NCBI RefSeq assembly: GCF_000686885.1
Contig: NZ_JMLU01000003.1
Coordinates: 1 to 64,000, forward strand
DNA from: Flavobacterium sasangense DSM 21067
Lineage (GTDB): Bacteria > Bacteroidota > Bacteroidia > Flavobacteriales > Flavobacteriaceae
Reading direction: 5' to 3'
DNA length: 64,000 bases
Every line of letters begins with the position of its first letter. Position 1 is the stretch's first letter. A program made the translations under genes and the position numbers. The notes beneath the pieces are model-generated. The model was not told the origin of the DNA and did no database searches. It worked only from the letters and a program-made list of their open reading frames with translations. This document shows positions 1 through 64,000 of the stretch, in pieces.

Positions 1-16
1 TGGTTGTTTTGCGACT

Positions 17-43
17 TCAAGATACTGATTTTCAGTATCTTGA
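17..43. repeat. Perfect 12-bp inverted repeat
   Basis: The arms 17-28 and 32-43 are perfect reverse complements with a 3-base loop. On the plus strand the hairpin is followed within a few bases by a T-rich run (51-60), so it could terminate a plus-strand gene lying outside the window. On the minus strand, downstream of the gene ending at 70, there is no T run. A recombination or attachment role is possible but nothing supports it directly. Confidence 0.5.
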
Positions 44-69
44 CCAACATTTTTTCAATTTATTTTACT

Positions 70-678
70 TCAAATAATTTCACCCAACGGGTTAATTTTA
101 ATTATCCAATAGTCCAAATTGCCATAGTTTAAGGTTGTTTTATCAGACGAAATACCTGATGCAGATGTTCCTCCCAAAAGAAAACCACCATCGACTCCTG
201 TTATTACAGATTGCAATTCATCGTGCCATTCACCTCCAAAAGTCTTTTGCCACTCTTCTATACCACTAGAATTAAGTTTAATAATCCAAAAATCACTTTG
301 TCCTTTTGAATCTTCTTTTTTATCTAAACTTTTATTTGAAGATGAAGTTCCTCCCAAAAGAAAACCTCCATCTTCTGTTTGAATAATACTAGTTAACATG
401 TCACTTCCTTCACCACCAAAAGATTTTTGCCATTCTAATTCTCCTTTAAAATCTATTTTACAAATCCAATAATCATAACTACCAATATTTTTATTGGATT
501 TATTTCCTGTCTTACCTGAAATAGAACTTCCTGCTAAAACAAAACCATTGTCAGAAGTAGATAAAATATCTGTCAAAATTTCACAATGCTTCCCTCCAAA
601 AGATTTTTCCCAAAGCATATCTTGTGATTTCACATTATAACTCAAGAAAAAGAATAATAAAACTAACCTATTTATCAT
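70..678 (-). pseudogene. Secreted repeat protein, probably truncated
   Basis: This encodes 202 residues with a signal peptide (residues 1-18, ending KSQ) and three repeats of about 55 residues. Each repeat has the pattern W-x-K-x-FGG, then DGGF-x-L-x-G-x-S and a closing YW-x-x-KI. Flavobacteria carry long secreted proteins of this kind, normally with many repeats and a C-terminal type IX sorting domain. Here the reading frame stops (TGA at 70-72) exactly where the tryptophan opening a fourth repeat is expected, and the bases beyond do not continue the repeat in that frame. No sorting domain is present. It is therefore most likely a remnant, although a short functional secreted protein cannot be excluded. 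It lies at the edge of the accessory region. Confidence 0.6.
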
Positions 679-898
679 AATAGTTTGTTGTTTAAAATTG
701 TAGAAATAATTAATAAAATTTAGTATGTCTCTAAAAACATTTTTCCATGTTATACAACCACAAAATCATTATTTTATGAAGTATTATAGAAAAAAATATC
801 ACTAAATTTCAAGCGAAATTCTAACAATTCAAACTAACCACAAAGTAAATTTTAACATTTAACCAAATGTATACCTGAGGTATAATTATTGTTAAAAT

Positions 899-1555
899 TT
901 AAATATAACCACGAGATTTGGCTTCTTTAAGAATGTTTTCATCCTCTTTAAGATTAAAGGATTGTTTTATTTTGGAGATTCTTTTTTTAATAGTGATTTC
1001 TGAAACTGACAATTCATTTGCTATTTCAGAAATTTTATAACCGATAGATAAAAAATGTAGGATTAATCTATTTTTCTCATTAATAAAAACTTCATTTTCC
1101 CATATTTCTTCTAGTTGTCTAATGACAAAATCACTTCTGAATTTATTGCCTAATAAAACTGTTTCTGTAATGTTTAAAAAAACTTTCCCGTTTACGTCAG
1201 TTTTAGTTGCAATTCCATCAGGAGAAACATTTTGAACTATATCAAACAAAACAACATTCTCTAAAATAGAGGTTAAAATTATAGTCTTACAATTTGGAAA
1301 AGTCTTTTTTATATATTTACATACATCTGCACCATTGAAAATATTTTCCTGACGATAAATAGGCATTGAGTAATCAATAATAGCTAAATCAATTTTCGTA
1401 TTTAATTTTAGAGCATTATTAATTTTTAAATAGGCTTCCTCACATGAATTTGCTTCAATGTAATTAATGTTGTCCCCCAATATACTTGAAAATGAAAGTA
1501 TCATCTTATAACCTTCAATTGTCATTTGATGATCTTCTGCAATAAAAATATTCAA
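899..1555 (-). CDS. LuxR/NarL-type response regulator
   Basis: This 218-residue protein has an N-terminal receiver domain (about residues 1-125): acidic pocket in the segment FIAEDHQ, a likely phospho-accepting aspartate in IIDYSMP, and the conserved threonine/serine in IILTS. The C-terminal helix-turn-helix (about 155-218) contains the LuxR-like segment EIANELSVSEITIKKRI. Such proteins bind DNA as dimers after phosphorylation by a histidine kinase. No kinase is adjacent, so it is an orphan in this window. The gene downstream on the same strand is the truncated repeat protein, 220 bp away. The target genes cannot be read from the sequence. Confidence 0.85.
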   Translation of the reverse strand: MNIFIAEDHQMTIEGYKMILSFSSILGDNINYIEANSCEEAYLKINNALKLNTKIDLAIIDYSMPIYRQENIFNGADVCKYIKKTFPNCKTIILTSILENVVLFDIVQNVSPDGIATKTDVNGKVFLNITETVLLGNKFRSDFVIRQLEEIWENEVFINEKNRLILHFLSIGYKISEIANELSVSEITIKKRISKIKQSFNLKEDENILKEAKSRGYI

Positions 1556-1696
1556 AATTTAAAAAATTTCTAAGTTAATATTATTGTATCATTAGGGGAT
1601 AACACAATAATAATAATTTTATTTGATTCACAATAAAATTTAATCAATTTTAATTTAAAAACATATAAAATAATATAATTTGAACTTCGTAAAATA

Positions 1697-1818
1697 ATCT
1701 AAAACCCTTTTTGCGACCTTCGGGAGCAAAAACGAGATTGCCTTTGTGTTCGCAAATTCGGAGAAATTTGTGGACACAAAGGCACATCTCGATAAGTTTG
1801 ACCGCTAAAGGATTTTAA
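1697..1818. repeat. Long imperfect palindrome (about 120 bp)
   Basis: The centre at 1753-1770 pairs CAAATT with AATTTG. It is flanked by a perfect 10-bp stem (1740-1749 with 1774-1783), then a 5-bp stem (1733-1737 with 1787-1791). The outer arms around 1701-1715 and 1803-1816 are near-matches. The segment is more GC-rich than its surroundings. It lies directly downstream of the minus-strand gene ending at 1831, so it may act as its terminator. The small bulges between stems also recall folded single-strand recombination sites and REP-like repeats. The function is unknown. Confidence 0.65.
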
Positions 1819-1830
1819 GGTTTTTTAATT

Positions 1831-2379
1831 CTAATCAAATACAATATCACTTTTGAAGTCGTAGACAATCTTTTCTTTTAATTTAATTTTAAATTCATCA
1901 TACATTTTATCATAGGCTTCTTGAGATAAATCTTCAAGCTCTGCTATTTTCTTTTCATCAACTTCATTTTCAATTAGACTCTCTAAATAAGCTTCAAATT
2001 CATCAATTGAATACATATTAAATCTATGTTCAAAGCTTTCTAATGTAGTTGTATAATAAGAAGAAATAGTTTGATGTAAGAATTCTAATTCCTTTTTTGT
2101 AAAGTCTTCTTCAATTGCTTCACAATCTTCATTTTCCTCTTCCTCAGAATCATTATAATTCACATAAGACTCAAATTCATCTATAATATCAGAAACAAAT
2201 TCAGCTGCATAAAATCCAATTCCTGAATTTGTATTCCAATTGGGGAATTTCTCATCCAAGTAGCGTATTATTTCATTTAAAATTGGAGTATCAGAGTAAT
2301 TCTCCATAACATTGTAATAATCTTCATGCTTTTCTCTGTTGGCTACATACTCATCCCAATAAAATCTAAAATTTTCCAT
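1831..2379 (-). CDS. Acidic protein of unknown function, element cargo
   Basis: The protein has 182 residues from the ATG at 2379, which begins MENFRFYWDEY; an upstream in-frame start at 2415 would add a poorly conserved-looking 12 residues. It is very acidic, with a run of glutamate and aspartate near the middle (SEEEENEDCEAIEEDF) and long predicted helices. There is no signal peptide and no membrane segment. I do not recognise the family. It is the last gene of the leftward series that starts at the integrase, 60 bp beyond the small membrane proteins, and the long palindrome follows it. It could be a cytoplasmic cargo or DNA-mimic-like protein, but the acidity is the only hint. Confidence 0.6.
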   Translation of the reverse strand: MENFRFYWDEYVANREKHEDYYNVMENYSDTPILNEIIRYLDEKFPNWNTNSGIGFYAAEFVSDIIDEFESYVNYNDSEEEENEDCEAIEEDFTKKELEFLHQTISSYYTTTLESFEHRFNMYSIDEFEAYLESLIENEVDEKKIAELEDLSQEAYDKMYDEFKIKLKEKIVYDFKSDIVFD

Positions 2380-2438
2380 GATAATGCTTTTAAAATACAA
2401 CGCTAAATTTAACAAATATTTTCATACTAAAAATGAAA

Positions 2439-2807
2439 TTATTCTAAATTATTTACCCAAATTTCTAAATCATGCATTGCCGCTGGATTGTCAAGAAAAA
2501 ATTGTTTGTATTTATTAGTACAGTCATTATAACCTTTATCATAGCTTATTTTTTGAAACTTAACAGATGTTGCATTTAATTGATTTACTTGACTATAGTG
2601 CCAACTCATCAAAATATAAAGAATGGCTAATAATAGAGTTGTGTAAAGTATAGATAATAGGTATACAAATTGAACTTTGACATATTTTGAACAAAAACGC
2701 AATTCAGTATGACTATTTTCAATTTCAAAATTGATGTTATCTAGATTTTGACTTAGTATCTTCCTAATCGCCTCTAGTTCCCTTTTCAACTTTAATAAAT
2801 CAGCCAT
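2439..2807 (-). CDS. Small single-pass membrane protein, mobilization-linked
   Basis: This 122-residue protein has a soluble N-terminal helix rich in charged residues (1-45), one hydrophobic segment at about 48-68 (YLLSILYTTLLLAILYILM) and a C-terminal part with one cysteine. There is no signal peptide. Its gene ends a tightly packed series: 2 bp separate it from the next membrane-protein gene, which overlaps the relaxase gene. That packing suggests a role in mobilization, for example as a membrane anchor for the relaxosome, but the family is not recognised and the role is inferred from position only. Confidence 0.6.
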   Translation of the reverse strand: MADLLKLKRELEAIRKILSQNLDNINFEIENSHTELRFCSKYVKVQFVYLLSILYTTLLLAILYILMSWHYSQVNQLNATSVKFQKISYDKGYNDCTNKYKQFFLDNPAAMHDLEIWVNNLE

Positions 2808-2809
2808 AT

Positions 2810-3250
2810 TTATTTACTATTTAATGTTGTTCTCAGTTCAATTAACGTTGATAAATTTGTGTTTGACTGATATAATAGATAACTTATGTAAATTGAATAA
2901 AAGCTTAAAAATATTATCAACCATACTTTTATGTCAAGGTACCAACTTAATTCATCTGGGGGTTTAATTTGTGACATTTCTAATTGGTGCCTTTTTAACG
3001 ATTCAATATGATTGTAAACTAGTTTAATCATTTCGTTTTTGTTTACATTAGTATGATTTTGAAATTTATCTAATTCAACTTTTAGAGAATCAATATTCAA
3101 TTTAGGATTGTGATTTTTCAAACTATCCATTTTTGAATTTAATGTATCTGCAACAGCAAATAAATCTTTAGTTGATTTTCTATTTTTCTCCATTTCTTCA
3201 AGTAAGATTGAGACCATATCAATCAAACCAGGTTGTTTTTTACCTGCCAT
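2810..3250 (-). CDS. Membrane-anchored coiled-coil protein overlapping the relaxase gene
   Basis: The protein has 146 residues: a helical N-terminal region (1-105) rich in lysine, leucine and asparagine, then a hydrophobic segment near 110-128 (VWLIIFLSFYSIYISYLLY) and a short tail. It has the shape of a C-terminally anchored helical protein. Its start overlaps the end of the relaxase gene by 11 bp, so the two are probably translationally coupled. Bacteroidota mobilizable elements often carry small accessory genes after the relaxase gene. I do not recognise this one as a named family. Confidence 0.65.
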   Translation of the reverse strand: MAGKKQPGLIDMVSILLEEMEKNRKSTKDLFAVADTLNSKMDSLKNHNPKLNIDSLKVELDKFQNHTNVNKNEMIKLVYNHIESLKRHQLEMSQIKPPDELSWYLDIKVWLIIFLSFYSIYISYLLYQSNTNLSTLIELRTTLNSK

Positions 3251-4034
3251 GTCTAAACTTTATTTTTGGCTTTTGATTAGTTTCTATTATAGGTTTTCCA
3301 ACTATATCTTTTAAGTTAATTTTTCTATTAACTTCAGAGGCTTTGAAGCTTTCTTTTGTGGCCACATTTACAAATCTGTAACCTTGAATTAATCCTTGCT
3401 TATTAACTGAAGGTTGCACTTCAACACCCATTGTTTTCATCACTAGAAAATATTCTTCCAAAGAATTATATTGTCTTTCAATAGCTTTTAAATGCTTATT
3501 GTAAATTTCATCTTTTGTAGATTTTGGAATTGTAAAACCTTCATTTTGATTGGCTTTAATTTTACGAAACATCATTTGTTTCGCCGAAAGTAGATTTCGA
3601 CGCGAAGCAATACGATGAGCTGCCCATTGTGCCTTCTTACCAATAAAGTGATCATTAACCATTTTTCCTGTTTCCATATTCAAACGCCCGCAATAGATAT
3701 GTATATGCTTGTGACGTTTTTCTGTGTGAACAAATGCCAGTATCTGGTGGTTATCAGCATTAATACCAAGCTCTTCCATAAATTCGACTGTCATCTTCTT
3801 AAGTTCTGAATTAGATAATTTATGACCATCATCAATTGAAGGAGATAGAACCAAACTTAACGTTTTATTTTTTGCTCTGTGGTTTAAATCTTGAATTATA
3901 CTCATTTCTTCTATAATTTCTTTTGGATTTAATCCACAGAGATTGTTTCTGAGCAACTCGTAACCTTTCCTATCATTCATAATGTAATTCAATAAAGAAC
4001 CACCACCAGAACATGCTTTAGCCATACCAATCAT
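3240..4034 (-). CDS. Relaxase / mobilization nuclease (MobA-like)
   Basis: This 264-residue protein is the DNA-nicking enzyme that starts conjugative transfer by cutting one strand at oriT and staying bound through a tyrosine. The N-terminal segment has GGSLLNYI, with Tyr17 the probable nucleophile. The metal-binding histidine motif is RHKHIHIYCGRLN, with His108, His110 and His112 visible and an upstream His103. This is the layout of the mobilization nuclease family PF03432. The protein is short, with no primase or helicase domain. MobC lies 4 bp upstream and the accessory membrane gene overlaps downstream. Translation could also begin at the internal Met4. No coupling protein or type IV secretion genes are in the window, so transfer would need a helper element. 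Confidence 0.9.
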   Translation of the reverse strand: MIGMAKACSGGGSLLNYIMNDRKGYELLRNNLCGLNPKEIIEEMSIIQDLNHRAKNKTLSLVLSPSIDDGHKLSNSELKKMTVEFMEELGINADNHQILAFVHTEKRHKHIHIYCGRLNMETGKMVNDHFIGKKAQWAAHRIASRRNLLSAKQMMFRKIKANQNEGFTIPKSTKDEIYNKHLKAIERQYNSLEEYFLVMKTMGVEVQPSVNKQGLIQGYRFVNVATKESFKASEVNRKINLKDIVGKPIIETNQKPKIKFRHGR

Positions 4035-4038
4035 ATAT

Positions 4039-4335
4039 CTATTTTAGTTTCATTAAGTGTTCTCTAATTATTCTTGAGGTTTCTAATGTTTCTTTTTTTA
4101 ATCCTTCTACATCTCCCAGCTTAAATAGATTACTAATTCTTGTAAAATTTGTAGAAAAATTGGCCAGTGTTTTGTATACTTCAATTTCTTCAGGACTCAA
4201 TTTTGATGTCAATTTATAGCCTAAGACAAGTCTTCGCAATAATTCTGAAACAGCCATTCCGGAATCTTTTGCTTTCTTTTTAATTATGGCTTGCTCTAAT
4301 TTTGATACACGAAATTTTATTATTTGTTGTTTCAT
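4039..4335 (-). CDS. mobC: Relaxosome accessory protein MobC
   Basis: The 98-residue protein begins with a ribbon-helix-helix-like segment (IIKFRVSKLEQAIIKKKAKDS), followed by SELLRRLVLG and a helical C-terminus with a row of LANFSTNFTRISNLFK. This matches MobC proteins that bind oriT and help the relaxase open the DNA. The relaxase gene follows after 4 bp, which fits an operon. The intergenic DNA just upstream (4336-4383) is a candidate place for oriT, but I see no clear inverted repeat in it. Confidence 0.85.
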   Translation of the reverse strand: MKQQIIKFRVSKLEQAIIKKKAKDSGMAVSELLRRLVLGYKLTSKLSPEEIEVYKTLANFSTNFTRISNLFKLGDVEGLKKETLETSRIIREHLMKLK

Positions 4336-4383
4336 AAATATTCTCTTTATTCCCTTAAGTTAAAATTGGAATTGAAAAAGTTA

Positions 4384-5091
4384 TTAAAATCTTCTACTAG
4401 TACCATTAAGCTCTATAAGATTAAACATAGAAACAAATCTATCTCTAACTCTCGATCCATATCGTTTCTCGATTTGTATTAATGATAAATTTGTAGTAAT
4501 AAAGGTTTTTGTGTTTTTTGCAATAAACTCATCATAACGGTTCTCAAGAATTCTAATAAAAATATCCTCTTTAGAACCCCAAACATGGATATTATTTGCT
4601 TCGTTTTCACTTCCTAAATCATCAAAACAAAAAGTACCAATTGAGTAATTTTCAATTATTGAATCCTTATTTTTCTCAACATTAAATTTTTCAACCACTT
4701 TTTTTGTTTCTACAATAGGGAACCAAAGGCTTTGTAATCCATAAATTTTTGATATCATTTGAATGATTTTAAAACTGGATGATTTTCCTGTACCAGGATT
4801 ACCAATTACTAACAATCCTTTTCTCAGTTCACCACGATGTATAGTTTCAAATTCAATATCTCTAGAAAAATATTTACATAACAAATTCAAATAATTTTGA
4901 TTGTTTTCATCAATTGTAAAATCACGATTTTCTCTGCTATAATATTCTTTAGCTACTTTAATGTAAAGTCTTTTCATTTCGTCGGTATTCATAATTTTTC
5001 TTTCTTTTTTGTCCGCAACTTTTTTTCTTTCTTTTATACTCATCAGAAAATGATTGAGTACTATTTCCATAGATGCAAGTTTTGTTCTCAT
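4384..5091 (-). CDS. DnaC/IstB-like AAA ATPase
   Basis: The protein has 235 residues. The Walker A motif is GNPGTGKSS (about residue 95-103), Walker B is FCFDDLG, and sensor/arginine-finger-like segments follow (KTFITTNLS and RVRDRF). This is the arrangement of helicase-loader ATPases such as DnaC and of IstB. In elements of this type it most likely serves replication, loading a helicase at the element origin. Its ATG overlaps the stop of the preceding gene as ATGA, a sign of translational coupling with the replication-type HTH protein. The N-terminal 40 residues are lysine-rich. Confidence 0.8.
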   Translation of the reverse strand: MRTKLASMEIVLNHFLMSIKERKKVADKKERKIMNTDEMKRLYIKVAKEYYSRENRDFTIDENNQNYLNLLCKYFSRDIEFETIHRGELRKGLLVIGNPGTGKSSSFKIIQMISKIYGLQSLWFPIVETKKVVEKFNVEKNKDSIIENYSIGTFCFDDLGSENEANNIHVWGSKEDIFIRILENRYDEFIAKNTKTFITTNLSLIQIEKRYGSRVRDRFVSMFNLIELNGTSRRF

Positions 5092-5504
5092 TCTATAAAT
5101 TTTTCACGTGAATTATTACTTTTTTCTTTAAAGAAAATATTAGATTTACTATTAATATTTTTTTTATTATCTTTTAGAAAAACATCAATAGATATATTTA
5201 TGTCTTTAACAATACCGCTTCCTTTAATCTCTAAATACCTATTTAGAATTTGTTTAGTACCTTCTTTATAGATAATTTTTGATTCAATGTATCCAAGTTT
5301 TACTAATGAATTAATCCATAAACTGACTGTTTCAGTTCTTACTTCAAATAAATCTGCAAAATATCTATTTGTGGCCCAACAGAATCCGTATTGGGAGGAC
5401 AATGCTGTAATTTCACTATAAAGCAACTTTGCGCTAGGTTTTAATCTTTTATCATATCTAACGGTTGATGTCAAATAAGAATAATATGAAGGTTTTATGC
5501 TCAT
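5088..5504 (-). CDS. Helix-turn-helix replication-initiator-like protein
   Basis: This 138-residue protein has an N-terminal winged-helix region (about 12-75) with the segment LKPSAKLLYSEITALS followed by NRYFADLFEVRTETVSLWINSLVKLGYIES. That pattern is common in phage replisome organisers and plasmid replication proteins of the DnaD/RepA-N type. The C-terminal 50 residues are low-complexity, rich in lysine and asparagine. It overlaps the ATPase gene by 4 bp, so the pair probably works together in initiation and helicase loading. The assignment is by motif shape and position. Confidence 0.7.
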   Translation of the reverse strand: MSIKPSYYSYLTSTVRYDKRLKPSAKLLYSEITALSSQYGFCWATNRYFADLFEVRTETVSLWINSLVKLGYIESKIIYKEGTKQILNRYLEIKGSGIVKDINISIDVFLKDNKKNINSKSNIFFKEKSNNSREKFIE

Positions 5505-5601
5505 AATTTAAATTGTTTTTAATTAATTTCACTACATTTACATTTATAGGATAGATGCAACAAAAAAAGACCTAAGTAGAACAAATGTTCTAATTAGATC
5601 T

Positions 5602-5835
5602 TTAGTCATTGATTAAATGAGGGTTTTTTAAAGCAAGGTTTGTCAATTGAGATTTACTAAATATCGGAAATCTCCCTAATTGGAAATATGGAATTTTACC
5701 TTGCTTTTTCCAAGCAATTATTGTTTGTTCAGTTCTACCAAAAAGTTCTGCAACTTGTCTTTGATTTAACCTGTCATCTGATTCTGGAATGATAATTTTA
5801 GAATCATTTTCGGTGTGTTTTTTCTGTAATGCCAT
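5602..5835 (-). CDS. Excisionase-like helix-turn-helix protein
   Basis: This 77-residue protein contains one MerR/excisionase-type helix-turn-helix: LNQRQVAELFGRTEQTIIAWKKQGKIPYFQLGRFPIF (about residues 23-60), the pattern of the helix_turn_helix_17 family. Proteins like this bind near attachment sites and steer integrases towards excision, or regulate element genes. It is placed between the replication genes and the integrase-side genes on the same strand. About 95 bp of non-coding DNA on its downstream side (5505-5601) may carry the promoter for the replication and mobilization genes. Confidence 0.8.
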   Translation of the reverse strand: MALQKKHTENDSKIIIPESDDRLNQRQVAELFGRTEQTIIAWKKQGKIPYFQLGRFPIFSKSQLTNLALKNPHLIND

Positions 5836-5914
5836 TTTAACTTATTTTATTTGGTTAACATTGGCAAAACTATATCAGAATCAAATAAAGCTTTTTACAT
5901 AAGGCTACATAAAA

Positions 5915-7159
5915 CTATTCTTCAGGGTTCAAAAATTTATTTACATTCAACCTAACCAAATCAGGTACAGCAAAATCAACATCAATTTCAAATCTTGAAT
6001 AAAAAATATCATTTAAACTACTTTCAGACATTCCTTCAATTTTATTAAAAAAGTTAGACAGAAGATATTTAAGTTTATTAGCAGCTTTACTAAATAAATT
6101 AATATTTAAATAAAAAAGGAATGCTTTAAATTTATTTCTATTAAATTCATCACTTAAAACCCTATTGAGTTTAATTTGAACATTTTTAATATCAATTAAA
6201 TCATAAGACGGATAAGCTTCCATTAATACAGAAATAAAAATCTTAATATCTTTTTTTGTTACTTCACTACTCAATTCTTCAAAAAAAATATACAATGAAT
6301 CCTCAAACAAGTCCATGTTCTTTATATTTTTTTTCTTCAATATCATTTTCAAATCATGTACAATATTTCTTTGTTTAAAAAAATCAGTATAGTCTAAGAT
6401 CTCTAGAATTTCCTTTTTTGTAATGTGTTTTTTACTATCATATATAAGATTTATCTTCTTTTCTTCATAGTTTATAATTGGAATAAATTCTAATTTCAGT
6501 CTGTCAAAAAAAATTCGATTAACTTCAAAATATTCTGCTTCAAATGATTCTAAATTTCTGTTCTGAATATTATGCCTTACTGCATTCTTAAATTTATTTA
6601 AAGCTGTTTTTTTTTCATATCTAAAAAAGAATGAATAAGCAGAATTAATAGGAACATTTACATTTTGTTCAGTCTCATAATAACTTAAAACTTTTGGAGG
6701 TATAAGTTTATCAAATAAATTTTTACTAATTCGAATGTAAACATTATTAAAAAGACAAGATTTAGCTAATCTTTGCAGCTCAACTATTTCTCCAATTATA
6801 AAAGCAATGAAATCAGCAGTATTATGCTCAAGTCTTGAATTATCAATTTTGTCAAATATCTCAACTTCTTTTTTTTGATACCATCGATATTCTTCCTCAA
6901 AAATTAAATTCTCAATAATTTTTTTCTTGTCTTTATCATGAATACTTCCTATTAAATTATCTAGTTGACTATATTTTAGATTATTAACTATGTCATATTT
7001 AATATTATCAAGTATTGAATCCGTTAATTCTAATGAATTTATATTATCTAAAATAACTAAAAAATGAGGAATTATTTTTTTGTATTTAACTTCTTCAATC
7101 TTTTTGTCCTTAAAAAAAATTTCTTTAAAGTTTTGTCTAATAAAAAATAGTGCATTCAT
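5915..7159 (-). CDS. Uncharacterised 414-residue cytoplasmic protein, element cargo
   Basis: The protein is 414 residues, rich in lysine, isoleucine, asparagine and phenylalanine, with no signal peptide and no membrane segment. It appears largely helical. The sequence includes an ISRNLFDKL-like helical middle part and a conserved-looking segment AEYFEVNRIFFDRLKLEFIPII (about 205-226, trimmed in any comparison). I do not recognise a known domain. The gene lies 11 bp downstream of the integrase gene, so the two are probably co-transcribed. In Bacteroidota integrated elements this position often holds a regulator (RteC-like) or a defence or cargo gene, but neither can be shown from the sequence. 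Confidence 0.75.
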   Translation of the reverse strand: MNALFFIRQNFKEIFFKDKKIEEVKYKKIIPHFLVILDNINSLELTDSILDNIKYDIVNNLKYSQLDNLIGSIHDKDKKKIIENLIFEEEYRWYQKKEVEIFDKIDNSRLEHNTADFIAFIIGEIVELQRLAKSCLFNNVYIRISKNLFDKLIPPKVLSYYETEQNVNVPINSAYSFFFRYEKKTALNKFKNAVRHNIQNRNLESFEAEYFEVNRIFFDRLKLEFIPIINYEEKKINLIYDSKKHITKKEILEILDYTDFFKQRNIVHDLKMILKKKNIKNMDLFEDSLYIFFEELSSEVTKKDIKIFISVLMEAYPSYDLIDIKNVQIKLNRVLSDEFNRNKFKAFLFYLNINLFSKAANKLKYLLSNFFNKIEGMSESSLNDIFYSRFEIDVDFAVPDLVRLNVNKFLNPEE

Positions 7160-7170
7160 ATCTAAAATAT

Positions 7171-8427
7171 TTAAAAGTTTTCATCCCAAGTTCTCTTCAT
7201 TTCCTGCTGTTTTAAAGCATTTGTTAATTTCACATACTTTTTAAACGATCTTTCTGAAGAGTGATTAGTAAAATCTCTCAAAACTCTTTCATTCATCCCC
7301 ATTAATAATGAATTTGTTACGAAAGTCTTTCTCGATACATGACAAGTTATAAGTTCATATTTTTTATATGTTTCTTCTTTTCGCTTTGAACCTATATATC
7401 TTGTTATAGTAGTATTTTTATCAATCCCAACAATCTTGCAGCATTCTTTTATGTAATCATTTAATTTCTGAGATGAAAACTTTGGAACTGGTTGATGTAT
7501 TGTATCTCTATACTTATCCAATATAGCTTTTGAATATTTATTCAATTCAACTCTATGACTAATGGTCTTGGTTTTAATTATGTTTAATTCAATAAAACTC
7601 TCGCTAATATTAGCATTATGAAGGTTATAAATGTCGGAATATCTTAATCCTGTAAAGCATCCAAAACAGAAGAAATCTCTGGCCCTTGAGAGCTTGTTAT
7701 TCTCAAAAGGGTATTCAAACAAACTTATCAACTCATCCTTTTCAAGATAAATAACCTCAATCTCATTTTCTACATGCTTAATTTTTTTAAACTCCAGATT
7801 ATTATGTAAACCTCGATTGAATGCCCAGTTCATGAAAGTCTTTATAATGCTTATTAATTTGCCATAATAATTATTCAGTGTCTTTCTTTCTTCAAAGGCA
7901 TAATCCATGAACTCTTCCTCAAAATTTAAATTGATGGTATCAAAACGGATAGGATATTTGGTTGCTTGAGCAAAATCAATTAAAAAATTTCTCAAAGTAA
8001 TATATCGCTTAATAGTTCCTTCAGTTTTGGTGTGTTTGGAAGCTTTTACAAAGTCGTCAAATGCTTCAAAAAAATCAATTCCAACAGAGACTTCATCTTT
8101 ACCAAATTTCTCTAGGAATATTTTTTCAGAAAACTCTATATCATTGAATTTAAAAAAGTTAAAAATCTTCTCTACCTTATCCTTAGTATTTTGAATCTCC
8201 TTGTTTGAATCTAGATACTCGTCATAATATTGGTGTTTCTTATGGTTTTTAATATATCCGTTTTTTGAGTCCCAATCTTCCAATAAAGTTTTCACATTAG
8301 GTAGATTTTTCCGAATTTTAATTTTATTAGAAGTTATGACTATTCTGACTGGAATGAGTCCGTTCTTATTTACCTTATCCTTTCTAAGTTCAAACAAATA
8401 GTTCATATTAAAATTCATTATAATCAA
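7171..8427 (-). CDS. Tyrosine integrase of the mobilizable element
   Basis: This 418-residue integrase has an N-terminal arm-binding region (1-95), a SAM-like core-binding domain (about 105-205) and a C-terminal catalytic domain. The catalytic arginine is in TGLRYSD, the H-x-x-R box is HVSRKTF, and the second histidine and nucleophilic tyrosine are in NHSSERSFKKYVKL. This is the layout of Bacteroidota conjugative and mobilizable element integrases. It sits at the right end of the element, reading inward, with chromosomal genes beginning 290 bp to its right. The start could also be at Met4 or Met8; the difference does not affect any domain. Confidence 0.95.
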   Translation of the reverse strand: MIIMNFNMNYLFELRKDKVNKNGLIPVRIVITSNKIKIRKNLPNVKTLLEDWDSKNGYIKNHKKHQYYDEYLDSNKEIQNTKDKVEKIFNFFKFNDIEFSEKIFLEKFGKDEVSVGIDFFEAFDDFVKASKHTKTEGTIKRYITLRNFLIDFAQATKYPIRFDTINLNFEEEFMDYAFEERKTLNNYYGKLISIIKTFMNWAFNRGLHNNLEFKKIKHVENEIEVIYLEKDELISLFEYPFENNKLSRARDFFCFGCFTGLRYSDIYNLHNANISESFIELNIIKTKTISHRVELNKYSKAILDKYRDTIHQPVPKFSSQKLNDYIKECCKIVGIDKNTTITRYIGSKRKEETYKKYELITCHVSRKTFVTNSLLMGMNERVLRDFTNHSSERSFKKYVKLTNALKQQEMKRTWDENF

Positions 8428-8620
8428 TTACACTAGGGGAGCAAAAGGGGGATTATTTTAATATTAAAATCAGTTAAAACTAATTAAAATTTAATCTTAT
8501 AACCCTTTATTTTTCAAATATAATGAATTATTATGAATTAAAAACAGTTTAAAAAAAGAGGAACTCCCTCCTTGGTCACTTTTGTTACAATTTATTCTCA
8601 ATCCTATCCCCTATATTATA
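8428..8620. other. Gene-free junction right of the integrase
   Basis: This stretch is AT-rich with no ORF. It must contain the integrase promoter, probably the right attachment site of the element, and the boundary with chromosomal DNA. A short GC-richer block near 8562-8580 stands out from the AT-rich surroundings and is a candidate for the attachment core. I found no matching copy on the left side of the window. Confidence 0.4.
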
Positions 8621-8704
8621 TTTGTTTAACCAAATTTAGACTATCGTTAAACATTTTTACCAAAATACTTTTTTTGTTCACTTTTTTTATTACTTTTGTT
8701 AAAC
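8621..8704. promoter_or_regulatory. Operator/promoter of the CarH-like regulator gene
   Basis: Four GTTNAAC-type boxes start at 8624 (GTTTAAC), 8646 (GTTAAAC), 8676 (GTTCAC, degenerate) and 8698 (GTTAAAC). Within each pair the spacing is exactly 22 bp, two helical turns. A TAnnTTTG -7 element (8691-8698, TACTTTTG) overlaps the last box, 22 bp before the start codon. The same box pair occurs upstream of crtI. The arrangement fits autoregulation by the adjacent MerR-type protein; binding is inferred. Confidence 0.7.
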
Positions 8705-8719
8705 AAAATGAAATGAGAG

Positions 8720-9619
8720 ATGAACAACGTTAAAAATGTTTTCAGTATCAAAGATTTAGAAAATCTTTCAGGAATAAAAGCACACACGATTCGTATCTGG
8801 GAAAAACGCTATAATGTATTAGAGCCTATGCGTTCAGATACTAACATTCGTTCGTATGATATTAAGAATTTACAAAAGCTTTTAAATATCGTATTACTTC
8901 ACAATTACGGCTATAAAATTTCAAAAATAGGCACGCTTAATCAGGAGCAAATTAACAAGTTAGCCAACGACATTATTTCCGAAAAAAGTGCAAAAAATCA
9001 CGCCATTAGTACTTTCAAAATGGCAATGATGAATTTTGATCAATCTTTGTTTTTTAATACATACAATCAATTACTAAGTGAAAAATCATTTCGTGAAGTA
9101 TTTTATACCGTTTTCATACCGCTGATGCAAGAAATTGGATTTCTTTGGCAAACCGAGACCATTTCTCCAGCACACGAACATTTCATTAGTTATTTAATCA
9201 AACAAAAACTTTTAATAAATACAGAAAAAGTACAAATACTAGAACCAACTAAAACAGACAAAGTTTTTGTGTTATTTCTTCCACTAAATGAAGTTCATGA
9301 ACTTGGTTTGATGTACTTGAATTACGAAATACTTTTAAAAGGCTACCAAACCATCTATCTTGGAGAAAGTATTCCAACTGACAGCTTGTTAGATTTAATT
9401 AATTCGTATGAAAAAATATCTTTTGTTAGTTATTTAACCGTTGAACCAAATCAGGAAGAAATTGACAATTATATAATTGATATTCAAGCGAAACTAATTG
9501 AAAACACCAATCATGAATTGTTATTATTAGGTAGAATGACGCAATCCATATCATCCAAAGTCATCAAAAATAACGTACATGTATTTGATAGTATAGAAGA
9601 ACTTTCAAATACTTTGTAA
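8720..9619 (+). CDS. MerR-family regulator with B12-binding (CarH-like) domain
   Basis: The 299-residue protein has an N-terminal MerR helix-turn-helix (residues 8-75, with HTIRIWEKRY) and a C-terminal cobalamin-binding module. The module shows the hallmark of CarH/LitR photoreceptors: Trp143 followed after nine residues by Glu153-His154, and the E-x-H-x-x-G motif with His193 as probable lower cobalt ligand. In CarH, adenosylcobalamin-bound tetramers repress carotenoid genes in the dark and light breaks the complex. Its gene directly precedes crtI, and both promoters share the same 22-bp-spaced boxes. The ATG at 8720 is used because the one at 8708 is followed by a stop. Light and B12 response are inferred from the family, not shown. 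Confidence 0.9.
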   Translation: MNNVKNVFSIKDLENLSGIKAHTIRIWEKRYNVLEPMRSDTNIRSYDIKNLQKLLNIVLLHNYGYKISKIGTLNQEQINKLANDIISEKSAKNHAISTFKMAMMNFDQSLFFNTYNQLLSEKSFREVFYTVFIPLMQEIGFLWQTETISPAHEHFISYLIKQKLLINTEKVQILEPTKTDKVFVLFLPLNEVHELGLMYLNYEILLKGYQTIYLGESIPTDSLLDLINSYEKISFVSYLTVEPNQEEIDNYIIDIQAKLIENTNHELLLLGRMTQSISSKVIKNNVHVFDSIEELSNTL

Positions 9620-9624
9620 AAAGA

Positions 9625-9661
9625 TTTGTTTTGTTTAACTTTTTTACTATTTTTGTTAAAC
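9625..9661 (+). promoter_or_regulatory. crtI promoter with paired GTTWAAC operator
   Basis: Two boxes, GTTTAAC starting at 9633 and GTTAAAC starting at 9655, lie 22 bp apart, each inside a TTTTGTTWAAC context (9629-9639 and 9651-9661). A Bacteroidota promoter overlaps them: TTTG at 9625-9628 and TATTTTTG at 9648-9655 with 19 bp between. A repressor on the boxes would cover the promoter. The leader to the GTG start at 9675 would be only about a dozen bases. Confidence 0.75.
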
Positions 9662-9674
9662 AAAATAAAAACAA

Positions 9675-11135
9675 GTGAGTAAAAACATCGCCATAATCGG
9701 TTCAGGATTTTCTTCGTTAGCTGCAGCTTGCTATTTAGCAAAACAAGGTAACGATGTGACTGTTTACGAAAAAAATAGTACCATAGGAGGAAGAGCTCGT
9801 CAACTTAAAAAGGAAGGCTTTACATTCGATATTGGCCCAACATGGTATTGGATGCCCGATGTATTCGAGCGTTTCTTTGCTGACTTTGACAAAAAACCTT
9901 CAGATTATTACGAGTTAATTAAGCTTTCCCCAGCCTACCAAGTCTATTTTGGACATTTGGATTTTGTTACTATTGCCGATAACTTACCAGAAATTGTAAA
10001 AACTTTCGAATCTATCGAGAAAGGAAGCGGAAAGCAATTAGAGCAATTCATGGCGGAAGCTAAAAGCAATTATGATATCGCTATTAAAGATTTGGTATAT
10101 CGTCCAGGTGAATCGCCTTTGGAATTGATTACTTTAGAAACAGCCAAAAAAGTGAATCAATTTTTCAGTAACATTAAAAAAGATGTTCGAAAACGATTCA
10201 AAAACATGAAATTGGTTCAAATTTTAGAGTTTCCCGTTTTATTTTTGGGAGCAAAACCAAGCGATACGCCTTCTTTTTACAATTTCATGAATTTTGCTGA
10301 TTTTGGCTTGGGAACATGGCATCCAAAAAACGGAATGTATTCGGTAATCTTAGCTATGGAAACATTGGCTAAAGAGTTAGGTGTTAAAATCGAAACCAAT
10401 GCTAATGTTCAAAAAATTGATGTTACCAACGGAAAAGCGACTGGCTTATTGGTAAAAGACAAAATTATTACAGCTGATATTGTTCTAAGTGGCGCCGATT
10501 ATCACCATTCAGAAACCTTATTGGATGAGAAATATCGTCAGTATTCTGAGAAATATTGGGAAAACAAAACGTTTGCTCCATCTTCGCTACTATTTTATGT
10601 TGGGTTTAATAAAAAAATTGAAAACGTAGAACATCATTCTTTATTCTTTGATGTTGATTTCGATATTCACGCCGAAGCTATTTATGATAATCCAAAATGG
10701 CCTGAAGAACCTTTGTTTTACGCAAGTTTTCCATCAAAAACCGATGAAAATTCAGCTCCAGAAGGAAAAGAAGCAGGAATATTTCTGATTCCATTAGCAC
10801 CAGGATTAGAAGATACTCTGGAGCTAAGAGAACTTTATTTTGAAAAAATAATAACACGATTAGAACAGCTAACTAATCAAAGTGTGAAAAATAATATTAT
10901 CTTTAAAGAATCGTTTTGTGTAAATGATTTTGTTAAAGAATATAATTCGTACAAAGGGAATGCGTATGGTATGGCCAATACCTTATTGCAAACCGCTTTT
11001 TTAAGACCTAAATTGAAAAGTAAAAAAGTACAAAATTTGTATTTTACTGGACAGTTAACCGTACCAGGACCGGGAGTTCCACCGTCCTTAATTTCAGGAA
11101 AATTAGTTGCCGATTTAATAAAAAAGTATCAATAG
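9675..11135 (+). CDS. crtI: Phytoene desaturase
   Basis: This 486-residue FAD enzyme introduces double bonds into phytoene to give lycopene. The N-terminal Rossmann motif is IIGSGFSSLAAACYLA followed by the acidic residue ending the second strand (VYEKN) and GGRA. The C-terminal segment GQLTVPGPGVPPSLISG is the typical CrtI signature near the flavin. The length matches the family. Translation starts at a GTG, 55 bp after the regulator gene and just behind the operator. crtB follows after one base, so the genes form an operon. The bacterial flavobacterial enzymes act at the inner membrane. Confidence 0.95.
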   Translation: MSKNIAIIGSGFSSLAAACYLAKQGNDVTVYEKNSTIGGRARQLKKEGFTFDIGPTWYWMPDVFERFFADFDKKPSDYYELIKLSPAYQVYFGHLDFVTIADNLPEIVKTFESIEKGSGKQLEQFMAEAKSNYDIAIKDLVYRPGESPLELITLETAKKVNQFFSNIKKDVRKRFKNMKLVQILEFPVLFLGAKPSDTPSFYNFMNFADFGLGTWHPKNGMYSVILAMETLAKELGVKIETNANVQKIDVTNGKATGLLVKDKIITADIVLSGADYHHSETLLDEKYRQYSEKYWENKTFAPSSLLFYVGFNKKIENVEHHSLFFDVDFDIHAEAIYDNPKWPEEPLFYASFPSKTDENSAPEGKEAGIFLIPLAPGLEDTLELRELYFEKIITRLEQLTNQSVKNNIIFKESFCVNDFVKEYNSYKGNAYGMANTLLQTAFLRPKLKSKKVQNLYFTGQLTVPGPGVPPSLISGKLVADLIKKYQ

Positions 11136-11136
11136 T

Positions 11137-11976
11137 ATGAAGTCCATTTTTGATAACGTTTCATTTGATTGTAGCGTAAAAGTTACTAAAGCGTACAGTA
11201 CGTCATTTTCATCTGCTGTAAAAATGTTAGCGCCTAGTATCCGACAAGACATCTATAACATTTACGGTTTTGTTCGCTTTGCGGATGAAATTGTAGATAC
11301 TTTTCACGATTACGATAAAGAAGCCTTGTTTTCTCAGTTTGAAAATGAATTAAGTTTAGCGCTATCGCAAAGAATTAGCTTAAATCCAATTTTAAATTCA
11401 TTTCAACATACTGTGAATAAATATAATATTCCACGAGAAATGATTGATGCTTTTATGAAAAGTATGAAATTAGATTTGAGTAAAAGCGAATACAAAACTA
11501 CAGAAGAATATCAAGAATATATTTATGGTTCAGCCGATGTTGTGGGATTAATGTGCTTGAAAGTTTTCGTAAACGGAAATGATGAAAAGTACAATGCATT
11601 AAAAGATTCAGCTATGCGTTTAGGTTCGGCTTTTCAAAAAGTGAATTTCTTAAGAGATTTAAAAGCTGATTTTGAAGAATTAAGCAGAACTTATTTCCCT
11701 AATACCGATTTGAATCATTTGGATGAAAAATCAAAACAAGAAATCATTGCTGATATTGAAAGTGATTTTGAAGCAGCTTATGAAGGAATTAAAAACTTAC
11801 CTTTAGAGGCTAAATTTGGAGTTTATACAGCGTACAGATATTACAAGAAGTTATTAAAAAAACTTCAAAAAACACCTTCTTTAGAAATCAAGAATACTCG
11901 AATTCGAGTTTCTGATTATCAAAAAGTAGAATTATTGGCCAGATGTTACGTCAAATACAGATTAAATATAATATAA
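11137..11976 (+). CDS. crtB: Phytoene synthase
   Basis: This 279-residue enzyme joins two geranylgeranyl diphosphates head to head to give phytoene, the first committed carotenoid. Both aspartate-rich motifs are visible: ADEIVD (about residues 50-55) and DLKAD in RDLKADFEELSRTYFP (about 175), which hold the magnesium and diphosphates. The early segment YSTSFSSAVKML is typical of squalene/phytoene synthases. The gene starts one base after the crtI stop. crtZ follows after 10 bp. Confidence 0.95.
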   Translation: MKSIFDNVSFDCSVKVTKAYSTSFSSAVKMLAPSIRQDIYNIYGFVRFADEIVDTFHDYDKEALFSQFENELSLALSQRISLNPILNSFQHTVNKYNIPREMIDAFMKSMKLDLSKSEYKTTEEYQEYIYGSADVVGLMCLKVFVNGNDEKYNALKDSAMRLGSAFQKVNFLRDLKADFEELSRTYFPNTDLNHLDEKSKQEIIADIESDFEAAYEGIKNLPLEAKFGVYTAYRYYKKLLKKLQKTPSLEIKNTRIRVSDYQKVELLARCYVKYRLNII

Positions 11977-11986
11977 TACTATAATT

Positions 11987-12430
11987 ATGTGGTTACACGT
12001 TTTAGTTTTTTTTACAACTTTTTGCTTTATGGAATTTATGGCTTGGTTTAGTCACAAATACATCATGCATGGTTTTTTATGGAGTTTACACGCCGATCAT
12101 CATAAAAAAGATCACGATTCGTGGTTTGAACGTAATGATGCTTTCTTTATTTTTTATGCTGTTGTGAGTATTGGTTGTTTTTTATTATGGCAGCACGATA
12201 TCTTAGAAATTGGTTTAGCAATTGGATTAGGAATTTTCGCTTACGGATTGGCTTATTTCTTAGTACATGACATTTTTATTCACCAACGATTTAAGTTGTT
12301 TAGAAATGCCAACAATCGTTATGCTAAAGCTGTTAGACGTGCTCACAAAATGCATCACAAACACATAGGAAAAGAACACGGAGAATGTTTCGGAATGTTA
12401 ATCGTTCCTTTGAAATACTTTAAAAACTAA
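11987..12430 (+). CDS. crtZ: Beta-carotene hydroxylase
   Basis: This 147-residue membrane di-iron hydroxylase adds 3-hydroxyl groups to beta-ionone rings, giving zeaxanthin. Histidine boxes are His23-x4-His28, His35-x2-His38-His39, a later VHDIFIHQRF and the final HKMHHKHIG. Four hydrophobic segments surround them, as in the fatty acid hydroxylase fold. It is the last gene of the crt operon and ends at a strong terminator. The substrate needs a lycopene cyclase (CrtY), and none is in this cluster, so that gene must lie elsewhere if zeaxanthin is the product. Confidence 0.92.
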   Translation: MWLHVLVFFTTFCFMEFMAWFSHKYIMHGFLWSLHADHHKKDHDSWFERNDAFFIFYAVVSIGCFLLWQHDILEIGLAIGLGIFAYGLAYFLVHDIFIHQRFKLFRNANNRYAKAVRRAHKMHHKHIGKEHGECFGMLIVPLKYFKN

Positions 12431-12457
12431 AAAATCCCGCAGTTGCGGGATTTTTTT
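12431..12457. terminator. Bidirectional terminator, crt operon and DUF4252 gene
   Basis: A GC-rich hairpin (arms 12432-12441 and 12444-12453) has A-rich sequence on one side and a T run on the other. It serves the converging genes ending at 12430 and 12456. Confidence 0.9.
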
Positions 12458-12989
12458 ATTTCATCAATTGTTGTAAGGGTTTCAATTGCTCCATATCCAC
12501 TTGTGATTTTTGGAGTAAACTCAACATATTCATGATATGTGTCGGATTCATATCGTTTCCTAAAACGCGAACTACTGCAAAACCATTTTCTTTCTTTCCA
12601 GCTAAAACAACAAACTCTTCAATGTGTTCGTCATCATTTCCAACGAAATAAATAGCGGCACCATCGTTACCAGAGCCTGCTTTCATTAATTGCTGATAAC
12701 TTTCGTCTTTCAAAATGGTTTTTACTTCTTTGATTTCTTTATCATATTCAGCAGTATTTGTAGAATCAGCTCTGAAAGCTAAAATATTCATTTTTTCGAA
12801 CGATTCTAATGCAGCTTTTTCTGTTTCAGACAATGCAACTTTATCGGTTTTAATGATATTGGAAGCTAAATCTAATGCAATAAACTTTGGCGATTCTGTG
12901 TTTTTTACAAAATACTTTTGAAGTGAAGGCTTATCCTCACAGCTACAGAGTAAAATCACACTTGAAACAAGTAATAGAAACTTTTTCAT
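12456..12989 (-). CDS. DUF4252 lipoprotein
   Basis: This 177-residue protein has a lipoprotein signal ending in LLCSC (Cys17), so it should be anchored in the periplasm or outer membrane. The body has the alpha/beta pattern of the DUF4252 family, with a conserved-looking segment GNDGAAIYFVGN and EEFVVLAGKKENGFAVVRVLG. The family function is unknown; members are common in Bacteroidota next to ECF sigma genes. It is the last gene of the sigma-factor operon, 3 bp after a second DUF4252 gene, and ends in the shared terminator. Confidence 0.85.
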   Translation of the reverse strand: MKKFLLLVSSVILLCSCEDKPSLQKYFVKNTESPKFIALDLASNIIKTDKVALSETEKAALESFEKMNILAFRADSTNTAEYDKEIKEVKTILKDESYQQLMKAGSGNDGAAIYFVGNDDEHIEEFVVLAGKKENGFAVVRVLGNDMNPTHIMNMLSLLQKSQVDMEQLKPLQQLMK

Positions 12990-12992
12990 GGT

Positions 12993-13520
12993 TTATTTTT
13001 TTGAAGCTTTTTTCAAATCATCACCACCAGGTAAATTCATTTTTTCGGTTAACATAGAAATTTCATCTAAGCTAAAGTTTCCAGTTAATGATAAAACAAT
13101 TGTACTAGCATCTTTCATATTAGCTCCTTCAATAAACATTAAAAGTTCTTTTACAATGTTTTCATTAGCACCTGATTTTACATAAATTTTTACATTTTTA
13201 CCATCGCCATTCACACGCATCAATTCTTCTAAAGGATTTGATTTTAAGTAACTATTTACAGTCGCTTTCATATCGGCACCTAATTTTGCATTACTCGTTG
13301 TAAACACTTTTAAGTTGTCTAATTTTTTAAGTAAGTTCATGTATTGTTGCATTTCTTTATCTTTTGCATCCACTTTCACTTTACTCATCATTTCAAACAT
13401 CTTCTTATTCACAATAACAGATGCTACACCTTCTTTATCTTCAAATTTATCAAAAGCGCCTTGTGCAAAAGAAACCGTTGATGCCATTAAAAATGCTATA
13501 ACTACTACTAAATTTTTCAT
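12993..13520 (-). CDS. DUF4252 secreted protein
   Basis: This 175-residue protein has a signal peptide (1-19, ending SFAQ) and a DUF4252 body with a region of KVFTTSNAKLGADMKATVNSY followed by a second half ending in a lysine-rich tail. Unlike its neighbour it has no lipobox, so it is probably soluble in the periplasm. It lies 8 bp from the anti-sigma-like gene and 3 bp from the DUF4252 lipoprotein gene. The pairing of a soluble and an anchored DUF4252 protein suggests a shared envelope task under the same sigma factor. The function is unknown. Confidence 0.85.
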   Translation of the reverse strand: MKNLVVVIAFLMASTVSFAQGAFDKFEDKEGVASVIVNKKMFEMMSKVKVDAKDKEMQQYMNLLKKLDNLKVFTTSNAKLGADMKATVNSYLKSNPLEELMRVNGDGKNVKIYVKSGANENIVKELLMFIEGANMKDASTIVLSLTGNFSLDEISMLTEKMNLPGGDDLKKASKK

Positions 13521-13528
13521 TTTTCTTA

Positions 13529-13972
13529 TTATTTAAAAATTGTTTTTTTTGTTTTTTCGTATTCTTCTAAATATACTACACTTTCCATGCCAATGTTAAC
13601 TTGTTCTGAAACCATCAACAAAGCTTTTTGTGTGGCGGCAAAGGCTTCTTCTGGATTATCATACGTTCCTAAATCTTCATGTTTAGGTTCGGAAGGATAA
13701 AAATAGAAGGTTGCCAATCCAAAAAGCACTACAAAACTTGCTGCGATGCCTATCCATTTTACAGTACTTTGTTTTCTAGGTTGTAATGGAAGTTTTTGCT
13801 CGAATTGCGTTCCTTTTTGTGTTTCAAAGTAACCAAATAGTGATTGATATTTTACCAAATGTGGCACCACATCGTTGGAAGAAAAATAGGCCTTTAATTG
13901 TTTTTCTTCTGCTATTGTAGTTTCTCCTTGAAAGTATTTTTCCAATAATTGTTCAACTAACTTGAGTTCCAT
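13529..13972 (-). CDS. Probable anti-sigma factor (single-pass membrane protein)
   Basis: The protein has 147 residues from the ATG at 13972. A longer frame would need a TTG start at 13990. The N-terminal cytoplasmic part (1-75) is helical and has the pattern LLEKYFQGETTIAEEKQLKAYF seen in membrane regulators next to ECF sigma factors. One membrane segment follows (IGIAASFVVLFGLATFYFY, about 82-100), then a periplasmic part of about 45 residues. The gene overlaps the sigma gene by 20 bp, which is the classical sigma/anti-sigma coupling. No direct sequence proof of sigma binding is visible. Confidence 0.75.
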   Translation of the reverse strand: MELKLVEQLLEKYFQGETTIAEEKQLKAYFSSNDVVPHLVKYQSLFGYFETQKGTQFEQKLPLQPRKQSTVKWIGIAASFVVLFGLATFYFYPSEPKHEDLGTYDNPEEAFAATQKALLMVSEQVNIGMESVVYLEEYEKTKKTIFK

Positions 13973-14468
13973 AATTATGTGTTTTTTCAATTTGTTCTCT
14001 TAAGGTTTTTCGTGCTCTTGATAAAGCTACTCGAACCGCTGTTTCATTCATTTCTAATACTTGAGCAATTTCCGAAAATTCGTATTCTTCAATTTCTCTT
14101 AGTTGTAATATCAATCGTTGTTGTTCGGGTAAATCGTTCATTAACTTTTCTGCCCATTGTAACGTATTTTGATGCTCTATTTGCGTTTCTACACTCGCTT
14201 GCTTATCTTGATAATTGTTATGAACAATTTGCAAATTTGTTGCTCTTTTACTTTTGAGTTGATCCAAACAATAATTCTTAGTCATCGTCATTGCTAAAGC
14301 TTCTACACTATTGTATTGTTCTAAAGCACTATTTTTATTCCACAACCTCACTAAAACCTCCTGAGTGGCATCTTCTGCTTCTTCGGTACTTACGAGCATT
14401 CGCTTCGCTAAACGAAATAACTTATCCTTAAAAGGAGTGATTATTTGTACAAACTCGTTTTGGTTCAT
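13953..14468 (-). CDS. ECF RNA polymerase sigma factor
   Basis: This 171-residue protein has sigma region 2 (about 10-75, with LFRLAKRMLVSTEEAEDATQEVLVRLW) and region 4 (about 115-165, with LPEQQRLILQLREIEEYEFSEIAQVL and the recognition helix NETAVRVALSRAR). The linker between is short, as in extracytoplasmic-function sigma factors. It heads a four-gene operon with a membrane anti-sigma-like protein and two DUF4252 proteins. In flavobacteria such operons usually respond to an envelope signal; the signal here cannot be told. Confidence 0.93.
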   Translation of the reverse strand: MNQNEFVQIITPFKDKLFRLAKRMLVSTEEAEDATQEVLVRLWNKNSALEQYNSVEALAMTMTKNYCLDQLKSKRATNLQIVHNNYQDKQASVETQIEHQNTLQWAEKLMNDLPEQQRLILQLREIEEYEFSEIAQVLEMNETAVRVALSRARKTLREQIEKTHNYGTQVS

Positions 14469-14525
14469 AGTAATGGGTTGGTTTATAATGAAGACGAATA
14501 TAATTTAATTTTGTTACAAATAAAA

Positions 14526-14559
14526 AAAAGGTTTTGGCAAAAAACTACCAAAACCTTTT
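14526..14559. terminator. Bidirectional hairpin terminator
   Basis: Twelve-bp arms (14526-14537 and 14548-14559) enclose a 10-base loop, with A runs on one side and T runs on the other. It follows the B12 receptor gene (stop at 14583) on the minus strand and insulates the sigma operon promoter. Confidence 0.85.
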
Positions 14560-14582
14560 AAAATCAAATAATTAAACTTTAG

Positions 14583-16502
14583 TTAAAACATGAAATTCAA
14601 ACCTAATTTATAATTTCTTCCTCTTGTATTATAACCAATTACTTCTTGGAAATCTTCGTTTAAAATATTGGTTACAGTTCCAAAAATATGCAAACGCTTT
14701 GGTAATAATTCATATGAAATATTCGAATTAACCAACTGATAAGCAGCTAAATTAACAGCCTGTGTTGCCCAAATATTCATATCATAAAAAGCATCGCTTC
14801 TATGATCTACATATTGATAATTGATTCCGAAAGTTCCTCTTTTGAATTTGTAATTCAAATCGACATTTCCTTTGTGTTTTGGAATTAATCGGTTTAATTG
14901 CTCTTCAACTTGAGTAAACGTATAATTTCCTCCAATATTGAATCTTTCAGATAATGTATAACGAACACTTGTTTCTACTCCTTTTGCATTGTATGTTTCA
15001 TCAATATTGATGTAATTTGATGTAAAGCCAAAAGTATTTTCTTCTTCTCTATAAAAACCAACCGCATTTATCGTTAATTTTTTATTCAATAATTGCGATT
15101 CAAAACCAAATTCTGCCGTAGCATTTTCTTCTGGAGTTAAATCTAAATTCCCGTAAGGACCATATAATTGGTATAAACTTGGAGTGATGAAAGCTGTACT
15201 ATACGAAGCTAATACTTTTAATGGTAGATTTTCAAATGAATAACTCGGATTAAAATTATAAACTACTTGATTTCCGTATTCGCTGTGTGTATTGAAACGA
15301 GCTCCAGCGTTAATGTTTAACCCAAAATCAGAATTAAAAACCAAAGTTGCATACGGATCTAATAAGTTGAATTTAGCATTTTCTTTGATAACATCTACTA
15401 CTCCATTCGTGTTTTGCGTCATATCAAAATACTGATATTGTGCACCTAAAACTAAATATACTTGTTTGCTGAAATTGTATTTATTGAAAGCATCAATCGA
15501 TGCACTTCTACCCGAATAATTGTAATTATCAATGGTTCCCGACCACGAATTTGAAATATTTAAAACTCTATCAATAGTTGAAGCACCTGCATTTATAGCA
15601 AATTCTCCTTTATTGTATTTGTATTTTGGTAAGAATCCGATTCTGAACTGTTCTGAAAAACTATTGTTGTTTAAATCATCTGCATTAGCGATAATTCCGT
15701 CAAACGAATTGTCAAATGTGTTTTTGATTCGGTCATAATTCCCAAAAAACTCAAAACTTAATTTATCGTTTGCTTTAAAACCAATTTTCTGCAACACATT
15801 CACTCTCGAAAACCTATCTTCTTCAAAATTTTCTCCAGCAGCTTCCGACATACCTTTGGTTTCGGTGCTGTTTAAAGTCGTCATGTAGGAAACTTTATTA
15901 ATCGTTCCGTTTACCGATAATCCTTGATTGAAATCTTGTGCACTTGTTTTTGAAGTTTCCGAAGTGTTTTGCGTTCCCATATTGATGTACGCATTTCCAG
16001 AAATTTCCTTTTTAGCTGATTTTTTCAACGTAATATTGATAACTCCTGTTGCCGCTCCAGTTCCGTATAACGTACTCGAAGCTCCTTTCATGACTTCAAT
16101 TTTCTCGATTTGTTCTACTGGAATTAAACGCAAATCGTATTCGATATTAATTCCTGAAGCATCAGAAACCGGAACACCATCAATATAGATCGCTACTTGA
16201 CGATTACGGCCTCCACGAATGTAATAGCCTAAATTTTTTCCATTAAACGATTGATTTCCGTTAATTTCCACTCCGGCAACCTGACTCAAAACATTAGCTA
16301 AATTTTGACCTTTTTTAGCTTCTAAGTCTTGAGCGGTAATCACTTCAATAATTTTACCTGATTTTTCTTTACTTTGCGCAAATTTTGTGTCCGAAATAAC
16401 AACTTCTTTTAAGTTGTTAACTTTTAGCGTATCTGATTCTTGAGCATACGCAAAAGCAGTTGCTAGTGTAAATACACTTAAGCCAATAAACTTTTTGTTC
16501 AT
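14583..16502 (-). CDS. btuB: TonB-dependent receptor, vitamin B12 (BtuB-like)
   Basis: The protein has 639 residues from the ATG at 16502, where a normal signal peptide begins (MNKKFIGLSVFTLATAFAYAQ); the longer frame to 16562 runs into the riboswitch and is not used. A plug domain follows (about 45-160, with IEVITAQDLEAKKG and the closing VMKGASSTLYGTGAATGVINITLKK), then a 22-strand barrel ending in aromatic phenylalanine (LGLNFMF). Size and plug resemble BtuB, which takes cobalamin across the outer membrane with TonB energy. The cobalamin riboswitch directly upstream and the divergent BtuFCD-like genes make the substrate assignment strong. Confidence 0.92.
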   Translation of the reverse strand: MNKKFIGLSVFTLATAFAYAQESDTLKVNNLKEVVISDTKFAQSKEKSGKIIEVITAQDLEAKKGQNLANVLSQVAGVEINGNQSFNGKNLGYYIRGGRNRQVAIYIDGVPVSDASGINIEYDLRLIPVEQIEKIEVMKGASSTLYGTGAATGVINITLKKSAKKEISGNAYINMGTQNTSETSKTSAQDFNQGLSVNGTINKVSYMTTLNSTETKGMSEAAGENFEEDRFSRVNVLQKIGFKANDKLSFEFFGNYDRIKNTFDNSFDGIIANADDLNNNSFSEQFRIGFLPKYKYNKGEFAINAGASTIDRVLNISNSWSGTIDNYNYSGRSASIDAFNKYNFSKQVYLVLGAQYQYFDMTQNTNGVVDVIKENAKFNLLDPYATLVFNSDFGLNINAGARFNTHSEYGNQVVYNFNPSYSFENLPLKVLASYSTAFITPSLYQLYGPYGNLDLTPEENATAEFGFESQLLNKKLTINAVGFYREEENTFGFTSNYINIDETYNAKGVETSVRYTLSERFNIGGNYTFTQVEEQLNRLIPKHKGNVDLNYKFKRGTFGINYQYVDHRSDAFYDMNIWATQAVNLAAYQLVNSNISYELLPKRLHIFGTVTNILNEDFQEVIGYNTRGRNYKLGLNFMF

Positions 16503-16584
16503 TTTAAGGTTAATAAAATTTAATAAATTGGGGAGAAAAGCACAGAATTTACCCATACTCAAACTTTTTTTCCCGAAAGTTTGT

Positions 16585-16845
16585 TACTCAATGAATGTGG
16601 CAGGTCTCCTGGCTTGCGTCTTGTTATCAACCTTCCCATCGAAAGTTAGAAATTAGAAGTTAGAAGTTAGAAATTTTCTAAATTCAGAATTCTTAATTCT
16701 AAATTAACAACAGTGGTAATGTAGATAATAACAAGCTTTATAGCTTACAGTTGCGGGTACAGCTTAGGTCTTACACCTAATTCCCTTTTAATGTTGTTTT
16801 GAAAAATTCAGAAACAACAACCAAAATTCGGGTGCAAATTTACAT
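16585..16845 (-). promoter_or_regulatory. Cobalamin riboswitch
   Basis: On the minus strand the conserved B12 box (GCCAGGAGACCTGCC) is at about 16599-16614, and the core segments GGGAATTAGGTG and ACCCGCAACTGTAAGC lie upstream. The 5' limit near 16845 is set by a stem pairing around 16793-16820. Between core and B12 box is a variable arm that contains a simple AT-rich repeat (about 16640-16705). Downstream, a hairpin at 16560-16584 lies in the btuB leader and may be the expression platform. High adenosylcobalamin should shut off btuB. Confidence 0.95.
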
Positions 16846-16896
16846 TAATTTTAATAGAATGCAATTTTTAAAAAACATTCTACAACAAATAACAAT

Positions 16897-17004
16897 TTAC
16901 TTCTTCTTATTCATCTTACGCCACAACCAAATAAAGCCAATTACAAAATGCGCCAAAATAATTGTTGCTACTGCATAAATGAAAGCGTTTGAATCTGTTC
17001 TCAT
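16897..17004 (-). CDS. 35-residue single-pass membrane peptide
   Basis: An ATG at 17004 opens a 35-codon frame: a short polar start (MRTDSNAF), one hydrophobic segment (IYAVATIILAHFVIGFIWLW) and a basic tail (RKMNKKK), so the C-terminus should face the cytoplasm. A TAAATTTG -7 element on the minus strand (17026-17019) is at a suitable distance for a short leader. It stands between the divergent btuF-like gene and the riboswitch, on the btuB strand. I do not know a named family. The well-formed topology, promoter and position argue that it is real. Confidence 0.6.
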   Translation of the reverse strand: MRTDSNAFIYAVATIILAHFVIGFIWLWRKMNKKK

Positions 17005-17112
17005 GTTCTTTTTTTTGGCAAATTTAGTGGTTTTTGATAAATCGTTTGGCATCATTTGTTACATATAATCTGTTTTTGAATGTAAAGTACTACTTTTGCA
17101 AAAAACAATTCT

Positions 17113-18243
17113 ATGCGTCATTATTTCTTTTTAGTCGTTTTATTTTTGGGTTTTATCCAGTGTAAAGAATCAGAAAACTCAGCAAATCTGAATACTTCTG
17201 CACAAAATAGTATTCAACATGCAGAAGGATTTTCTATTGAAAAATACGATGGTTTTTCGGTTGTAAAAGTTTCTAACGCTTATCCTGAAGCTAAAGATAA
17301 TTACACTTATGTACTTCATAAAAAAGGAGTTCAAATTCCAGATAGTTTGCAACAATTTACTACGATCGAAGTCCCAATCAAAAAAGTAATCGTTACTTCA
17401 ACAACGCACATTCCTGCTTTGGAATCTTTAGGAGTAGAAAATACTTTAATTGGTTTTCCTACAACAGAATATATCTCATCTGAAAAAACAAGAGCTTTAA
17501 TCGATGCCGGAAAAGTGCGCGATTTAGGTTCTAATCAAGGATTAAATACCGAAGTTATTTTAGACATTCAACCTGATGTAATCGTAGGATTTAGTGTTGA
17601 TGGCGATTTGAAAACTTACAAAAATCTAGAAAAAAACGGTCAAAAAATCATCTTCAATGGCGATTGGACCGAAAAAACGCCTTTGGGAAAAGCCGAATGG
17701 ATTAAGTTTTTCGGCGCACTCTATGATTTAGACGAAAAAGCAACTGAAATTTTCAATTCGATTGAGAAAGAATACAATTCCGTATTAGATTTAGCGAAAA
17801 AAGCGAAAACCCAACCAACCATTTTTGCAGGTGCTATCTACGAAGACCAATGGTTTTTACCACAAGGCGATAGTTGGGCAGCCTATTTTTTAAAAGAAGC
17901 CAACGGAAATTATCTATGGAAAGATTCCAAAGGAACTGGAAGTTTAGCCTTGTCCTTTGAAAGTGTTTTAGACAAAGCCAAAGATGCTGATTTTTGGATT
18001 GGTCCAGGGCAATTTGGCTCTATCAAACAAATTTTAGAAAGCAACCCCAATTACATTCATTTCAAAGCCGTAAAGAACAAAAACGTCTATTCGTTTAGTA
18101 CTAAAAAAGGAAAAACAGGCGGTGTTATTTATTACGAATTAGCACAAAATCGACCTGATTTGGTTTTGAAAGACATTGTAAAGATTTTACATCCTGAAGT
18201 ATTACCGGATTATGAGTTGTTCTTTTTTGAGAAGTTGAAATAG
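17113..18243 (+). CDS. btuF: Cobalamin-type ABC transporter substrate-binding lipoprotein
   Basis: The 376-residue protein has a lipoprotein signal (LGFIQC, Cys18) and the two-lobed periplasmic binding fold of the TroA/BtuF type. Typical segments are VIVTSTTHIPALESLGVENTLIG, then DIQPDVIVGF and the late YELAQNRPDLVLKDI. A TACTTTTG -7 element lies at 17091-17098. It is divergent from btuB and is followed by a FecCD-type permease and an ATPase gene, so it should deliver the cobalamin brought in by BtuB to the inner membrane transporter. The substrate is inferred from the neighbouring riboswitch. Siderophore binding is the alternative. Confidence 0.85.
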   Translation: MRHYFFLVVLFLGFIQCKESENSANLNTSAQNSIQHAEGFSIEKYDGFSVVKVSNAYPEAKDNYTYVLHKKGVQIPDSLQQFTTIEVPIKKVIVTSTTHIPALESLGVENTLIGFPTTEYISSEKTRALIDAGKVRDLGSNQGLNTEVILDIQPDVIVGFSVDGDLKTYKNLEKNGQKIIFNGDWTEKTPLGKAEWIKFFGALYDLDEKATEIFNSIEKEYNSVLDLAKKAKTQPTIFAGAIYEDQWFLPQGDSWAAYFLKEANGNYLWKDSKGTGSLALSFESVLDKAKDADFWIGPGQFGSIKQILESNPNYIHFKAVKNKNVYSFSTKKGKTGGVIYYELAQNRPDLVLKDIVKILHPEVLPDYELFFFEKLK

Positions 18244-18283
18244 ACACGAATTTCACGAATTAACAGGAATTACATTTCTTTAA

Positions 18284-18312
18284 ATTTCTCACATTTCTTT
18301 AATCTGTGTTCC
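18284..18312 (+). repeat. Inverted repeat copy A around the permease gene
   Basis: This 29-bp segment is the reverse complement of 19381-19409 with two mismatches; the inner 20 bp are perfect. It lies between btuF and btuC. The text resembles dispersed non-coding repeats of flavobacterial genomes. Confidence 0.75.
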
Positions 18313-18355
18313 AAAAATAGATTCTAAAAATGTAATTTAGCCAAAAATTCAACGC

Positions 18356-19381
18356 ATGCCATTAACCAAAAAACAGAATCTTCTTTTTATCATCTTACTT
18401 TTAGTAATGGTGTTTTTGTTTTTGGTGAATATCAGTCTAGGTTCGGTTTCTATTCCTTTGAAAGAAGTAGTTAACGGACTTTTATCGCAAGAAATGAGTA
18501 AGGAAAGTTGGGAAATTATTCTGTGGAATTTCCGCTTTCCAAAAGCCGTAACCGCAATTTTAGTAGGAATCGGACTTTCAATGAGCGGCTTGTTGATGCA
18601 AACATTATTTCGAAATCCATTAGCTGGACCTTATGTTTTGGGATTGAGTTCGGGTGCGAGTTTGGGTGTGGCGTTTATCATTTTAGGTACAGGATTTTTA
18701 CCCACCTTTATCTCATCCTTCTTTTTATCGAATTACGGATTAGTATTAGCTTCGAGTTTAGGCAGCTTTTTAGTTTTAATGGCAGTTTTATTGGTTTCCC
18801 AAAAATTAAAAGACACCATGGCAATTCTAATTGTCGGATTGATGTTTGGAAGTTTCACTGGTGCTATAGTTTCGATTTTATCCTATTTTACTTCGGCTGA
18901 AAAATTGCAGAAATTCACCTTTTGGTCCATGGGAAGTATTTCGAATTTATCCTGGAATGAAATTTCGCTTTTATCCGTTTTTGTTATAATCGGAATTGGA
19001 ATTAGTTTCATGGTTATCAAACCTTTGAACGCATTACTTTTAGGAGAAAAATATGCGCAAAGTATCGGAATCAATTATAAGAAAACGCGTTTTTTAATAA
19101 TCATCGCAACCAGTATTTTAGCTGGTAGCATCACCGCTTTTGCTGGTCCGATTGCTTTTATCGGTTTGGCAGTTCCGCATATGGCGAAGTTGTTGTTTCA
19201 GACGAGTAATCATTTTGTGTTATTTTGGAGTACACTATTACTTGGCGCCATTGTAATGTTGTGTTGTGATACAATTGCGCAAGTTCCAGGAAATGATATT
19301 ACCTTACCAATAAATGCAATAACTTCTGTAATTGGAGCACCAGTTGTGATTTGGTTGTTAGTGAGAAAGAAACGTTTTTAG
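18356..19381 (+). CDS. btuC: FecCD/BtuC-type ABC permease
   Basis: This 341-residue protein has about ten membrane segments. It carries the conserved segments LRNPLAGPYVLGLSSGASLGVA-like (FRNPLAGPYVLGLSSGASL) and GPIAFIGLAVPHMAKLL, the cytoplasmic loop that contacts the ATPase, near residue 265. The family transports vitamin B12 and iron-siderophores. It follows the binding-protein gene by 112 bp and precedes the ATPase gene by 119 bp. A nearly perfect 29-bp inverted repeat brackets the gene. Assignment to cobalamin comes from the adjacent riboswitch and BtuB. Confidence 0.88.
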   Translation: MPLTKKQNLLFIILLLVMVFLFLVNISLGSVSIPLKEVVNGLLSQEMSKESWEIILWNFRFPKAVTAILVGIGLSMSGLLMQTLFRNPLAGPYVLGLSSGASLGVAFIILGTGFLPTFISSFFLSNYGLVLASSLGSFLVLMAVLLVSQKLKDTMAILIVGLMFGSFTGAIVSILSYFTSAEKLQKFTFWSMGSISNLSWNEISLLSVFVIIGIGISFMVIKPLNALLLGEKYAQSIGINYKKTRFLIIIATSILAGSITAFAGPIAFIGLAVPHMAKLLFQTSNHFVLFWSTLLLGAIVMLCCDTIAQVPGNDITLPINAITSVIGAPVVIWLLVRKKRF

Positions 19382-19409
19382 GAACACAGATTAAAGAAAT
19401 ATAAGAAAT
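19381..19409 (-). repeat. Inverted repeat copy B around the permease gene
   Basis: This is the partner of 18284-18312. It begins on the last base of the permease stop codon. Recombination between the two copies would invert the permease gene relative to its neighbours. Confidence 0.75.
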
Positions 19410-19500
19410 CAACTTAAATGAACTTTTATGTAATTTTATAAATACTTCCAACTTATATGACTTAAATGTTTAAAAATTAATCCGTGGCAATATAATAAAA

Positions 19501-20286
19501 ATGAACCACCAAAATTTCACCATAAAAACCAACAACCTTTCGATTGGCTACAAGTCCAAATCGGAAACGATAACTATTGCTCAAAATATCAATCTTAGTT
19601 TAGAAAAAGGAAAATTGATCGCATTAATTGGTGAAAATGGAATTGGAAAATCAACATTACTAAAAACATTAACAGGTATCATTCCACCTATACAAGGCGA
19701 AGTTTCTTTACTCCATAAATCGCTTCAAAGTTATAAACCACTTGATTTAGCGCAAGAATTAAGCATCGTTCTAACCGAAAAATTACCACCAAGTAACTTA
19801 ACGGTATACGAAATCATCGCCTTAGGAAGACAGCCTTACACCAATTGGTTAGGCACTTTATCCGATGAAGATACAATCAAAATTGAAGAAGCTATTTCGT
19901 TAACCGAAATCCAACATTTGATTCATAAAAAGCACGATGAAATTAGTGATGGTCAGTTACAAATTGCTTTGATTGCTCGTGCTTTGGCGCAAGATACTTC
20001 GATTATTATTTTAGACGAACCTACAACTCATTTAGATTTGGTTCACAAAGCAACTTTATTAAAACTGTTGCAAAAACTTACGCACGAAACTGGCAAAACT
20101 ATCCTCTACTCTACACATGACATCGATTTAGCGATTCAAATGACTGATGAAATGATTGTGTTTACTCCAAACCAAATTGTACAAGACCAACCTTGTAATT
20201 TAATTCAAATTGGGATTTTTAATTCGTTGTTTGATACCGAACATTTGACTTTTGATGCTACTATTGGCAAATTCAAAATCAAATAA
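19501..20286 (+). CDS. btuD: ABC transporter ATP-binding protein (BtuD-like)
   Basis: This 261-residue ATPase has Walker A GENGIGKST (about 42-50), a Q-loop region near LTEKLPPSNLTVYEIIALGR, Walker B IIILDEPTTHLD and the switch histidine in STHDID. The ABC signature reads ISDGQ rather than the usual LSGGQ, a mild departure. The segment YEIIALGRQPYTNWLG is typical of the cobalamin/siderophore ATPases that partner with FecCD permeases. It completes the BtuFCD-like set and should energise cobalamin import through the permease upstream. Confidence 0.88.
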   Translation: MNHQNFTIKTNNLSIGYKSKSETITIAQNINLSLEKGKLIALIGENGIGKSTLLKTLTGIIPPIQGEVSLLHKSLQSYKPLDLAQELSIVLTEKLPPSNLTVYEIIALGRQPYTNWLGTLSDEDTIKIEEAISLTEIQHLIHKKHDEISDGQLQIALIARALAQDTSIIILDEPTTHLDLVHKATLLKLLQKLTHETGKTILYSTHDIDLAIQMTDEMIVFTPNQIVQDQPCNLIQIGIFNSLFDTEHLTFDATIGKFKIK

Positions 20287-20356
20287 TTTATCCTAATTTT
20301 ACCTTTTGTTTAACGCTTCAAATTTTCAATTTTCATAATTTTACTAAAAAAAATTT

Positions 20357-21118
20357 ATGAAGTACCTTTATTTAACCTTAATCCTAGCTACTATGAATAG
20401 CTTTGGACAATTAGTAAAAGTAGATTACGCTGATGGTAATCAAAAATTAGAAGGCTTTTTTGCTAAAGCACAAAAAGCAAATCCAAAGAAAATTGGCATA
20501 ATCGTTTTACCCGCTTGGATGGGTGTTGATGCGCACTCAAAAGAATCAGCAGAAGCTTTAGCTAAATTAGGCTATCATGCTTTTGTAGCTGATATTTACG
20601 GCGTTGGAAACAATCCAAAAAACACGGGTGAAGCTGGAAAAAATGCAGGTTTCTACAAAAACAATCCTGCTGAATATCAAAAAAGAATTCAATTGGCGAT
20701 TGATCAATTAGTAAAAGCCGGTGCTGATAAAAATCAAATCGCAGTAATTGGCTATTGTTTTGGTGGAACTGGCGCAATCGAAGCGGCTCGTGGGAACTTG
20801 AATGTAAAAGGAGTGGTTTCTTTTCATGGTGGTTTAGGAAAAGCGGCGAATAGTCCAACGAATGAAATTAAAGCTAAAGTTTTAGTGTTGCATGGTGCTG
20901 ATGATCCTTATGTTCCTGCAAAAGAAGTGGAAGCTTTCCAAAACGAAATGCGTGAAACGAAAGCGGATTGGCAAATGAATTATTACGCAAATTCAGTTCA
21001 CGCTTTTACACACAAAGATGCGGGAAGCGATAACAGCAAAGGTGCAGCTTACAATGAATTAGCCGATAAAAGAAGTTGGGAAGCGATGAAAGCGTTTTTT
21101 ATGGAGATTTTTAAATAA
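20357..21118 (+). CDS. Dienelactone hydrolase family protein, exported
   Basis: This 253-residue alpha/beta hydrolase has a signal peptide (1-17). The nucleophile elbow is GYCFGG, with cysteine as in dienelactone hydrolases. The acid is in LVLHGADDPYVP and the histidine in NSVHAFTH. The catalytic triad is complete. An export signal is unusual for a chlorocatechol-pathway enzyme, so it more likely cleaves other esters or lactones in the periplasm. It is not part of an obvious pathway here. A hairpin terminator lies downstream. Confidence 0.88.
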   Translation: MKYLYLTLILATMNSFGQLVKVDYADGNQKLEGFFAKAQKANPKKIGIIVLPAWMGVDAHSKESAEALAKLGYHAFVADIYGVGNNPKNTGEAGKNAGFYKNNPAEYQKRIQLAIDQLVKAGADKNQIAVIGYCFGGTGAIEAARGNLNVKGVVSFHGGLGKAANSPTNEIKAKVLVLHGADDPYVPAKEVEAFQNEMRETKADWQMNYYANSVHAFTHKDAGSDNSKGAAYNELADKRSWEAMKAFFMEIFK

Positions 21119-21144
21119 TTCCCACTATTAATATACAGAATATT

Positions 21145-21180
21145 AAAACAGTTATTTCACCTGAAGTAGCTGTTTTTTTT
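21145..21180. terminator. Hairpin terminator between converging genes
   Basis: The arms AAAACAG (21145-21151) and CTGTTTT (21170-21176) have an inner paired segment and a following T run. The plus-strand hydrolase and minus-strand pseudouridine synthase genes converge here. Confidence 0.75.
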
Positions 21181-21745
21181 ATACATCAAAACCACTCACT
21201 TCGGTAACCTCACCCGCTTTTAAATCATTCAAATGAATGTTTCCAACACGAACACGAACCAAACGCAACGTAGGAAAACCAACTGCTGAAGTCATTTTAC
21301 GCACTTGACGAAATTTTCCTTCCGTTAATGTTATGGAAACCCAAGACGTTGGACCGTGGCGTTCATCTCGAATTTTTTTACCGCGCTCGCCTAAATTGGG
21401 AACAGATTCTAATTTAAAAGCTTTACATTTTTTGGTTTTGTATTTTTTGCCGTGCAAGCCGATTTCAACACCGTTTCGTAATTGCTCAACCGCCTCTTCA
21501 GTTATGATTCCATCAACTTGAGCGTAATATTCTTTTTCTACTTTTTTGCTTCGAACAATTTCGCTCATCATACCGTCGGTAGTTAACAAAAGTAATCCTT
21601 CTGAATCTTCGTCTAAACGACCAATTGCCATAGTGTTTTCGGGAAAATCGTATAATTCGCCCAACAACTTTTTCTTGCGTTTTAATTGATAAATAAACTG
21701 CGATAAATAACCGTAAGGCTTGTGAATAAGAAAGTGATGATGCAT
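21179..21745 (-). CDS. Pseudouridine synthase, RluE/RsuA type
   Basis: This 188-residue enzyme isomerises uridine in ribosomal RNA. The catalytic motif is GRLDEDSEGLLLLTTDG, with the active aspartate in RLD. It also has the KEYYAQVDG and EGKFRQVRKM segments of the family. There is no N-terminal S4 domain, and the length fits RluE, which modifies 23S rRNA near the peptidyl transferase centre. The exact target base cannot be told from sequence. The last nucleotides overlap the terminator on the other strand. Confidence 0.9.
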   Translation of the reverse strand: MHHHFLIHKPYGYLSQFIYQLKRKKKLLGELYDFPENTMAIGRLDEDSEGLLLLTTDGMMSEIVRSKKVEKEYYAQVDGIITEEAVEQLRNGVEIGLHGKKYKTKKCKAFKLESVPNLGERGKKIRDERHGPTSWVSITLTEGKFRQVRKMTSAVGFPTLRLVRVRVGNIHLNDLKAGEVTEVSGFDV

Positions 21746-21805
21746 TTAGAAATTCCGTTTTGGTGTGGCGAAGATACTAAAAACTGTTGGAGTGATACAA
21801 AAAAT

Positions 21806-21945
21806 AAGGAGGCCTTGTTTAAGACCTCCCTGTGTCGATTTTGATTTATTACGTTTTTCTGATCTACTATAACTTGAGAGGAATAAACGACTGAATCTCT
21901 TTTTAGATATGTAACTAACGATATATTCAATAACTAATCAAAATC
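21806..21945 (-). ncRNA. Candidate small RNA with intrinsic terminator
   Basis: Read on the minus strand, a near-consensus -7 element (around 21960) is followed by about 140 bases without a convincing ORF, ending in a strong hairpin (21808-21829, GGAGG paired with CCTCC) and a T-rich tail. This is the shape of an independent small RNA or an attenuated leader in front of the pseudouridine synthase gene. I do not recognise a named RNA family. Confidence 0.45.
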
Positions 21946-22144
21946 ACATGGTAAAAGTACGATATATTTTTAGTCAAGTCACTTGTTTTTAATAGTTTAA
22001 CAAACAATTAGCTTTACAAATCGACGAATGAAATATTCAATCGATAAAGATACTTTTTATAAAAATTTAGAAGAGTTTTAGTAGCTAAGGTATCTTAAAA
22101 TTTTATTTTTTGCTACCTTTACCATATTAAAAAAATCAATCACC

Positions 22145-23533
22145 ATGTCACAAACCCTTTTAGTACTTGCCGCATTTATTATTGCATTAGGAATTGGAAT
22201 TTTTATTGGAAAAATAATATTCGCATCCCAATCTCAATCCGAAAAATCAGGTTTAGAAGAACGAATTAACGGACTTTTGAATCAAATGGAGCAATTGAAA
22301 GTACAATTTCAAACCGAAAGAAATCAGTTTGAAAAATCGCTTGCCCAACTTTCATCCGAAAAAGAAAATCTTCAAAAAGAAAAAGAAAGTTTAGCAATTC
22401 ATTTGGCTAAAAAGGAAAATGATTTTGATAATTTATTAGAACGAAACAAAGAACAAAAGCAAGAGGTAGAGCAACTTCAAGAAAAATTTACTAAAGAATT
22501 TGAAAATCTAGCTAATAAAATTCTGGAAGAAAAAACGGTTAAATTCACCGAGCAAAACAAGGAGAATTTGAAAAATATTTTGTCGCCTTTACAAGACAAA
22601 ATCCAACTTTTTGAAAAGAAAGTCGAAGACACACATAAAGAAAGTATCGATTATCATGCCGCGTTACGTCAACAAATATTGGGACTTCGCGAAATGAACG
22701 AACAAATGAGCAAGGAAACCATCAATTTAACCAAAGCTTTAAAAGGCGATAGCAAAATGCAGGGAAATTGGGGTGAATTGGTTTTAGAACGCGTGTTAGA
22801 AAAATCGGGATTAGAAAAAGACAGAGAATATTTTGTACAACAAAGTCACGTTACGGAAGATGGTAATCGTGTGTTTCCCGATGTTATAATCAATCTTCCT
22901 GATGGCAAGAAAATGATTATCGATTCGAAAGTAACCTTAACCGCTTATGAACGTTACATCAATGAAGAAGATTCGGATATAAAAAATCAACATTTAAAAG
23001 AACATATTGTTTCGATAAATCGTCATGTGGAGCAATTGGGTAGCAAAAATTACCACGATTTGTACCACATGGAAAGTCCAGATTTTGTGTTGCTTTTCAT
23101 TCCAATCGAATCCGCTTTTGCAGTGGCTTTAAATGAAGACACGACTTTGTATAACAAAGCTTTTGAGAAAAATATTGTGATTGTTACACCTTCTACCCTT
23201 TTGGCAACTTTACGTACGATTGACAGCATGTGGACGAACCAAAAACAACAAGAAAATGCGATTGAAATTGCGCGTCAGGCTGGAGCTTTGTATGATAAAT
23301 TTGAAGGTTTTGTTTCCGATTTGATTAAAATTGGAAAGAAAATGGACGAAGCTAAAATCGAATATGGTAACGCTATGAACAAGCTGGTTGACGGAAAAGG
23401 AAACCTTATCACAAGTGTTGAAAAATTAAAAAAAATGGGAGCTAAAGCCAAAAAAGCACTTCCAGAAGCTGTTCTAAAAAGAGCTAACGAAACGGATGAA
23501 ATTTCATTACTTTCTGAAAATAACAACGACTAA
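22145..23533 (+). CDS. rmuC: DNA recombination protein RmuC
   Basis: The 462-residue protein has an N-terminal membrane anchor (5-27), a long coiled coil (about 35-190) and the RmuC nuclease-like domain. The domain includes GNWGELVLERVLEKSGLEK and FPDVIINLPDGKKMIIDSKV, where the D-x-x-I-D-S-K residues resemble a PD-(D/E)XK active site. RmuC limits inversions at short repeats. It stands alone with no obvious operon partner other than the small membrane gene 11 bp downstream. Confidence 0.93.
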   Translation: MSQTLLVLAAFIIALGIGIFIGKIIFASQSQSEKSGLEERINGLLNQMEQLKVQFQTERNQFEKSLAQLSSEKENLQKEKESLAIHLAKKENDFDNLLERNKEQKQEVEQLQEKFTKEFENLANKILEEKTVKFTEQNKENLKNILSPLQDKIQLFEKKVEDTHKESIDYHAALRQQILGLREMNEQMSKETINLTKALKGDSKMQGNWGELVLERVLEKSGLEKDREYFVQQSHVTEDGNRVFPDVIINLPDGKKMIIDSKVTLTAYERYINEEDSDIKNQHLKEHIVSINRHVEQLGSKNYHDLYHMESPDFVLLFIPIESAFAVALNEDTTLYNKAFEKNIVIVTPSTLLATLRTIDSMWTNQKQQENAIEIARQAGALYDKFEGFVSDLIKIGKKMDEAKIEYGNAMNKLVDGKGNLITSVEKLKKMGAKAKKALPEAVLKRANETDEISLLSENNND

Positions 23534-23544
23534 AAAAGAAAATT

Positions 23545-23895
23545 ATGATACGAAAAATTGTTCTTTATATTGCTTTATCACTAACTCTAATAACGGTGGG
23601 TTACTTCAGTTTTATTTATTATATACCATATAGTGAAGGAGTCCGCTCGGGTGAATTGATTAAAATTAGCCACAAAGGTTTTGTAGTAAAAACTTGGGAG
23701 GGCGAATTGAGTCAGGGTATTTCTGGTGCTCAAATTTTTGCTTTTTCTATAATGGACAATGAAACTGCTATTATTGAACAACTCAAACAAAATCAAGGTA
23801 AAAAAGTAACTTTAGAATACGAAGAGCGCTACAAAACTTTCTTTTGGTGGGGTGATACCCGCTATTTTGTTACTAAAGTTTCACTTGAAAAATAA
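23545..23895 (+). CDS. Small membrane-anchored protein of unknown function
   Basis: This 116-residue protein has an N-terminal hydrophobic anchor (8-28) and a beta-rich periplasmic domain, including RSGELIKISHKGFVVKTWEGEL and KKVTLEYEERYKTFFWWGDTRYFVTKV. Similar flavobacterial proteins are sometimes labelled 6-phosphogluconate dehydrogenase; nothing in this sequence supports that. It sits between rmuC and a thioesterase gene with 11 and 5 bp gaps, so the three are probably one operon. Confidence 0.8.
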   Translation: MIRKIVLYIALSLTLITVGYFSFIYYIPYSEGVRSGELIKISHKGFVVKTWEGELSQGISGAQIFAFSIMDNETAIIEQLKQNQGKKVTLEYEERYKTFFWWGDTRYFVTKVSLEK

Positions 23896-23900
23896 TTTTT

Positions 23901-24452
23901 ATGGAAATTGCTAATACTGTTGATGCATCAAAAATTACACTTTCTGAATTAATGCTACCATCCCACTCTAACTTTAGTGGAAAAATACATGGTGGCTATT
24001 TGTTGAAGCTTATGGACCAAATTGCCTTTGCTTGTGCCTCTAAATATTCGGGTTGTTATTGCGTAACGGCTTCTGTGGATACGGTTGATTTTTTGAATCC
24101 TGTGGATGTGGGCGAATTGGTAACCTTGAAAGCATCCGTAAATTATGTTGGTAAAACTTCGATGGTGGTGGGAATTCGTGTAACATCTGAACACATTCAA
24201 ACTGGAATAAAAAAACATTGCAATTCGAGTTATTTTACCATGGTGGCAAAAGATGAAAACGGAAAAAATGTTCAAGTTCCCAAACTTATTTTATCCAATT
24301 TAGAAGAAGTTCGCCGCTTTTACGATAGTATTAATCGGATTGAAAACAAAAAAAGAGCCAAAGAAATTGAGACCAATTTTGATCATAAATCAAAAGAAGC
24401 GATTGATAATTTAAAAAAATATAATGTTGTAATTTCTGATAAAATGTTTTAA
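23901..24452 (+). CDS. Acyl-CoA thioesterase (hotdog fold)
   Basis: This 183-residue hotdog protein matches the YciA/BFIT-type acyl-CoA thioesterases that release free fatty acids and CoA. Visible landmarks are SGKIHGGYLLKLMDQIAFACA (central helix, about 30-50) and VDFLNPVDVGELVTLKASVNYVGKTSMVVGI. A C-terminal extension of about 40 charged residues follows the domain. It is the last gene of the rmuC group. Confidence 0.88.
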   Translation: MEIANTVDASKITLSELMLPSHSNFSGKIHGGYLLKLMDQIAFACASKYSGCYCVTASVDTVDFLNPVDVGELVTLKASVNYVGKTSMVVGIRVTSEHIQTGIKKHCNSSYFTMVAKDENGKNVQVPKLILSNLEEVRRFYDSINRIENKKRAKEIETNFDHKSKEAIDNLKKYNVVISDKMF

Positions 24453-24529
24453 ATTTTAATTGCAAAATCATCGGTGTTTTGAAAAAAAAGTTATATTTGT
24501 TTCAAACAATACAAACAAACTTTAACTAA

Positions 24530-25648
24530 ATGATAAAAAAATACTCGATTTACGCTTTTATTATCAGTATCTCTCTTCTTATTTATGCTTGTTCAGACGA
24601 TAATGATGAAGAATACACTCCCGTTTCACCAGTTACAGTTGACTTAACACAAGTCCCTTATCCGAAACTATCTGATTACAAATTCTTTGAAGGTGAAATG
24701 AAAAATCAAATTCCTTCTTTGGATGTTATTCCTTACGAACCAATTTCTTCCCTTTTCACAGATTACGCTCACAAAAAAAGATTTGTGTGGATGCCAAATG
24801 GTACAAAAGCGTCATATACAAGTGATGATGAAATTCTGGATTTACCTGTTGGGTCTGCTATCATAAAAACTTTTTATTATGATAATGTACAACCATCAAA
24901 TACTACAAGAATAATCGAAACTAGAGTGATGATTAGAAAATCAGACGGATGGATTTTTGCTGATTACGTTTGGAATGAAGATCAAACTGAAGCCGTTCTT
25001 GATTTGAATGGAAGCACTAAAAACATCACTTTTAGAGATGACAACAATGTAACGAGAACTATTGATTATAGAATTCCAAATGAAGCCCAATGTATCGTTT
25101 GTCATAAAACAAAAAGTTATGAAGGCGGAAATTATGTTCAAAGAAATATTCCAATTGGGATTAAACCTCAAAACCTAAACAAAACATACAATTATGGTAG
25201 CGAAACTAAAAATCAATTAACCAAATGGATTGAGTTAGGCAAGCTAGATAATTTTGCGTTACCTACGGAGGCAAACACCATTGTAAATTACAATGATAAC
25301 ACACAACCACTTGAGAAGAGAGTTCGATCTTATTTCGATATTAATTGCGCTCATTGTCATAAAGAACATGGACATTGTGATTACAGACCTATGAGTTTTG
25401 CTTTTTCTGAAACGTATAACAACCAAACCAATATGGGCGTATGTGTGGACACTCAAGACATGCAAAATTTTGAACCTGCATTATCAAAAATCGTAACTCC
25501 AGGAAATATTTACAGATCTATGCTTTATCATAGATTAAATACCGTTGATGAAACCTACAGAATGCCTTTACATGGAAGAACAATAATCCACGAAGAAGGA
25601 ATTCAACTCGTAGAAGAATGGATTAATTCATTAAATCCTTGTAACTAA
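24530..25648 (+). CDS. Diheme c-type cytochrome lipoprotein (SO2930-like)
   Basis: This 372-residue protein has a lipoprotein signal (IYACSDD) and two heme-binding C-x-x-C-H motifs: CIVCH (about residue 190) and CAHCH (about 275). The rest is largely beta and contains segments such as VWMPNGTKASY and GTKASYTSDDEILDLPVGSA. The arrangement fits the SO2930 family of diheme cytochromes. A TATATTTG -7 element lies at 24492-24499. It opens a set of envelope redox genes, and the FG-GAP/ASPIC protein gene follows after 26 bp. The electron partner is not known. Confidence 0.85.
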   Translation: MIKKYSIYAFIISISLLIYACSDDNDEEYTPVSPVTVDLTQVPYPKLSDYKFFEGEMKNQIPSLDVIPYEPISSLFTDYAHKKRFVWMPNGTKASYTSDDEILDLPVGSAIIKTFYYDNVQPSNTTRIIETRVMIRKSDGWIFADYVWNEDQTEAVLDLNGSTKNITFRDDNNVTRTIDYRIPNEAQCIVCHKTKSYEGGNYVQRNIPIGIKPQNLNKTYNYGSETKNQLTKWIELGKLDNFALPTEANTIVNYNDNTQPLEKRVRSYFDINCAHCHKEHGHCDYRPMSFAFSETYNNQTNMGVCVDTQDMQNFEPALSKIVTPGNIYRSMLYHRLNTVDETYRMPLHGRTIIHEEGIQLVEEWINSLNPCN

Positions 25649-25674
25649 ACACCAAACTATAAAACAACTTAACT

Positions 25675-27735
25675 ATGACAAAAACGCTACTTTTTACTAT
25701 ATCAACATTTCTCTTTTCTATAACAAATTTTGCTCAAGACAATTGTGCTAGTCCTTTTGTACTATCAGGTTCAGGAATTTATAGCGTTGGGGTTATAAAC
25801 GGAACACAACCAACTACTTTTTGTGCTCCAAATGGTGCAATTCCTGTTGCGAACATTCCTGCCGGAGAATGGTATTCTTATACACCAACACAAAATTTTT
25901 CGGTGAGTATCTCATCTGATATTGCGGCAAACACTCCGAGAAAAGATACACGTCTACATATTTACACAGGAAATTGTGCTTCTCTAACTTGTGTTGCTGG
26001 AGACGACGATACAGGTTCTGGATATTCTTCTGTTGTTAATTTTAATGTAACTGCAGGAACTACTTACTATATTGTTTGGGATAACAGATGGTTAAATACT
26101 ACTAACAATACTGGTTTTAGTTTTCAACTTACAGAGAGTACAATATTAATTCCTACTGCACCAATTACTTATACAACACAAACAGTGGCAACTATTAACA
26201 GTGGTTACAACATCTGTGTAGTTGACATGAATGGAGATTATAAAGATGACATTGTTGGTATAAGCGCGGCTAATATGAGAATTCATTATCAAACTTCTAC
26301 TCCTGGAACTTATACAGTTACAGATTATCCATTATCTGGAACCGTTTTACAACCAAATTGGAGTATGGCGGCGGGTGATTATAACAGAGATGGATTTAAC
26401 GATCTTGTATTAGGAAACGGAAGTGGTGCTACAATATTAACTTCAAATAGTACTGGAACAGCTTATACAACATATACTCCTGGACAATATATCTTTTCTC
26501 AAAGAACAAATTTTTCAGATTTAAATAATGATGGAAATTTAGACATATTCGTTTGTCATGATATTGCTCCTAGTTGTTATTATTTGAATAATGGCAGTGG
26601 TGGTCTAACTTTTTATCAATCAACTGTTACTTCTGGAGCTATGAATATTGCTACAACAACAGGAAATTACGCTACTCTTTTTACTGATTTTGATAATGAT
26701 GGTGATTCTGATGTTTTTGTTTCAAAATGTTCCGGACCTCCATGTGAATTATATCGTAATGACGGAAGTGGCGTGTATACTAATATTTCTGCATTAGCTG
26801 GAATTAATATTACTCCGATTCAAACATGGTCAACAGCTGTTGCTGATTTTGACAACGATGGAGATATGGACATCATTATTACAGCAAGTTCTGGAGCGCA
26901 TAATTTTTTCAGAAATAATTTAGACACTTCAAATAGTGTGGAAGAAGCTTATTCTAACATTACTGCAGGCTCTGGATGGGATACTAATGCATCAACAAAT
27001 ACAGATAATATAGCTTATGATTTTGATAATGATGGAAAAGTAGATGTTTTAGGTGGTGGAAATAAAATAATGTTTAATCAAGGTAATAACATCTTCGCTC
27101 CTGTAACATATAGCGGATTAGCTGTATCTGCAGTAGGTGATTTAAATAATGATGGATTTATAGACTTTCAAAATGGAACTACTATTCAATATGCAGTTCC
27201 AAATGGAAACAATTGGATAAAATTCAATTTACAAGGGGTTCAAAGCAATAGAAATGGTATAGGTGCCCGAATTGAGATTTATGGTGCGTTTGGAAAACAA
27301 ATTAGAGATATCAGAAGCGGTGAAGGATTTAGGCATATGAGTACATTGAATGCTCATTTTGGAATTGGTACTGCAACTGCCGTAAGTCAAGTGGTTGTAA
27401 TTTGGCCATCAGGAACAGTTGATGTAATAAATAACCCAACAATTAATCAAGCTTTAACTATTATTGAAGGTTCTAGCCCATTGAGTGTTGCTGATAACAA
27501 CTTAAATTCTATTAAATTGTACCCAAATCCTTCAAGCGATATAATTACACTTTCAAATACTGAAATGCTAAATATCAAGCGTATTTCAATTATTTCAACA
27601 CTTGGAAACATGATAAAAGAAGTTACATTGTCAAATTCTAGTTTTTCTGTTTCAGAATTAGCACAAGGTGTTTACATTTTATCCATTGAAACTACAGACG
27701 GAGAAAAATACTCTAAAAATTTTATAAAAAAATAA
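25675..27735 (+). CDS. Secreted FG-GAP/ASPIC protein with T9SS sorting signal
   Basis: The 686-residue protein has a signal peptide (1-21), an N-terminal beta-sandwich (about 23-155) of the bacterial PPC type, and several calcium-binding FG-GAP/VCBS repeats (DLNNDGNLDIFV, DFDNDGDSDVFV, DFDNDGDMDIII). An ASPIC/UnbV segment follows (about 525-600, NRNGIGARIEIYG to VVIWPSG), then a C-terminal type IX sorting domain with LYPNPSSDIITLS. It should be exported to the surface. It probably pairs with the upstream cytochrome, with which it is transcribed. Its binding target is unknown. Confidence 0.9.
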   Translation: MTKTLLFTISTFLFSITNFAQDNCASPFVLSGSGIYSVGVINGTQPTTFCAPNGAIPVANIPAGEWYSYTPTQNFSVSISSDIAANTPRKDTRLHIYTGNCASLTCVAGDDDTGSGYSSVVNFNVTAGTTYYIVWDNRWLNTTNNTGFSFQLTESTILIPTAPITYTTQTVATINSGYNICVVDMNGDYKDDIVGISAANMRIHYQTSTPGTYTVTDYPLSGTVLQPNWSMAAGDYNRDGFNDLVLGNGSGATILTSNSTGTAYTTYTPGQYIFSQRTNFSDLNNDGNLDIFVCHDIAPSCYYLNNGSGGLTFYQSTVTSGAMNIATTTGNYATLFTDFDNDGDSDVFVSKCSGPPCELYRNDGSGVYTNISALAGINITPIQTWSTAVADFDNDGDMDIIITASSGAHNFFRNNLDTSNSVEEAYSNITAGSGWDTNASTNTDNIAYDFDNDGKVDVLGGGNKIMFNQGNNIFAPVTYSGLAVSAVGDLNNDGFIDFQNGTTIQYAVPNGNNWIKFNLQGVQSNRNGIGARIEIYGAFGKQIRDIRSGEGFRHMSTLNAHFGIGTATAVSQVVVIWPSGTVDVINNPTINQALTIIEGSSPLSVADNNLNSIKLYPNPSSDIITLSNTEMLNIKRISIISTLGNMIKEVTLSNSSFSVSELAQGVYILSIETTDGEKYSKNFIKK

Positions 27736-27751
27736 TTCAACTAAACTCATT

Positions 27752-27790
27752 AAAAAAAAGCTGATTCTTAAACTTGAATCAGCTTTTTTT
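27752..27790. terminator. Bidirectional hairpin terminator
   Basis: Arms 27752-27767 and 27776-27791 are complementary with A and T runs at the ends. The converging FG-GAP and DUF5777 genes stop on either side. Confidence 0.9.
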
Positions 27791-27801
27791 TATTGCTTTA
27801 T

Positions 27802-28680
27802 TTAAAACACTCTCACTAAATTAAATCCGAAACCAAATTCTCCTTTAGTCCAATCGCCAACGGTTTGCCCTAAATATCCGGTTTCATGCATTGCAGTCGA
27901 GTTAGTAAAATGCATCTGAAAAACGTGACCTCCTGTTTCCAAATCGAAACCTATTGATAATGGATTCTTGTAAATAGATTCATTAGCTCTGTTTAAATGA
28001 GCGGCATAATCTACGTTAAACGACCAACGCTTGGTTAATTTATAACGACCTCCTATTCCAATGGCATATTGTGTATTGTCTTGAGGATTTGGAGAAATAA
28101 CCATATTATTTTCATCTAAAATATCACGTAATGTATTTTCATGGAAAACCGTTGGAGCTAATTCTAAAGATAACTTTTCTGAAAATTTACGCGAAATTAA
28201 AAGTTGAGTTACATATCCTAAACGATTTTCGAATTTTAAATTTGGATAATTTTCCTTTTTTAATTCCGAATTAACGGCAATGCTATTAAATCCAACTATT
28301 GTTACCGGAAAATTATTCTCACCTTGAGCAAATAAACGATATTTAACTGCAGCATCATATGTTTTCTGAAAACCACTTCTCGAAATATGAACGGTTAACC
28401 AATCGTTTACTCCGTATAAAAACTTCAACTGGGTATTGGCATTATCCAATCCAAAAAAATCATCAAATCCATTATTCACAAATCCAAATCGGTGCGCTAC
28501 AATGAAGTAAAAATCACCTTTTGAAGCTAATTTTGTAGATTCTAAATTCACAATTTTCAAAGATTTAAATGCCGATTCAACTTTCTGATTTTGCGGAATA
28601 GAATCAATTTCGTTTAACAAATCATCTTGAGCAAATCCAAAAAAGGGAAACAAAAAGGAAAATAAGATTAGTTTTTTCAT
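27802..28680 (-). CDS. DUF5777 outer-membrane beta-barrel
   Basis: The protein has 292 residues from the ATG at 28680, which starts the signal peptide (KKLILFSFLFPFFGFAQ). The body alternates beta strands with aromatic girdle residues and ends in a short strand with terminal phenylalanine (FNLVRVF), as in outer-membrane barrels of DUF5777. It lies at the end of a minus-strand group with a DOMON-like protein, an ankyrin protein and an OB-fold protein. The function is unknown. Co-occurrence with the cytochromes suggests an outer-membrane partner in the same redox process. Confidence 0.82.
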   Translation of the reverse strand: MKKLILFSFLFPFFGFAQDDLLNEIDSIPQNQKVESAFKSLKIVNLESTKLASKGDFYFIVAHRFGFVNNGFDDFFGLDNANTQLKFLYGVNDWLTVHISRSGFQKTYDAAVKYRLFAQGENNFPVTIVGFNSIAVNSELKKENYPNLKFENRLGYVTQLLISRKFSEKLSLELAPTVFHENTLRDILDENNMVISPNPQDNTQYAIGIGGRYKLTKRWSFNVDYAAHLNRANESIYKNPLSIGFDLETGGHVFQMHFTNSTAMHETGYLGQTVGDWTKGEFGFGFNLVRVF

Positions 28681-28690
28681 AAAATTAATT

Positions 28691-29458
28691 TTAATCAACG
28701 ATTAGTACTTTTGTTGCGAGTTCATTTTCAGAAGCAACTTTAACTACATACGTTCCTTTTTGCAAATTGGATGTTTCTATTCTTAAAGAAGTTGTATTTG
28801 ATAATTCTTTTTTGACAAGTCTTCCTAAATAATCATAAATAAAAACGGTAGCATTAGCCGTTAAATCAGATAAATCAATAATAACATAATCTTTAGCAGG
28901 ATTTGGATACATTTTAAATGCTGACAATTCGAAATCATTATTTCCTAAAGTAAAATTAGCTGCAGCAACTCCTCTTCCACCATGATAAGTTAACGAATAG
29001 TTGTTAGCGGTACTTCCGTAAGCCCAAATTAAACTTATTGGATTTGGATTGGATGAAAATATGTAATCATTAGTATCTCCCGTACTTAATGCTCTTGTAG
29101 CAATAATAGTTCTAACTGAGCCACTAACCGTATTAGAGGTAATTGTCCAATGCTGAACCCCGTCAGAAACAGGAGCTGCGAATCCTGTCAAATAACGATC
29201 AAATGAAGGCAAAGCAACCGTGTTAGCATGACAAACCACAACATCAGTTCCTGCAGTCATAGAAGTAGCCCCAAAACCTAATGCAAACCAACGATCTGAA
29301 GGTCCAGTCAATCGTAATGTAACATTAGCATCAACATCGATTTTTGCTGTCATTGCTACTCCCGCTGTTGAATTTAGGTTAACAGTTCCTGTTGAATATC
29401 CTTGAGCAGCAATATAGTAACTAGACAAAAGATAAAATAATAGTGTAATTTTTTTCAT
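28691..29458 (-). CDS. DOMON-like secreted protein with T9SS sorting domain
   Basis: This 255-residue protein has a signal peptide (1-19) and an immunoglobulin-like beta domain (20-170) with the DOMON signature DRWFALGFG and TDVVVCHA. A type IX sorting domain follows (about 175-255, MYPNPAKDYVIIDLS). DOMON domains bind heme or sugars and pass electrons in several enzymes. A histidine follows the conserved cysteine in VCHA, and methionine is available, so heme binding is possible but not shown. Its gene is tightly spaced between the DUF5777 and ankyrin genes. Confidence 0.8.
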   Translation of the reverse strand: MKKITLLFYLLSSYYIAAQGYSTGTVNLNSTAGVAMTAKIDVDANVTLRLTGPSDRWFALGFGATSMTAGTDVVVCHANTVALPSFDRYLTGFAAPVSDGVQHWTITSNTVSGSVRTIIATRALSTGDTNDYIFSSNPNPISLIWAYGSTANNYSLTYHGGRGVAAANFTLGNNDFELSAFKMYPNPAKDYVIIDLSDLTANATVFIYDYLGRLVKKELSNTTSLRIETSNLQKGTYVVKVASENELATKVLIVD

Positions 29459-29461
29459 AAT

Positions 29462-29977
29462 TTATAAATTTAATAGTTGTTGAATTTGTTCGTCTTTTAG
29501 TTGTAAAGCATAATCAATTGGAGACATACCTGAATTATCTTTTATATTTGGATTGGCCTGAAATTGCACAAGAAGAGCAATCATTTCATAATTTCTAAAT
29601 TGAATCGCATAGTGTAATGCTGTGAATCCGTTTCTATCTTGCAAATCGATATTAGCTTTAGCTTCTAATAATAACACCGTTAATGTTTTATCATTTTTAA
29701 CAATAGCTGCCATAAGAGCTGTTCCATTAGAGCTATTAAAATTTACATTTGCCTTCTGTTGTACTAAAAAAGTAGCTACCGCTAAATTGCCGTTATAACA
29801 AGCTAATATCAATGGCGTAAAACCTTGAGGAGTAAGTGAATCAATTAAATCAGGCGCATTGGATAAAATTGCATTCATTTCTGCAACTGTTCCTTTTCTG
29901 GCCACATCAAAAATAGTAGGTTGAGAAAAAATTGCGTTTGAGACAATCAAAAGGATAATTAAAAAATATTTTTTCAT
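29462..29977 (-). CDS. Secreted ankyrin-repeat protein
   Basis: This 171-residue protein has a signal peptide (1-19) and four ankyrin repeats, with the helix-capping pattern GFTPLILACYNGNLAVATFLVQQKA, GTALMAAIVKNDK, GFTALHYAIQFRN and GMSPIDYALQLKD. Ankyrin repeats hold other proteins. In the periplasm such proteins are often linked to catalases or peroxide defence, but none is adjacent. It lies 4 bp downstream-side of the OB-fold gene region and 4 bp before the DOMON gene. Confidence 0.85.
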   Translation of the reverse strand: MKKYFLIILLIVSNAIFSQPTIFDVARKGTVAEMNAILSNAPDLIDSLTPQGFTPLILACYNGNLAVATFLVQQKANVNFNSSNGTALMAAIVKNDKTLTVLLLEAKANIDLQDRNGFTALHYAIQFRNYEMIALLVQFQANPNIKDNSGMSPIDYALQLKDEQIQQLLNL

Positions 29978-29986
29978 CTTATAAAA

Positions 29987-30391
29987 TTAATCTTCTATAA
30001 TACATTGATCCATTCTTAATTCTTCAAAAAGTTCATCGTATCCAATAAATCTGCCTTTTACTTTTACCAAATCGCCATTTTTCACTTTTTTAATTTCTTC
30101 CTTAGTTAGCAAAGCAATAAGCTTATTATCTAGAGTTATACTGTTTTGTTTTAAATCCAATGCGGTAACATTTCCGTATATGGAAATAGTTTGATCGGCA
30201 TAAGTAGCGGTTGAAGAATCAGGATTGTTAATAAAGCGTTGCGATAATTCGCTCACACTAGTCTCAAAAGCCGCATTTTCTGATGCTATGTCCCGATGTG
30301 ACTGATACAAGAAAAAATACAATGCGATAATGGATAGTAATAATCCAAAAACAGAACCTAATAGTAATCTAAATCTCAATTTTCTAGTCAC
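29987..30391 (-). CDS. Membrane-anchored OB-fold protein (tRNA_anti-like)
   Basis: The protein has 134 residues from the GTG at 30391. The longer frame to 30448 would run into the divergent cytochrome gene. One hydrophobic anchor (about 8-30) is followed by a periplasmic OB-fold of the tRNA_anti-like family (PF12869): QTISIYGNVTALDLKQNSITL and GDLVKVKGRFIGYDELFEEL. Similar small proteins stand near redox or stress genes in Bacteroidota. The name does not imply RNA binding here. It heads the four-gene minus-strand group, divergent from the cytochrome gene with about 16 bp between starts. Confidence 0.75.
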   Translation of the reverse strand: MTRKLRFRLLLGSVFGLLLSIIALYFFLYQSHRDIASENAAFETSVSELSQRFINNPDSSTATYADQTISIYGNVTALDLKQNSITLDNKLIALLTKEEIKKVKNGDLVKVKGRFIGYDELFEELRMDQCIIED

Positions 30392-30407
30392 AACTAATAT
30401 ATTTAAA

Positions 30408-30770
30408 ATGAAAAAAATGATACAAAAAATCTCCTTGTTAGTGCTCATTTTTACAACGATAAGTTGTACAGAAGACAGTATTTCTGATTTAAGTGAAACT
30501 GAAATCCCAACTTCAATAAGCTATCAGAACGATGTAAGATCTATTATTCAAAACAATTGCTTAAACTGCCATGGTAACCCTACCAACTTTGGAGCACCAA
30601 ATTCTCTTACTACATACGAGAATGTAAAGGCTTCGGTTTTAAATAATTTAATTGACCGAATTTCAAGAGTTGAAGGAACATCTGGAGCTATGCCTTTGGG
30701 AGGACCGAGATTATCACAAAACGACATCAACATCATCATCGAATGGCAAAATGCTAATTTTCCTCAATAA
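30408..30770 (+). CDS. Monoheme c-type cytochrome lipoprotein
   Basis: The protein has 120 residues from the ATG at 30408, where the signal begins (MKKMIQKISLLVLIFTTISC, lipobox Cys20). One heme motif, CLNCH, lies near residue 50. The distal methionine is probably in GAMPLGGPRLS. The size fits a small class I cytochrome. It precedes yceI by 15 bp. With the diheme cytochrome upstream it makes the cluster a likely electron-transfer unit at the envelope. Confidence 0.88.
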   Translation: MKKMIQKISLLVLIFTTISCTEDSISDLSETEIPTSISYQNDVRSIIQNNCLNCHGNPTNFGAPNSLTTYENVKASVLNNLIDRISRVEGTSGAMPLGGPRLSQNDINIIIEWQNANFPQ

Positions 30771-30785
30771 CTAAATCTTATACTT

Positions 30786-31325
30786 ATGAAAAAGAAACTA
30801 TTTTTGGTTTTACTTTTGATTACCAATTTCTCATTCGCTCAAGACAAATTAATCACTAAAACCGGAACCATTACTTTTGAAGCTTCAGTGCCTTCATTTG
30901 AAGAAGTAAAGGCAAAAAATTCAGGTGTTTCTTGTGTGATTAATACCAAAACTGGCGAAATTGCTTCACTTGCCTTATTAAAAGGGTTCCGATTTAAGGT
31001 GGCGTTAATGGAAGAACATTTTAACGAGAATTATGTGGAAAGCGATAAATTCCCTAAAGCTACTTTTAAAGGAAAAATAGAAAATTTCGACCTTTCTAAA
31101 ATTACTACAACAGCAACCAATTATACCATAAAAGGAAAATTAGAACTGCACGGAAAAACAAAAGATATTTCGATAATCGCAAAAATTAAAAAAGGAAAAG
31201 ATGGCATAGAAATTGTATCTGACTTTACCGTCAATACAGATGACTTTGACATTGAAATTCCAAGTGTAGTGAGTAAAAAAGTTACTAAGAAAGTAAATGT
31301 TCGTTTTGAATTTGTATTGAAATAG
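30786..31325 (+). CDS. YceI family periplasmic protein
   Basis: This 179-residue protein has a signal peptide (1-18, ending SFAQ) and the lipocalin-like YceI fold: GTITFEASVPSFEEVKAKNS, then DKFPKATFKGKIENF and the C-terminal FTVNTDDFDIEIPSVVSKKVTKKVNVRFEFVLK pattern. YceI proteins bind long isoprenoids such as quinones. Placed between a cytochrome gene and a small secreted protein gene, it fits a role in carrying a quinone or lipid in the redox set, but this is inference. Confidence 0.9.
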   Translation: MKKKLFLVLLLITNFSFAQDKLITKTGTITFEASVPSFEEVKAKNSGVSCVINTKTGEIASLALLKGFRFKVALMEEHFNENYVESDKFPKATFKGKIENFDLSKITTTATNYTIKGKLELHGKTKDISIIAKIKKGKDGIEIVSDFTVNTDDFDIEIPSVVSKKVTKKVNVRFEFVLK

Positions 31326-31366
31326 TATTTTATTATATTTACATTATTATACAAACAAAAACTCAC

Positions 31367-32041
31367 ATGAAAAAAATCACACAAATTGCATTAACAGCGT
31401 TGTTATTTGTAGGAATTACAGCCAATGCACAAACACAATTAAAAAAAGGTTCTGTAACTTATAACATGACAATGCCGGGCGCAAGTGAAGAAATGGCTGC
31501 TATGGGCGAAAGCACTATCACTGTTCATTTTAACGAAACCATGCAAGCTACCGATATGAGCATGATGGGCGGCATGATGTTGATGAAAACTATTGTTCCA
31601 TCTGCAAACAAAAAAGATTCGAAAATGACAATGGAGGTAATGGGCATGAAATATGAAATTACTGATGTAGGTGAAGATGCTTCTAAAACTTCAAAAGGTT
31701 TAAGTAATTTAGATGAAGCTAAAGAAATTGTTTACGATAAAAAAGACACTAAGGAAATCGTTGGTTTTAAATGCTACAAAGCGACTATTACAATGAACGA
31801 TGGAACTAAAAGTACGTTCTATGTTACAGATGCAATTGCACCACAAGCACCATCATCTCCTGAAGCTAAAGTTAAATTAGCAGGATATCCATTAGAAATG
31901 ACGATTCAAACGGCACAAGGTGACATGGTTATGACGGCTACAAAGTTTTCAAAAGAAATTCCTGCAGATGCTTTTAAAGTAGGCGAAGGTTTTACAAAAG
32001 TAACTATGGAAGAGTTCCAAAAACAAATGGGTGGTATGTAA
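31367..32041 (+). CDS. DUF4412-like secreted protein
   Basis: This 224-residue protein has a signal peptide (1-21) and is rich in methionine and threonine. A motif MSMMGGMMLMK near residue 67 has clustered methionines that could hold copper, although this is not established. The pattern KGSVTYNMTMPGASEEMAAMGES matches DUF4412-type proteins. It lies 41 bp after yceI and ends at a strong terminator, so it may be the last gene of the cluster. Confidence 0.75.
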   Translation: MKKITQIALTALLFVGITANAQTQLKKGSVTYNMTMPGASEEMAAMGESTITVHFNETMQATDMSMMGGMMLMKTIVPSANKKDSKMTMEVMGMKYEITDVGEDASKTSKGLSNLDEAKEIVYDKKDTKEIVGFKCYKATITMNDGTKSTFYVTDAIAPQAPSSPEAKVKLAGYPLEMTIQTAQGDMVMTATKFSKEIPADAFKVGEGFTKVTMEEFQKQMGGM

Positions 32042-32062
32042 TACTAACCTTTTATAATATAA

Positions 32063-32096
32063 GAAGCACTGAGAAATCAGTGCTTCTTTTGTTTTG
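32063..32096 (+). terminator. Rho-independent terminator
   Basis: Ten-bp arms (32063-32072 and 32077-32086) enclose a 4-base loop, followed by a T-rich tail. It closes the redox cluster on the plus strand. Confidence 0.92.
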
Positions 32097-32210
32097 TCTA
32101 AATATTTTTTTTTAAAACTAGCATAATAAATGATAAGATTTTTTTTATATTTTTGGTAAAAATGAATATAATTTTCATTAAAAAAATTAATAGTATTAAC
32201 TAACAATTAT

Positions 32211-33296
32211 ATGAAGACAAAATATTTATCAATTATATTACTTCTGTTATTTAGCAGTATTGCAAATTCACAAATTAATAGTAACTATTTGACCGGAGAA
32301 TGGATTAAAGTAAAAAACAGAATGATAGATGGAAGCAAAAATGTTTCAGAATCATTTATATCTTCAAAATTTAATAAGTGGAAAATTTCAAATAAAAAAC
32401 TATGTATTGATTCCGAGCCTGTAAATTCATACGAAGAAGATTGTTTAGACTATAATTTGGAAAATAATTTCATGAGAATTTCTTTAGAGTCTGGTTATGA
32501 AATTACAAAACTCACTTCAGACACTTTAATAGTAATACAAAGAATCAATGGAATTAATGAAATCGACAAATTAGAAAAACTTTGGTTCGTTAAATCCTCA
32601 ATTGTTAAAAATCATTATGTAAATAAACACGCAAACGATTCTATTTTAATTGCAAATGAACACTTTACACCTACTTTAAATAAAAATTTTATATCAGAAA
32701 TCCACAAAATTTTTTTAAAAAAGAATAATTATCCAAATTTTAACTTAGTTGGTAACATTATAATTTTTCCAAAAAAAGAGAAAATAGAATTAGAGATAAA
32801 TAATTCTGATGATAAAAATGTAATTGAAAATAATATTGCAATAGATTATATAAAAAATATAATTGAAAAAACATATAATGATTGGAGTCTGAATGATTTT
32901 AAAAATTTCAATAAAATATACATTTCATTTATAATAAAAAGCGAATCTTATAAAAATAAGGAAAGTTCATATAAGGGAACCCCAATATTTTACTTTATTA
33001 ACGATGTAGATGAAATTGATAAAATTTATGGAATAAAGTTGGAGGATTTAAAATCTTCAGGAGAAAATTTTAAAAACGGAATTATTGCTTTTGAAGATGA
33101 AAAATACGATAAAGCAATAGATTTTTTTATGAAATCATACAATAATGATAACAGAAAGATTGATGCATTATATAATATTGTTGCAATTTATTCACTTTTA
33201 AATAATCAAATAAAAATGTGTGAATGTTTGAAGAAATTAAAAGATTTGGAGCAAACCGAAGGAATAAAACTATACAACGAAAATTGTTTGAATTAA
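32211..33296 (+). CDS. Secreted protein of unknown function with TPR-like C-terminus
   Basis: This 361-residue protein has a signal peptide (1-20) and an uncharacterised asparagine- and lysine-rich body. Near the C-terminus (about 285-345) a tetratricopeptide-like helical pair is visible: GIIAFEDEKYDKAIDFFMKSYNN and ALYNIVAIYSLLNNQIK. The gene is more AT-rich than its neighbours and uses AAT and AAA codons heavily, which may mean later acquisition. It stands alone with 257 bp of gene-free DNA after it. The family was not recognised. Confidence 0.7.
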   Translation: MKTKYLSIILLLLFSSIANSQINSNYLTGEWIKVKNRMIDGSKNVSESFISSKFNKWKISNKKLCIDSEPVNSYEEDCLDYNLENNFMRISLESGYEITKLTSDTLIVIQRINGINEIDKLEKLWFVKSSIVKNHYVNKHANDSILIANEHFTPTLNKNFISEIHKIFLKKNNYPNFNLVGNIIIFPKKEKIELEINNSDDKNVIENNIAIDYIKNIIEKTYNDWSLNDFKNFNKIYISFIIKSESYKNKESSYKGTPIFYFINDVDEIDKIYGIKLEDLKSSGENFKNGIIAFEDEKYDKAIDFFMKSYNNDNRKIDALYNIVAIYSLLNNQIKMCECLKKLKDLEQTEGIKLYNENCLN

Positions 33297-33552
33297 TAAC
33301 AACAAGCAAATGTCATTTCAAGTATTATAAACTTGTAGAAAAACGTCAATATATATCATACAAACCAATCAATAATATAAATAAACAAGTACTTATATTG
33401 ATGCAAGCTTTTAAATTGTAACAATTTAAAATTACTTGTATTGATTATATATTAAATTGAAACGCTTATTTTATTTTAAAGTTTTTTTATTTTAAAAAAA
33501 ATATACTATCATTGTATCCTACTAAACTAGTATTAAACCAAGCTCCATAAAC

Positions 33553-34095
33553 ATGAAAAAAATCCTTTTATTATTAGTATTGACTACGTTCACTATTAAT
33601 GCCCAAGAAAAATTTGATTTCCCATTGAATGAAAACGGGCAAATTATCTTCTCAGAAGTTGTATCTGCGGAAGGAAAAACCAAAGATGACTTGTTTAACA
33701 ACTCTAAAATGTTCTTTGTAAATATCTATAAAGAAACACAAGATAAAATTAAACAGGATAAGGAAGCTTTTTCGGTTACTGATACCCAGTATTCTTTCAT
33801 GACGATTAAGGCAAACGGAAGCGAGACAAAAGTTAAAATATTTTATACTATTTCTATTATGTCAAAAGACGGCAAATACAAATACGAAATAAAAAATATC
33901 TTTATCAAGTCGAGTGCTGAAACAACTATAGAGAAAATGTTTGATAAATTGGCTTCCGAAAAAGCGGTGGATAATCCAAAATTAATGGAAACTCTTAAAG
34001 CCTATTATGCAGAAATCAATTCTACAATTGCAACCATTAAAAGCGACATTAAAAAAGAAATGGCTAAATCTAGCGCATCAAAAAGCGACTGGTAG
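33553..34095 (+). CDS. DUF4468 secreted protein
   Basis: This 180-residue protein has a signal peptide (1-17) and the DUF4468 pattern (FDFPLNENGQIIFSEVVSAEGKTKDDLFNNSKMFFVN), a TATA-box-binding-like fold found in Bacteroidota envelope proteins. The last 40 residues are helical and lysine-rich. It is separated from upstream genes and ends before a double terminator region. The function is unknown. Confidence 0.85.
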   Translation: MKKILLLLVLTTFTINAQEKFDFPLNENGQIIFSEVVSAEGKTKDDLFNNSKMFFVNIYKETQDKIKQDKEAFSVTDTQYSFMTIKANGSETKVKIFYTISIMSKDGKYKYEIKNIFIKSSAETTIEKMFDKLASEKAVDNPKLMETLKAYYAEINSTIATIKSDIKKEMAKSSASKSDW

Positions 34096-34113
34096 TTTGA
34101 TTACAAAATACAT

Positions 34114-34147
34114 TAAAAAAAGCTTCATTAATTTGAGGCTTTTTTGT
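34114..34147. terminator. Hairpin terminator after the DUF4468 gene
   Basis: The GC-core arms in AAAAAGC and GCTTTTT with inner TCA/TGA pairing are followed by a T run. Confidence 0.75.
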
Positions 34148-34212
34148 TTTCAGATGGTAATTTATCAAGTGAAGTATAAATATTGCGAAGCATTGTATTC
34201 CGTGCCAAAAAT

Positions 34213-34244
34213 AAAAAATCCCAATCGAAAGATTGGGATTTTTT
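34213..34244. terminator. Bidirectional terminator next to carB
   Basis: Perfect 14-bp arms (34213-34226 and 34231-34244) enclose a 4-base loop. It serves carB, which ends at 34248 on the minus strand, and possibly plus-strand transcripts. Confidence 0.92.
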
Positions 34245-34247
34245 GTA

Positions 34248-37103
34248 TTACTTCGTTAAGTACATTTTTCTTCTTGCGTACAAGTCGTAGAATTGATCAT
34301 CTTTTAAATCATCTATGAATAAGATGCTTTCTCCAGTTGATTTCATTTCTGGTCCTAATGCTTTGTTTACATTTGGAAACTTACTGAAAGAGAAAACCGG
34401 TTGCTTAATCGCATAACCGTTCAGTTTTGGATTAAAATCAAAATCAGTTACTTTATTGTGACCTAACATTACTTTTGTTGCATAGTTTACATACGGTTCG
34501 CCATACGCTTTTGCAATAAACGGCACGGTACGAGAAGCTCTTGGATTCGCTTCGATAATATATACCGTGTCATCTTTAATCGCAAATTGGATGTTGATTA
34601 ACCCAACCGTTTTTAAAGCTGTGGCAATTTTCTTTGTGTGATCTTTAATTTGTTGCATTACAAATTCGCCTAAGTTAAAAGGAGGCAAAGTTGCATTACT
34701 ATCTCCCGAGTGAACTCCACAAGGTTCGATGTGTTCCATAATTCCTATGATGTACACATTTCCATCCGCATCGCAAATCGCATCTGCTTCTGCTTCGATA
34801 GCGCCATCTAAATAATGATCTAACAATAATTTATTTCCAGGAATCGATTTTAATAAATCAATTACATGTTCTTCTAATTCTTGTTTGTTGATGACGATTT
34901 TCATTCCTTGTCCACCCAATACATACGAAGGACGAACTAATAATGGAAAGTCTAACGAATCCGCTAATTTTGATGCTTCTTCAGCACTTTCAGCAATTCC
35001 AAACTTAGGAAATGGAATGTTTAATTCGGTTAACAAATCTGAGAAACGCCCTCTGTCTTCTGCTAAATCCAAAGCATCGAATGAAGTTCCTAAAATTTTG
35101 ATTCCGTATTTTGCTAATTTTTCTGCTAATTTCAAAGCGGTTTGTCCACCTAACTGAACGATTACACCTTCTGGTTTTTCGTGTTGGATGATATCATAAA
35201 TATGTTCCCAAAAAACAGGCTCGAAATATAATTTATCGGCTGTATCAAAATCGGTAGAAACCGTTTCTGGGTTACAGTTAATCATGATAGTTTCATAACC
35301 ACATTCTTTAGCAGCTAAAACTCCGTGAACACATGAATAATCGAACTCAATTCCTTGACCAATTCTATTTGGTCCCGAACCTAAAACCACTACTTTTTTC
35401 TTATCGGTAACAATACTTTCGTTGTGAACGTATTTCGTTCCGTCTGCTTTTTCAATTTCAGCTTCAAAAGTCGAGTAGAAATAAGGTGTTACCGCTTTAA
35501 ATTCTGCCGCACACGTATCTACTAATTTGTAAACACGTTTGATATTTTGTTCTTCACGTAATTTGTGTACTTGACTTTCCAAACAACCCATCATGTGCGC
35601 AATTTGGCGGTCTCCGTATCCTTTTTGTTTTGCTTCTAACAGCAATTCTCTTGGTAACGTATCTACTTTGTAATTCGAAATTTCTCTTTCTAAATGGAAT
35701 AATTCTTCATATTGTTTCAAAAACCACATGTCGATTTTAGTAATCTCATGAATTCTACTCAATGGAATTCCCATCGCAATAGCATCATAAATTACGAAAA
35801 CTCTGTCCCAACTCGCGAAAGTTAATTTCTCGATGATTTGTTCGTAGTTTTTATAGCCTTTTCCGTCTGCTCCTAACCCATTACGTTTGATTTCTAACGA
35901 CTGAGTAGCTTTGTGAAGCGCTTCTTGGAACGAACGTCCAATTCCCATTACTTCTCCAACTGATTTCATTTGAAGTCCTAACGTTCTATCAGAACCTTCA
36001 AATTTATCGAAGTTCCATCTTGGTATTTTTACGATTACATAATCTAACGTTGGCTCAAATAAAGCTGAAGTTGATTTTGTAATTTGATTTTGTAATTCAT
36101 CTAAATTGTATCCTAAAGCTAATTTCGATGCGATTTTTGCAATTGGATAACCCGTAGCTTTTGAAGCCAATGCAGAAGAACGAGATACACGAGGATTAAT
36201 CTCAATCGCTACAATATCTTCTTTATCATCTGGCGAAACTGCGAATTGCACATTACAACCTCCAGCAAAATTTCCGATAGAGCGCATCATTAAAATCGCC
36301 ATATCACGCATTTTTTGGAATGTCGTATCTGATAAAGTCATCGCTGGTGCTACTGTAATCGAATCTCCAGTATGAATTCCCATTGGGTCCATATTTTCGA
36401 TAGTACAGATGATAACTACGTTGTCATTACTATCGCGCAACAATTCTAATTCGTATTCTTTCCAACCCATTAAAGCCTTATCAATCAGTACTTCGTGGAT
36501 TGGTGATGCTTCTAAACCGTAAGTTAAAGCACCATCAAAATCTTCTTTTTTGTAAACAATTGCTGCTCCAGTTCCTCCTAATGTAAACGAAGGACGAATT
36601 ACCAATGGAAACCCAAATTCCTGAGCAATTTCTTTTCCTTGTAAGAAAGAATTAGCTGTTTTAGCCGGCGCTTGCGGAATTCCGATTTTATTTAATAAGT
36701 TTTTGAATTGCTCTCTATCTTCGGTAATGTTGATAGCATTGATATCTACACCAATTAATCGCACTCCAAAATCTTTCCAAATTCCTTTTTCATCAGCTTC
36801 AATCGCTAAATTAAGTGCAGTTTGCCCACCCATTGTTGGTAAAACAGCATCAATTTGTGGATGTGCTTTTAAGATTTCGATGATTGATTTTGTGGTAAGT
36901 GGTTTTAAGTAAACATGATCAGCCATGGATGGGTCGGTCATAATGGTTGCAGGATTTGAGTTAATTAAGATAACTTCAATTCCTTCCTCACGAAGTGAAC
37001 GAGCTGATTGAGAACCTGCATAGTCAAATTCGCAAGCTTGACCAATAACAATAGGTCCAGATCCAATAATTAAAACCGATTTGATTGTGGTGTCTTTAGG
37101 CAT
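34248..37103 (-). CDS. carB: Carbamoyl-phosphate synthase large subunit
   Basis: This 951-residue enzyme makes carbamoyl phosphate from bicarbonate, ammonia from CarA and two ATP for arginine and pyrimidine synthesis. Two homologous ATP-grasp halves are visible (residues 1-400 and about 555-935), with GSGPIVIGQACEFDYAG and GSGPNRIGQGIEFDYSC at their starts and an oligomerisation region between. The E. coli protein is about 1073 residues; this one stops after the second synthetase half and lacks the C-terminal MGS-like allosteric domain. This short form is usual in Bacteroidota. carA is not adjacent. Confidence 0.97.
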   Translation of the reverse strand: MPKDTTIKSVLIIGSGPIVIGQACEFDYAGSQSARSLREEGIEVILINSNPATIMTDPSMADHVYLKPLTTKSIIEILKAHPQIDAVLPTMGGQTALNLAIEADEKGIWKDFGVRLIGVDINAINITEDREQFKNLLNKIGIPQAPAKTANSFLQGKEIAQEFGFPLVIRPSFTLGGTGAAIVYKKEDFDGALTYGLEASPIHEVLIDKALMGWKEYELELLRDSNDNVVIICTIENMDPMGIHTGDSITVAPAMTLSDTTFQKMRDMAILMMRSIGNFAGGCNVQFAVSPDDKEDIVAIEINPRVSRSSALASKATGYPIAKIASKLALGYNLDELQNQITKSTSALFEPTLDYVIVKIPRWNFDKFEGSDRTLGLQMKSVGEVMGIGRSFQEALHKATQSLEIKRNGLGADGKGYKNYEQIIEKLTFASWDRVFVIYDAIAMGIPLSRIHEITKIDMWFLKQYEELFHLEREISNYKVDTLPRELLLEAKQKGYGDRQIAHMMGCLESQVHKLREEQNIKRVYKLVDTCAAEFKAVTPYFYSTFEAEIEKADGTKYVHNESIVTDKKKVVVLGSGPNRIGQGIEFDYSCVHGVLAAKECGYETIMINCNPETVSTDFDTADKLYFEPVFWEHIYDIIQHEKPEGVIVQLGGQTALKLAEKLAKYGIKILGTSFDALDLAEDRGRFSDLLTELNIPFPKFGIAESAEEASKLADSLDFPLLVRPSYVLGGQGMKIVINKQELEEHVIDLLKSIPGNKLLLDHYLDGAIEAEADAICDADGNVYIIGIMEHIEPCGVHSGDSNATLPPFNLGEFVMQQIKDHTKKIATALKTVGLINIQFAIKDDTVYIIEANPRASRTVPFIAKAYGEPYVNYATKVMLGHNKVTDFDFNPKLNGYAIKQPVFSFSKFPNVNKALGPEMKSTGESILFIDDLKDDQFYDLYARRKMYLTK

Positions 37104-37226
37104 TGTGTTGTTGTTTTGTTGTTGTGGGTTGTAGTTATATTGCGATTATAAAATTACTAATTTTCAAAGGGTTGCACTAAAAAGCACTTTAAAACTTATT
37201 CAAATTTTATAAACAGTTTAAAAAAA

Positions 37227-37252
37227 AGCCGCTACTAATAAAAGTAACGGCT
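37227..37252 (-). terminator. Terminator of rpmH
   Basis: Ten-bp arms (37227-37236 and 37243-37252) with a T run on the minus-strand side follow rpmH by about 25 bp. Confidence 0.9.
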
Positions 37253-37276
37253 GATATATTGTTTTAAGCTAAAACA

Positions 37277-37438
37277 TTATTTTTTGTGTCTTGGTTCGCA
37301 AGAAACAGTTAACTTATGTCTTCCTTTAGCTCTTCTACGAGCAAGCACTTTTCTTCCATTAGCAGAAGCCATTCTATCCATGAAACCGTGCTTATTTCTT
37401 CTTTTTCTTTTTGATGGTTGAAACGTTCTCTTACTCAT
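37277..37438 (-). CDS. rpmH: Ribosomal protein bL34
   Basis: Reading the minus strand from the ATG at 37438 gives a 53-residue, strongly basic protein starting [19 protein letters not shown] and ending in EPRHKK. This is the full length of bL34 in Bacteroidota. The gene is single, with its own terminator, and lies between carB and a small membrane gene, a common chromosomal context. It is too short for simple ORF filters. Confidence 0.97.
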
Positions 37439-37605
37439 TGTAGTATCTTTTAAAATCTATAAATAAAAATCTTTTTTAAAACTCATAGGTTTCCTATCCT
37501 GAAAACCGAGTGCAAATATACAAAGACTTTTTTCATTCGCAAATACTTTTTTAAAAATATTTTTAATTGATTTTATTACCTTTGCACTCAACAAAAAAAT
37601 ACAAC

Positions 37606-38121
37606 ATGTTTCACAAAAATATCAAATTAGTTTTAGCAGCGTTAATTATTGCTTTCGGAATCTATCAATTCACAGAAAACAACATTGGTAATGGAATCTT
37701 TTTACTTTTGTTTTCTACCATTTTTATTTTCTTGTACTTTAAAAATGAATTTATTTTATTAGCATTTTTAAAATTAAGAAAGCAAGATTTTCCAGGAGCG
37801 CAAAAATGGTTGTCTTATATTAAAAACCCAGAAGCTGCTTTAGTAAAAAAACAACAAGGCTATTTTAATTACTTACACGGCTTAATGGTTTCTCAAACGA
37901 ATTTAATTGAAGCTGAAAAATATTTCAAAAAAGCAATTGCTTTAGGGCTGTCGATGGACCAAGATTTAGCTTTAGCAAAATTACAATTAGCGGGTATCGC
38001 CATGACACGTAGAAGAAAAATTGAAGCTACCAACTTATTAAATGAAGCAAAGAAATTAGACAAGCAAAATATGCTAAAAGATCAGATTAAAATGATGAAA
38101 GAGCAAATGAAAAAAATGTAA
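37606..38121 (+). CDS. Small TPR-like membrane protein
   Basis: The protein has 171 residues from the ATG at 37606; the longer frame from 37567 would run through the TACCTTTG -7 element at 37577-37584. Two membrane segments (about 7-42) are followed by a cytoplasmic tetratricopeptide-like region (YFNYLHGLMVSQTNLIEAEKYFKKAIALG and ALAKLQLAGIAM) and a basic, methionine-rich tail. The family is common and unnamed in flavobacteria. The role is unknown; TPRs suggest protein binding at the membrane. Confidence 0.82.
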   Translation: MFHKNIKLVLAALIIAFGIYQFTENNIGNGIFLLLFSTIFIFLYFKNEFILLAFLKLRKQDFPGAQKWLSYIKNPEAALVKKQQGYFNYLHGLMVSQTNLIEAEKYFKKAIALGLSMDQDLALAKLQLAGIAMTRRRKIEATNLLNEAKKLDKQNMLKDQIKMMKEQMKKM

Positions 38122-38141
38122 TTTATTCATTTTCAACACAC

Positions 38142-38168
38142 AAAAGCACCTTTTTTAGGTGCTTTTTT
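38142..38168 (+). terminator. Rho-independent terminator
   Basis: Arms 38142-38151 and 38157-38166 with a GCACC core are followed by a T run, 20 bp after the TPR-like gene. Confidence 0.92.
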
Positions 38169-38539
38169 TGTTTATTTATCGAGTTATCTTTTCGTTTGAC
38201 GAGTTTTTTAGCTTTGAATATTTCTTTTTAATAGTTTAGCTAAGTAAAAAATAAAAATTCCCCTAAAATTAAATATCCACTATAATTTTTATGAGAAGAT
38301 TTATTATAAAAAGATGGAAAAGGGGAAATTCCAACTTTTAAAAAATCTATTAAATAAACATGAAAAGATTAAAAGTTATAGTGGTTTTTTAGTCCTTAAA
38401 AAATGTTACGTTTTTAGAAATTAATATCTAGAAGAAAACACTAAGCGTAATATTAAAAATTCATACAGAAAAGCAAACTTTTGAGTTTTTTAAATTCTAC
38501 TCTACCCTCTCAAAACTTTATTGATTTTCTGTATGATTT
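38169..38539. other. Gene-free AT-rich stretch with nested inverted repeats
   Basis: No convincing ORF is present. A large hairpin at 38461-38536 has perfect 12-bp outer arms (38461-38472 and 38525-38536) and an inner 7-bp pair (38479-38485 and 38509-38515). It lies just beyond the stop of the exporter gene and may be its terminator. Two further complementary pairs overlap in the order of a pseudoknot: about 38259-38264 with 38321-38327, and 38277-38285 with 38376-38384. Confidence 0.5.
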
Positions 38540-38908
38540 TTATTTTCCCAGTAACATCTTTCCGGCAATTAACAAAAGAATAAATCCAAATACTTTTTTT
38601 AGCATTTTTTGATCTAAACCAACCGCTATTTTACTTCCAAAATAACCTCCAATAACAAAGAACATCGCAATTATTCCCACATATCTCCAATCGATAAAAC
38701 CTTCTTTATGATACGTGTAAACAGCAACTGCTGTAACTGGAACAACTAAAACCGCCAAACTAGTTCCTTGAGCTTGATGTTGATTGAACCCTAAAAGCAA
38801 AACCAACAATGGTACCATAATTACACCACCTCCTACTCCAACTAATCCACTCAGGATTCCAGCTAAAACACCGATTAAAACTAAAGATAAAACAATTTGA
38901 ATATCCAT
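38540..38908 (-). CDS. Half-size TauE/SafE-type membrane protein
   Basis: The protein has 122 residues from the ATG at 38908, with about four membrane segments. It contains the family motif GILSGLVGVGGGVIMVPLL near the N-terminus and GTSLAVLVVPV. Full TauE/SafE anion exporters have two such halves in about 250 residues; this is one half, so it would need to form a dimer. Short forms exist in Bacteroidota. It lies 8 bp after the lytic transglycosylase gene. The substrate cannot be assigned. Confidence 0.85.
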   Translation of the reverse strand: MDIQIVLSLVLIGVLAGILSGLVGVGGGVIMVPLLVLLLGFNQHQAQGTSLAVLVVPVTAVAVYTYHKEGFIDWRYVGIIAMFFVIGGYFGSKIAVGLDQKMLKKVFGFILLLIAGKMLLGK

Positions 38909-38915
38909 CGGGCGC

Positions 38916-39806
38916 TTATTCTTTATGATATCCTGAAGTTGGGATTTCGATTTCATATTTTTTTCCTGAAGTATTTGTTAGTTTTTTATCGCGTAACCAA
39001 GGATTGTGAATTTTTAAAATCTTGTAATTCACACCTTGTGTTTTGGCAAACTTTGCTAAATCCGTAATCGAAGAATCAACTACTATTTTTTTGGTTGGAA
39101 TAGTATAATACAAAGCTTCTTTTGGTATTGAAAAACCATACTTGTCTGAATTTTTCATGATTTCTTTCAAAGCTAAAATTCGGAAAACATAACGTGATGT
39201 TTCTTCGGTTAACAACAAATCGTAATAATTATCAACTTGTTGTTCTTCCATTTTTTTAAAAATTCCATTCATTCCACCATTATATGAAGCTGCGGCTAAT
39301 GTCCAAGAACCAAATTTTTCTTTAGCACCTAGTAAATATTTACAAGCCGCTTCGGTTGATTTTTCTAAATGATAACGTTCGTCTACCTCATCACTTACTT
39401 CCATTCCTTTTTCTTTAGCTGTTGCTGGCATAAATTGCCAAACACCTCTTGCTCCAGCAGGAGAAACTGCATTCACCAAACTACTTTCAATAACTGCCAA
39501 ATATTTAAAATCATCTGGAACTCCATATTTAGCAAGAATCGGTTCTATTATTGGAAACACTTTATTCGCACGTTTAATGACCAAAGTGGTATTCGTATGA
39601 TAATTCATATTGGTAATCATTTCTTTATCCAAACGCTCTTGAACATCTGCCATAAACGTTGGTACTTCTTCACCAGAAAAGTCCATTTTCAAACTATAAC
39701 CTACTGGAGAATATTTTGTATCATCTGAAACTACTCCATAAATTAAGAAACTTGCCAATACAGCAACCGCTCCTAAAATCACTATCTTCTTCATATGCTT
39801 TTTCAT
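38916..39806 (-). CDS. Lytic murein transglycosylase
   Basis: The 296-residue protein has an N-terminal anchor or signal (about 7-25) and an SLT lysozyme-like domain (about 85-215). The catalytic glutamate is in LAVIESSL, followed by SPAGARGVWQFMPATAKEKG and ASYNGG. It cleaves peptidoglycan glycan strands in the periplasm. There are no LysM repeats as in full-length MltD, but a C-terminal segment (250-296) could act in substrate contact. It is grouped with a hydrolase gene 2 bp upstream and the exporter gene downstream. Confidence 0.92.
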   Translation of the reverse strand: MKKHMKKIVILGAVAVLASFLIYGVVSDDTKYSPVGYSLKMDFSGEEVPTFMADVQERLDKEMITNMNYHTNTTLVIKRANKVFPIIEPILAKYGVPDDFKYLAVIESSLVNAVSPAGARGVWQFMPATAKEKGMEVSDEVDERYHLEKSTEAACKYLLGAKEKFGSWTLAAASYNGGMNGIFKKMEEQQVDNYYDLLLTEETSRYVFRILALKEIMKNSDKYGFSIPKEALYYTIPTKKIVVDSSITDLAKFAKTQGVNYKILKIHNPWLRDKKLTNTSGKKYEIEIPTSGYHKE

Positions 39807-39808
39807 TT

Positions 39809-40477
39809 TTATTCGTTTAAAATTAATTTAGGTAAATTTTCATTCAACCACTTGAACTTATTAATTATCATGATGTGAGTCCCGCCTTTTACCACAATAC
39901 ATTTTTGGATGTTTTTGATTGGAAAAACCTCATCTGCATCACCATGAATATGAACAACAGCTTCGTTGACTTCTTTTTGTTTCCAACACAATATAGTCTC
40001 AATCGCCCAATCCAAATATTGCTTATCACGAACCGATAAATACTTTTCATACAACTTCAATCGTTTCGCTACGATGTTATCTCCAAATGCATATTTAACC
40101 AATTTTTCAATATCAGCCAAAAGTTGGGTTGGAATTAACTTATACGCTTTTGTTGTCTTCGCAACTTTAAAACGCTGTGGAAATTCGGTATTCGATTTAA
40201 CGCTTGAAATGATAATTACTTTACGAACTTGCATTTGCTTTGCCATTTCCTGAACCAAAACCCCTCCAAAAGAAACTCCAACTAAAACTGGATTTTCATG
40301 CTGAATTTTCTCAGTCATTCGAAGTGCGTAACTTTCAATACTTTCTTTATTATTGGGCAAAAACCATTCCAAAAAATGCATTTCAAATTGGTCTTCTGGT
40401 AATTGTATGTTTTCGAAAATAGTAGGACTTGCAGCCAAGCCAGGCATAAAATAAACTGGAATCTTACTCATTACCAT
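39809..40477 (-). CDS. Alpha/beta hydrolase
   Basis: This 222-residue protein has the nucleophile elbow GVSFGG (about residue 67), an acid in HGDADEVFP and a histidine in KGGTHIMIINK. The catalytic triad is complete. There is no signal peptide, so it is cytoplasmic. It opens a minus-strand group with the transglycosylase and exporter genes (gaps of 2 and 7 bp). The substrate is unknown. Confidence 0.88.
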   Translation of the reverse strand: MVMSKIPVYFMPGLAASPTIFENIQLPEDQFEMHFLEWFLPNNKESIESYALRMTEKIQHENPVLVGVSFGGVLVQEMAKQMQVRKVIIISSVKSNTEFPQRFKVAKTTKAYKLIPTQLLADIEKLVKYAFGDNIVAKRLKLYEKYLSVRDKQYLDWAIETILCWKQKEVNEAVVHIHGDADEVFPIKNIQKCIVVKGGTHIMIINKFKWLNENLPKLILNE

Positions 40478-40523
40478 TATTTTAAAAAAGTTTCGTAAAT
40501 TTGCACCTTAATTGAAAGGCATC

Positions 40524-40805
40524 ATGGAAATCAAAGATAATGAACTTTTAAGACAATTTGAAATTATTACTGATACAGGTTTAGTTGCGATTGAATACTC
40601 GATACAAGAACGCAAGTTGTTTTTGACTAAATTTTGCAGCAATAATAACGAAGATGAAGAGTTACACAACGAATTTATCAAAACCGTTTTAGAACTAGCA
40701 CAAGAACGAAAATTAAAAGTCGTTCCAACACACGCAAAATTTATCAGTTTCTTTAGAAAGAATCGAAAATTTCAAGAAATGTTGCCTCCTGGAATTAAGA
40801 TTTAA
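40524..40805 (+). CDS. YjdJ-type GNAT-like acetyltransferase
   Basis: The protein has 93 residues from the ATG at 40524. It has the short N-acetyltransferase-like fold of the GCN5-related YjdJ group, with EIITDTGLVAIEYSIQERKLFLTKF, a middle HNEFIKTVLELAQERKLKVVPTHAKFISFFRKN and a closing basic tail. A TAAATTTG -7 element lies at 40496-40503, upstream of the start. The acceptor substrate is not known. A terminator follows. Confidence 0.85.
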   Translation: MEIKDNELLRQFEIITDTGLVAIEYSIQERKLFLTKFCSNNNEDEELHNEFIKTVLELAQERKLKVVPTHAKFISFFRKNRKFQEMLPPGIKI

Positions 40806-40813
40806 TTCTAAGA

Positions 40814-40844
40814 AAAATCCCAAGTCTATTAAACTTGGGATTTT
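40814..40844. terminator. Bidirectional terminator
   Basis: Twelve-bp arms (40814-40825 and 40833-40844) lie between the acetyltransferase gene and mtaB, which converge here. Confidence 0.92.
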
Positions 40845-40845
40845 T

Positions 40846-42174
40846 TTATGCTTCTACGTTTAGAAATTCCATTCTTACGCTTCCGTCTTCGTCTATTTTG
40901 GTCAGATTAATTTCGTGAAGCGTGTTTACCAATTCTGGATTCCAAGGTGTTTTTACTTTTACGTAATTTTCTGTAAATCCGTGAATGTAGCCTTCTTTGT
41001 TTTCACTTTCGAATAAAACCGTTCTGTTGGTTCCAATTTGACTTTCGTAAAAAGCTCTTCTTTTCTTTACCGAAAGTCCGCGTAGCATTTTACTTCTTTT
41101 CGAACGCACGTTCATTGGTACTACTCCATCCATTTCTACCGCTTCAGTATTATCTCTTTCCGAATAGGTAAAAACGTGTAAATAAGAAATATCTAAATCA
41201 TTTAAGAAATGATACGTTTCTAAGAAATATTCATCGGTTTCACCTGGAAATCCTACAATTACATCTACTCCAATACAAGCGTGAGGCATTACTTCACGAA
41301 TTTTAGCTACACGTTCTGTGTACACTTCACGCAAATAACGACGCTTCATTTTTTTCAAAACATCATTAGAACCCGATTGCAATGGAATATGAAAATGCGG
41401 AACGAATGTTCGACTTTGCGATACGAATTCAATTGTTTCGTTTTTCAAAAGATTTGGTTCGATGGAAGAAATTCGCAAACGTTCGATTCCTTCTACTTCA
41501 TCTAGTGCTTTTACTAAATCTAAGAAAGTGTGTTCGTGTTTTTTATTTCCAAATTCTCCTTTTCCGTAATCGCCAATATTTACACCGGTTAAAACAATTT
41601 CTTTAATGCCTTGTTCTGAAATTTCTTTAGCGTTTTTTAATACATTTTCCAATGCATCACTTCTAGAAATTCCACGAGCTAATGGAATTGTACAATACGT
41701 ACATTTGTAATCGCAACCGTCTTGTACTTTTAAGAAAGCTCGAGTTCTATCGCCAATCGAATAACTTCCGACATAAAAATCCGCTTCCTCGATTTCGCAT
41801 GAATGCACTTCACCCATGTCGTTTTTCGACAAGTCATTAATATAATCGGTGATTTTGAATTTTTCTGTTGCACCTAAAACCAAGTCCACACCATCAACTG
41901 CGGCTAATTCTTCTGGTTTTAATTGGGCATAACAACCAACTGCAGCAACAAACGCTTTAGCATTCAGCTTCATTGCTTTTTTAACAATCTGCTTGAATTG
42001 CTTATCCGCATTATCGGTAACCGAACAGGTATTGATTACATAAATATCTGCAATTTCTTCAAAATCAACACGTTCAAAACCTTCATTTTGAAAATCACGT
42101 GCAATAGTAGACGTTTCTGAGAAGTTTAATTTGCATCCTAAAGTGTAGAATGCGACTTTTTTCTTGTTTTCCAT
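40846..42174 (-). CDS. mtaB: tRNA t6A37 methylthiotransferase
   Basis: This 442-residue radical-SAM enzyme converts N6-threonylcarbamoyladenosine at position 37 of tRNA to its 2-methylthio form. It has the N-terminal UPF0004 domain with three cysteines (about 1-130, including TLGCKLNF), the radical-SAM cluster motif CDYKCTYC (about 155-162) and a C-terminal TRAM domain (about 380-440). This three-domain layout matches MtaB rather than MiaB in Bacteroidota. It is a housekeeping gene, expressed apart from its neighbours. Confidence 0.95.
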   Translation of the reverse strand: MENKKKVAFYTLGCKLNFSETSTIARDFQNEGFERVDFEEIADIYVINTCSVTDNADKQFKQIVKKAMKLNAKAFVAAVGCYAQLKPEELAAVDGVDLVLGATEKFKITDYINDLSKNDMGEVHSCEIEEADFYVGSYSIGDRTRAFLKVQDGCDYKCTYCTIPLARGISRSDALENVLKNAKEISEQGIKEIVLTGVNIGDYGKGEFGNKKHEHTFLDLVKALDEVEGIERLRISSIEPNLLKNETIEFVSQSRTFVPHFHIPLQSGSNDVLKKMKRRYLREVYTERVAKIREVMPHACIGVDVIVGFPGETDEYFLETYHFLNDLDISYLHVFTYSERDNTEAVEMDGVVPMNVRSKRSKMLRGLSVKKRRAFYESQIGTNRTVLFESENKEGYIHGFTENYVKVKTPWNPELVNTLHEINLTKIDEDGSVRMEFLNVEA

Positions 42175-42322
42175 AAGTAAAACTCAATTAATGAAATCGT
42201 TGTCAAAAAATTGAGAGTGCAAAGATAGAGAAATTTGAAAATTATTTCATTTGAAAATCTGAAAATGTAATTAGAGTCAAAGTAATTTTCAAATCAATAC
42301 ATCTTCAAATTTTCAAATTATA

Positions 42323-43498
42323 TTACTCTTTTCTATATTTCTTTGTTTCTTCAAAAACGTGTTCTAAGATTTTAGCGTCTTGTTCCGTAAATTCTACGTG
42401 ACGTCGACTCATTACAATTTTAGCGGTTTCGAAAGCTTTTTTAGTGATGTAAGTGGTAAATCCTGAAGCACCACCCCATGAAAAACTTGGTACAAAATTT
42501 CTTGGAAATCCAGAACCAAAAATATTAGCTGAAACTCCAACTACAGTCCCAGTATTAAACATCGTGTTGATACCGCATTTACTGTGATCACCCATCATTA
42601 ATCCGCAGAATTGCAAACCTGTTCTTGCAAAACCTTCGGTTTCATAGCTCCACAAGCGTACTTCTTCATAATTATTTTTTAAGTTGGAATTATTTGAATC
42701 GGCTCCAATGTTACACCATTCTCCTAAAACCGAATTTCCTAAAAATCCATCATGACCTTTATTAGAATAGCCAAATAAAACCGAGTTATTCACTTCGCCT
42801 CCAATACGACAATGAGGTCCAACAGTTGTTGCTCCATACACTTTTGTCGCTAATTTTACTTGCGCTTCTTCACACAAAGCAAAAGGTCCTCGAATAACTG
42901 AACCTTCCATGATTTCAGCATTTTTCCCGATGTAAATTGGTCCGGTTGAAGCATTTAAGGTTACAAATTCTAATTTTGCTCCTTCTTCAATGAAAATATT
43001 TTCTGGAGCAATTACGTTGACGCTTTTTGGAATCGGTTGGGAAAATCTATCTTCGGTTAACAATTCGAAATCTTCACGAATTGCTGCATCATTTTTTGCA
43101 AAAATATCCCAAGTGTTTTCGATTCTTAAAACATCTCCTTCGTATTCAATTAATTCATATTCATCAAAATCGATATCTTCTTGCGTATCATGTGTATGAA
43201 AAGCTATAATTTCTTCTCCAAAAAGAATCGCTTCTTTTGGATTCAGATTTTGAACCATATCAATTAAAATCGGATTGGGTAAAAATGAAGCGTTAATCAT
43301 GATGTTTTGTTCCATTTCTACCATTGGATATTTCTCCATCAAATATTCTTCGGTAAGCGTTGTAGTGGTGTAACCTAAATATTTTTCCCACTTTTCACGA
43401 ATGGTTAAAATTCCGATACGAATATCAGCTACTGGACGTGTAAAAGTAAAAGGAAGTAAGGCATTGCGAACAGTTCCGTCAAAAAGTATATAGTTCAT
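42323..43498 (-). CDS. GlmU-like sugar nucleotidyltransferase family protein
   Basis: This 391-residue protein starts with the pattern NYILFDGTVRNALLPFTFTRPVADIRIGILTI, unlike the classical nucleotide-binding start LAAGxGTRM. It is followed by a left-handed beta-helix of hexapeptide repeats (about 200-340, with GKNAEIMEGSVIRGPF and GATTVGPHCRIGG). The family is found in most Bacteroidota and is predicted to make or modify nucleotide sugars. No activity is established for it. It stands 120 bp from rpmE2, a frequent neighbour. Confidence 0.85.
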   Translation of the reverse strand: MNYILFDGTVRNALLPFTFTRPVADIRIGILTIREKWEKYLGYTTTTLTEEYLMEKYPMVEMEQNIMINASFLPNPILIDMVQNLNPKEAILFGEEIIAFHTHDTQEDIDFDEYELIEYEGDVLRIENTWDIFAKNDAAIREDFELLTEDRFSQPIPKSVNVIAPENIFIEEGAKLEFVTLNASTGPIYIGKNAEIMEGSVIRGPFALCEEAQVKLATKVYGATTVGPHCRIGGEVNNSVLFGYSNKGHDGFLGNSVLGEWCNIGADSNNSNLKNNYEEVRLWSYETEGFARTGLQFCGLMMGDHSKCGINTMFNTGTVVGVSANIFGSGFPRNFVPSFSWGGASGFTTYITKKAFETAKIVMSRRHVEFTEQDAKILEHVFEETKKYRKE

Positions 43499-43565
43499 TA
43501 TGTTGAATTGTTAAAGTGATGAATTGTGTAAAACAATACTCAAAAGTAGGAAGATTTAAGCAATA

Positions 43566-43593
43566 AAAAAAGCCTCACCTAGGTGAAGCTTTT
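43566..43593 (-). terminator. Terminator of rpmE2
   Basis: Two complementary arms meet in a perfect palindrome TCACCTAGGTGA with flanking A and T runs. On the minus strand the T run follows, downstream of rpmE2. Confidence 0.9.
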
Positions 43594-43616
43594 CTCTATT
43601 TTGAAAAAGCGAAAAA

Positions 43617-43868
43617 TTATTTAGCTTTTTTAGCGTATTTGCTGTTGAATTTATCGATACGACCTGCAGTATCAATAAGTTTAGATTTACCTGTGTAAAA
43701 AGGGTGAGACGTTCTAGAAATCTCCATTTTGAAAACTGGATACTCAACACCTTCGTGAGTAATAGTTTCTTTAGTTTCTACTGTAGATTTAGTGATAAAA
43801 ACATCTTCATTTGACATGTCTTTAAATGCAACTAATCTGTAATTTTCTGGGTGAATACCTTTTTTCAT
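43617..43868 (-). CDS. rpmE2: Ribosomal protein bL31, type B
   Basis: This 83-residue protein starts MKKGIHPENYRLVAFKDMSN and has the SRTSHPFYTGKSKLIDTAGRIDKFNSKY segment of type B bL31. The four zinc-binding cysteines of the classical form are absent. The length matches the family. Zinc-free forms are the usual and only type in many Bacteroidota, so it need not be a zinc-starvation paralogue. Confidence 0.97.
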   Translation of the reverse strand: MKKGIHPENYRLVAFKDMSNEDVFITKSTVETKETITHEGVEYPVFKMEISRTSHPFYTGKSKLIDTAGRIDKFNSKYAKKAK

Positions 43869-44095
43869 TTTGTAAATCTTTTATTAAGCGATTATAATTT
43901 GTTTCGCGGCTTTATCTCTATAAAGGTGTAAACATTTTATAACCTTTTGGTTTATAAACTTTTTTATTTGAGAGTGCAAAATTACATTTAATTTTTAATT
44001 TACCAATGTTTCTGTAACTTTTTTTTATTTTTTAACTCTTATCCTACAACGATTAGAATTCTTATATTTGTAAATTAATTAAACCAAAACAAACT

Positions 44096-44623
44096 ATGAA
44101 CGAAATTATCAAAAAGAACGGAATTACCTTTGGTATTATCACTGGAGTGTTAAGTGTGTTGATTACAACATCAATCTACATTGTAGATCTAGCTTTAATG
44201 ACAAAATGGTGGTTAGGTCTCTCTATTTTGGCTGTATACATAATTATAGGTTGTGTTTTATTAGTTAAAACTAAAAAAGATTTAGGTGGTTACATGAGTT
44301 TCAAAGAAGGCTTTACTACTTATTTTATTTCAGCACTAATTGGTATTGCAATTTCCGTTATTTATAATATTTTACTTTTCAATGTAATTGATCCAGAAGC
44401 GGCAATTCGTTTAAAAGAACTTACACTTGAGTCAACTGTTCAAATGTTAGAGAAATTTGGAACACCAACATCTGCCATAAAAGAAACTGTTGATAAAATG
44501 AAAGATTACAATCAATTTTCAACTATTGAACAACTAAAAGGAAGTATATGGAGTATTGTTGGCTCTGCCATATTTGGTGCCATTTTAGCTGCTATCTTCA
44601 AAAAAGACAAACCTGTATTCTAA
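44096..44623 (+). CDS. DUF4199 membrane protein
   Basis: This 175-residue protein has four membrane segments (about 10-32, 37-56, 72-95 and 148-168), with the family pattern GGYMSFKEGFTTYFISALIGIAISVIYNIL between the second and third. DUF4199 has no known function. A TATATTTG -7 element lies at 44063-44070. Its gene precedes the glycosyltransferase gene by 4 bp, and in flavobacteria the two are usually neighbours, so it may assist glycan assembly at the membrane. Confidence 0.9.
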   Translation: MNEIIKKNGITFGIITGVLSVLITTSIYIVDLALMTKWWLGLSILAVYIIIGCVLLVKTKKDLGGYMSFKEGFTTYFISALIGIAISVIYNILLFNVIDPEAAIRLKELTLESTVQMLEKFGTPTSAIKETVDKMKDYNQFSTIEQLKGSIWSIVGSAIFGAILAAIFKKDKPVF

Positions 44624-44627
44624 ATAA

Positions 44628-45569
44628 ATGAATTTATCCATAGTTATCCCATTATTAAACGAACAAGAATCGTTACCCGAATTACACAATTGGATTGTGA
44701 AAGTGATGCAAGCGCACAACTATTCCTACGAAATCCTTTTTATTGATGATGGTAGTACTGATGCTTCTTGGAATGTTATCGAAAAATTATCTCACGAAAA
44801 TCCGAATGTAAAAGGAATCCGTTTTCTTAGAAATTACGGAAAATCACAAGCGTTACATGCTGGATTTGCTAAAGCACAAGGTGATGTAGTAATTACCATG
44901 GATGCCGATTTACAAGATAGTCCAGATGAAATTCCAGAGTTATTCCGTTTAATCACCGAAGATAATTATGATTTAATTTCAGGATGGAAGAAAAAACGTT
45001 ACGATTCGGTTGTAGCTAAAAATATTCCGTCTAAACTATTCAACTGGGCTGCACGAAAGACATCAGGTGTTCATTTGAATGATTTTAATTGCGGATTAAA
45101 AGCGTACAAAAATATCGTTATCAAAAACATAGAAGTTTCAGGTGAAATGCACCGTTATATTCCTGTTTTAGCTAAGAATGCTGGATTTGGGAAAATTGGT
45201 GAAAAAGTCGTAATCCATCAAGCAAGAAAATACGGAAGTTCTAAATTCGGGATGAGCCGTTTTGTTAATGGTTTCTTAGATTTGATTACAATTTGGTTCC
45301 TTTCTACTTTTGGAAAACGACCAATGCATCTTTTCGGATTATTAGGTTCTATTATGTTTGTAATTGGATTTTTATTCGCTTTCTACTTAGGAATCGACAA
45401 ATTATTCATCAACACTTCAGGAAGATTAATTACTGAAAGACCTCAATTCTATTTATCGCTAACCGCTATGTTAATTGGAACGCAATTATTCTTAGCCGGA
45501 TTTCTAGGCGAAATTATCCTAAGAACCAAAAACAACGAAGAACGTTATAAGATTTCAGAAGTATTATAA
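44628..45569 (+). CDS. GT2 glycosyltransferase (GtrB/DPM1-like)
   Basis: This 313-residue enzyme has a GT2 fold with FIDDGSTD (about 42) and the metal-binding DADLQDSP (about 95). Two membrane segments follow near the C-terminus (about 230-255 and 275-300). The layout is that of enzymes which move a sugar from a nucleotide to polyprenyl phosphate on the inner membrane. The sugar cannot be told. It follows the DUF4199 gene, and a phosphohexomutase gene comes 41 bp later, which may supply its activated sugar. Confidence 0.92.
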   Translation: MNLSIVIPLLNEQESLPELHNWIVKVMQAHNYSYEILFIDDGSTDASWNVIEKLSHENPNVKGIRFLRNYGKSQALHAGFAKAQGDVVITMDADLQDSPDEIPELFRLITEDNYDLISGWKKKRYDSVVAKNIPSKLFNWAARKTSGVHLNDFNCGLKAYKNIVIKNIEVSGEMHRYIPVLAKNAGFGKIGEKVVIHQARKYGSSKFGMSRFVNGFLDLITIWFLSTFGKRPMHLFGLLGSIMFVIGFLFAFYLGIDKLFINTSGRLITERPQFYLSLTAMLIGTQLFLAGFLGEIILRTKNNEERYKISEVL

Positions 45570-45609
45570 TATTATGAGATAACATTAGTTTTCTCAAAAC
45601 ACACAGAAT

Positions 45610-47337
45610 ATGCATATCGAACAAAGTATTTTAAACAAAGTAAACGAGTGGTTAACTCCAACATTTGATGAAGCAACTCGAAACGCTATCGAAGAGATGA
45701 TGACTTCAGCTCCAAAAGAGTTAGAAGAAAGTTTCTATAAAAATTTAGAGTTTGGAACGGGTGGAATGCGCGGTGTTATGGGCGTTGGAACCAATCGTAT
45801 CAACAAATATACATTAGGTAAAAACACACAAGGTTTATCAGATTATTTACATAAATCGTTTCCAAACGAACAATTAAAAGTAGCGATTGCTTACGATTGT
45901 CGCCATAATAGCAACACTTTAGCTAAAGTAGTGGCTGATGTTTTTTCGGCAAACGGAATTAAAGTGTATTTGTTTTCAGATATGCGTCCAACTCCTGAAT
46001 TATCATTTGCAGTTCGTTATTTGAATTGCCATGCGGGAATTGTTTTAACTGCTTCTCACAATCCGCCAGAATACAACGGATACAAAGTATATTGGCAAGA
46101 TGGTGGGCAATTAGTTCCACCTCAAGATGCTGAAATTATCAAAGTAATTGAAGATTTAAAATACAGCGACATCAAATTTGAAGCGAACAACAATTTAATT
46201 GAATATATAGATACTGAAGTTGACGAAGCTTTCGCAAAATCAACCGTTGAAAATGCAAGTTTCAATACTCCAACTGAAGCTAAAGCGAATTTAAAAATCG
46301 TTTATACTTCTTTACACGGAACTTCGATTAAAGCCATTCCAAATGTATTAGCAAAAGCTGGCTATACCGATGTAAATATTGTTCCTGAACAAGCGGAACC
46401 TAATGGTGATTTCCCAACCGTAGTTTCTCCAAATCCAGAAGAACCAGAAGCGTTGTCAATGGCAATTGCTTTGGCAGAAAAAATTGGTGCAGATATGGTC
46501 GTAGGAACCGATCCAGATTCTGACCGTTTAGGAGTTGCGGTTCGTGATTTAGATGGAAACATCAAATTATTAAACGGAAACCAAACGATGGTTATCATGA
46601 CCGCTTTCTTATTAGAACAATGGAAACGCGCTGATAAATTCCAAGGAAATGAATTCATTGGTTCGACTATCGTTTCTACTCCAATGATGTTAGAATTAGC
46701 AGCCGCTTACGATGTAGAATGCAAAGTGGGATTAACAGGTTTCAAATGGATTGCAAAATTCATTAAAGATTTCCCAAATCAGAAATTTATTGGAGGTGGT
46801 GAAGAAAGTTTTGGTTTTATGGTCGGTGATGCCGTTCGTGATAAAGATGCGGTTGCCGCTATTTTATTGGTAAGTGAAATTGCAGCCCAAGCTAAAGCTT
46901 CAGGAAGTTCGTTATATCAAGAATTATTGAATTTATATATTGATTTTGGTTTCTACAAAGAACATTTAATTTCGATTACCAAAAAAGGAATTGAAGGGGC
47001 AAACGAAATCAAACAAATGATGATTGATTTACGCGAAAATCCACTAAAAGAAATCAACGGACAACGTGTAATTTGCATCGAAGACTATCAAGCTTCTAAT
47101 GGAAAAGACTTCATGAATAATGAAGAATTTGAGATTCATATTCCAAAATCAAACGTATTAATTTACTATCTAGAAGACGGTAGTAAAATTTGCGCTAGAC
47201 CAAGCGGAACCGAACCAAAAATTAAATTCTATTTCAGCGTAAATGGAGTTTTAGACGCGATTGAACACGCTGAATCAGTAGAAAAAGAATTAGATAACAA
47301 AATTGCAGGAATTATTTCGGCAATGAAATTAAACTAA
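45610..47337 (+). CDS. Phospho-sugar mutase
   Basis: This 575-residue phosphoglucomutase/phosphomannomutase family enzyme moves phosphate between C1 and C6 of hexoses. The active serine is in TASHNPPEYNGYKVYW (about residue 148), the metal loop is GTDPDSDRLGV, the sugar loop is GGGEESFGF and the phosphate loop is RPSGTEPKIKFY. The length fits the larger PgcA/PGM2-like type. Its stop codon is followed at once by the exporter start, so the genes are probably one transcript. Confidence 0.94.
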   Translation: MHIEQSILNKVNEWLTPTFDEATRNAIEEMMTSAPKELEESFYKNLEFGTGGMRGVMGVGTNRINKYTLGKNTQGLSDYLHKSFPNEQLKVAIAYDCRHNSNTLAKVVADVFSANGIKVYLFSDMRPTPELSFAVRYLNCHAGIVLTASHNPPEYNGYKVYWQDGGQLVPPQDAEIIKVIEDLKYSDIKFEANNNLIEYIDTEVDEAFAKSTVENASFNTPTEAKANLKIVYTSLHGTSIKAIPNVLAKAGYTDVNIVPEQAEPNGDFPTVVSPNPEEPEALSMAIALAEKIGADMVVGTDPDSDRLGVAVRDLDGNIKLLNGNQTMVIMTAFLLEQWKRADKFQGNEFIGSTIVSTPMMLELAAAYDVECKVGLTGFKWIAKFIKDFPNQKFIGGGEESFGFMVGDAVRDKDAVAAILLVSEIAAQAKASGSSLYQELLNLYIDFGFYKEHLISITKKGIEGANEIKQMMIDLRENPLKEINGQRVICIEDYQASNGKDFMNNEEFEIHIPKSNVLIYYLEDGSKICARPSGTEPKIKFYFSVNGVLDAIEHAESVEKELDNKIAGIISAMKLN

Positions 47338-49185
47338 ATGGACGAAAATTTAAAGAAAATAATTCCGTTTGCACTAAAGTACAAAAAGGATGTGATAATG
47401 AATATTATTTATAATATTCTATATGCTCTTTTTAGCACCTTATCTTTTATAGCATTAATTCCAATGTTAGATGTTTTGTTCAAAGACGCTGAAAAAATAG
47501 TTGAAGAACCAAAACTAACTTCTATATGGGAAATTACAAGTTACGGAAATGATTATTTATATTTTTACATAACAAAACTCACAAACGAAAGTGGCGCACA
47601 ATATGCACTTTTATTGGTAGTTTCCATTATTATTTCAACTTTCTTATTAAAAAACATTTTTAATTATTTAGCTCTAAACCATTTGATGTTACTAAAAAAT
47701 GGTGTTTTAAAAGACTTAAGAAACAAAATGTTTGACAAAATCATCAGCTTACCTATTTCATATTATTCAGAAAAAAGAAAAGGTGATATGATGGCGAGAA
47801 TGTTGGGAGACGTTAATGAAGTAAGAAATTCGTTTTTTAATATCCTGGAACTAGTCATTAAAGAACCCATGACGATTGTATTTACAATTGGTGCCATGAT
47901 TGTAATTAGCTTTAAATTGACTTTATTCGTATTTATTTTTATACCTATTTCTGGTTTTATCATTTCTAAAATTGGAAAAAGTTTAAAAGCAAAATCTAAA
48001 AAAGCACAAGATGAAAATGGTTATTTGATTTCGGTTGTAGAAGAAACTCTTGGAGGATTAAAAGTAGTTAAAAGTTATAATGCAGAAGGCTCTTTTACCA
48101 ATAAATTCAATAGTTCTATTCAAAGATTATATCGATTAACAAACAGTATTGGAAGAAAAAATAACCTTTCTTCACCTATGAGTGAATTTATGGGAATTGT
48201 TGTGATTGCAATTTTACTTTGGTACGGAGGAAATATGGTTTTAGTAGAAACTTTTGCCGATGGTTCTCCCCTACTTGAAGGTTCCAAATTTATTGCTTAC
48301 ATGGGATTAGCCTACAATATTCTAACTCCAGCAAAAGCAATTTCTAAAGCATCCTACCAAGTAAAAACAGGTTTGGCAGCAGCAGAGAGAGTTTTTTCAC
48401 TACTTGAACAAGAAAATACAATTGTAAACAAACCTGATGCAGTAGTAAAAACTTCTTTTGAAAATTCAATCACAATTGAAAACATCAACTTTAAATATGA
48501 AGAAGAAAATGTTCTCAAAAACTTCTCGTTAGAAGTTCCAAAAGGAAAAACAGTCGCTTTAGTGGGACAATCAGGTTCTGGAAAAAGTACGATTGCGAAT
48601 TTATTGACTCGTTTTTATGATGTACAAGAAGGTAGTGTAAAAATTGACGGTATCGACATTAAAGATATGACGTTAGAATCGTTACGCCATTTAATGGGAT
48701 TGGTTACTCAGGATTCGATTTTGTTTAATGAAACGATAAAAAACAATATTCTATTAGGGAAACAAGATGCAACAGATGAAGAAATCATTGCAGCTTTAAA
48801 AATAGCTAATGCTTACGAATTCGTAAAAGATTTGCCTAACGGAATTGAAACCAACATTGGTGATGCTGGAGGAAAACTTTCAGGTGGACAAAAACAACGT
48901 TTATCGATTGCGAGAGCGGTTTTGAAAAATCCACCAATTATGATTTTAGATGAAGCAACTTCAGCTTTAGATACCGAAAGTGAAAAATTCGTTCAAGTGG
49001 CATTAGAAAACATGATGCAAAACCGAACATCAATTGTAATTGCCCACCGATTATCAACAATTCAAAAAGCGGATAAAATTGTTGTAATGCAGAAAGGTGA
49101 AATCGTAGAGCAAGGAACACATGACGAATTATTAGCTTTAAACGGAACGTATTCGAAGTTAGTGATGATGCAGAGTTTCGAGTAG
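47338..49185 (+). CDS. MsbA-like ABC exporter
   Basis: This 615-residue half-transporter has six membrane segments in the first 330 residues and an ATPase domain (about 375-615). The domain has Walker A GQSGSGKST, signature LSGGQKQR, Walker B IMILDEATSALD and a switch histidine in VIAHRLST. It is of the MsbA/lipid exporter type and should form a homodimer that flips a lipid or glycolipid. Its start immediately follows the mutase stop. The cluster of glycosyltransferase, mutase and exporter suggests envelope glycolipid handling. Confidence 0.93.
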   Translation: MDENLKKIIPFALKYKKDVIMNIIYNILYALFSTLSFIALIPMLDVLFKDAEKIVEEPKLTSIWEITSYGNDYLYFYITKLTNESGAQYALLLVVSIIISTFLLKNIFNYLALNHLMLLKNGVLKDLRNKMFDKIISLPISYYSEKRKGDMMARMLGDVNEVRNSFFNILELVIKEPMTIVFTIGAMIVISFKLTLFVFIFIPISGFIISKIGKSLKAKSKKAQDENGYLISVVEETLGGLKVVKSYNAEGSFTNKFNSSIQRLYRLTNSIGRKNNLSSPMSEFMGIVVIAILLWYGGNMVLVETFADGSPLLEGSKFIAYMGLAYNILTPAKAISKASYQVKTGLAAAERVFSLLEQENTIVNKPDAVVKTSFENSITIENINFKYEEENVLKNFSLEVPKGKTVALVGQSGSGKSTIANLLTRFYDVQEGSVKIDGIDIKDMTLESLRHLMGLVTQDSILFNETIKNNILLGKQDATDEEIIAALKIANAYEFVKDLPNGIETNIGDAGGKLSGGQKQRLSIARAVLKNPPIMILDEATSALDTESEKFVQVALENMMQNRTSIVIAHRLSTIQKADKIVVMQKGEIVEQGTHDELLALNGTYSKLVMMQSFE

Positions 49186-49247
49186 TTTGGCACGCGGATG
49201 AAACGGATTCGCTAGAGCGAAACGCTGATTTAAACTGATTTTTTTCA
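49185..49247. repeat. Dispersed repeat copy left of the DUF2971 gene
   Basis: The segment with GCGGATGAAACGGATT (about 49194-49209) resembles one at 50031-50090 on the same strand. The two bracket the DUF2971 gene. Similar text is scattered in flavobacterial intergenic regions. Confidence 0.6.
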
Positions 49248-49327
49248 TTGTGCAACTTTGTGCTTATCTTAGTATAACTTAGTATAACTTTGTGTAACGA
49301 TTTTGAACTTGAAATTGAACTTGAAAA

Positions 49328-50029
49328 ATGTATGTAAACCATCCAAATATCACTTTACCAGATGACAATGATACCATTGTTTGGAAATATTTGGACTTGT
49401 CTAAGTTTTTAGACATGCTGTTGTCGCAACAGTTGTTTATGTCGCGTTCGGATAAGTTTGAAGACCAATACGAAGGCACCTTTTCAGAACCTACTTTTGA
49501 AGAAATAAAAAAAATTGCAGCTAACAATCCGAAGTTTTTGGATTATTATAAATCACATCGTGAAAAAGTAGTGATTAGTAGTTGGCACATTAATGAATAC
49601 GAATCGTTTGCGATGTGGCAGATTTTCACTCAAAATACAGAAGGTTTAGCGATTCAAACTACCATTGGCAGACTTAAAGAAGCCTTACAACCTGAAAGAC
49701 AAACCGAACAATATATTGGTGCCGTAAATTACATCGATTATAAAAAAGAGTTTATTCCGTTTGAAGATACATTTTTCCCGTTTTTGTTTAAACGAAAAAG
49801 TTTTCAATACGAAAGAGAAATTCGCATTATTTCAGACGTTTCGGCTAATGGAATGAAAATCGATAATGGTTTAAAAGTTGATGTGAACTTAAATCAACTT
49901 ATAGAAAAAATCTACATTCATCCTAAAAGTGAAAACTGGTACAAGAAGTTGGTAATTGAATTGGTTTCTAAATTAGGCTTTGATTTTGAAATTGAAAAAT
50001 CGGATTTAGAAAGTGATATTTTGATTTAG
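49328..50029 (+). CDS. DUF2971 protein
   Basis: This 233-residue cytoplasmic protein has the DUF2971 pattern: MWKYLDLSKFLDMLLSQQLFMSRSDKFEDQYEG-like start (WKYLDLSKFLDMLL and SRSDKFEDQYEG), CNxxxE-like SSWHINEYESFAMWQ and a later KRKSFQYEREIRII. The family is frequent in accessory and defence-related gene neighbourhoods, but its activity is not established. The gene is flanked by imperfect direct repeats and has no operon partners, which is compatible with insertion as a unit. Confidence 0.88.
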   Translation: MYVNHPNITLPDDNDTIVWKYLDLSKFLDMLLSQQLFMSRSDKFEDQYEGTFSEPTFEEIKKIAANNPKFLDYYKSHREKVVISSWHINEYESFAMWQIFTQNTEGLAIQTTIGRLKEALQPERQTEQYIGAVNYIDYKKEFIPFEDTFFPFLFKRKSFQYEREIRIISDVSANGMKIDNGLKVDVNLNQLIEKIYIHPKSENWYKKLVIELVSKLGFDFEIEKSDLESDILI

Positions 50030-50030
50030 A

Positions 50031-50090
50031 GTTGGAACGCGGATGAAATGGATGCTTTGCAACGCGGATTGAAGCGGATTTTCTTTTTTT
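50031..50090. repeat. Dispersed repeat copy right of the DUF2971 gene
   Basis: This starts two bases after the DUF2971 stop codon and matches 49185-49247 over its first 20 or so bases (GGAACGCGGATGAAATGGAT). Confidence 0.6.
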
Positions 50091-50097
50091 TATTTTA

Positions 50098-50280
50098 ATG
50101 TCGTCCCTACGGGACTTTTATTCGTTTGGAAGATTTTTTTTTACCGAAGTATCGTTCCTAATGGAACTAATAAAATGATGTTGCAATAATGATAATATAA
50201 TTCTAAAAAATGCCGTTAGGCATGGAATATTGGTAACACATGAATATCTAACTACTACAAAAATCCCGTAGGGATGACAT
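50098..50280. repeat. Small palindrome-ended repeat element (MITE-like)
   Basis: The ends 50098-50119 and 50259-50280 are near-perfect inverted repeats built on TCCCTACGGGA. Inside are two weaker palindromes (around 50151-50168 and 50210-50227). There is no ORF. The structure is that of a small non-autonomous dispersed element, and similar palindromes with CCCTACGGG are widespread in flavobacterial intergenic DNA. No transposase in the window would act on it. Confidence 0.7.
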
Positions 50281-50294
50281 ATTTTACTATTACT

Positions 50295-50588
50295 TTATAA
50301 AATATTGAAAAGTAAAAAAGTAAACTCATCTTTAAAAATAACTAAGAGTAAAAGCGAGATTAGAGTAGAAATCAAAAAGGACTTAGTAAATCCATTTTTT
50401 GAATTTCCTTTAAAAAAAAGAAACTTTACAAGTACACCTATCACAAAAATATAAATTAAAAGATTTGTGATAATCATTAAGGAATATCCAAAACTCAAAA
50501 TATTTCCTAAACCGTCTTGACCTTCTGCTAAAGATAAATTACAAAACAAAATAAAAAAGGAAAGAAAAATAAGTTTGATTCTCATCAA
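50295..50588 (-). CDS. Small membrane protein of unknown function
   Basis: This 97-residue protein has a signal-like N-terminus (3-21) and two further hydrophobic segments (about 33-58 and 72-92). A basic loop (KGNSKNGFTKS) separates them. No family was recognised. It lies 11 bp after the EF-hand-like lipoprotein gene on the same strand, so the two are likely co-transcribed. The real start could be Met2. Confidence 0.6.
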   Translation of the reverse strand: MMRIKLIFLSFFILFCNLSLAEGQDGLGNILSFGYSLMIITNLLIYIFVIGVLVKFLFFKGNSKNGFTKSFLISTLISLLLLVIFKDEFTFLLFNIL

Positions 50589-50599
50589 GTATTCAAAAA

Positions 50600-51313
50600 T
50601 TACTTCGGATTATACATTTCCACTTTCCACTCGTCTGCTAACAAGTTTACGAAATGATAATGCACTTTATCTTTTTTATCAAAAGCCCCATTTTTATTGA
50701 TATCTTCGATACATCTGAAGTATAATCTATTTTGTGCTTCGATGATATTCCAATCGATTAATTCTTGAAATTCTTCAGAAAGTTTAGTAAACTTATTGCC
50801 ACTAATTGTACTCAAATAAAGAGACTTGATATCGTTTTGATCCACTTTACCATCTTTATTGGTATCACTATCTACTAAAGTATACACCATTATTTGTTTT
50901 TTAGTTTTGGCAGCAATGGTGTTTAAGTATGTAGCGGTTTGAATTTGAATTTTCTTATCTGTTAGTGGTTTTACCGAAGTAGAATCGATATGCTGAAAAT
51001 TCAAATTATCAAAAAATCCAGTAATTTCAAATCGGTTATAATTGGAAATGGCATAACTCACTTGATTGGTTTTACTACTTCCATACACTTTACTATCCGT
51101 ATCATAAACACGAACATCTCCAACTGGATGAATCAGAAATTGAGTTCCTTCCATTAGAATAGGCAAATCGGCTACTTTTATTGAACCGCTATCTTTTACC
51201 ACAACTTCTGCTTTAGCTTTACCTTCTTCGTAAATTACTTTTGGAGTTGTTTCTTCTTTTTTACAACTTAACAAAGTCGTAAATAAAACTATTGAAAAAA
51301 GGATACGTTTCAT
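50600..51313 (-). CDS. Lipoprotein with two EF-hand-like loops
   Basis: The protein has 237 residues from the ATG at 51313, where a lipoprotein signal starts (MKRILFSIVLFTTLLSC, Cys17); the longer frame overlaps the receptor gene and is not used. Two calcium-loop-like motifs are visible in the C-terminal half: DTNKDGKVDQND and a shorter DINKNGAFDKKD. It follows the TonB-dependent receptor gene by about 40 bp on the same strand. It is probably a surface lipoprotein partner of that receptor. The substrate is unknown. Confidence 0.78.
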   Translation of the reverse strand: MKRILFSIVLFTTLLSCKKEETTPKVIYEEGKAKAEVVVKDSGSIKVADLPILMEGTQFLIHPVGDVRVYDTDSKVYGSSKTNQVSYAISNYNRFEITGFFDNLNFQHIDSTSVKPLTDKKIQIQTATYLNTIAAKTKKQIMVYTLVDSDTNKDGKVDQNDIKSLYLSTISGNKFTKLSEEFQELIDWNIIEAQNRLYFRCIEDINKNGAFDKKDKVHYHFVNLLADEWKVEMYNPK

Positions 51314-51354
51314 TCTGAAAATTTTATAGTCAAATATACTAAAAAAACTATGGA

Positions 51355-53823
51355 TTACAATCGAGCTACTAGTTTGATATTGAAAACACGAGTCGTCATA
51401 TAATTTGGAATACCGTATTGCGATTTGGTATATACATCTCGAACCCAAGTATTCGTAATTGAATTTTGGTTGTTAAACAAATTGAAAATCTCTAAACCTA
51501 ACGAAAACTCATTAAACGGTTTTAACCACATTTTACTTGATTGAATTCCTGCATCTTTGAATACGTAAGAAAACCCGACATCGGCTCTGCGATAATCATT
51601 CAATCTCAATTGGTAAGCATATGGGTCAGCGTATGAAGGCGAACCGCCTGGTAAACCCGTATTGTAAACTAAATTTAGATATAATTTTAAGTTAGGGATA
51701 TTTGGCATATAATCTTGAAACAACATTCCAAATTTCAATCTTTGATCAGTAGGACGAGCGATAAAACCTCTACCATCTTGATTTTCTTCTGTTTTTAAAT
51801 ATCCGAAACTAAACCAAGATTCCGTTCCTGGAACAAACTCACCGTTTAAACGCGCATCGAATCCGTAAGCGTAAGCTTCTGCATTATTGTTAGCTCTATA
51901 GCGAATACGAACGTTATCAATCGTATAGGTATTTACATCCGTAATATTTTTATAATAAGCTTCCGAAACTAATTTAAATGGTCGCGACCACATTTTAAAA
52001 CTGTAATCATTACTCAAAACCAAATGTATTGATTGTTGGGCTTTTACATTGGTTTGCACTACTCCATTATAATCTCGGAGTTCTCTGTAAAATGGTGGTT
52101 GGTGATACAAACCTCCCGATAATCGGAACATCATATCTTTATTCCAGTCAGGTTTAAAGGCAAATTGAGCTCTTGGTGAAAACGTTATTTGAACGTCGCC
52201 ATCAGGTCTTCCATCAGCAGTTACTTGCCATTCATGTGCACGAACACCTGTGTTTAACCAATAATCATGGCTACCTATTTTCCCTCTGTAATTCCATTGC
52301 AGATAACCCGAAAGACGATTAATTTTGGTATAATTTGTGGCTCTAATATTTTGATAAGGCGCCAATGGTCCAACATACGGATTATAAGGTTGATTGTTGA
52401 CATAATCTAAAATAGGATTTGGCAAAGAAAAACCAGCAGAATCAATAACTTCCCACTCTACTAAACGGTCTCTAATATCTTCTCTTGTATATTTAGCTCC
52501 CCATTCAACTTGCGATTTTTCGTTTAATTCATGAAATCCTTTTACTTCGGCATTTACAATTAAAGCATCTAAATCGTTACGAGCATGATTTAATTGCGAA
52601 CCAATTCCGCGAGAAAAAACAACGTCTCCAAACGTTTCTGAACCAATATTAGAATCCACTTCACCCAAACGGTATTCGGCTAAAATATCATAATATTCTT
52701 GCTCTTGTGTATGGTAAGCAGAAGCAATAAATTTCAACTTATTTTTATCATTGTATTGATACACCGCTTTTCCTGCGCCAAAAAAAGTAAGGTATTTATC
52801 CTTTTCTTGTCCTTCATAAAACACTAATAAAGCAATTGGTTCATCGATAGTACCAAAGTTGGTTTGTCGTGTTAAAGGCTGATAATTGTATCTATTTTGT
52901 GAAATGTTACCTAAAAAACTAAAATTCCATTTAGTTGAAGCGTTGAAATTCAACAATGATTGTACATCAAAAAATGTAGGTCTAAAATTGGTTTGTGTTT
53001 CCTGACTGTTCACTAAAAGGCTATTATCACGATAACGAATTCCGGTAATATTACTCCATTTTTGATTTTTAGAAACGCCTTCTGCTGTTAAACTTCCACC
53101 TAACAAACTGGCTTCCAAACTAGCTCCAAAACGCTTTGGATTGCGATACGTAATATCTAAAACCGATGATAATTTATCGCCATATTTTGATTGAAATCCA
53201 CCCGCTGAAAAGTCTACATTTTGAACCATATCGGTATTCGTAAAACTCAACCCTTCTTGCTGACCTGAACGAATTAAAAAAGGACGATAAACTTCAATTT
53301 CATTTACATAAACTAAGTTTTCATCGTAATTTCCTCCACGAACTGCGTAAGAAGTACTCAATTCGTTATTAGAATAAACACCTGGTAATGTTTTGATTAT
53401 ATTTTCAATTCCGGGATTTGCTCCAGGAATTTTACGAATTACTACAGGATCAATTGTAGTAACACCTTCAATACGTTTTTTACTACTTCCAACAACAAAA
53501 ACTTCACCGAACTCTTCTACTTTTGAATTCATTCTGGGATTTAATTCGAAGTCTTCATTGGACTTCAAGGTTAAAACCACTACATATTTTTTTAAAGAAA
53601 CATGCGAAAAAGTTATGGTAACTTTTTTATTCGCTTCAATTTCTAAGATATAAAATCCGTTTTCATTAGTTACGGTACCTTGGTCTTTATCTTCGACTTT
53701 TACCGTTACATTTTCAACTGGGTTATTGAATTCGTCTAAAATAACTCCTTTAACTCGTGCCTTTTGTGCCGAAACAGTCAGGGAAAATAAAGCAACAAAG
53801 AATACAAAAAATATATTTTTCAA
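51355..53823 (-). CDS. TonB-dependent receptor with carboxypeptidase-like domain
   Basis: This 822-residue receptor has a signal peptide (1-19), an N-terminal carboxypeptidase-regulatory-like beta domain (about 22-105, with GVILDEFNNPVENVTVKVEDKDQGTVTNENGFY), a plug (about 115-230, with RRIPGANPG-like IRKIPGANPGIENIIKTLPGVYSN) and a barrel ending in VFNIKLVARL. This is the Bacteroidota SusC-like/TBDT layout. There is no SusD gene; a lipoprotein gene with EF-hand-like loops follows. The substrate cannot be told. Confidence 0.92.
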   Translation of the reverse strand: MKNIFFVFFVALFSLTVSAQKARVKGVILDEFNNPVENVTVKVEDKDQGTVTNENGFYILEIEANKKVTITFSHVSLKKYVVVLTLKSNEDFELNPRMNSKVEEFGEVFVVGSSKKRIEGVTTIDPVVIRKIPGANPGIENIIKTLPGVYSNNELSTSYAVRGGNYDENLVYVNEIEVYRPFLIRSGQQEGLSFTNTDMVQNVDFSAGGFQSKYGDKLSSVLDITYRNPKRFGASLEASLLGGSLTAEGVSKNQKWSNITGIRYRDNSLLVNSQETQTNFRPTFFDVQSLLNFNASTKWNFSFLGNISQNRYNYQPLTRQTNFGTIDEPIALLVFYEGQEKDKYLTFFGAGKAVYQYNDKNKLKFIASAYHTQEQEYYDILAEYRLGEVDSNIGSETFGDVVFSRGIGSQLNHARNDLDALIVNAEVKGFHELNEKSQVEWGAKYTREDIRDRLVEWEVIDSAGFSLPNPILDYVNNQPYNPYVGPLAPYQNIRATNYTKINRLSGYLQWNYRGKIGSHDYWLNTGVRAHEWQVTADGRPDGDVQITFSPRAQFAFKPDWNKDMMFRLSGGLYHQPPFYRELRDYNGVVQTNVKAQQSIHLVLSNDYSFKMWSRPFKLVSEAYYKNITDVNTYTIDNVRIRYRANNNAEAYAYGFDARLNGEFVPGTESWFSFGYLKTEENQDGRGFIARPTDQRLKFGMLFQDYMPNIPNLKLYLNLVYNTGLPGGSPSYADPYAYQLRLNDYRRADVGFSYVFKDAGIQSSKMWLKPFNEFSLGLEIFNLFNNQNSITNTWVRDVYTKSQYGIPNYMTTRVFNIKLVARL

Positions 53824-53838
53824 AAGAATGTGTTTTAA

Positions 53839-55521
53839 TTATCTAAAAAAGTAAGATTCAAAGGTAGTAGAATTTTGTAAATTATCCGTCACAACAATCT
53901 TTAAATCGTTTCTACCTGGAACGCAAATATTATCATCTAAATTGTGCACTAACTTTTTTGTTTTGTAATCGTATTCAAGCAAAATCCATTTTCCATTCAA
54001 ATAACCATTGTAGGTATCAATATCAGAATGCAAGTCAGTAACTGAGACACTGATTGTTTTTTGCTCTTTAAGCGTTTTACCTTCAACAAAATTTACATTA
54101 TAAATTCTGGGCGGCGTTACATCTTGAGCCAATTTAAATTTACCCAATGATTTTGTTTTGATTGTAAATGAATTTCCTTTTCGATACGTTTTATTGTATT
54201 CTAATTTATATCCATCTAGTGTTGCTATATATGTTTTTGCTAATTGTTCTTCTGTAAGACCTTGAACGTCATTAAAAGTAATCGTAATATTTTTATGAAC
54301 TGGAACACTATCGTCATGTAAAGTTAAAACATCTCCATTTACATCAAAATTCAGGTAAAAATTATTGTAAAATGCATTTTCAGGAATTTGGACCGAAACA
54401 TTGTTTTTTTCAAAAATAGATTCACTTTTAGCTTTAACAAAATACGGCGTTTTTTGAATCGTATTTTTTATAGCGGCTTGCGAATTTGCAAATTCAATTG
54501 GAATTACCAATTCTACTTTATTACCATGAAAATCATAAATCTCTACTCGATAAGTATAATTGGCTCCTGGTTGTACTTTTATAGTGCCATCTTTTTTATT
54601 TCCAGAAACAATCGAAAGCGGATAATCAGATAATTGAAATAATTTTTGAATGCGTTGTCCCATCAAATGAAAACGCTCATAATCAATAAAATTGTTAATA
54701 TAGCGCGATTCATCAAAAGCAAAACCATCAAAACCATATTGGTATTGCAACACTCCGTTTAAGTATGCTTTTACTTTGTACAATCCATTTTTATTATAAG
54801 CATTGGTACAAAAATCAAAAGCATTGATTCCAAAGGCTACTTTTCCATTAGCTTTTACTTTTACCCCTAAATAAGAACCATCGGCTTGTTTAGAAAATGA
54901 AATATTTATTGGTTTTTGAGAATTATTCACTACCGTAGAATCTAACGGATAAGCAACGACACCTTGAATTACAGGTTTTCTATCATCGTTAATTATTTTT
55001 TTTAAACCAAAATGCATTGGATTTAAAATTTCTTCCGATTTAGTGTTTCGGAATTCAAAATGCAAATGAGGTGCTCCACTTCCACCAGTATTTCCACTAA
55101 AAGCAATGACATCTCCTTTTTTAACAGGTAATTCTGTTGGGTACAAATACATTTCTACTTCATACGATTGCTCTTTATATTGTCTTGATTTGATATAACT
55201 TTCAATGGCTCCATTGGCTTTTTGCAAATGACCATAAACAGAAGTATAACCATTAGAATGTGTGATATAAATAGCTTTTCCATATCCAAAAGTTGAAATT
55301 TTAATACGAGAAACATAGCCATCACCAGCGGCATACACAGGCAATCCTTCTATTCCTTTAGTTTTAAAATCTAAACCAGAATGAAAATGATTACTTCGTA
55401 ATTCTCCAAAAGAACCCGAAACATCGAGCGGGATATCTAAAGGCGATTGAAAATAATCTTGAGGATAATCTTGACTAAAAATAAAAAAAGGGGCGAATAA
55501 AATGGCTAATACGAACTTCAT
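53839..55521 (-). CDS. M23 family metallopeptidase
   Basis: This 560-residue exported protein has a signal peptide (1-16) and an N-terminal LytM/M23 domain (about 25-165). The zinc ligands are in RSNHFHSGLDFKTKG (histidine and aspartate) and GAPHLHFEFRNT. The remaining 390 residues are beta-rich with no named domain. Members cut peptidoglycan cross-links or act as scaffolds. It stands 15 bp before the receptor gene on the same strand, so transcription may continue into it. Confidence 0.9.
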   Translation of the reverse strand: MKFVLAILFAPFFIFSQDYPQDYFQSPLDIPLDVSGSFGELRSNHFHSGLDFKTKGIEGLPVYAAGDGYVSRIKISTFGYGKAIYITHSNGYTSVYGHLQKANGAIESYIKSRQYKEQSYEVEMYLYPTELPVKKGDVIAFSGNTGGSGAPHLHFEFRNTKSEEILNPMHFGLKKIINDDRKPVIQGVVAYPLDSTVVNNSQKPINISFSKQADGSYLGVKVKANGKVAFGINAFDFCTNAYNKNGLYKVKAYLNGVLQYQYGFDGFAFDESRYINNFIDYERFHLMGQRIQKLFQLSDYPLSIVSGNKKDGTIKVQPGANYTYRVEIYDFHGNKVELVIPIEFANSQAAIKNTIQKTPYFVKAKSESIFEKNNVSVQIPENAFYNNFYLNFDVNGDVLTLHDDSVPVHKNITITFNDVQGLTEEQLAKTYIATLDGYKLEYNKTYRKGNSFTIKTKSLGKFKLAQDVTPPRIYNVNFVEGKTLKEQKTISVSVTDLHSDIDTYNGYLNGKWILLEYDYKTKKLVHNLDDNICVPGRNDLKIVVTDNLQNSTTFESYFFR

Positions 55522-55713
55522 AGTGCTTGTGTTTAGTGCTAAAATACTAAAATAATTTTATATAAAGTAAACAAAAACCATACCTCTAATAAATTATTAA
55601 TTATCAGATAGTTATAAATAATAAAAAATTATTCACAAAATTTAATAAAAAGTATTGCTATTTTTGAATACTAATGCTAACTTTGTGAAATATTGAAATG
55701 AATTCTATCATTA

Positions 55714-56004
55714 ATGAATGGATTATCTGAATTAATTGATTCTCTCGAAGTTAAATTTTTTAAGCTCAATCAGAAATTGTTGCAGCTTGAAAAGAAAAAC
55801 CAAGAGTTGCAAGACGAATTGTTGCTTTCTAAGAAAAATCAACAACAGCAATTTGGTGAAATTGAAGACCTGAAGAAGCAATTAGATACTCTAAAAATGG
55901 TAAACTCATTACTAGGCAGTGAAGAAAATAAACGAGAAACAAAACTCAAAATAAATTCATTAATCAGAGAAATCGATTATTGTATAGCCCAACTTTCAGA
56001 TTAG
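55714..56004 (+). CDS. Small coiled-coil protein upstream of zapA (ZapB-like shape)
   Basis: This 96-residue protein is almost entirely coiled coil, starting MNGLSELIDSLEVKFFKLNQK. It has leucine/lysine/glutamine heptads up to about residue 65 and no membrane segment. It precedes zapA by 7 bp. In E. coli the partner of ZapA is the coiled-coil ZapB, so a division role is plausible from shape and position, but similarity to ZapB is not claimed. A promoter with TTG (55655-55657) and TAACTTTG (55678-55685), 20 bp apart, precedes it. Confidence 0.7.
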   Translation: MNGLSELIDSLEVKFFKLNQKLLQLEKKNQELQDELLLSKKNQQQQFGEIEDLKKQLDTLKMVNSLLGSEENKRETKLKINSLIREIDYCIAQLSD

Positions 56005-56011
56005 AAAGCTC

Positions 56012-56305
56012 ATGAGTGAAAAGCTGAAAATTAAAATATCAATAGCAGACCGTGTGTATCCATTAACTGTGGAGCCATCACAAGAAGAAGGGCTAAGAAG
56101 TGCTTCAAAAAAAATAGATGCTATGATTAAACAGTTTGAACAAAGCTATGCCGTAAGAGACAAACAAGATGTTTTAGCCATGTGTGCCTTGCAATTTGCA
56201 GCACAAGTGGAGCAAAAACAAATTAGTAAATCTCAAGATGATGAAACTTCTTTAACCAGATTGCAAAATTTGGATAAAAAATTGAGTGAGTTACTCTCAA
56301 AATAA
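56012..56305 (+). CDS. zapA: Cell division protein ZapA
   Basis: This 97-residue protein has the ZapA pattern: LKIKISIADRVYPLTVEPSQEEGLRSASKKIDAMI, then the helical LAMCALQFAAQVEQKQIS and a coiled-coil tail. ZapA binds FtsZ and bundles its protofilaments at midcell. It lies between the coiled-coil gene and a 6S RNA, and in E. coli the 6S RNA gene also lies next to zapA. Confidence 0.93.
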   Translation: MSEKLKIKISIADRVYPLTVEPSQEEGLRSASKKIDAMIKQFEQSYAVRDKQDVLAMCALQFAAQVEQKQISKSQDDETSLTRLQNLDKKLSELLSK

Positions 56306-56336
56306 ATACGTTCTTACATAAACAAACAAAGATACT

Positions 56337-56493
56337 GCCTACATTAGTATATATTTGATAAACTCAACACTAACAATTTAAACGAGTGAATCTTTGCAAC
56401 TATAACAGGCCCTTAAGTGGGAAGTTTGAACTGCAGGTTAGCTCAAATCTTGTATAACAGAGTTTATACAAACATCTAATGTAGGCTTTTTTT
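56337..56493 (+). ncRNA. ssrS: 6S RNA
   Basis: The 5' segment GCCTACATTAG (56337-56347) pairs perfectly with CTAATGTAGGC (56476-56486). A second stem inside (56358-56365 with 56460-56467) continues the long closing helix, leaving a large internal region as in 6S RNA. A T run follows, and the RNA is placed between zapA and rny, a known neighbourhood. 6S RNA imitates an open promoter and binds the housekeeping RNA polymerase. The length is about 155 nt. Confidence 0.8.
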
Positions 56494-56514
56494 ATATAAT
56501 TTTTTAACACACAT

Positions 56515-58077
56515 ATGGACATACTAAGTATAATAATTGGAATTGTTGTTGGTCTTGCAGGAGGTTTTGGAATCGCTAAATTTTTAGAAAAAAGCAATGT
56601 TTCTAACCTAATTAAAAATGCAAAAAAAGAAGCAGCTTCGATTTTAAAAGACGCTAAAACAGAAGCTGAAGCAGCAAAAAAAGATAAAATTCTACAAGCT
56701 AAAGAGAAGTTTTTAGAATTAAAAGCAGAACACGAACAAGTAATTTTAGCTCGCGACAAAAAAATGGCCGAAGCTGAAAAAAGAACGCGTGATAAAGAAT
56801 CTCAAGTTTCAAATGAATTAGCAAAAGCTAAAAAAATTAATGATGAAGTTGAAGCTAAAATTGCAGATTACAATAATAAAATCGAATATTTAGACAAGAA
56901 ACAACAAGAAATTGATAAACTTCACAGAAGTCAAGTAGAGCAACTAGAAGCTATTTCTGGTTTATCTGCTGAAGATGCTAAAAATCAATTGGTAGAAAGC
57001 TTAAAAGCGGAAGCCAAAACAAACGCTATGTCATTCATCCAAGATACTGTGGAAGAAGCAAAAATGACAGCGCAACAAGAAGCGAAAAAAATCATCATCA
57101 ACACTATTCAACGTGTAGGAACTGAAGAAGCAGTTGAAAACTGTGTATCGGTATTTAACATTGAATCGGATGATGTAAAAGGTAGAATCATTGGTCGTGA
57201 AGGTCGTAACATTAGAGCTTTAGAAGCTGCAACAGGAGTTGAAATCATTGTTGACGATACCCCAGAAGCTATCATCTTATCTTGTTTTGACCCAGTAAGA
57301 AGAGAAATCGCTCGTTTAGCATTACACAAATTAGTAACTGACGGACGTATTCACCCAGCTCGTATTGAAGAAGTGGTTGCTAAAACAGCAAAACAAATCG
57401 ACGAAGAAATCATCGAAACTGGAAAACGTACCGTAATTGATTTAGGAATCCACGGATTACACCCTGAATTAATTAAAGTGGTGGGTAGAATGAAATACCG
57501 TTCTTCTTACGGACAAAACTTATTACAACACTCAAGAGAAGTAGCTAAGTTGTGTGGTATCATGGCAGCTGAATTAGGATTAAACGTTAAATTAGCTAAA
57601 AGAGCTGGTTTATTACACGATATTGGAAAAGTGCCAGATACAGAAAGTGAATTACCTCACGCAATCTTAGGTATGCAATGGGCTGAGAAATATGGTGAAA
57701 AAGAAGAAGTGTGCAACGCTATTGGAGCTCACCACGACGAAATTGAAATGAAGTCTTTAATTTCTCCAATTATCCAAGTTTGTGATGCTATTTCTGGAGC
57801 ACGTCCAGGAGCAAGAAGACAAGTACTAGATTCTTACATCCAACGTTTGAAAGACTTAGAAGATATCGCTTTCGGATTCAACGGAGTGAAAAACGCTTAT
57901 GCAATTCAAGCTGGTAGAGAATTACGTGTAATTGTAGAAAGTGAAAAAGTATCTGACGATGCAGCGGTAAATTTATCATTTGATATTTCTCAAAAAATCC
58001 AAACTGAAATGACATACCCTGGTCAAGTGAAAATCACGGTTATTCGTGAAACTAGAGCAGTGAATATTGCTAAATAG
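56515..58077 (+). CDS. rny: Ribonuclease Y
   Basis: This 520-residue endoribonuclease has an N-terminal membrane anchor (1-23) and a long coiled coil (about 30-200). The KH domain (about 210-280) has [21 protein letters not shown], and the HD phosphohydrolase domain (about 330-430) has [10 protein letters not shown] and [13 protein letters not shown]. It starts the decay of many mRNAs at the inner membrane. It follows the 6S RNA by about 20 bp and ends at a heptamer repeat. Confidence 0.96.
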
Positions 58078-58101
58078 GCATTAGGCATTAGGCATTAGGC
58101 A
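58075..58101 (+). repeat. TTAGGCA heptamer tandem repeat at the rny stop
   Basis: The heptamer TTAGGCA occurs three times in a row (58081-58087, 58088-58094, 58095-58101), preceded by a partial copy that begins with the TAG stop codon of rny. Slippage at this run could alter the 3' end of the transcript. Confidence 0.85.
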
Positions 58102-58107
58102 AAAGTA

Positions 58108-58140
58108 AAAAATCGTATTAACTTAATTAATACGATTTTT
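58108..58140 (+). terminator. Terminator of rny
   Basis: Fourteen-bp arms (58108-58121 and 58127-58140) with a T run follow the heptamer repeats. Confidence 0.92.
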
Positions 58141-58245
58141 TTGTGCTCAATTTTGTCATTCCGTTAGGAATCTCTTTAGTGAGTGATTATTGTTGTTTGT
58201 TTTAAACATATAAGTTTAATCTTTAACTAAATTCCGATTCGAAGT

Positions 58246-58822
58246 TCATAAAAGAGATGCTTTAAGCATGACAAACGTTGAGGAAAACTTAGCGACTTAG
58301 CGTCTTTGCGAGCAATACTCAAAAAAAGTAAAACGTCTCTATGTAGCTCTCTCAACAAAAAGTATTACAAAAAAACTCTGTGTAGCTCTGTGTAAAAAAG
58401 TGTGTAAGTTTAAAGCTGAACTAAAATTAATATCAAACTATTAAAAGAAAACATCACTTGTTCAAGAGATGCTTTCAGCATGACAAACGTTGAAGAAAAC
58501 TTAGTGACTTAGAGTCTTTGCGAGCAATACTCAAAAAAAGTAAAACGTCTCTGTGTAGCTCTCTCAACAAAAAGTATTTTAAAAAAACTCGGTGTAGCTC
58601 TGTGCAAAAAAGTGTGTAAGTTTAAAGCTGAACTAAAATTAATATCAAACTATTAAAAGAAAACATCACTTGTTCAAGAGATGCTTTCAGCATGACAAAC
58701 GTTGAGGAAAACTTAGCGACTTAGCGTCTTTGCAAGCAATACTCAAAAAAAGTAAAACATCTCTGTGTAGCTCTTATTCGACTCAAAGTATTTCAAAAAA
58801 ACTCCGTGTAGCTCTGTGTAAA
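58246..58822. repeat. Tandem repeat with 212-bp unit, about 2.7 copies
   Basis: A marker sequence (CATGACAAACGTTGA) recurs at 58267, 58479 and 58691, exactly 212 bp apart. The units run at about 58246-58460, 58461-58672 and 58673-58822, the last incomplete and ending just before xerD. Copies differ by a few bases. Each unit contains ACTTAGCGACTTAGCG and GTGTAGCTCTGTGT phrases typical of flavobacterial intergenic repeats. No ORF is present. Confidence 0.85.
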
Positions 58823-58830
58823 AACAAACC

Positions 58831-59730
58831 CTACTTCCTCGGATGATAATTATTTAAAACTTCCGACAAGAACTTTCTATCCAAATGCACATATACTTCG
58901 GTAGTAGTAATTGATTCGTGACCGAGCATTAATTGTATGGAGCGTAAATCGGCACCATTTTCTAAAAGATGCGTTGCGAATGAATGTCGGAATGTGTGAG
59001 GACTTATTGTTTTATTTAAATTGATTTTTACGGCTAAATCTTTAATAATCGTAAAAACCATGGCGCGGGTTAATTGCCTCCCTCTCCTATTTAGAAAAAG
59101 TGTGTCTTCATGTCCTTTTTGAACTGGAAAATGCACTCGTATTAAGTTTACATAAGAAGTAATATATTTAATTGTAGAGCCTCCTACAGGCACAAATCGT
59201 TGTTTATTTCCTTTTCCAGTGATTTTGATAAAACCTTCTTCAAAAAATAAGTCGGAAATCTTTAAACCAACCAACTCCGAAACACGCAAACCACAACTGT
59301 ATAAGGTTTCTAACATGGCTCTATTGCGTTCGCCTTCGGGTGTGGATAAATCGATTGCTGAAATTAGCGCATCAATTTCATCCGTAGCTAAAGTATCGGG
59401 TAATTTTCGACCGGTTTTAGGAACTTCTATTAATTCTAGTGGTGTATCTTTTCGATAATCTTCAAAAACTAAATAATTAAAAAAGCTTTTTAGTCCCGAA
59501 ATTATACGCGACTGGCTTCGTGCATTTACTTTACTTGAAATTTCGTAAATGAATTGCTGAATAGTTTCTTCAGAAATTTGAATGGGAGAAACCTGTATTT
59601 CATGTTGATGTAAGAACAACACTAATTTTTCAATATCAAAAGTATAATTTTCAATGGTGTTTTTAGAAAGACCACGCTCTAATCGCAAATAATTTTGATA
59701 TTCTTTAATATACGATTGCCAATTGCTCAT
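58831..59730 (-). CDS. xerD: Site-specific recombinase XerD
   Basis: This 299-residue tyrosine recombinase has an N-terminal SAM-like domain (about 5-90) and a catalytic domain. The arginine is in CGLRVSELVG (about 150), the H-x-x-R box is HTFRHSFATHLLENGADLRSIQ (about 245) and the last histidine and tyrosine are in GHESITTTEVYVHLD. It resolves chromosome dimers at dif with its XerC partner. A duplicated piece of its 5' end lies at 61520-61639. A tandem repeat array ends at its stop codon. Confidence 0.95.
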   Translation of the reverse strand: MSNWQSYIKEYQNYLRLERGLSKNTIENYTFDIEKLVLFLHQHEIQVSPIQISEETIQQFIYEISSKVNARSQSRIISGLKSFFNYLVFEDYRKDTPLELIEVPKTGRKLPDTLATDEIDALISAIDLSTPEGERNRAMLETLYSCGLRVSELVGLKISDLFFEEGFIKITGKGNKQRFVPVGGSTIKYITSYVNLIRVHFPVQKGHEDTLFLNRRGRQLTRAMVFTIIKDLAVKINLNKTISPHTFRHSFATHLLENGADLRSIQLMLGHESITTTEVYVHLDRKFLSEVLNNYHPRK

Positions 59731-59744
59731 TAAAACTTTTTAAT

Positions 59745-60632
59745 TTATTCTTTTTGTATGAAAGTAATGAATGCACTCTCATTTTTCTTAAAAGAAGTAA
59801 ACAATTCAAAGGTTCTATTTGAATCATGTAAAATGATTTTCGCTGTATTAGGTGCTAAATCACCCTCATTAATAGCCAGAATTTTAAATTCATTTGTTGT
59901 CGCTAAATCAAGATTTAAAGTAATAATCTTTTTATCATGTTTCACTTTGTAATTTTCAAGAATTAATTTATTATTGTGATATAAATTAATAATATCACCA
60001 TCTTCTCTACCTGAGTCAAAAATTTCAATTTTTACCGATTTGGATTCCCAAAAAACATTTAGATTTTGATTTTTAGAAAGTTTATTAATTTTTAGACTAT
60101 CTAAAAGTGCAATTGGATTATTTTGTTCTTTTACTTTTTTATCAATCTTGTTTGATTTTTGTATTTTTTTATTAACCTTTTCTGCTAGATTATAAATTTT
60201 ATTACTACCAACTAATGCTAATGTACCATCTATACACTTTTGTTTGTTTTTGTATAGACCCTTGAAAGCTCCCTCAATTTTACTTGTATTATTAACTAAT
60301 TTTACTTTGCCAGAGAAATTAACAAAACAAAATGAACTTTGAGAAAACTTTGATTTCGTATATAAAATATCTTTTTCTTGAAATACCAACAACTTAGACT
60401 TTCTATCATATGTCCCTGAAATTGTATTTTTAGTTTCATGAACACCATCTAAATCAGTTACAGAATAACCATTGATAACTCCGTTTTTTTCTTCAAAAAC
60501 TAATCTGTAAGTAATTAAAGTTTTATCGTTACCATTTAATTTAACTGCTCCAAGAAACTCATATTTATTTTGAGAAAGCAAAAAGTATGGAAACAATAAA
60601 AAAATTAAGGTAGATTTAATAAGAAATTTCAT
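59745..60632 (-). CDS. Secreted protein of unknown function
   Basis: The protein has 295 residues from the ATG at 60632, the first codon of a signal peptide (MKFLIKSTLIFLLFPYFLLSQ). An N-terminal beta-rich part (20-150) is followed by a lysine-rich linker and a C-terminal beta domain (about 195-295) with VKIEIFDSGREDGDIINLYHN and ILAINEGDLAPNTAKIIL. That end pattern occurs at the C-terminus of several Bacteroidota envelope proteins. The function is unknown. The gene lies within the segment between xerD and its duplicated 5' fragment. Confidence 0.75.
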   Translation of the reverse strand: MKFLIKSTLIFLLFPYFLLSQNKYEFLGAVKLNGNDKTLITYRLVFEEKNGVINGYSVTDLDGVHETKNTISGTYDRKSKLLVFQEKDILYTKSKFSQSSFCFVNFSGKVKLVNNTSKIEGAFKGLYKNKQKCIDGTLALVGSNKIYNLAEKVNKKIQKSNKIDKKVKEQNNPIALLDSLKINKLSKNQNLNVFWESKSVKIEIFDSGREDGDIINLYHNNKLILENYKVKHDKKIITLNLDLATTNEFKILAINEGDLAPNTAKIILHDSNRTFELFTSFKKNESAFITFIQKE

Positions 60633-60682
60633 TTTTATAATTTGATTTTTATATTTTTGTACAAATCTAAACATTTTTAATT

Positions 60683-61039
60683 ATGAAAATTAAATTATTT
60701 TTAATGGCATTAATGCTAACTTTTGGTGCGTTAACAGTTTCTTATGCATCATTCCCTGTTCAAAGAACAACAAATAACAATGTAACCGTTGTTGAAAACA
60801 ATGAAGAATTAACTTCACCTGCAGCAGCTGGAGAAGGAAAAAGTCAAGTAACGGCTTTAATCTTAGTTGCGTTAATTGGTGGATTAGGAATTCACAGATT
60901 CTACTTAGGTTATACTTGGCAAGGTATTGTTCAATTACTTACTCTTGGAGGGTGTGGTGTTTGGGCATTAATTGATTTAATTAGAATCATTACAGGTGAC
61001 TTACAACCAAAAGACGGTTCATACGCAAAAACTCTATAA
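60683..61039 (+). CDS. TM2 domain membrane protein
   Basis: This 118-residue protein has an N-terminal signal (1-22), an extracytoplasmic segment, and a C-terminal TM2 domain of two membrane helices. The joining turn is GLGIHRFYLGYTWQGIVQLLTLGGCGVWALIDLIRI. TM2 proteins are widespread and their function is not fixed. A DUF2752 gene follows after 9 bp, so the two form a pair that is common in Bacteroidota. Confidence 0.88.
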   Translation: MKIKLFLMALMLTFGALTVSYASFPVQRTTNNNVTVVENNEELTSPAAAGEGKSQVTALILVALIGGLGIHRFYLGYTWQGIVQLLTLGGCGVWALIDLIRIITGDLQPKDGSYAKTL

Positions 61040-61048
61040 TCTTTTCTG

Positions 61049-61384
61049 ATGCACTATATTCGTAAATTTATCTTTTATACCATTCACATTGTAACAATTT
61101 TAACTCCTTTTGTTTTATGGTTTCTACCTTCAGATTTTTTTGACAAAGGAGAAAGTGTATGTTTATCAGTAAGACTAGCTGGAATAGAATGCTATGCCTG
61201 TGGTTTAACAAAAGCTACTTTACATTTTGTTCATTTTGAATTTGAAAAAGCTTGGGAATTTAACAAACTATCCTTTATTGTTGTTCCAATGCTATTTCCT
61301 ATGTGGATAAAATCTATTTACGATATACAAGGCAAAAGGATGCCTGGAGTCATTGGAAGATTAATGTATGCAAAAGGAGCTTAA
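61049..61384 (+). CDS. DUF2752 membrane protein
   Basis: This 111-residue protein has two membrane segments and the DUF2752 core, a cysteine-containing ECYACGLTKATLHFVHFEFEKAWEFNKLSFIVVPMLF. The CACG pair resembles the CPGCG of the family. The function is unknown. Its stop codon lies inside the loop of a terminator hairpin, so translation may influence termination. It is the second gene of the TM2 pair. Confidence 0.88.
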   Translation: MHYIRKFIFYTIHIVTILTPFVLWFLPSDFFDKGESVCLSVRLAGIECYACGLTKATLHFVHFEFEKAWEFNKLSFIVVPMLFPMWIKSIYDIQGKRMPGVIGRLMYAKGA

Positions 61385-61398
61385 AGCTCCTTTTTTTA
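61372..61398 (+). terminator. Terminator overlapping the DUF2752 stop
   Basis: Self-complementary arms around AAAAGGAGCT and AGCTCCTTTT, with a T run. The stop codon is part of the loop. Confidence 0.88.
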
Positions 61399-61519
61399 TA
61401 GGTCTAATTTAAAGAATTACTGAAGATACATTTTTCATAACTTTATTTTTTAAACTCATTATGAAATAAAAAGTATTATTATTTAATCAAAACTAGGTTT
61501 TTATAAATTAAACAATCTC

Positions 61520-61639
61520 TTAAAACAATACCAATTTTTCAATATCAAAAGTATAATTTTCAATGGTGTTTTTAGAAAGACCACGCTCTAAACGAAGATA
61601 ATTTTGATATTCTTTAATATACGATTGCCAAGTACTCAT
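61520..61639 (-). pseudogene. Duplicated 5' fragment of xerD
   Basis: The minus-strand frame from the ATG at 61639 encodes 39 residues and ends at a TAA (61520-61522). Apart from one residue (Asn3 to Thr) it equals the first 39 residues of XerD (59614-59730). The match is about 105 bp, with a handful of base changes, mostly synonymous. It has no catalytic part and cannot be a recombinase. The two copies bracket about 1.8 kb of island genes. Confidence 0.88.
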
Positions 61640-61671
61640 ATATCAAATGTAGGCAAATTACAGCAATAAAA

Positions 61672-61693
61672 AAATCCCGCCGAAGCGGGATTT
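61672..61693 (-). terminator. Terminator of the beta-barrel gene
   Basis: Nine-bp GC-rich arms (61672-61680 and 61685-61693) around a CGAA loop, with T run on the minus-strand side. Confidence 0.92.
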
Positions 61694-61716
61694 CTTTTTA
61701 TTGTAGTAATTACAAA

Positions 61717-62337
61717 TTAGAATTTGTAAACTAAACCAAAATTGATTGAAGCGAAATCTAATCCTAATTGGAATTTGTTTTTAGCCTCAGCACCAGATAC
61801 ATCTTCTTTAGATGATGAATAACCTAAGATTCCAACTGAAGTTTCTAAAGCAAAATTATCAGAAACGAAATAGTTAAAACCTGGAGCTAAATTGATAGAA
61901 AATGTATTAACATCTTCCCCTGAACCAAATGGAGCTAATTCTCCCATGAAATAAATGTACTCAGTACTAGTTGTAGCATAATTAACATTTAATTCTGCAA
62001 ATGGTGCAAATTTAGAAGTTTTCAGGTAATATCTACCAAAAGCTCCAAATGAAGTTGTTTTGTTTTCAGCAGCTGTATCACCATCAACGTCAACTTTACC
62101 ACTTCCAAAACCTAATCCTAATCCTAATGCAATGTTTTCAGTTACGAAGTAACCTACTTTAGGAGCAACTGTAAATTCATTTACTTTTACATCGTCTTGT
62201 TTTTCAGAACTAAATCCAACAGTTCCTGACATAAAAATACTTCCTTTAGAAAATCCACCGTTTCCTTTTTCTTCTTCTTGTGCGTTAGCAAAACCGAAAG
62301 CCAATAATGCTACAGCAGATAATAAAACTTTTTTCAT
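61717..62337 (-). CDS. Outer-membrane beta-barrel protein
   Basis: This 206-residue protein has a signal peptide (1-19) and a porin-like barrel. The alternating strands include GGFSKGSIFMSGTVGFSSEK and the last strand ends in LVYKF, a C-terminal aromatic signal for outer-membrane assembly. The size fits small 8-strand barrels of the OmpA/porin family. The substrate or function is unknown. It is alone on its strand with its own terminator. Confidence 0.88.
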   Translation of the reverse strand: MKKVLLSAVALLAFGFANAQEEEKGNGGFSKGSIFMSGTVGFSSEKQDDVKVNEFTVAPKVGYFVTENIALGLGLGFGSGKVDVDGDTAAENKTTSFGAFGRYYLKTSKFAPFAELNVNYATTSTEYIYFMGELAPFGSGEDVNTFSINLAPGFNYFVSDNFALETSVGILGYSSSKEDVSGAEAKNKFQLGLDFASINFGLVYKF

Positions 62338-62640
62338 GTTTAGTTTAAATTTAAAGTTAATAGGGCAAATTTATAGCATTTTTCTATACAAAATAGCAAA
62401 AATTGTTATGTTATTAACAATTTTATTAACAAGTAAAACAAAAATCACTCATATTCAGATACTTAAAAAAAATAAAAACTAAAAAATTAAAGTTTTTTTA
62501 ATAAAAAATAAAGACAAAAAAAATGTAAAAAAAATTTAAACAACTGTAAATCAATTAGTTTCAAAAATCGTTAAAAACTGCATTTCATCGATAAAAACAA
62601 TTAAAAGCGCCCATAAGCGTTCCTAATAAAACATTTTAAT
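62338..62640. other. Gene-free AT-rich stretch between two barrel genes
   Basis: This stretch holds the divergent promoters of the barrel genes at 62337 and 62641. It is rich in runs of A with no clear inverted repeat, conserved RNA or ORF. I see no specific element. Confidence 0.6.
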
Positions 62641-63195
62641 ATGAAGAGAACAATTGCAACATTGATTTTACTAGTTCTAGGAACTGGTTTATCTCAGGCT
62701 CAAATGCTAAAATTTGGGGTAAAAGGTGGTGTTAATTTTGCCAACTACACGGGAGGAGAAATATCAGGTGTAGATTTTAAAACCATTACCAGTTATCATG
62801 CTGGATTAGTTGTAGAATTAAAAGTATTTGAAAACTTTGCTATTCAACCTGAACTTTTATATTCTACCCAAGGTTCCGAATTGGAAAGATTTGGTGAACA
62901 AGTTAAAAATGAATTGGGTTATCTTTCTTTACCTGTTTTGGCTAAGTTTTATTTGACTACTAATAAACTAAGTTTAGAGTTAGGTCCACAAGCTTCTGTA
63001 TTAGTAAGTGAACGAAATGAAGTAGATGCCAACGACAGCAATTCGTTCGATTTTGGTTTAGCAGGCGGATTAAGCTACAAGATTACAGATGGCTTATTTG
63101 TTTCAGGTCGTTACGTAGCTGGATTAACCGAAGCTAAAAAAGATGCTGATGTGAAAAATTCGGTAATCCAATTTTCTATAGGTTATATGTTTTAA
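62641..63195 (+). CDS. Porin family outer-membrane protein (PorT-like)
   Basis: This 184-residue protein has a signal peptide (1-20, ending SQAQ) and an 8-strand-like barrel: MLKFGVKGGVNFANYTGGEISG, then FAIQPELLYSTQGSELERFG and a closing FSIGYMF. The pattern is that of the PorT/OmpW-like barrels widespread in Bacteroidota. A terminator follows. Its function is not known. Confidence 0.9.
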   Translation: MKRTIATLILLVLGTGLSQAQMLKFGVKGGVNFANYTGGEISGVDFKTITSYHAGLVVELKVFENFAIQPELLYSTQGSELERFGEQVKNELGYLSLPVLAKFYLTTNKLSLELGPQASVLVSERNEVDANDSNSFDFGLAGGLSYKITDGLFVSGRYVAGLTEAKKDADVKNSVIQFSIGYMF

Positions 63196-63219
63196 CACTA
63201 AAAGTTATAATATTTTGCT

Positions 63220-63249
63220 AAAACCATTCTCAAAAAGAATGGTTTTTTT
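63220..63249 (+). terminator. Rho-independent terminator
   Basis: Eleven-bp arms (63220-63230 and 63236-63246) with a T run lie just after the barrel gene and 20 bp before aroQ. Confidence 0.9.
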
Positions 63250-63270
63250 ACTTTTACAAAAACAATTCTC

Positions 63271-63684
63271 ATGAAGATTATCATTATAAATGGTCCAAAC
63301 CTTAACCTATTAGGCAAAAGAGAACCCGAAGTTTATGGCAATGAAACTTTTGAATCGTACTTTGAAAAACTTCAACTTCAATTTCCAACTATCGCATTAG
63401 AATACTTTCAAAGTAATATTGAAGGTGAAATTATTTCGAAAATTCAAGAAGTGGGTTTTACTCATGATGGTATTGTTTTAAATGCTGGAGCTTATACGCA
63501 TACTTCTATAGGAATTGGAGATGCTGTTAAAGCTGTTACAACTCCTGTTATCGAAGTTCATATTTCCAATACGTTTTCTAGAGAGTCTTTCCGTCATCAA
63601 TCGTATATTTCAGCAAATGCTAAAGGAGTTATTATTGGCTTTGGATTGCAGAGTTATGAATTGGCGTTGAGAGCTTTTGAGTAG
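63271..63684 (+). CDS. aroQ: 3-dehydroquinate dehydratase, type II
   Basis: This 137-residue enzyme of the shikimate pathway removes water from 3-dehydroquinate. The type II signature is GPNLNLLGKREPEVYGNETF, with the conserved arginine and tyrosine. The segment NAGAYTHTSIGIGDAV, then EVHISNTFSRESFRHQS and AKGVIIGFG complete the active site. The length fits the family. It stands alone before a tandem repeat region. aroQ and xerD are frequent neighbours in flavobacteria, so the island here may have separated them. Confidence 0.96.
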   Translation: MKIIIINGPNLNLLGKREPEVYGNETFESYFEKLQLQFPTIALEYFQSNIEGEIISKIQEVGFTHDGIVLNAGAYTHTSIGIGDAVKAVTTPVIEVHISNTFSRESFRHQSYISANAKGVIIGFGLQSYELALRAFE

Positions 63685-64000
63685 CGTTTCACTTTTTTGT
63701 TACACAGAGATACACCGAGGTTTTTATAAACTTTGTATCGAATGAGAGAAATTGAGAGCGTTGCACTTGGCTTTTTACACCGAGATACACAGAGGTAAAT
63801 GAGATTCACGGAGGACTGTATATACTTTGTGTTGAATGTGAGATTGAGAGACGTTGCACTTGGCTTTTTACACCGAGATGCACAGAGGTAAATGAGATTC
63901 ACGGAGGACTGTATATACTTTGTGTTGAGTTTGAAAGATGAAGAAGGCGTTGCACTTAGTTGTTGCACAGAGATGCACAGAGTTAAATGAGATTCACAGA
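63685..64000. repeat. Tandem repeats of about 93-96 bp up to the window end
   Basis: The marker GTTGCACTTGG recurs at 63760, 63853 and 63949 (the last as GTTGCACTTAG), giving periods of 93 and 96 bp, with a shorter first copy from about 63685. Each unit holds ACACCGAGATACACAGAGG-like and GATTCACGGAGGACTGTATA phrases. The array continues beyond the window. A minus-strand ORF through the units repeats its residues and looks spurious. Confidence 0.85.

Follow-up and report, generated by a model that had tools for sequence, protein, structure and literature searches.

A CarH-like protein encoded beside carotenoid genes

Light-induced carotenoid synthesis has been reported in a Chryseobacterium, where the regulator is not known according to the available part of that report (PMC7064467). 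More broadly, the literature searched, which was mostly titles and abstracts and left subscription journals largely outside, contained no description of a regulator for the light response of pigmented flavobacteria, nor of a CarH operator or light regulon in Bacteroidetes or Flavobacteriia. The locus described here raises the question of whether such a regulator is encoded next to the carotenoid genes of Flavobacterium sasangense DSM 21067. We refer to the whole stretch of DNA analysed, 64,000 nucleotides in length, as the window. The candidate regulator gene is at 8720..9619 (+). It is followed by genes for a crtI-type phytoene desaturase, the predicted target (9675..11135, +; PF01593, E 5.9e-27), a crtB-type phytoene synthase (11137..11976, +; PF00494, E 3.5e-46), and a crtZ-like hydroxylase (11987..12430, +). 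Note that we take the first of these to be crtI from its context. Similarly, the crtZ-like name is our assumption, made from position only; that gene had no Pfam match at E 0.01 and no NCBIfam match at E 1e-5.

The regulator is 299 amino acids long. Judged from the open reading frame, Pfam, phmmer, and an AlphaFold2 model, it consists of a MerR-type DNA-binding domain and a four-helix/Rossmann B12-binding module. This fusion, a feature of CarH proteins, is apparent from Pfam (PF13411, E 1.2e-12; PF02607, E 7e-9) and from the model; the Rossmann B12 domain gave no Pfam match at E 0.01. At the protein level, the closest named homologues are 99% (MAG W57) and 98% (F. proteolyticum) identical. Among solved structures, the top phmmer matches were chains of Thermus CarH/LitR (TtCarH; 3whp, E 4e-11; 5c8d, E 4.8e-11). 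The AlphaFold2 model, built from 45 sequences, has a mean pLDDT of 89.8, and its 11 best structural matches were all Thermus CarH. The best of these, 5c8e, aligned over 270 residues (Z 18.6) with an rmsd of 11.2 across both domains. Hence, the two domains are placed differently in the model. The cobalamin domains of TtCarH fitted with rmsd values of 2.1-2.3 (for 9s06, Z 18.2, rmsd 2.3, 196 residues). Next came the CtMerR domain 8jbt (Z 17.7) and the photocobilin domain 8j2w (Z 17.6). By sequence and predicted fold, the regulator is a relative of CarH, of the MerR/B12-binding type.

We then compared the residues that matter for cobalamin binding across 110 close homologue loci. The initial annotation had noted Trp143-x9-Glu153-His154 and E191-x-H193-x-x-G196 in the regulator, and both are present. 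The first, Wx9EH, holds the adenosyl group in CarH, and W143, E153, and H154 are invariant (110/110). E191, H193, and G196, of the D/ExHx2G motif with the lower-axial His, are also conserved in all 110. The remaining B12 motif (SxT/V, GG) is less well kept; S237 is retained in 82 of 110 and the second Gly in all, while the first Gly is L, I, M, V, or T throughout. In 108 of 110, Asn replaces the Gly of the GxxH signature (as given in the accessible part of PMC11796333). The RxWE(K/R)RY recognition helix is retained in the regulator and its homologues. Hence, the Thermus thermophilus protein and the regulator share domain architecture, W-x9-EH, the ExHxxG lower ligand, the recognition helix, and a crt target, here a predicted one.

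The pocket is nonetheless not fully that of CarH. The residue directly after Trp143 is Gln (Gln144), not His, which the initial annotation overlooked. This position corresponds to His132 of Thermus CarH, the upper ligand of the light state, and is Gln in 109 of 110 homologues (His in one, L106). Hence, the bis-His light state of Thermus cannot form in the same way. A second difference concerns a polar dimer contact, Arg176-Asp201, described for Thermus CarH in the available part of PMC10442372. In all 110 homologues Arg176 is replaced by Ile or Val, and Asp201 by Ser, Thr, or Asn, so that contact is missing. We conclude that it is a trait of the Thermus protein, not of the CarH family. The same portion of that source describes H132A Thermus CarH as mostly still tetrameric in light, and cites a contrary earlier report (PMC10442372). 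Furthermore, CtMerR of Chloracidobacterium has Arg at this position, and light still drives its conversion from tetramer to monomer. The photocobilin SasPcob, which also has a light-responsive cobalamin domain, has Gln (PMC11796333, accessible part). Both folds match our model, although SasPcob has a biliverdin-binding region and no MerR domain (PMC11796333). Neither an operator nor a regulon is given for the two proteins in the accessible part. Since CtMerR responds to light with Arg, His132 is not a defining feature of the CarH family. By analogy, the missing His132 would not exclude light sensing; it implies different chemistry.

These substitutions bear on whether B12 is used at all. The regulator might instead act at the same sites as a B12-independent repressor, its B12 module being structural, with light perceived by another sensor (a LOV protein, as in class II LitR, or CarS, as for CarA). 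Class II LitR proteins are not known to bind B12 and are defined by loss of the B12 pocket residues. The Gln at the His132 position and the degenerate GG motif would suit such a protein. So would the gene set described below, which resembles the LOV-controlled set of Pseudomonas class II LitR (PplR, PmlR), where photolyase, cryptochrome, SDR, and FolE genes are light-induced, judged from the available text (PMC9758184). The class II site given there, T(G/A)TACA, also resembles our predicted half-site. Conversely, the pocket residues lost from class II LitR are here kept in 110 of 110 homologues, and crt genes are adjacent. CarA-type proteins, which are B12-independent, are without the Trp of W-x9-EH according to the accessible part of PMC9304148, whereas W143, E153, H154, and H193 do not vary here. 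Light responses are also published for the cobalamin domains of CtMerR and SasPcob, which have Arg and Gln, respectively, at the His132 position (PMC11796333). On balance, we regard B12-independent repression as unlikely.

An inverted repeat as the predicted operator

In the initial annotation, three pairs of GTTWAAC boxes were described, two before the regulator gene and one before crtI, all with 22-bp start-to-start spacing and overlapping -7 elements. The spacing is as described in each case, and two pairs are exact (8624/8646, before the regulator gene, and 9633/9655, before crtI). The pair closest to the regulator gene, 8676/8698, is imperfect; its first box reads GTTCACT. The two exact pairs are the only matches to GTTWAAC-N15-GTTWAAC in the 3,157,372-base genome (control, 0). 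The Bacteroidetes -7 consensus is TAnnTTTG. Three boxes lie directly after a -7-like element of this form: TATATTTG (8617..8624, +), TACTTTTG (8691..8698, +), and TATTTTTG (9648..9655, +).

The first reading missed that the two boxes of each pair, together with their conserved flanks, form an inverted repeat. The predicted operator is better described as TTGTTTAA-N16/17-TTAAACAA. It takes the place of the 22-bp-spaced GTTWAAC motif because the flanking TT and AA belong to the site and because the dominant gap is 16, corresponding to a box spacing of 21 bp. Hence, the 22-bp spacing holds for the pairs in the window and is not the rule; gap 16 was found in 66 of 76 sites listed from relatives. 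Predicted operator P1 of the regulator (8622..8654), TTGTTTAA-N17-TTAAACAt, has one mismatch and overlaps TATATTTG. P2 (8674..8706) is weaker, with two mismatches and a gap of 17; it overlaps TACTTTTG, and its right half directly follows that element. The predicted crtI operator (9631..9663), TTGTTTAA-N17-TTAAACAA, is perfect, overlaps TATTTTTG, and is conserved in relatives. The crtI box pair is present, for example, in Flavobacterium aquaticum (L036) and F. cheniae (L045).

TAAACA is present in each half-site and agrees with the TnnACA reported for CarH repeats (PMC9304148, available part). As with Thermus CarH, according to the accessible parts of PMC8156234 and PMC9304148, the site overlaps the core promoter. 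The arrangement differs, since published CarH operators are tandem 11-bp direct repeats and the predicted operator here is an inverted repeat. The operator had been called unlike published CarH sites; this is true of the arrangement and not of the half-site. We conclude that the tandem direct-repeat operator is characteristic of the CarH members studied, not of the protein family. An inverted-repeat site was at one time suggested for the CarH paralogue CarA of Myxococcus xanthus, which acts at a crt promoter, but the protein was concluded to read direct repeats, as far as the available text goes (PMC9304148).

A hidden array of 11-bp direct repeats was also considered. Two 11-bp steps would account for the 22-bp spacing at crtI but not for the gap of 16. 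In addition, direct pairs of the same half-site, with gaps of 3-27, were at background level in the family genomes described below (218+236 = 454, compared with 212+221 = 433 in the control). For these two reasons we rejected the array. No middle half-site was seen in the spacers of 53 gap-16 sites outside crt loci, and these spacers prefer A/T at positions 3-5 from either end. The inner distance, from TGTTTA to TAAACA, is 18-19 bases. In TnrA-type MerR sites it is 7. Hence, the predicted operator is longer by about one helical turn.

Sites across the genome and in relatives

Across the 3.16-Mb genome, TTGTTTAA-N(10-24)-TTAAACAA occurs exactly four times, always with a gap of 16 or 17; the reversed control gave none. 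One site precedes crtI, in the window. The second, on contig C12, precedes an operon encoding an SRPBCC-like protein, an SDR, and two photolyases. A third, on C16, is before genes for a flavin reductase, a small protein, a DASH cryptochrome, and a DPRP photolyase. The last, also on C12, precedes a TIGR03643/DUF2805 gene with DUF2452. All three PF00875 photolyase/cryptochrome genes of the genome are inside the site-bearing C12 and C16 operons. Note that the small C16 reading frame is presumably DUF2256-like, and that we take the 154-aa C12 protein to be SRPBCC-like; the latter matched nothing in Pfam or NCBIfam at E 1e-5. When the outermost base of each half was dropped, and gaps of 13-20 allowed, seven sites were found, all with gaps of 16 or 17 (control, 3). 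Besides the four exact sites, they comprise P1 and the sites that precede msrA-folE (C25) and a TetR_C_23 gene (C2). One-mismatch sites thus precede the regulator, msrA-folE, and the TetR gene, the last having a gap of 16 (C2:164795). With three mismatches permitted, 35 real matches were fewer than 61 in the control, so that scan does not discriminate; matches with two mismatches were at C2:190005, C4:101095, C7:29031, and C10:29095. We also considered hemA as a target, for which a -7-like element with a single box was present at C8:84365. No partner was found within four mismatches, and hemA was dropped.

The predicted regulon therefore comprises, besides the carotenoid genes, photolyases, a DASH cryptochrome, a DPRP photolyase, an SDR, a flavin reductase, TIGR03643, MsrA, and FolE. 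It is wider than that of Thermus CarH and includes photolyases. The initial annotation had predicted a carotenoid switch. A site does precede crtI, but photolyases, cryptochrome, and msrA-folE carry the same site, so more than a carotenoid switch is indicated.

The position of the site relative to TAnnTTTG is not constant. The right half falls on this element at crtI, P2, and msrA, the left half does so at P1 and TIGR03643, and at C16 the site is upstream. Classical MerR proteins activate transcription in a fixed register. Since the sites meet TAnnTTTG in several registers, steric repression fits better, and we disfavour a reading of the regulator as a predicted classical MerR activator.

Conservation was assessed in 299 genomes of the family, with gaps of 13-20 allowed and a reversed control. 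There were 494 inverted-repeat sites (control, 55), distributed over 213 genomes. The sites track the regulator. A close homologue (E < 1e-60) was present in 220 genomes, of which 196 had a site (462 sites; control, 37) and 24 had no exact site. With a weak homologue only, 5 of 22 had a site (11; control, 5), and with none at E 1e-10, 12 of 57 (21; control, 13). One genome in which no homologue was found, G079, is 81% complete and has six sites. Site presence in 196/220 genomes with a close homologue, compared with 17/79 others, gives a Fisher odds ratio of 29.8 (p 1.4e-28), uncorrected for relatedness. Of 246 genomes drawn for a survey of the order, 119 had a homologue at E 1e-10 and 82 had a site. 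Of the 206 genomes outside the family, 43 had a homologue at E <= 1e-45, and 31 of these had a site (43 sites; control, 4); among the remaining 163, 15 had one (16 sites; control, 16).

The initial annotation had suggested looking for box conservation beside the genes in relatives. Such conservation was found after the regulator gene. In this comparison we left out L033, which is near-identical to the window, and one locus was too short downstream. Within 120 bases after the regulator gene, a site was present with up to one mismatch in 51 of 108 loci, and with up to two in 55 (dinucleotide shuffles, 0.0 and 0.8). Note that crtI usually follows the regulator gene, although this was not established locus by locus. 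The other 53 loci had no site within two mismatches in this stretch. Hence, about half have no recognizable site at the following gene. Upstream of the regulator gene, over 200 bases, the numbers were 12 and 28 of 109 (shuffles, 0.0 and 1.6), and these sites are weaker than those after it. The prediction that the regulator acts on its own gene and on crtI through shared sites is well supported by the conservation after the regulator gene, by co-occurrence with the homologue, and by the sites beside more distant homologues described next.

More distant loci were chosen, not drawn at random: 20 homologues of 33-49% identity, all but one from other families of the order (19 homologues, nine families), the exception being a weak homologue within the family. 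Sites with 0, 1, and 2 mismatches or fewer were found in 8, 11, and 13 of them (shuffles, 0.0, 0.1, and 0.65). Eleven of the twelve loci L241-L252 had a site within one mismatch, no more than about 600 bases from the match, eight of them perfect; L247 had none, and for L250 the stretch searched was longer on one side. Sites therefore adjoin homologues of 35-49% identity in other families. In the same twelve proteins, position 144 is Gln in ten, Arg in one (L250, which is also without His193), and Leu in one (L252). The eight loci L253-L260 had no site within one mismatch. Two of these, L259 and L260, have symmetric variants, also with a gap of 16: TTGTATAA/TTATACAA, twice, and TTGTCTAA/TTAGACAA. 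Changes matched in both halves, though few, support a real inverted repeat as the predicted site. As a side observation, four contigs titled as Rhizobium or Bifidobacterium MAGs contain flavobacterial regulator loci, and are probably mislabelled bins.

We read the genes beside 76 of the 494 sites, in 75 loci; these are the sites listed, taken in listing order and not as a random draw. The gap was 16 in 66, 17 in 3, and one of five other values in 7. We counted a site as promoter-proximal if it was within 250 bases before an ORF start or up to 130 past it. Among the sites listed, 67 of the 69 on-gap sites were promoter-proximal and none was inside an ORF of at least 120 aa; of the seven off-gap sites, three were promoter-proximal and four inside such an ORF. 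These figures bear on the suggestion that the sites are a coincidence of AT-rich promoters, TAnnTTTG sequences that happen to run on into TTWAAC. The sites do partly overlap -7-like elements, and TAnnTTTGTTWAAC, one element with one box, matched the genome seven times (control, 3+4), neither more rarely nor more commonly than its control. It is the pairs that stand out: 4 compared with 0, and 494 compared with 55, in reversed controls, with a fixed gap, no enrichment of the direct arrangement (454 compared with 433), and, among the sites listed, no on-gap pair in coding sequence. Promoter coincidence is already contradicted by spacing and control counts, and we give it almost no weight.

Genes at the listed sites were grouped by BLAST cluster; some of the ORFs are divergent neighbours and not necessarily targets. 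Most frequent were fasciclin-type genes (19; three members Pfam-checked), then crtI (15). Others were Porph_ging/GLPGLI (4), MsrA (3; two by cluster, and one by eye, where G193:C6:156114 precedes an MsrA-like gene), SRPBCC-like (2), DUF2867 (2), and TetR_C_23 (2). Four sites adjoin a cluster that we take to be Hsp90-like. Single cases were SDR, DASH cryptochrome-like, FolE, DUF2452-like, GHMP kinase, and a fatty-acid-desaturase-fold protein that is presumably crtW. The other ORFs near listed sites belong to no labelled group. In ten loci the fasciclin gene is divergent to a gene of a cluster that we presume to be mnmA-like. To our knowledge, GLPGLI-type and fasciclin genes have no tie to light. 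In L195 (genome G034), the site is between genes for proteorhodopsin (PF01036) and a blh-type beta-carotene 15,15'-dioxygenase (PF15461). Hence, proteorhodopsin may in some species be a further target of the switch. Across relatives and the window genome, a TetR_C_23-type gene with a site occurs in L176, L224, and L261; in L224 it is followed by an ABC1-type atypical kinase gene.

Could the operator belong to another regulator, such as a TetR-type protein, with the CarH-like gene merely one target? The one-mismatch, gap-16 site at C2:164795 before a TetR_C_23 gene, and TetR-type genes at sites in 2 of 75 loci, would be compatible with this. Against it, site presence tracks the CarH-like gene, and sites flank that gene in other families. 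The RxWE(K/R)RY helix is kept, and the half-site contains the CarH TnnACA of the published repeats (PMC9304148, available part). We therefore consider a different owner of the site very improbable.

A proposed light switch and its B12 supply

The explanation that we think likely is a dark-active AdoCbl repressor of the CarH kind, with a symmetric operator, a different light switch, and a photoprotection regulon. By analogy with CarH, it would repress in the dark with AdoCbl and be released by light. Briefly, in the dark and with AdoCbl bound, the regulator would occupy TTGTTTAA-N16/17-TTAAACAA as a two-fold symmetric oligomer, and so block promoters with core elements that the site overlaps. 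On illumination, the Co-C bond would be cleaved and the regulator released. Release would turn on carotenoid synthesis, the regulator's own gene, the photolyases, cryptochrome, msrA-folE, and other genes. With Gln at the His132 position and no Arg176-Asp201 pair, neither the oligomer nor the light-released state can be the same as in Thermus CarH.

A broader proposal, for which we see the case as evenly balanced, is that the regulator is a CarH of a second kind. Such an AdoCbl-dependent light repressor would do without the bis-His trap and the head-to-tail dimer contact of Thermus, and would read a two-fold symmetric operator with half-sites about two helical turns apart. Much of the Flavobacteriaceae, and related families, would use it as their photoprotection switch, joining carotenoids, photolyases/cryptochromes, MsrA-FolE, and, in one genome, the proteorhodopsin/blh-type region, with B12 scavenged from neighbours setting the light response. 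For pigmented flavobacteria, the analysis puts forward a concrete candidate regulator of the light response, together with a predicted DNA site and a list of candidate genes. Pigments, photolyases, and oxidation repair would be under a single switch responding to B12 and light, which, across a large bacterial family, would link pigmentation and the photorepair of DNA to a scavenged vitamin. The regulator is in addition a candidate B12 repressor whose predicted operator is simple and symmetric and whose photochemistry must differ from that of Thermus CarH.

The surroundings of the locus provide context for B12 supply. A cobalamin riboswitch (16582..16840, -; RF00174, 91.2 bits, cutoff 31.5), not itself part of the switch, is followed directly downstream by a gene for a TonB-dependent receptor (14583..16562, -; PF07715), about 4 kb downstream of the crt genes. 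Judged from the riboswitch, this is probably a B12 receptor. Divergent to both, at 17113-20286 (+), are genes for a periplasmic binding protein, a permease, and an ABC ATPase; the name permease is our presumption. Hence, B12 uptake genes probably lie next to the B12-type regulator, a few kb from the crt operon. The genome also encodes an adenosyltransferase (PF01923, E 1.3e-61). Together, this gene and the riboswitch before the TonB receptor indicate that B12 is probably scavenged.

On the other side of the locus, relaxase, NikA-like, and tyrosine-integrase genes (3240-8579) end just upstream of the regulator gene. At that place, five related loci have a tRNA-Lys/tRNA-Lys/tRNA-Leu(GAG) cluster, L038 has tRNA-Leu alone, and L037 has none. 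The window retains only a stretch resembling a tRNA 3' end, near 8564-8579. A mobilizable element may have inserted at the tRNA-Leu gene there.
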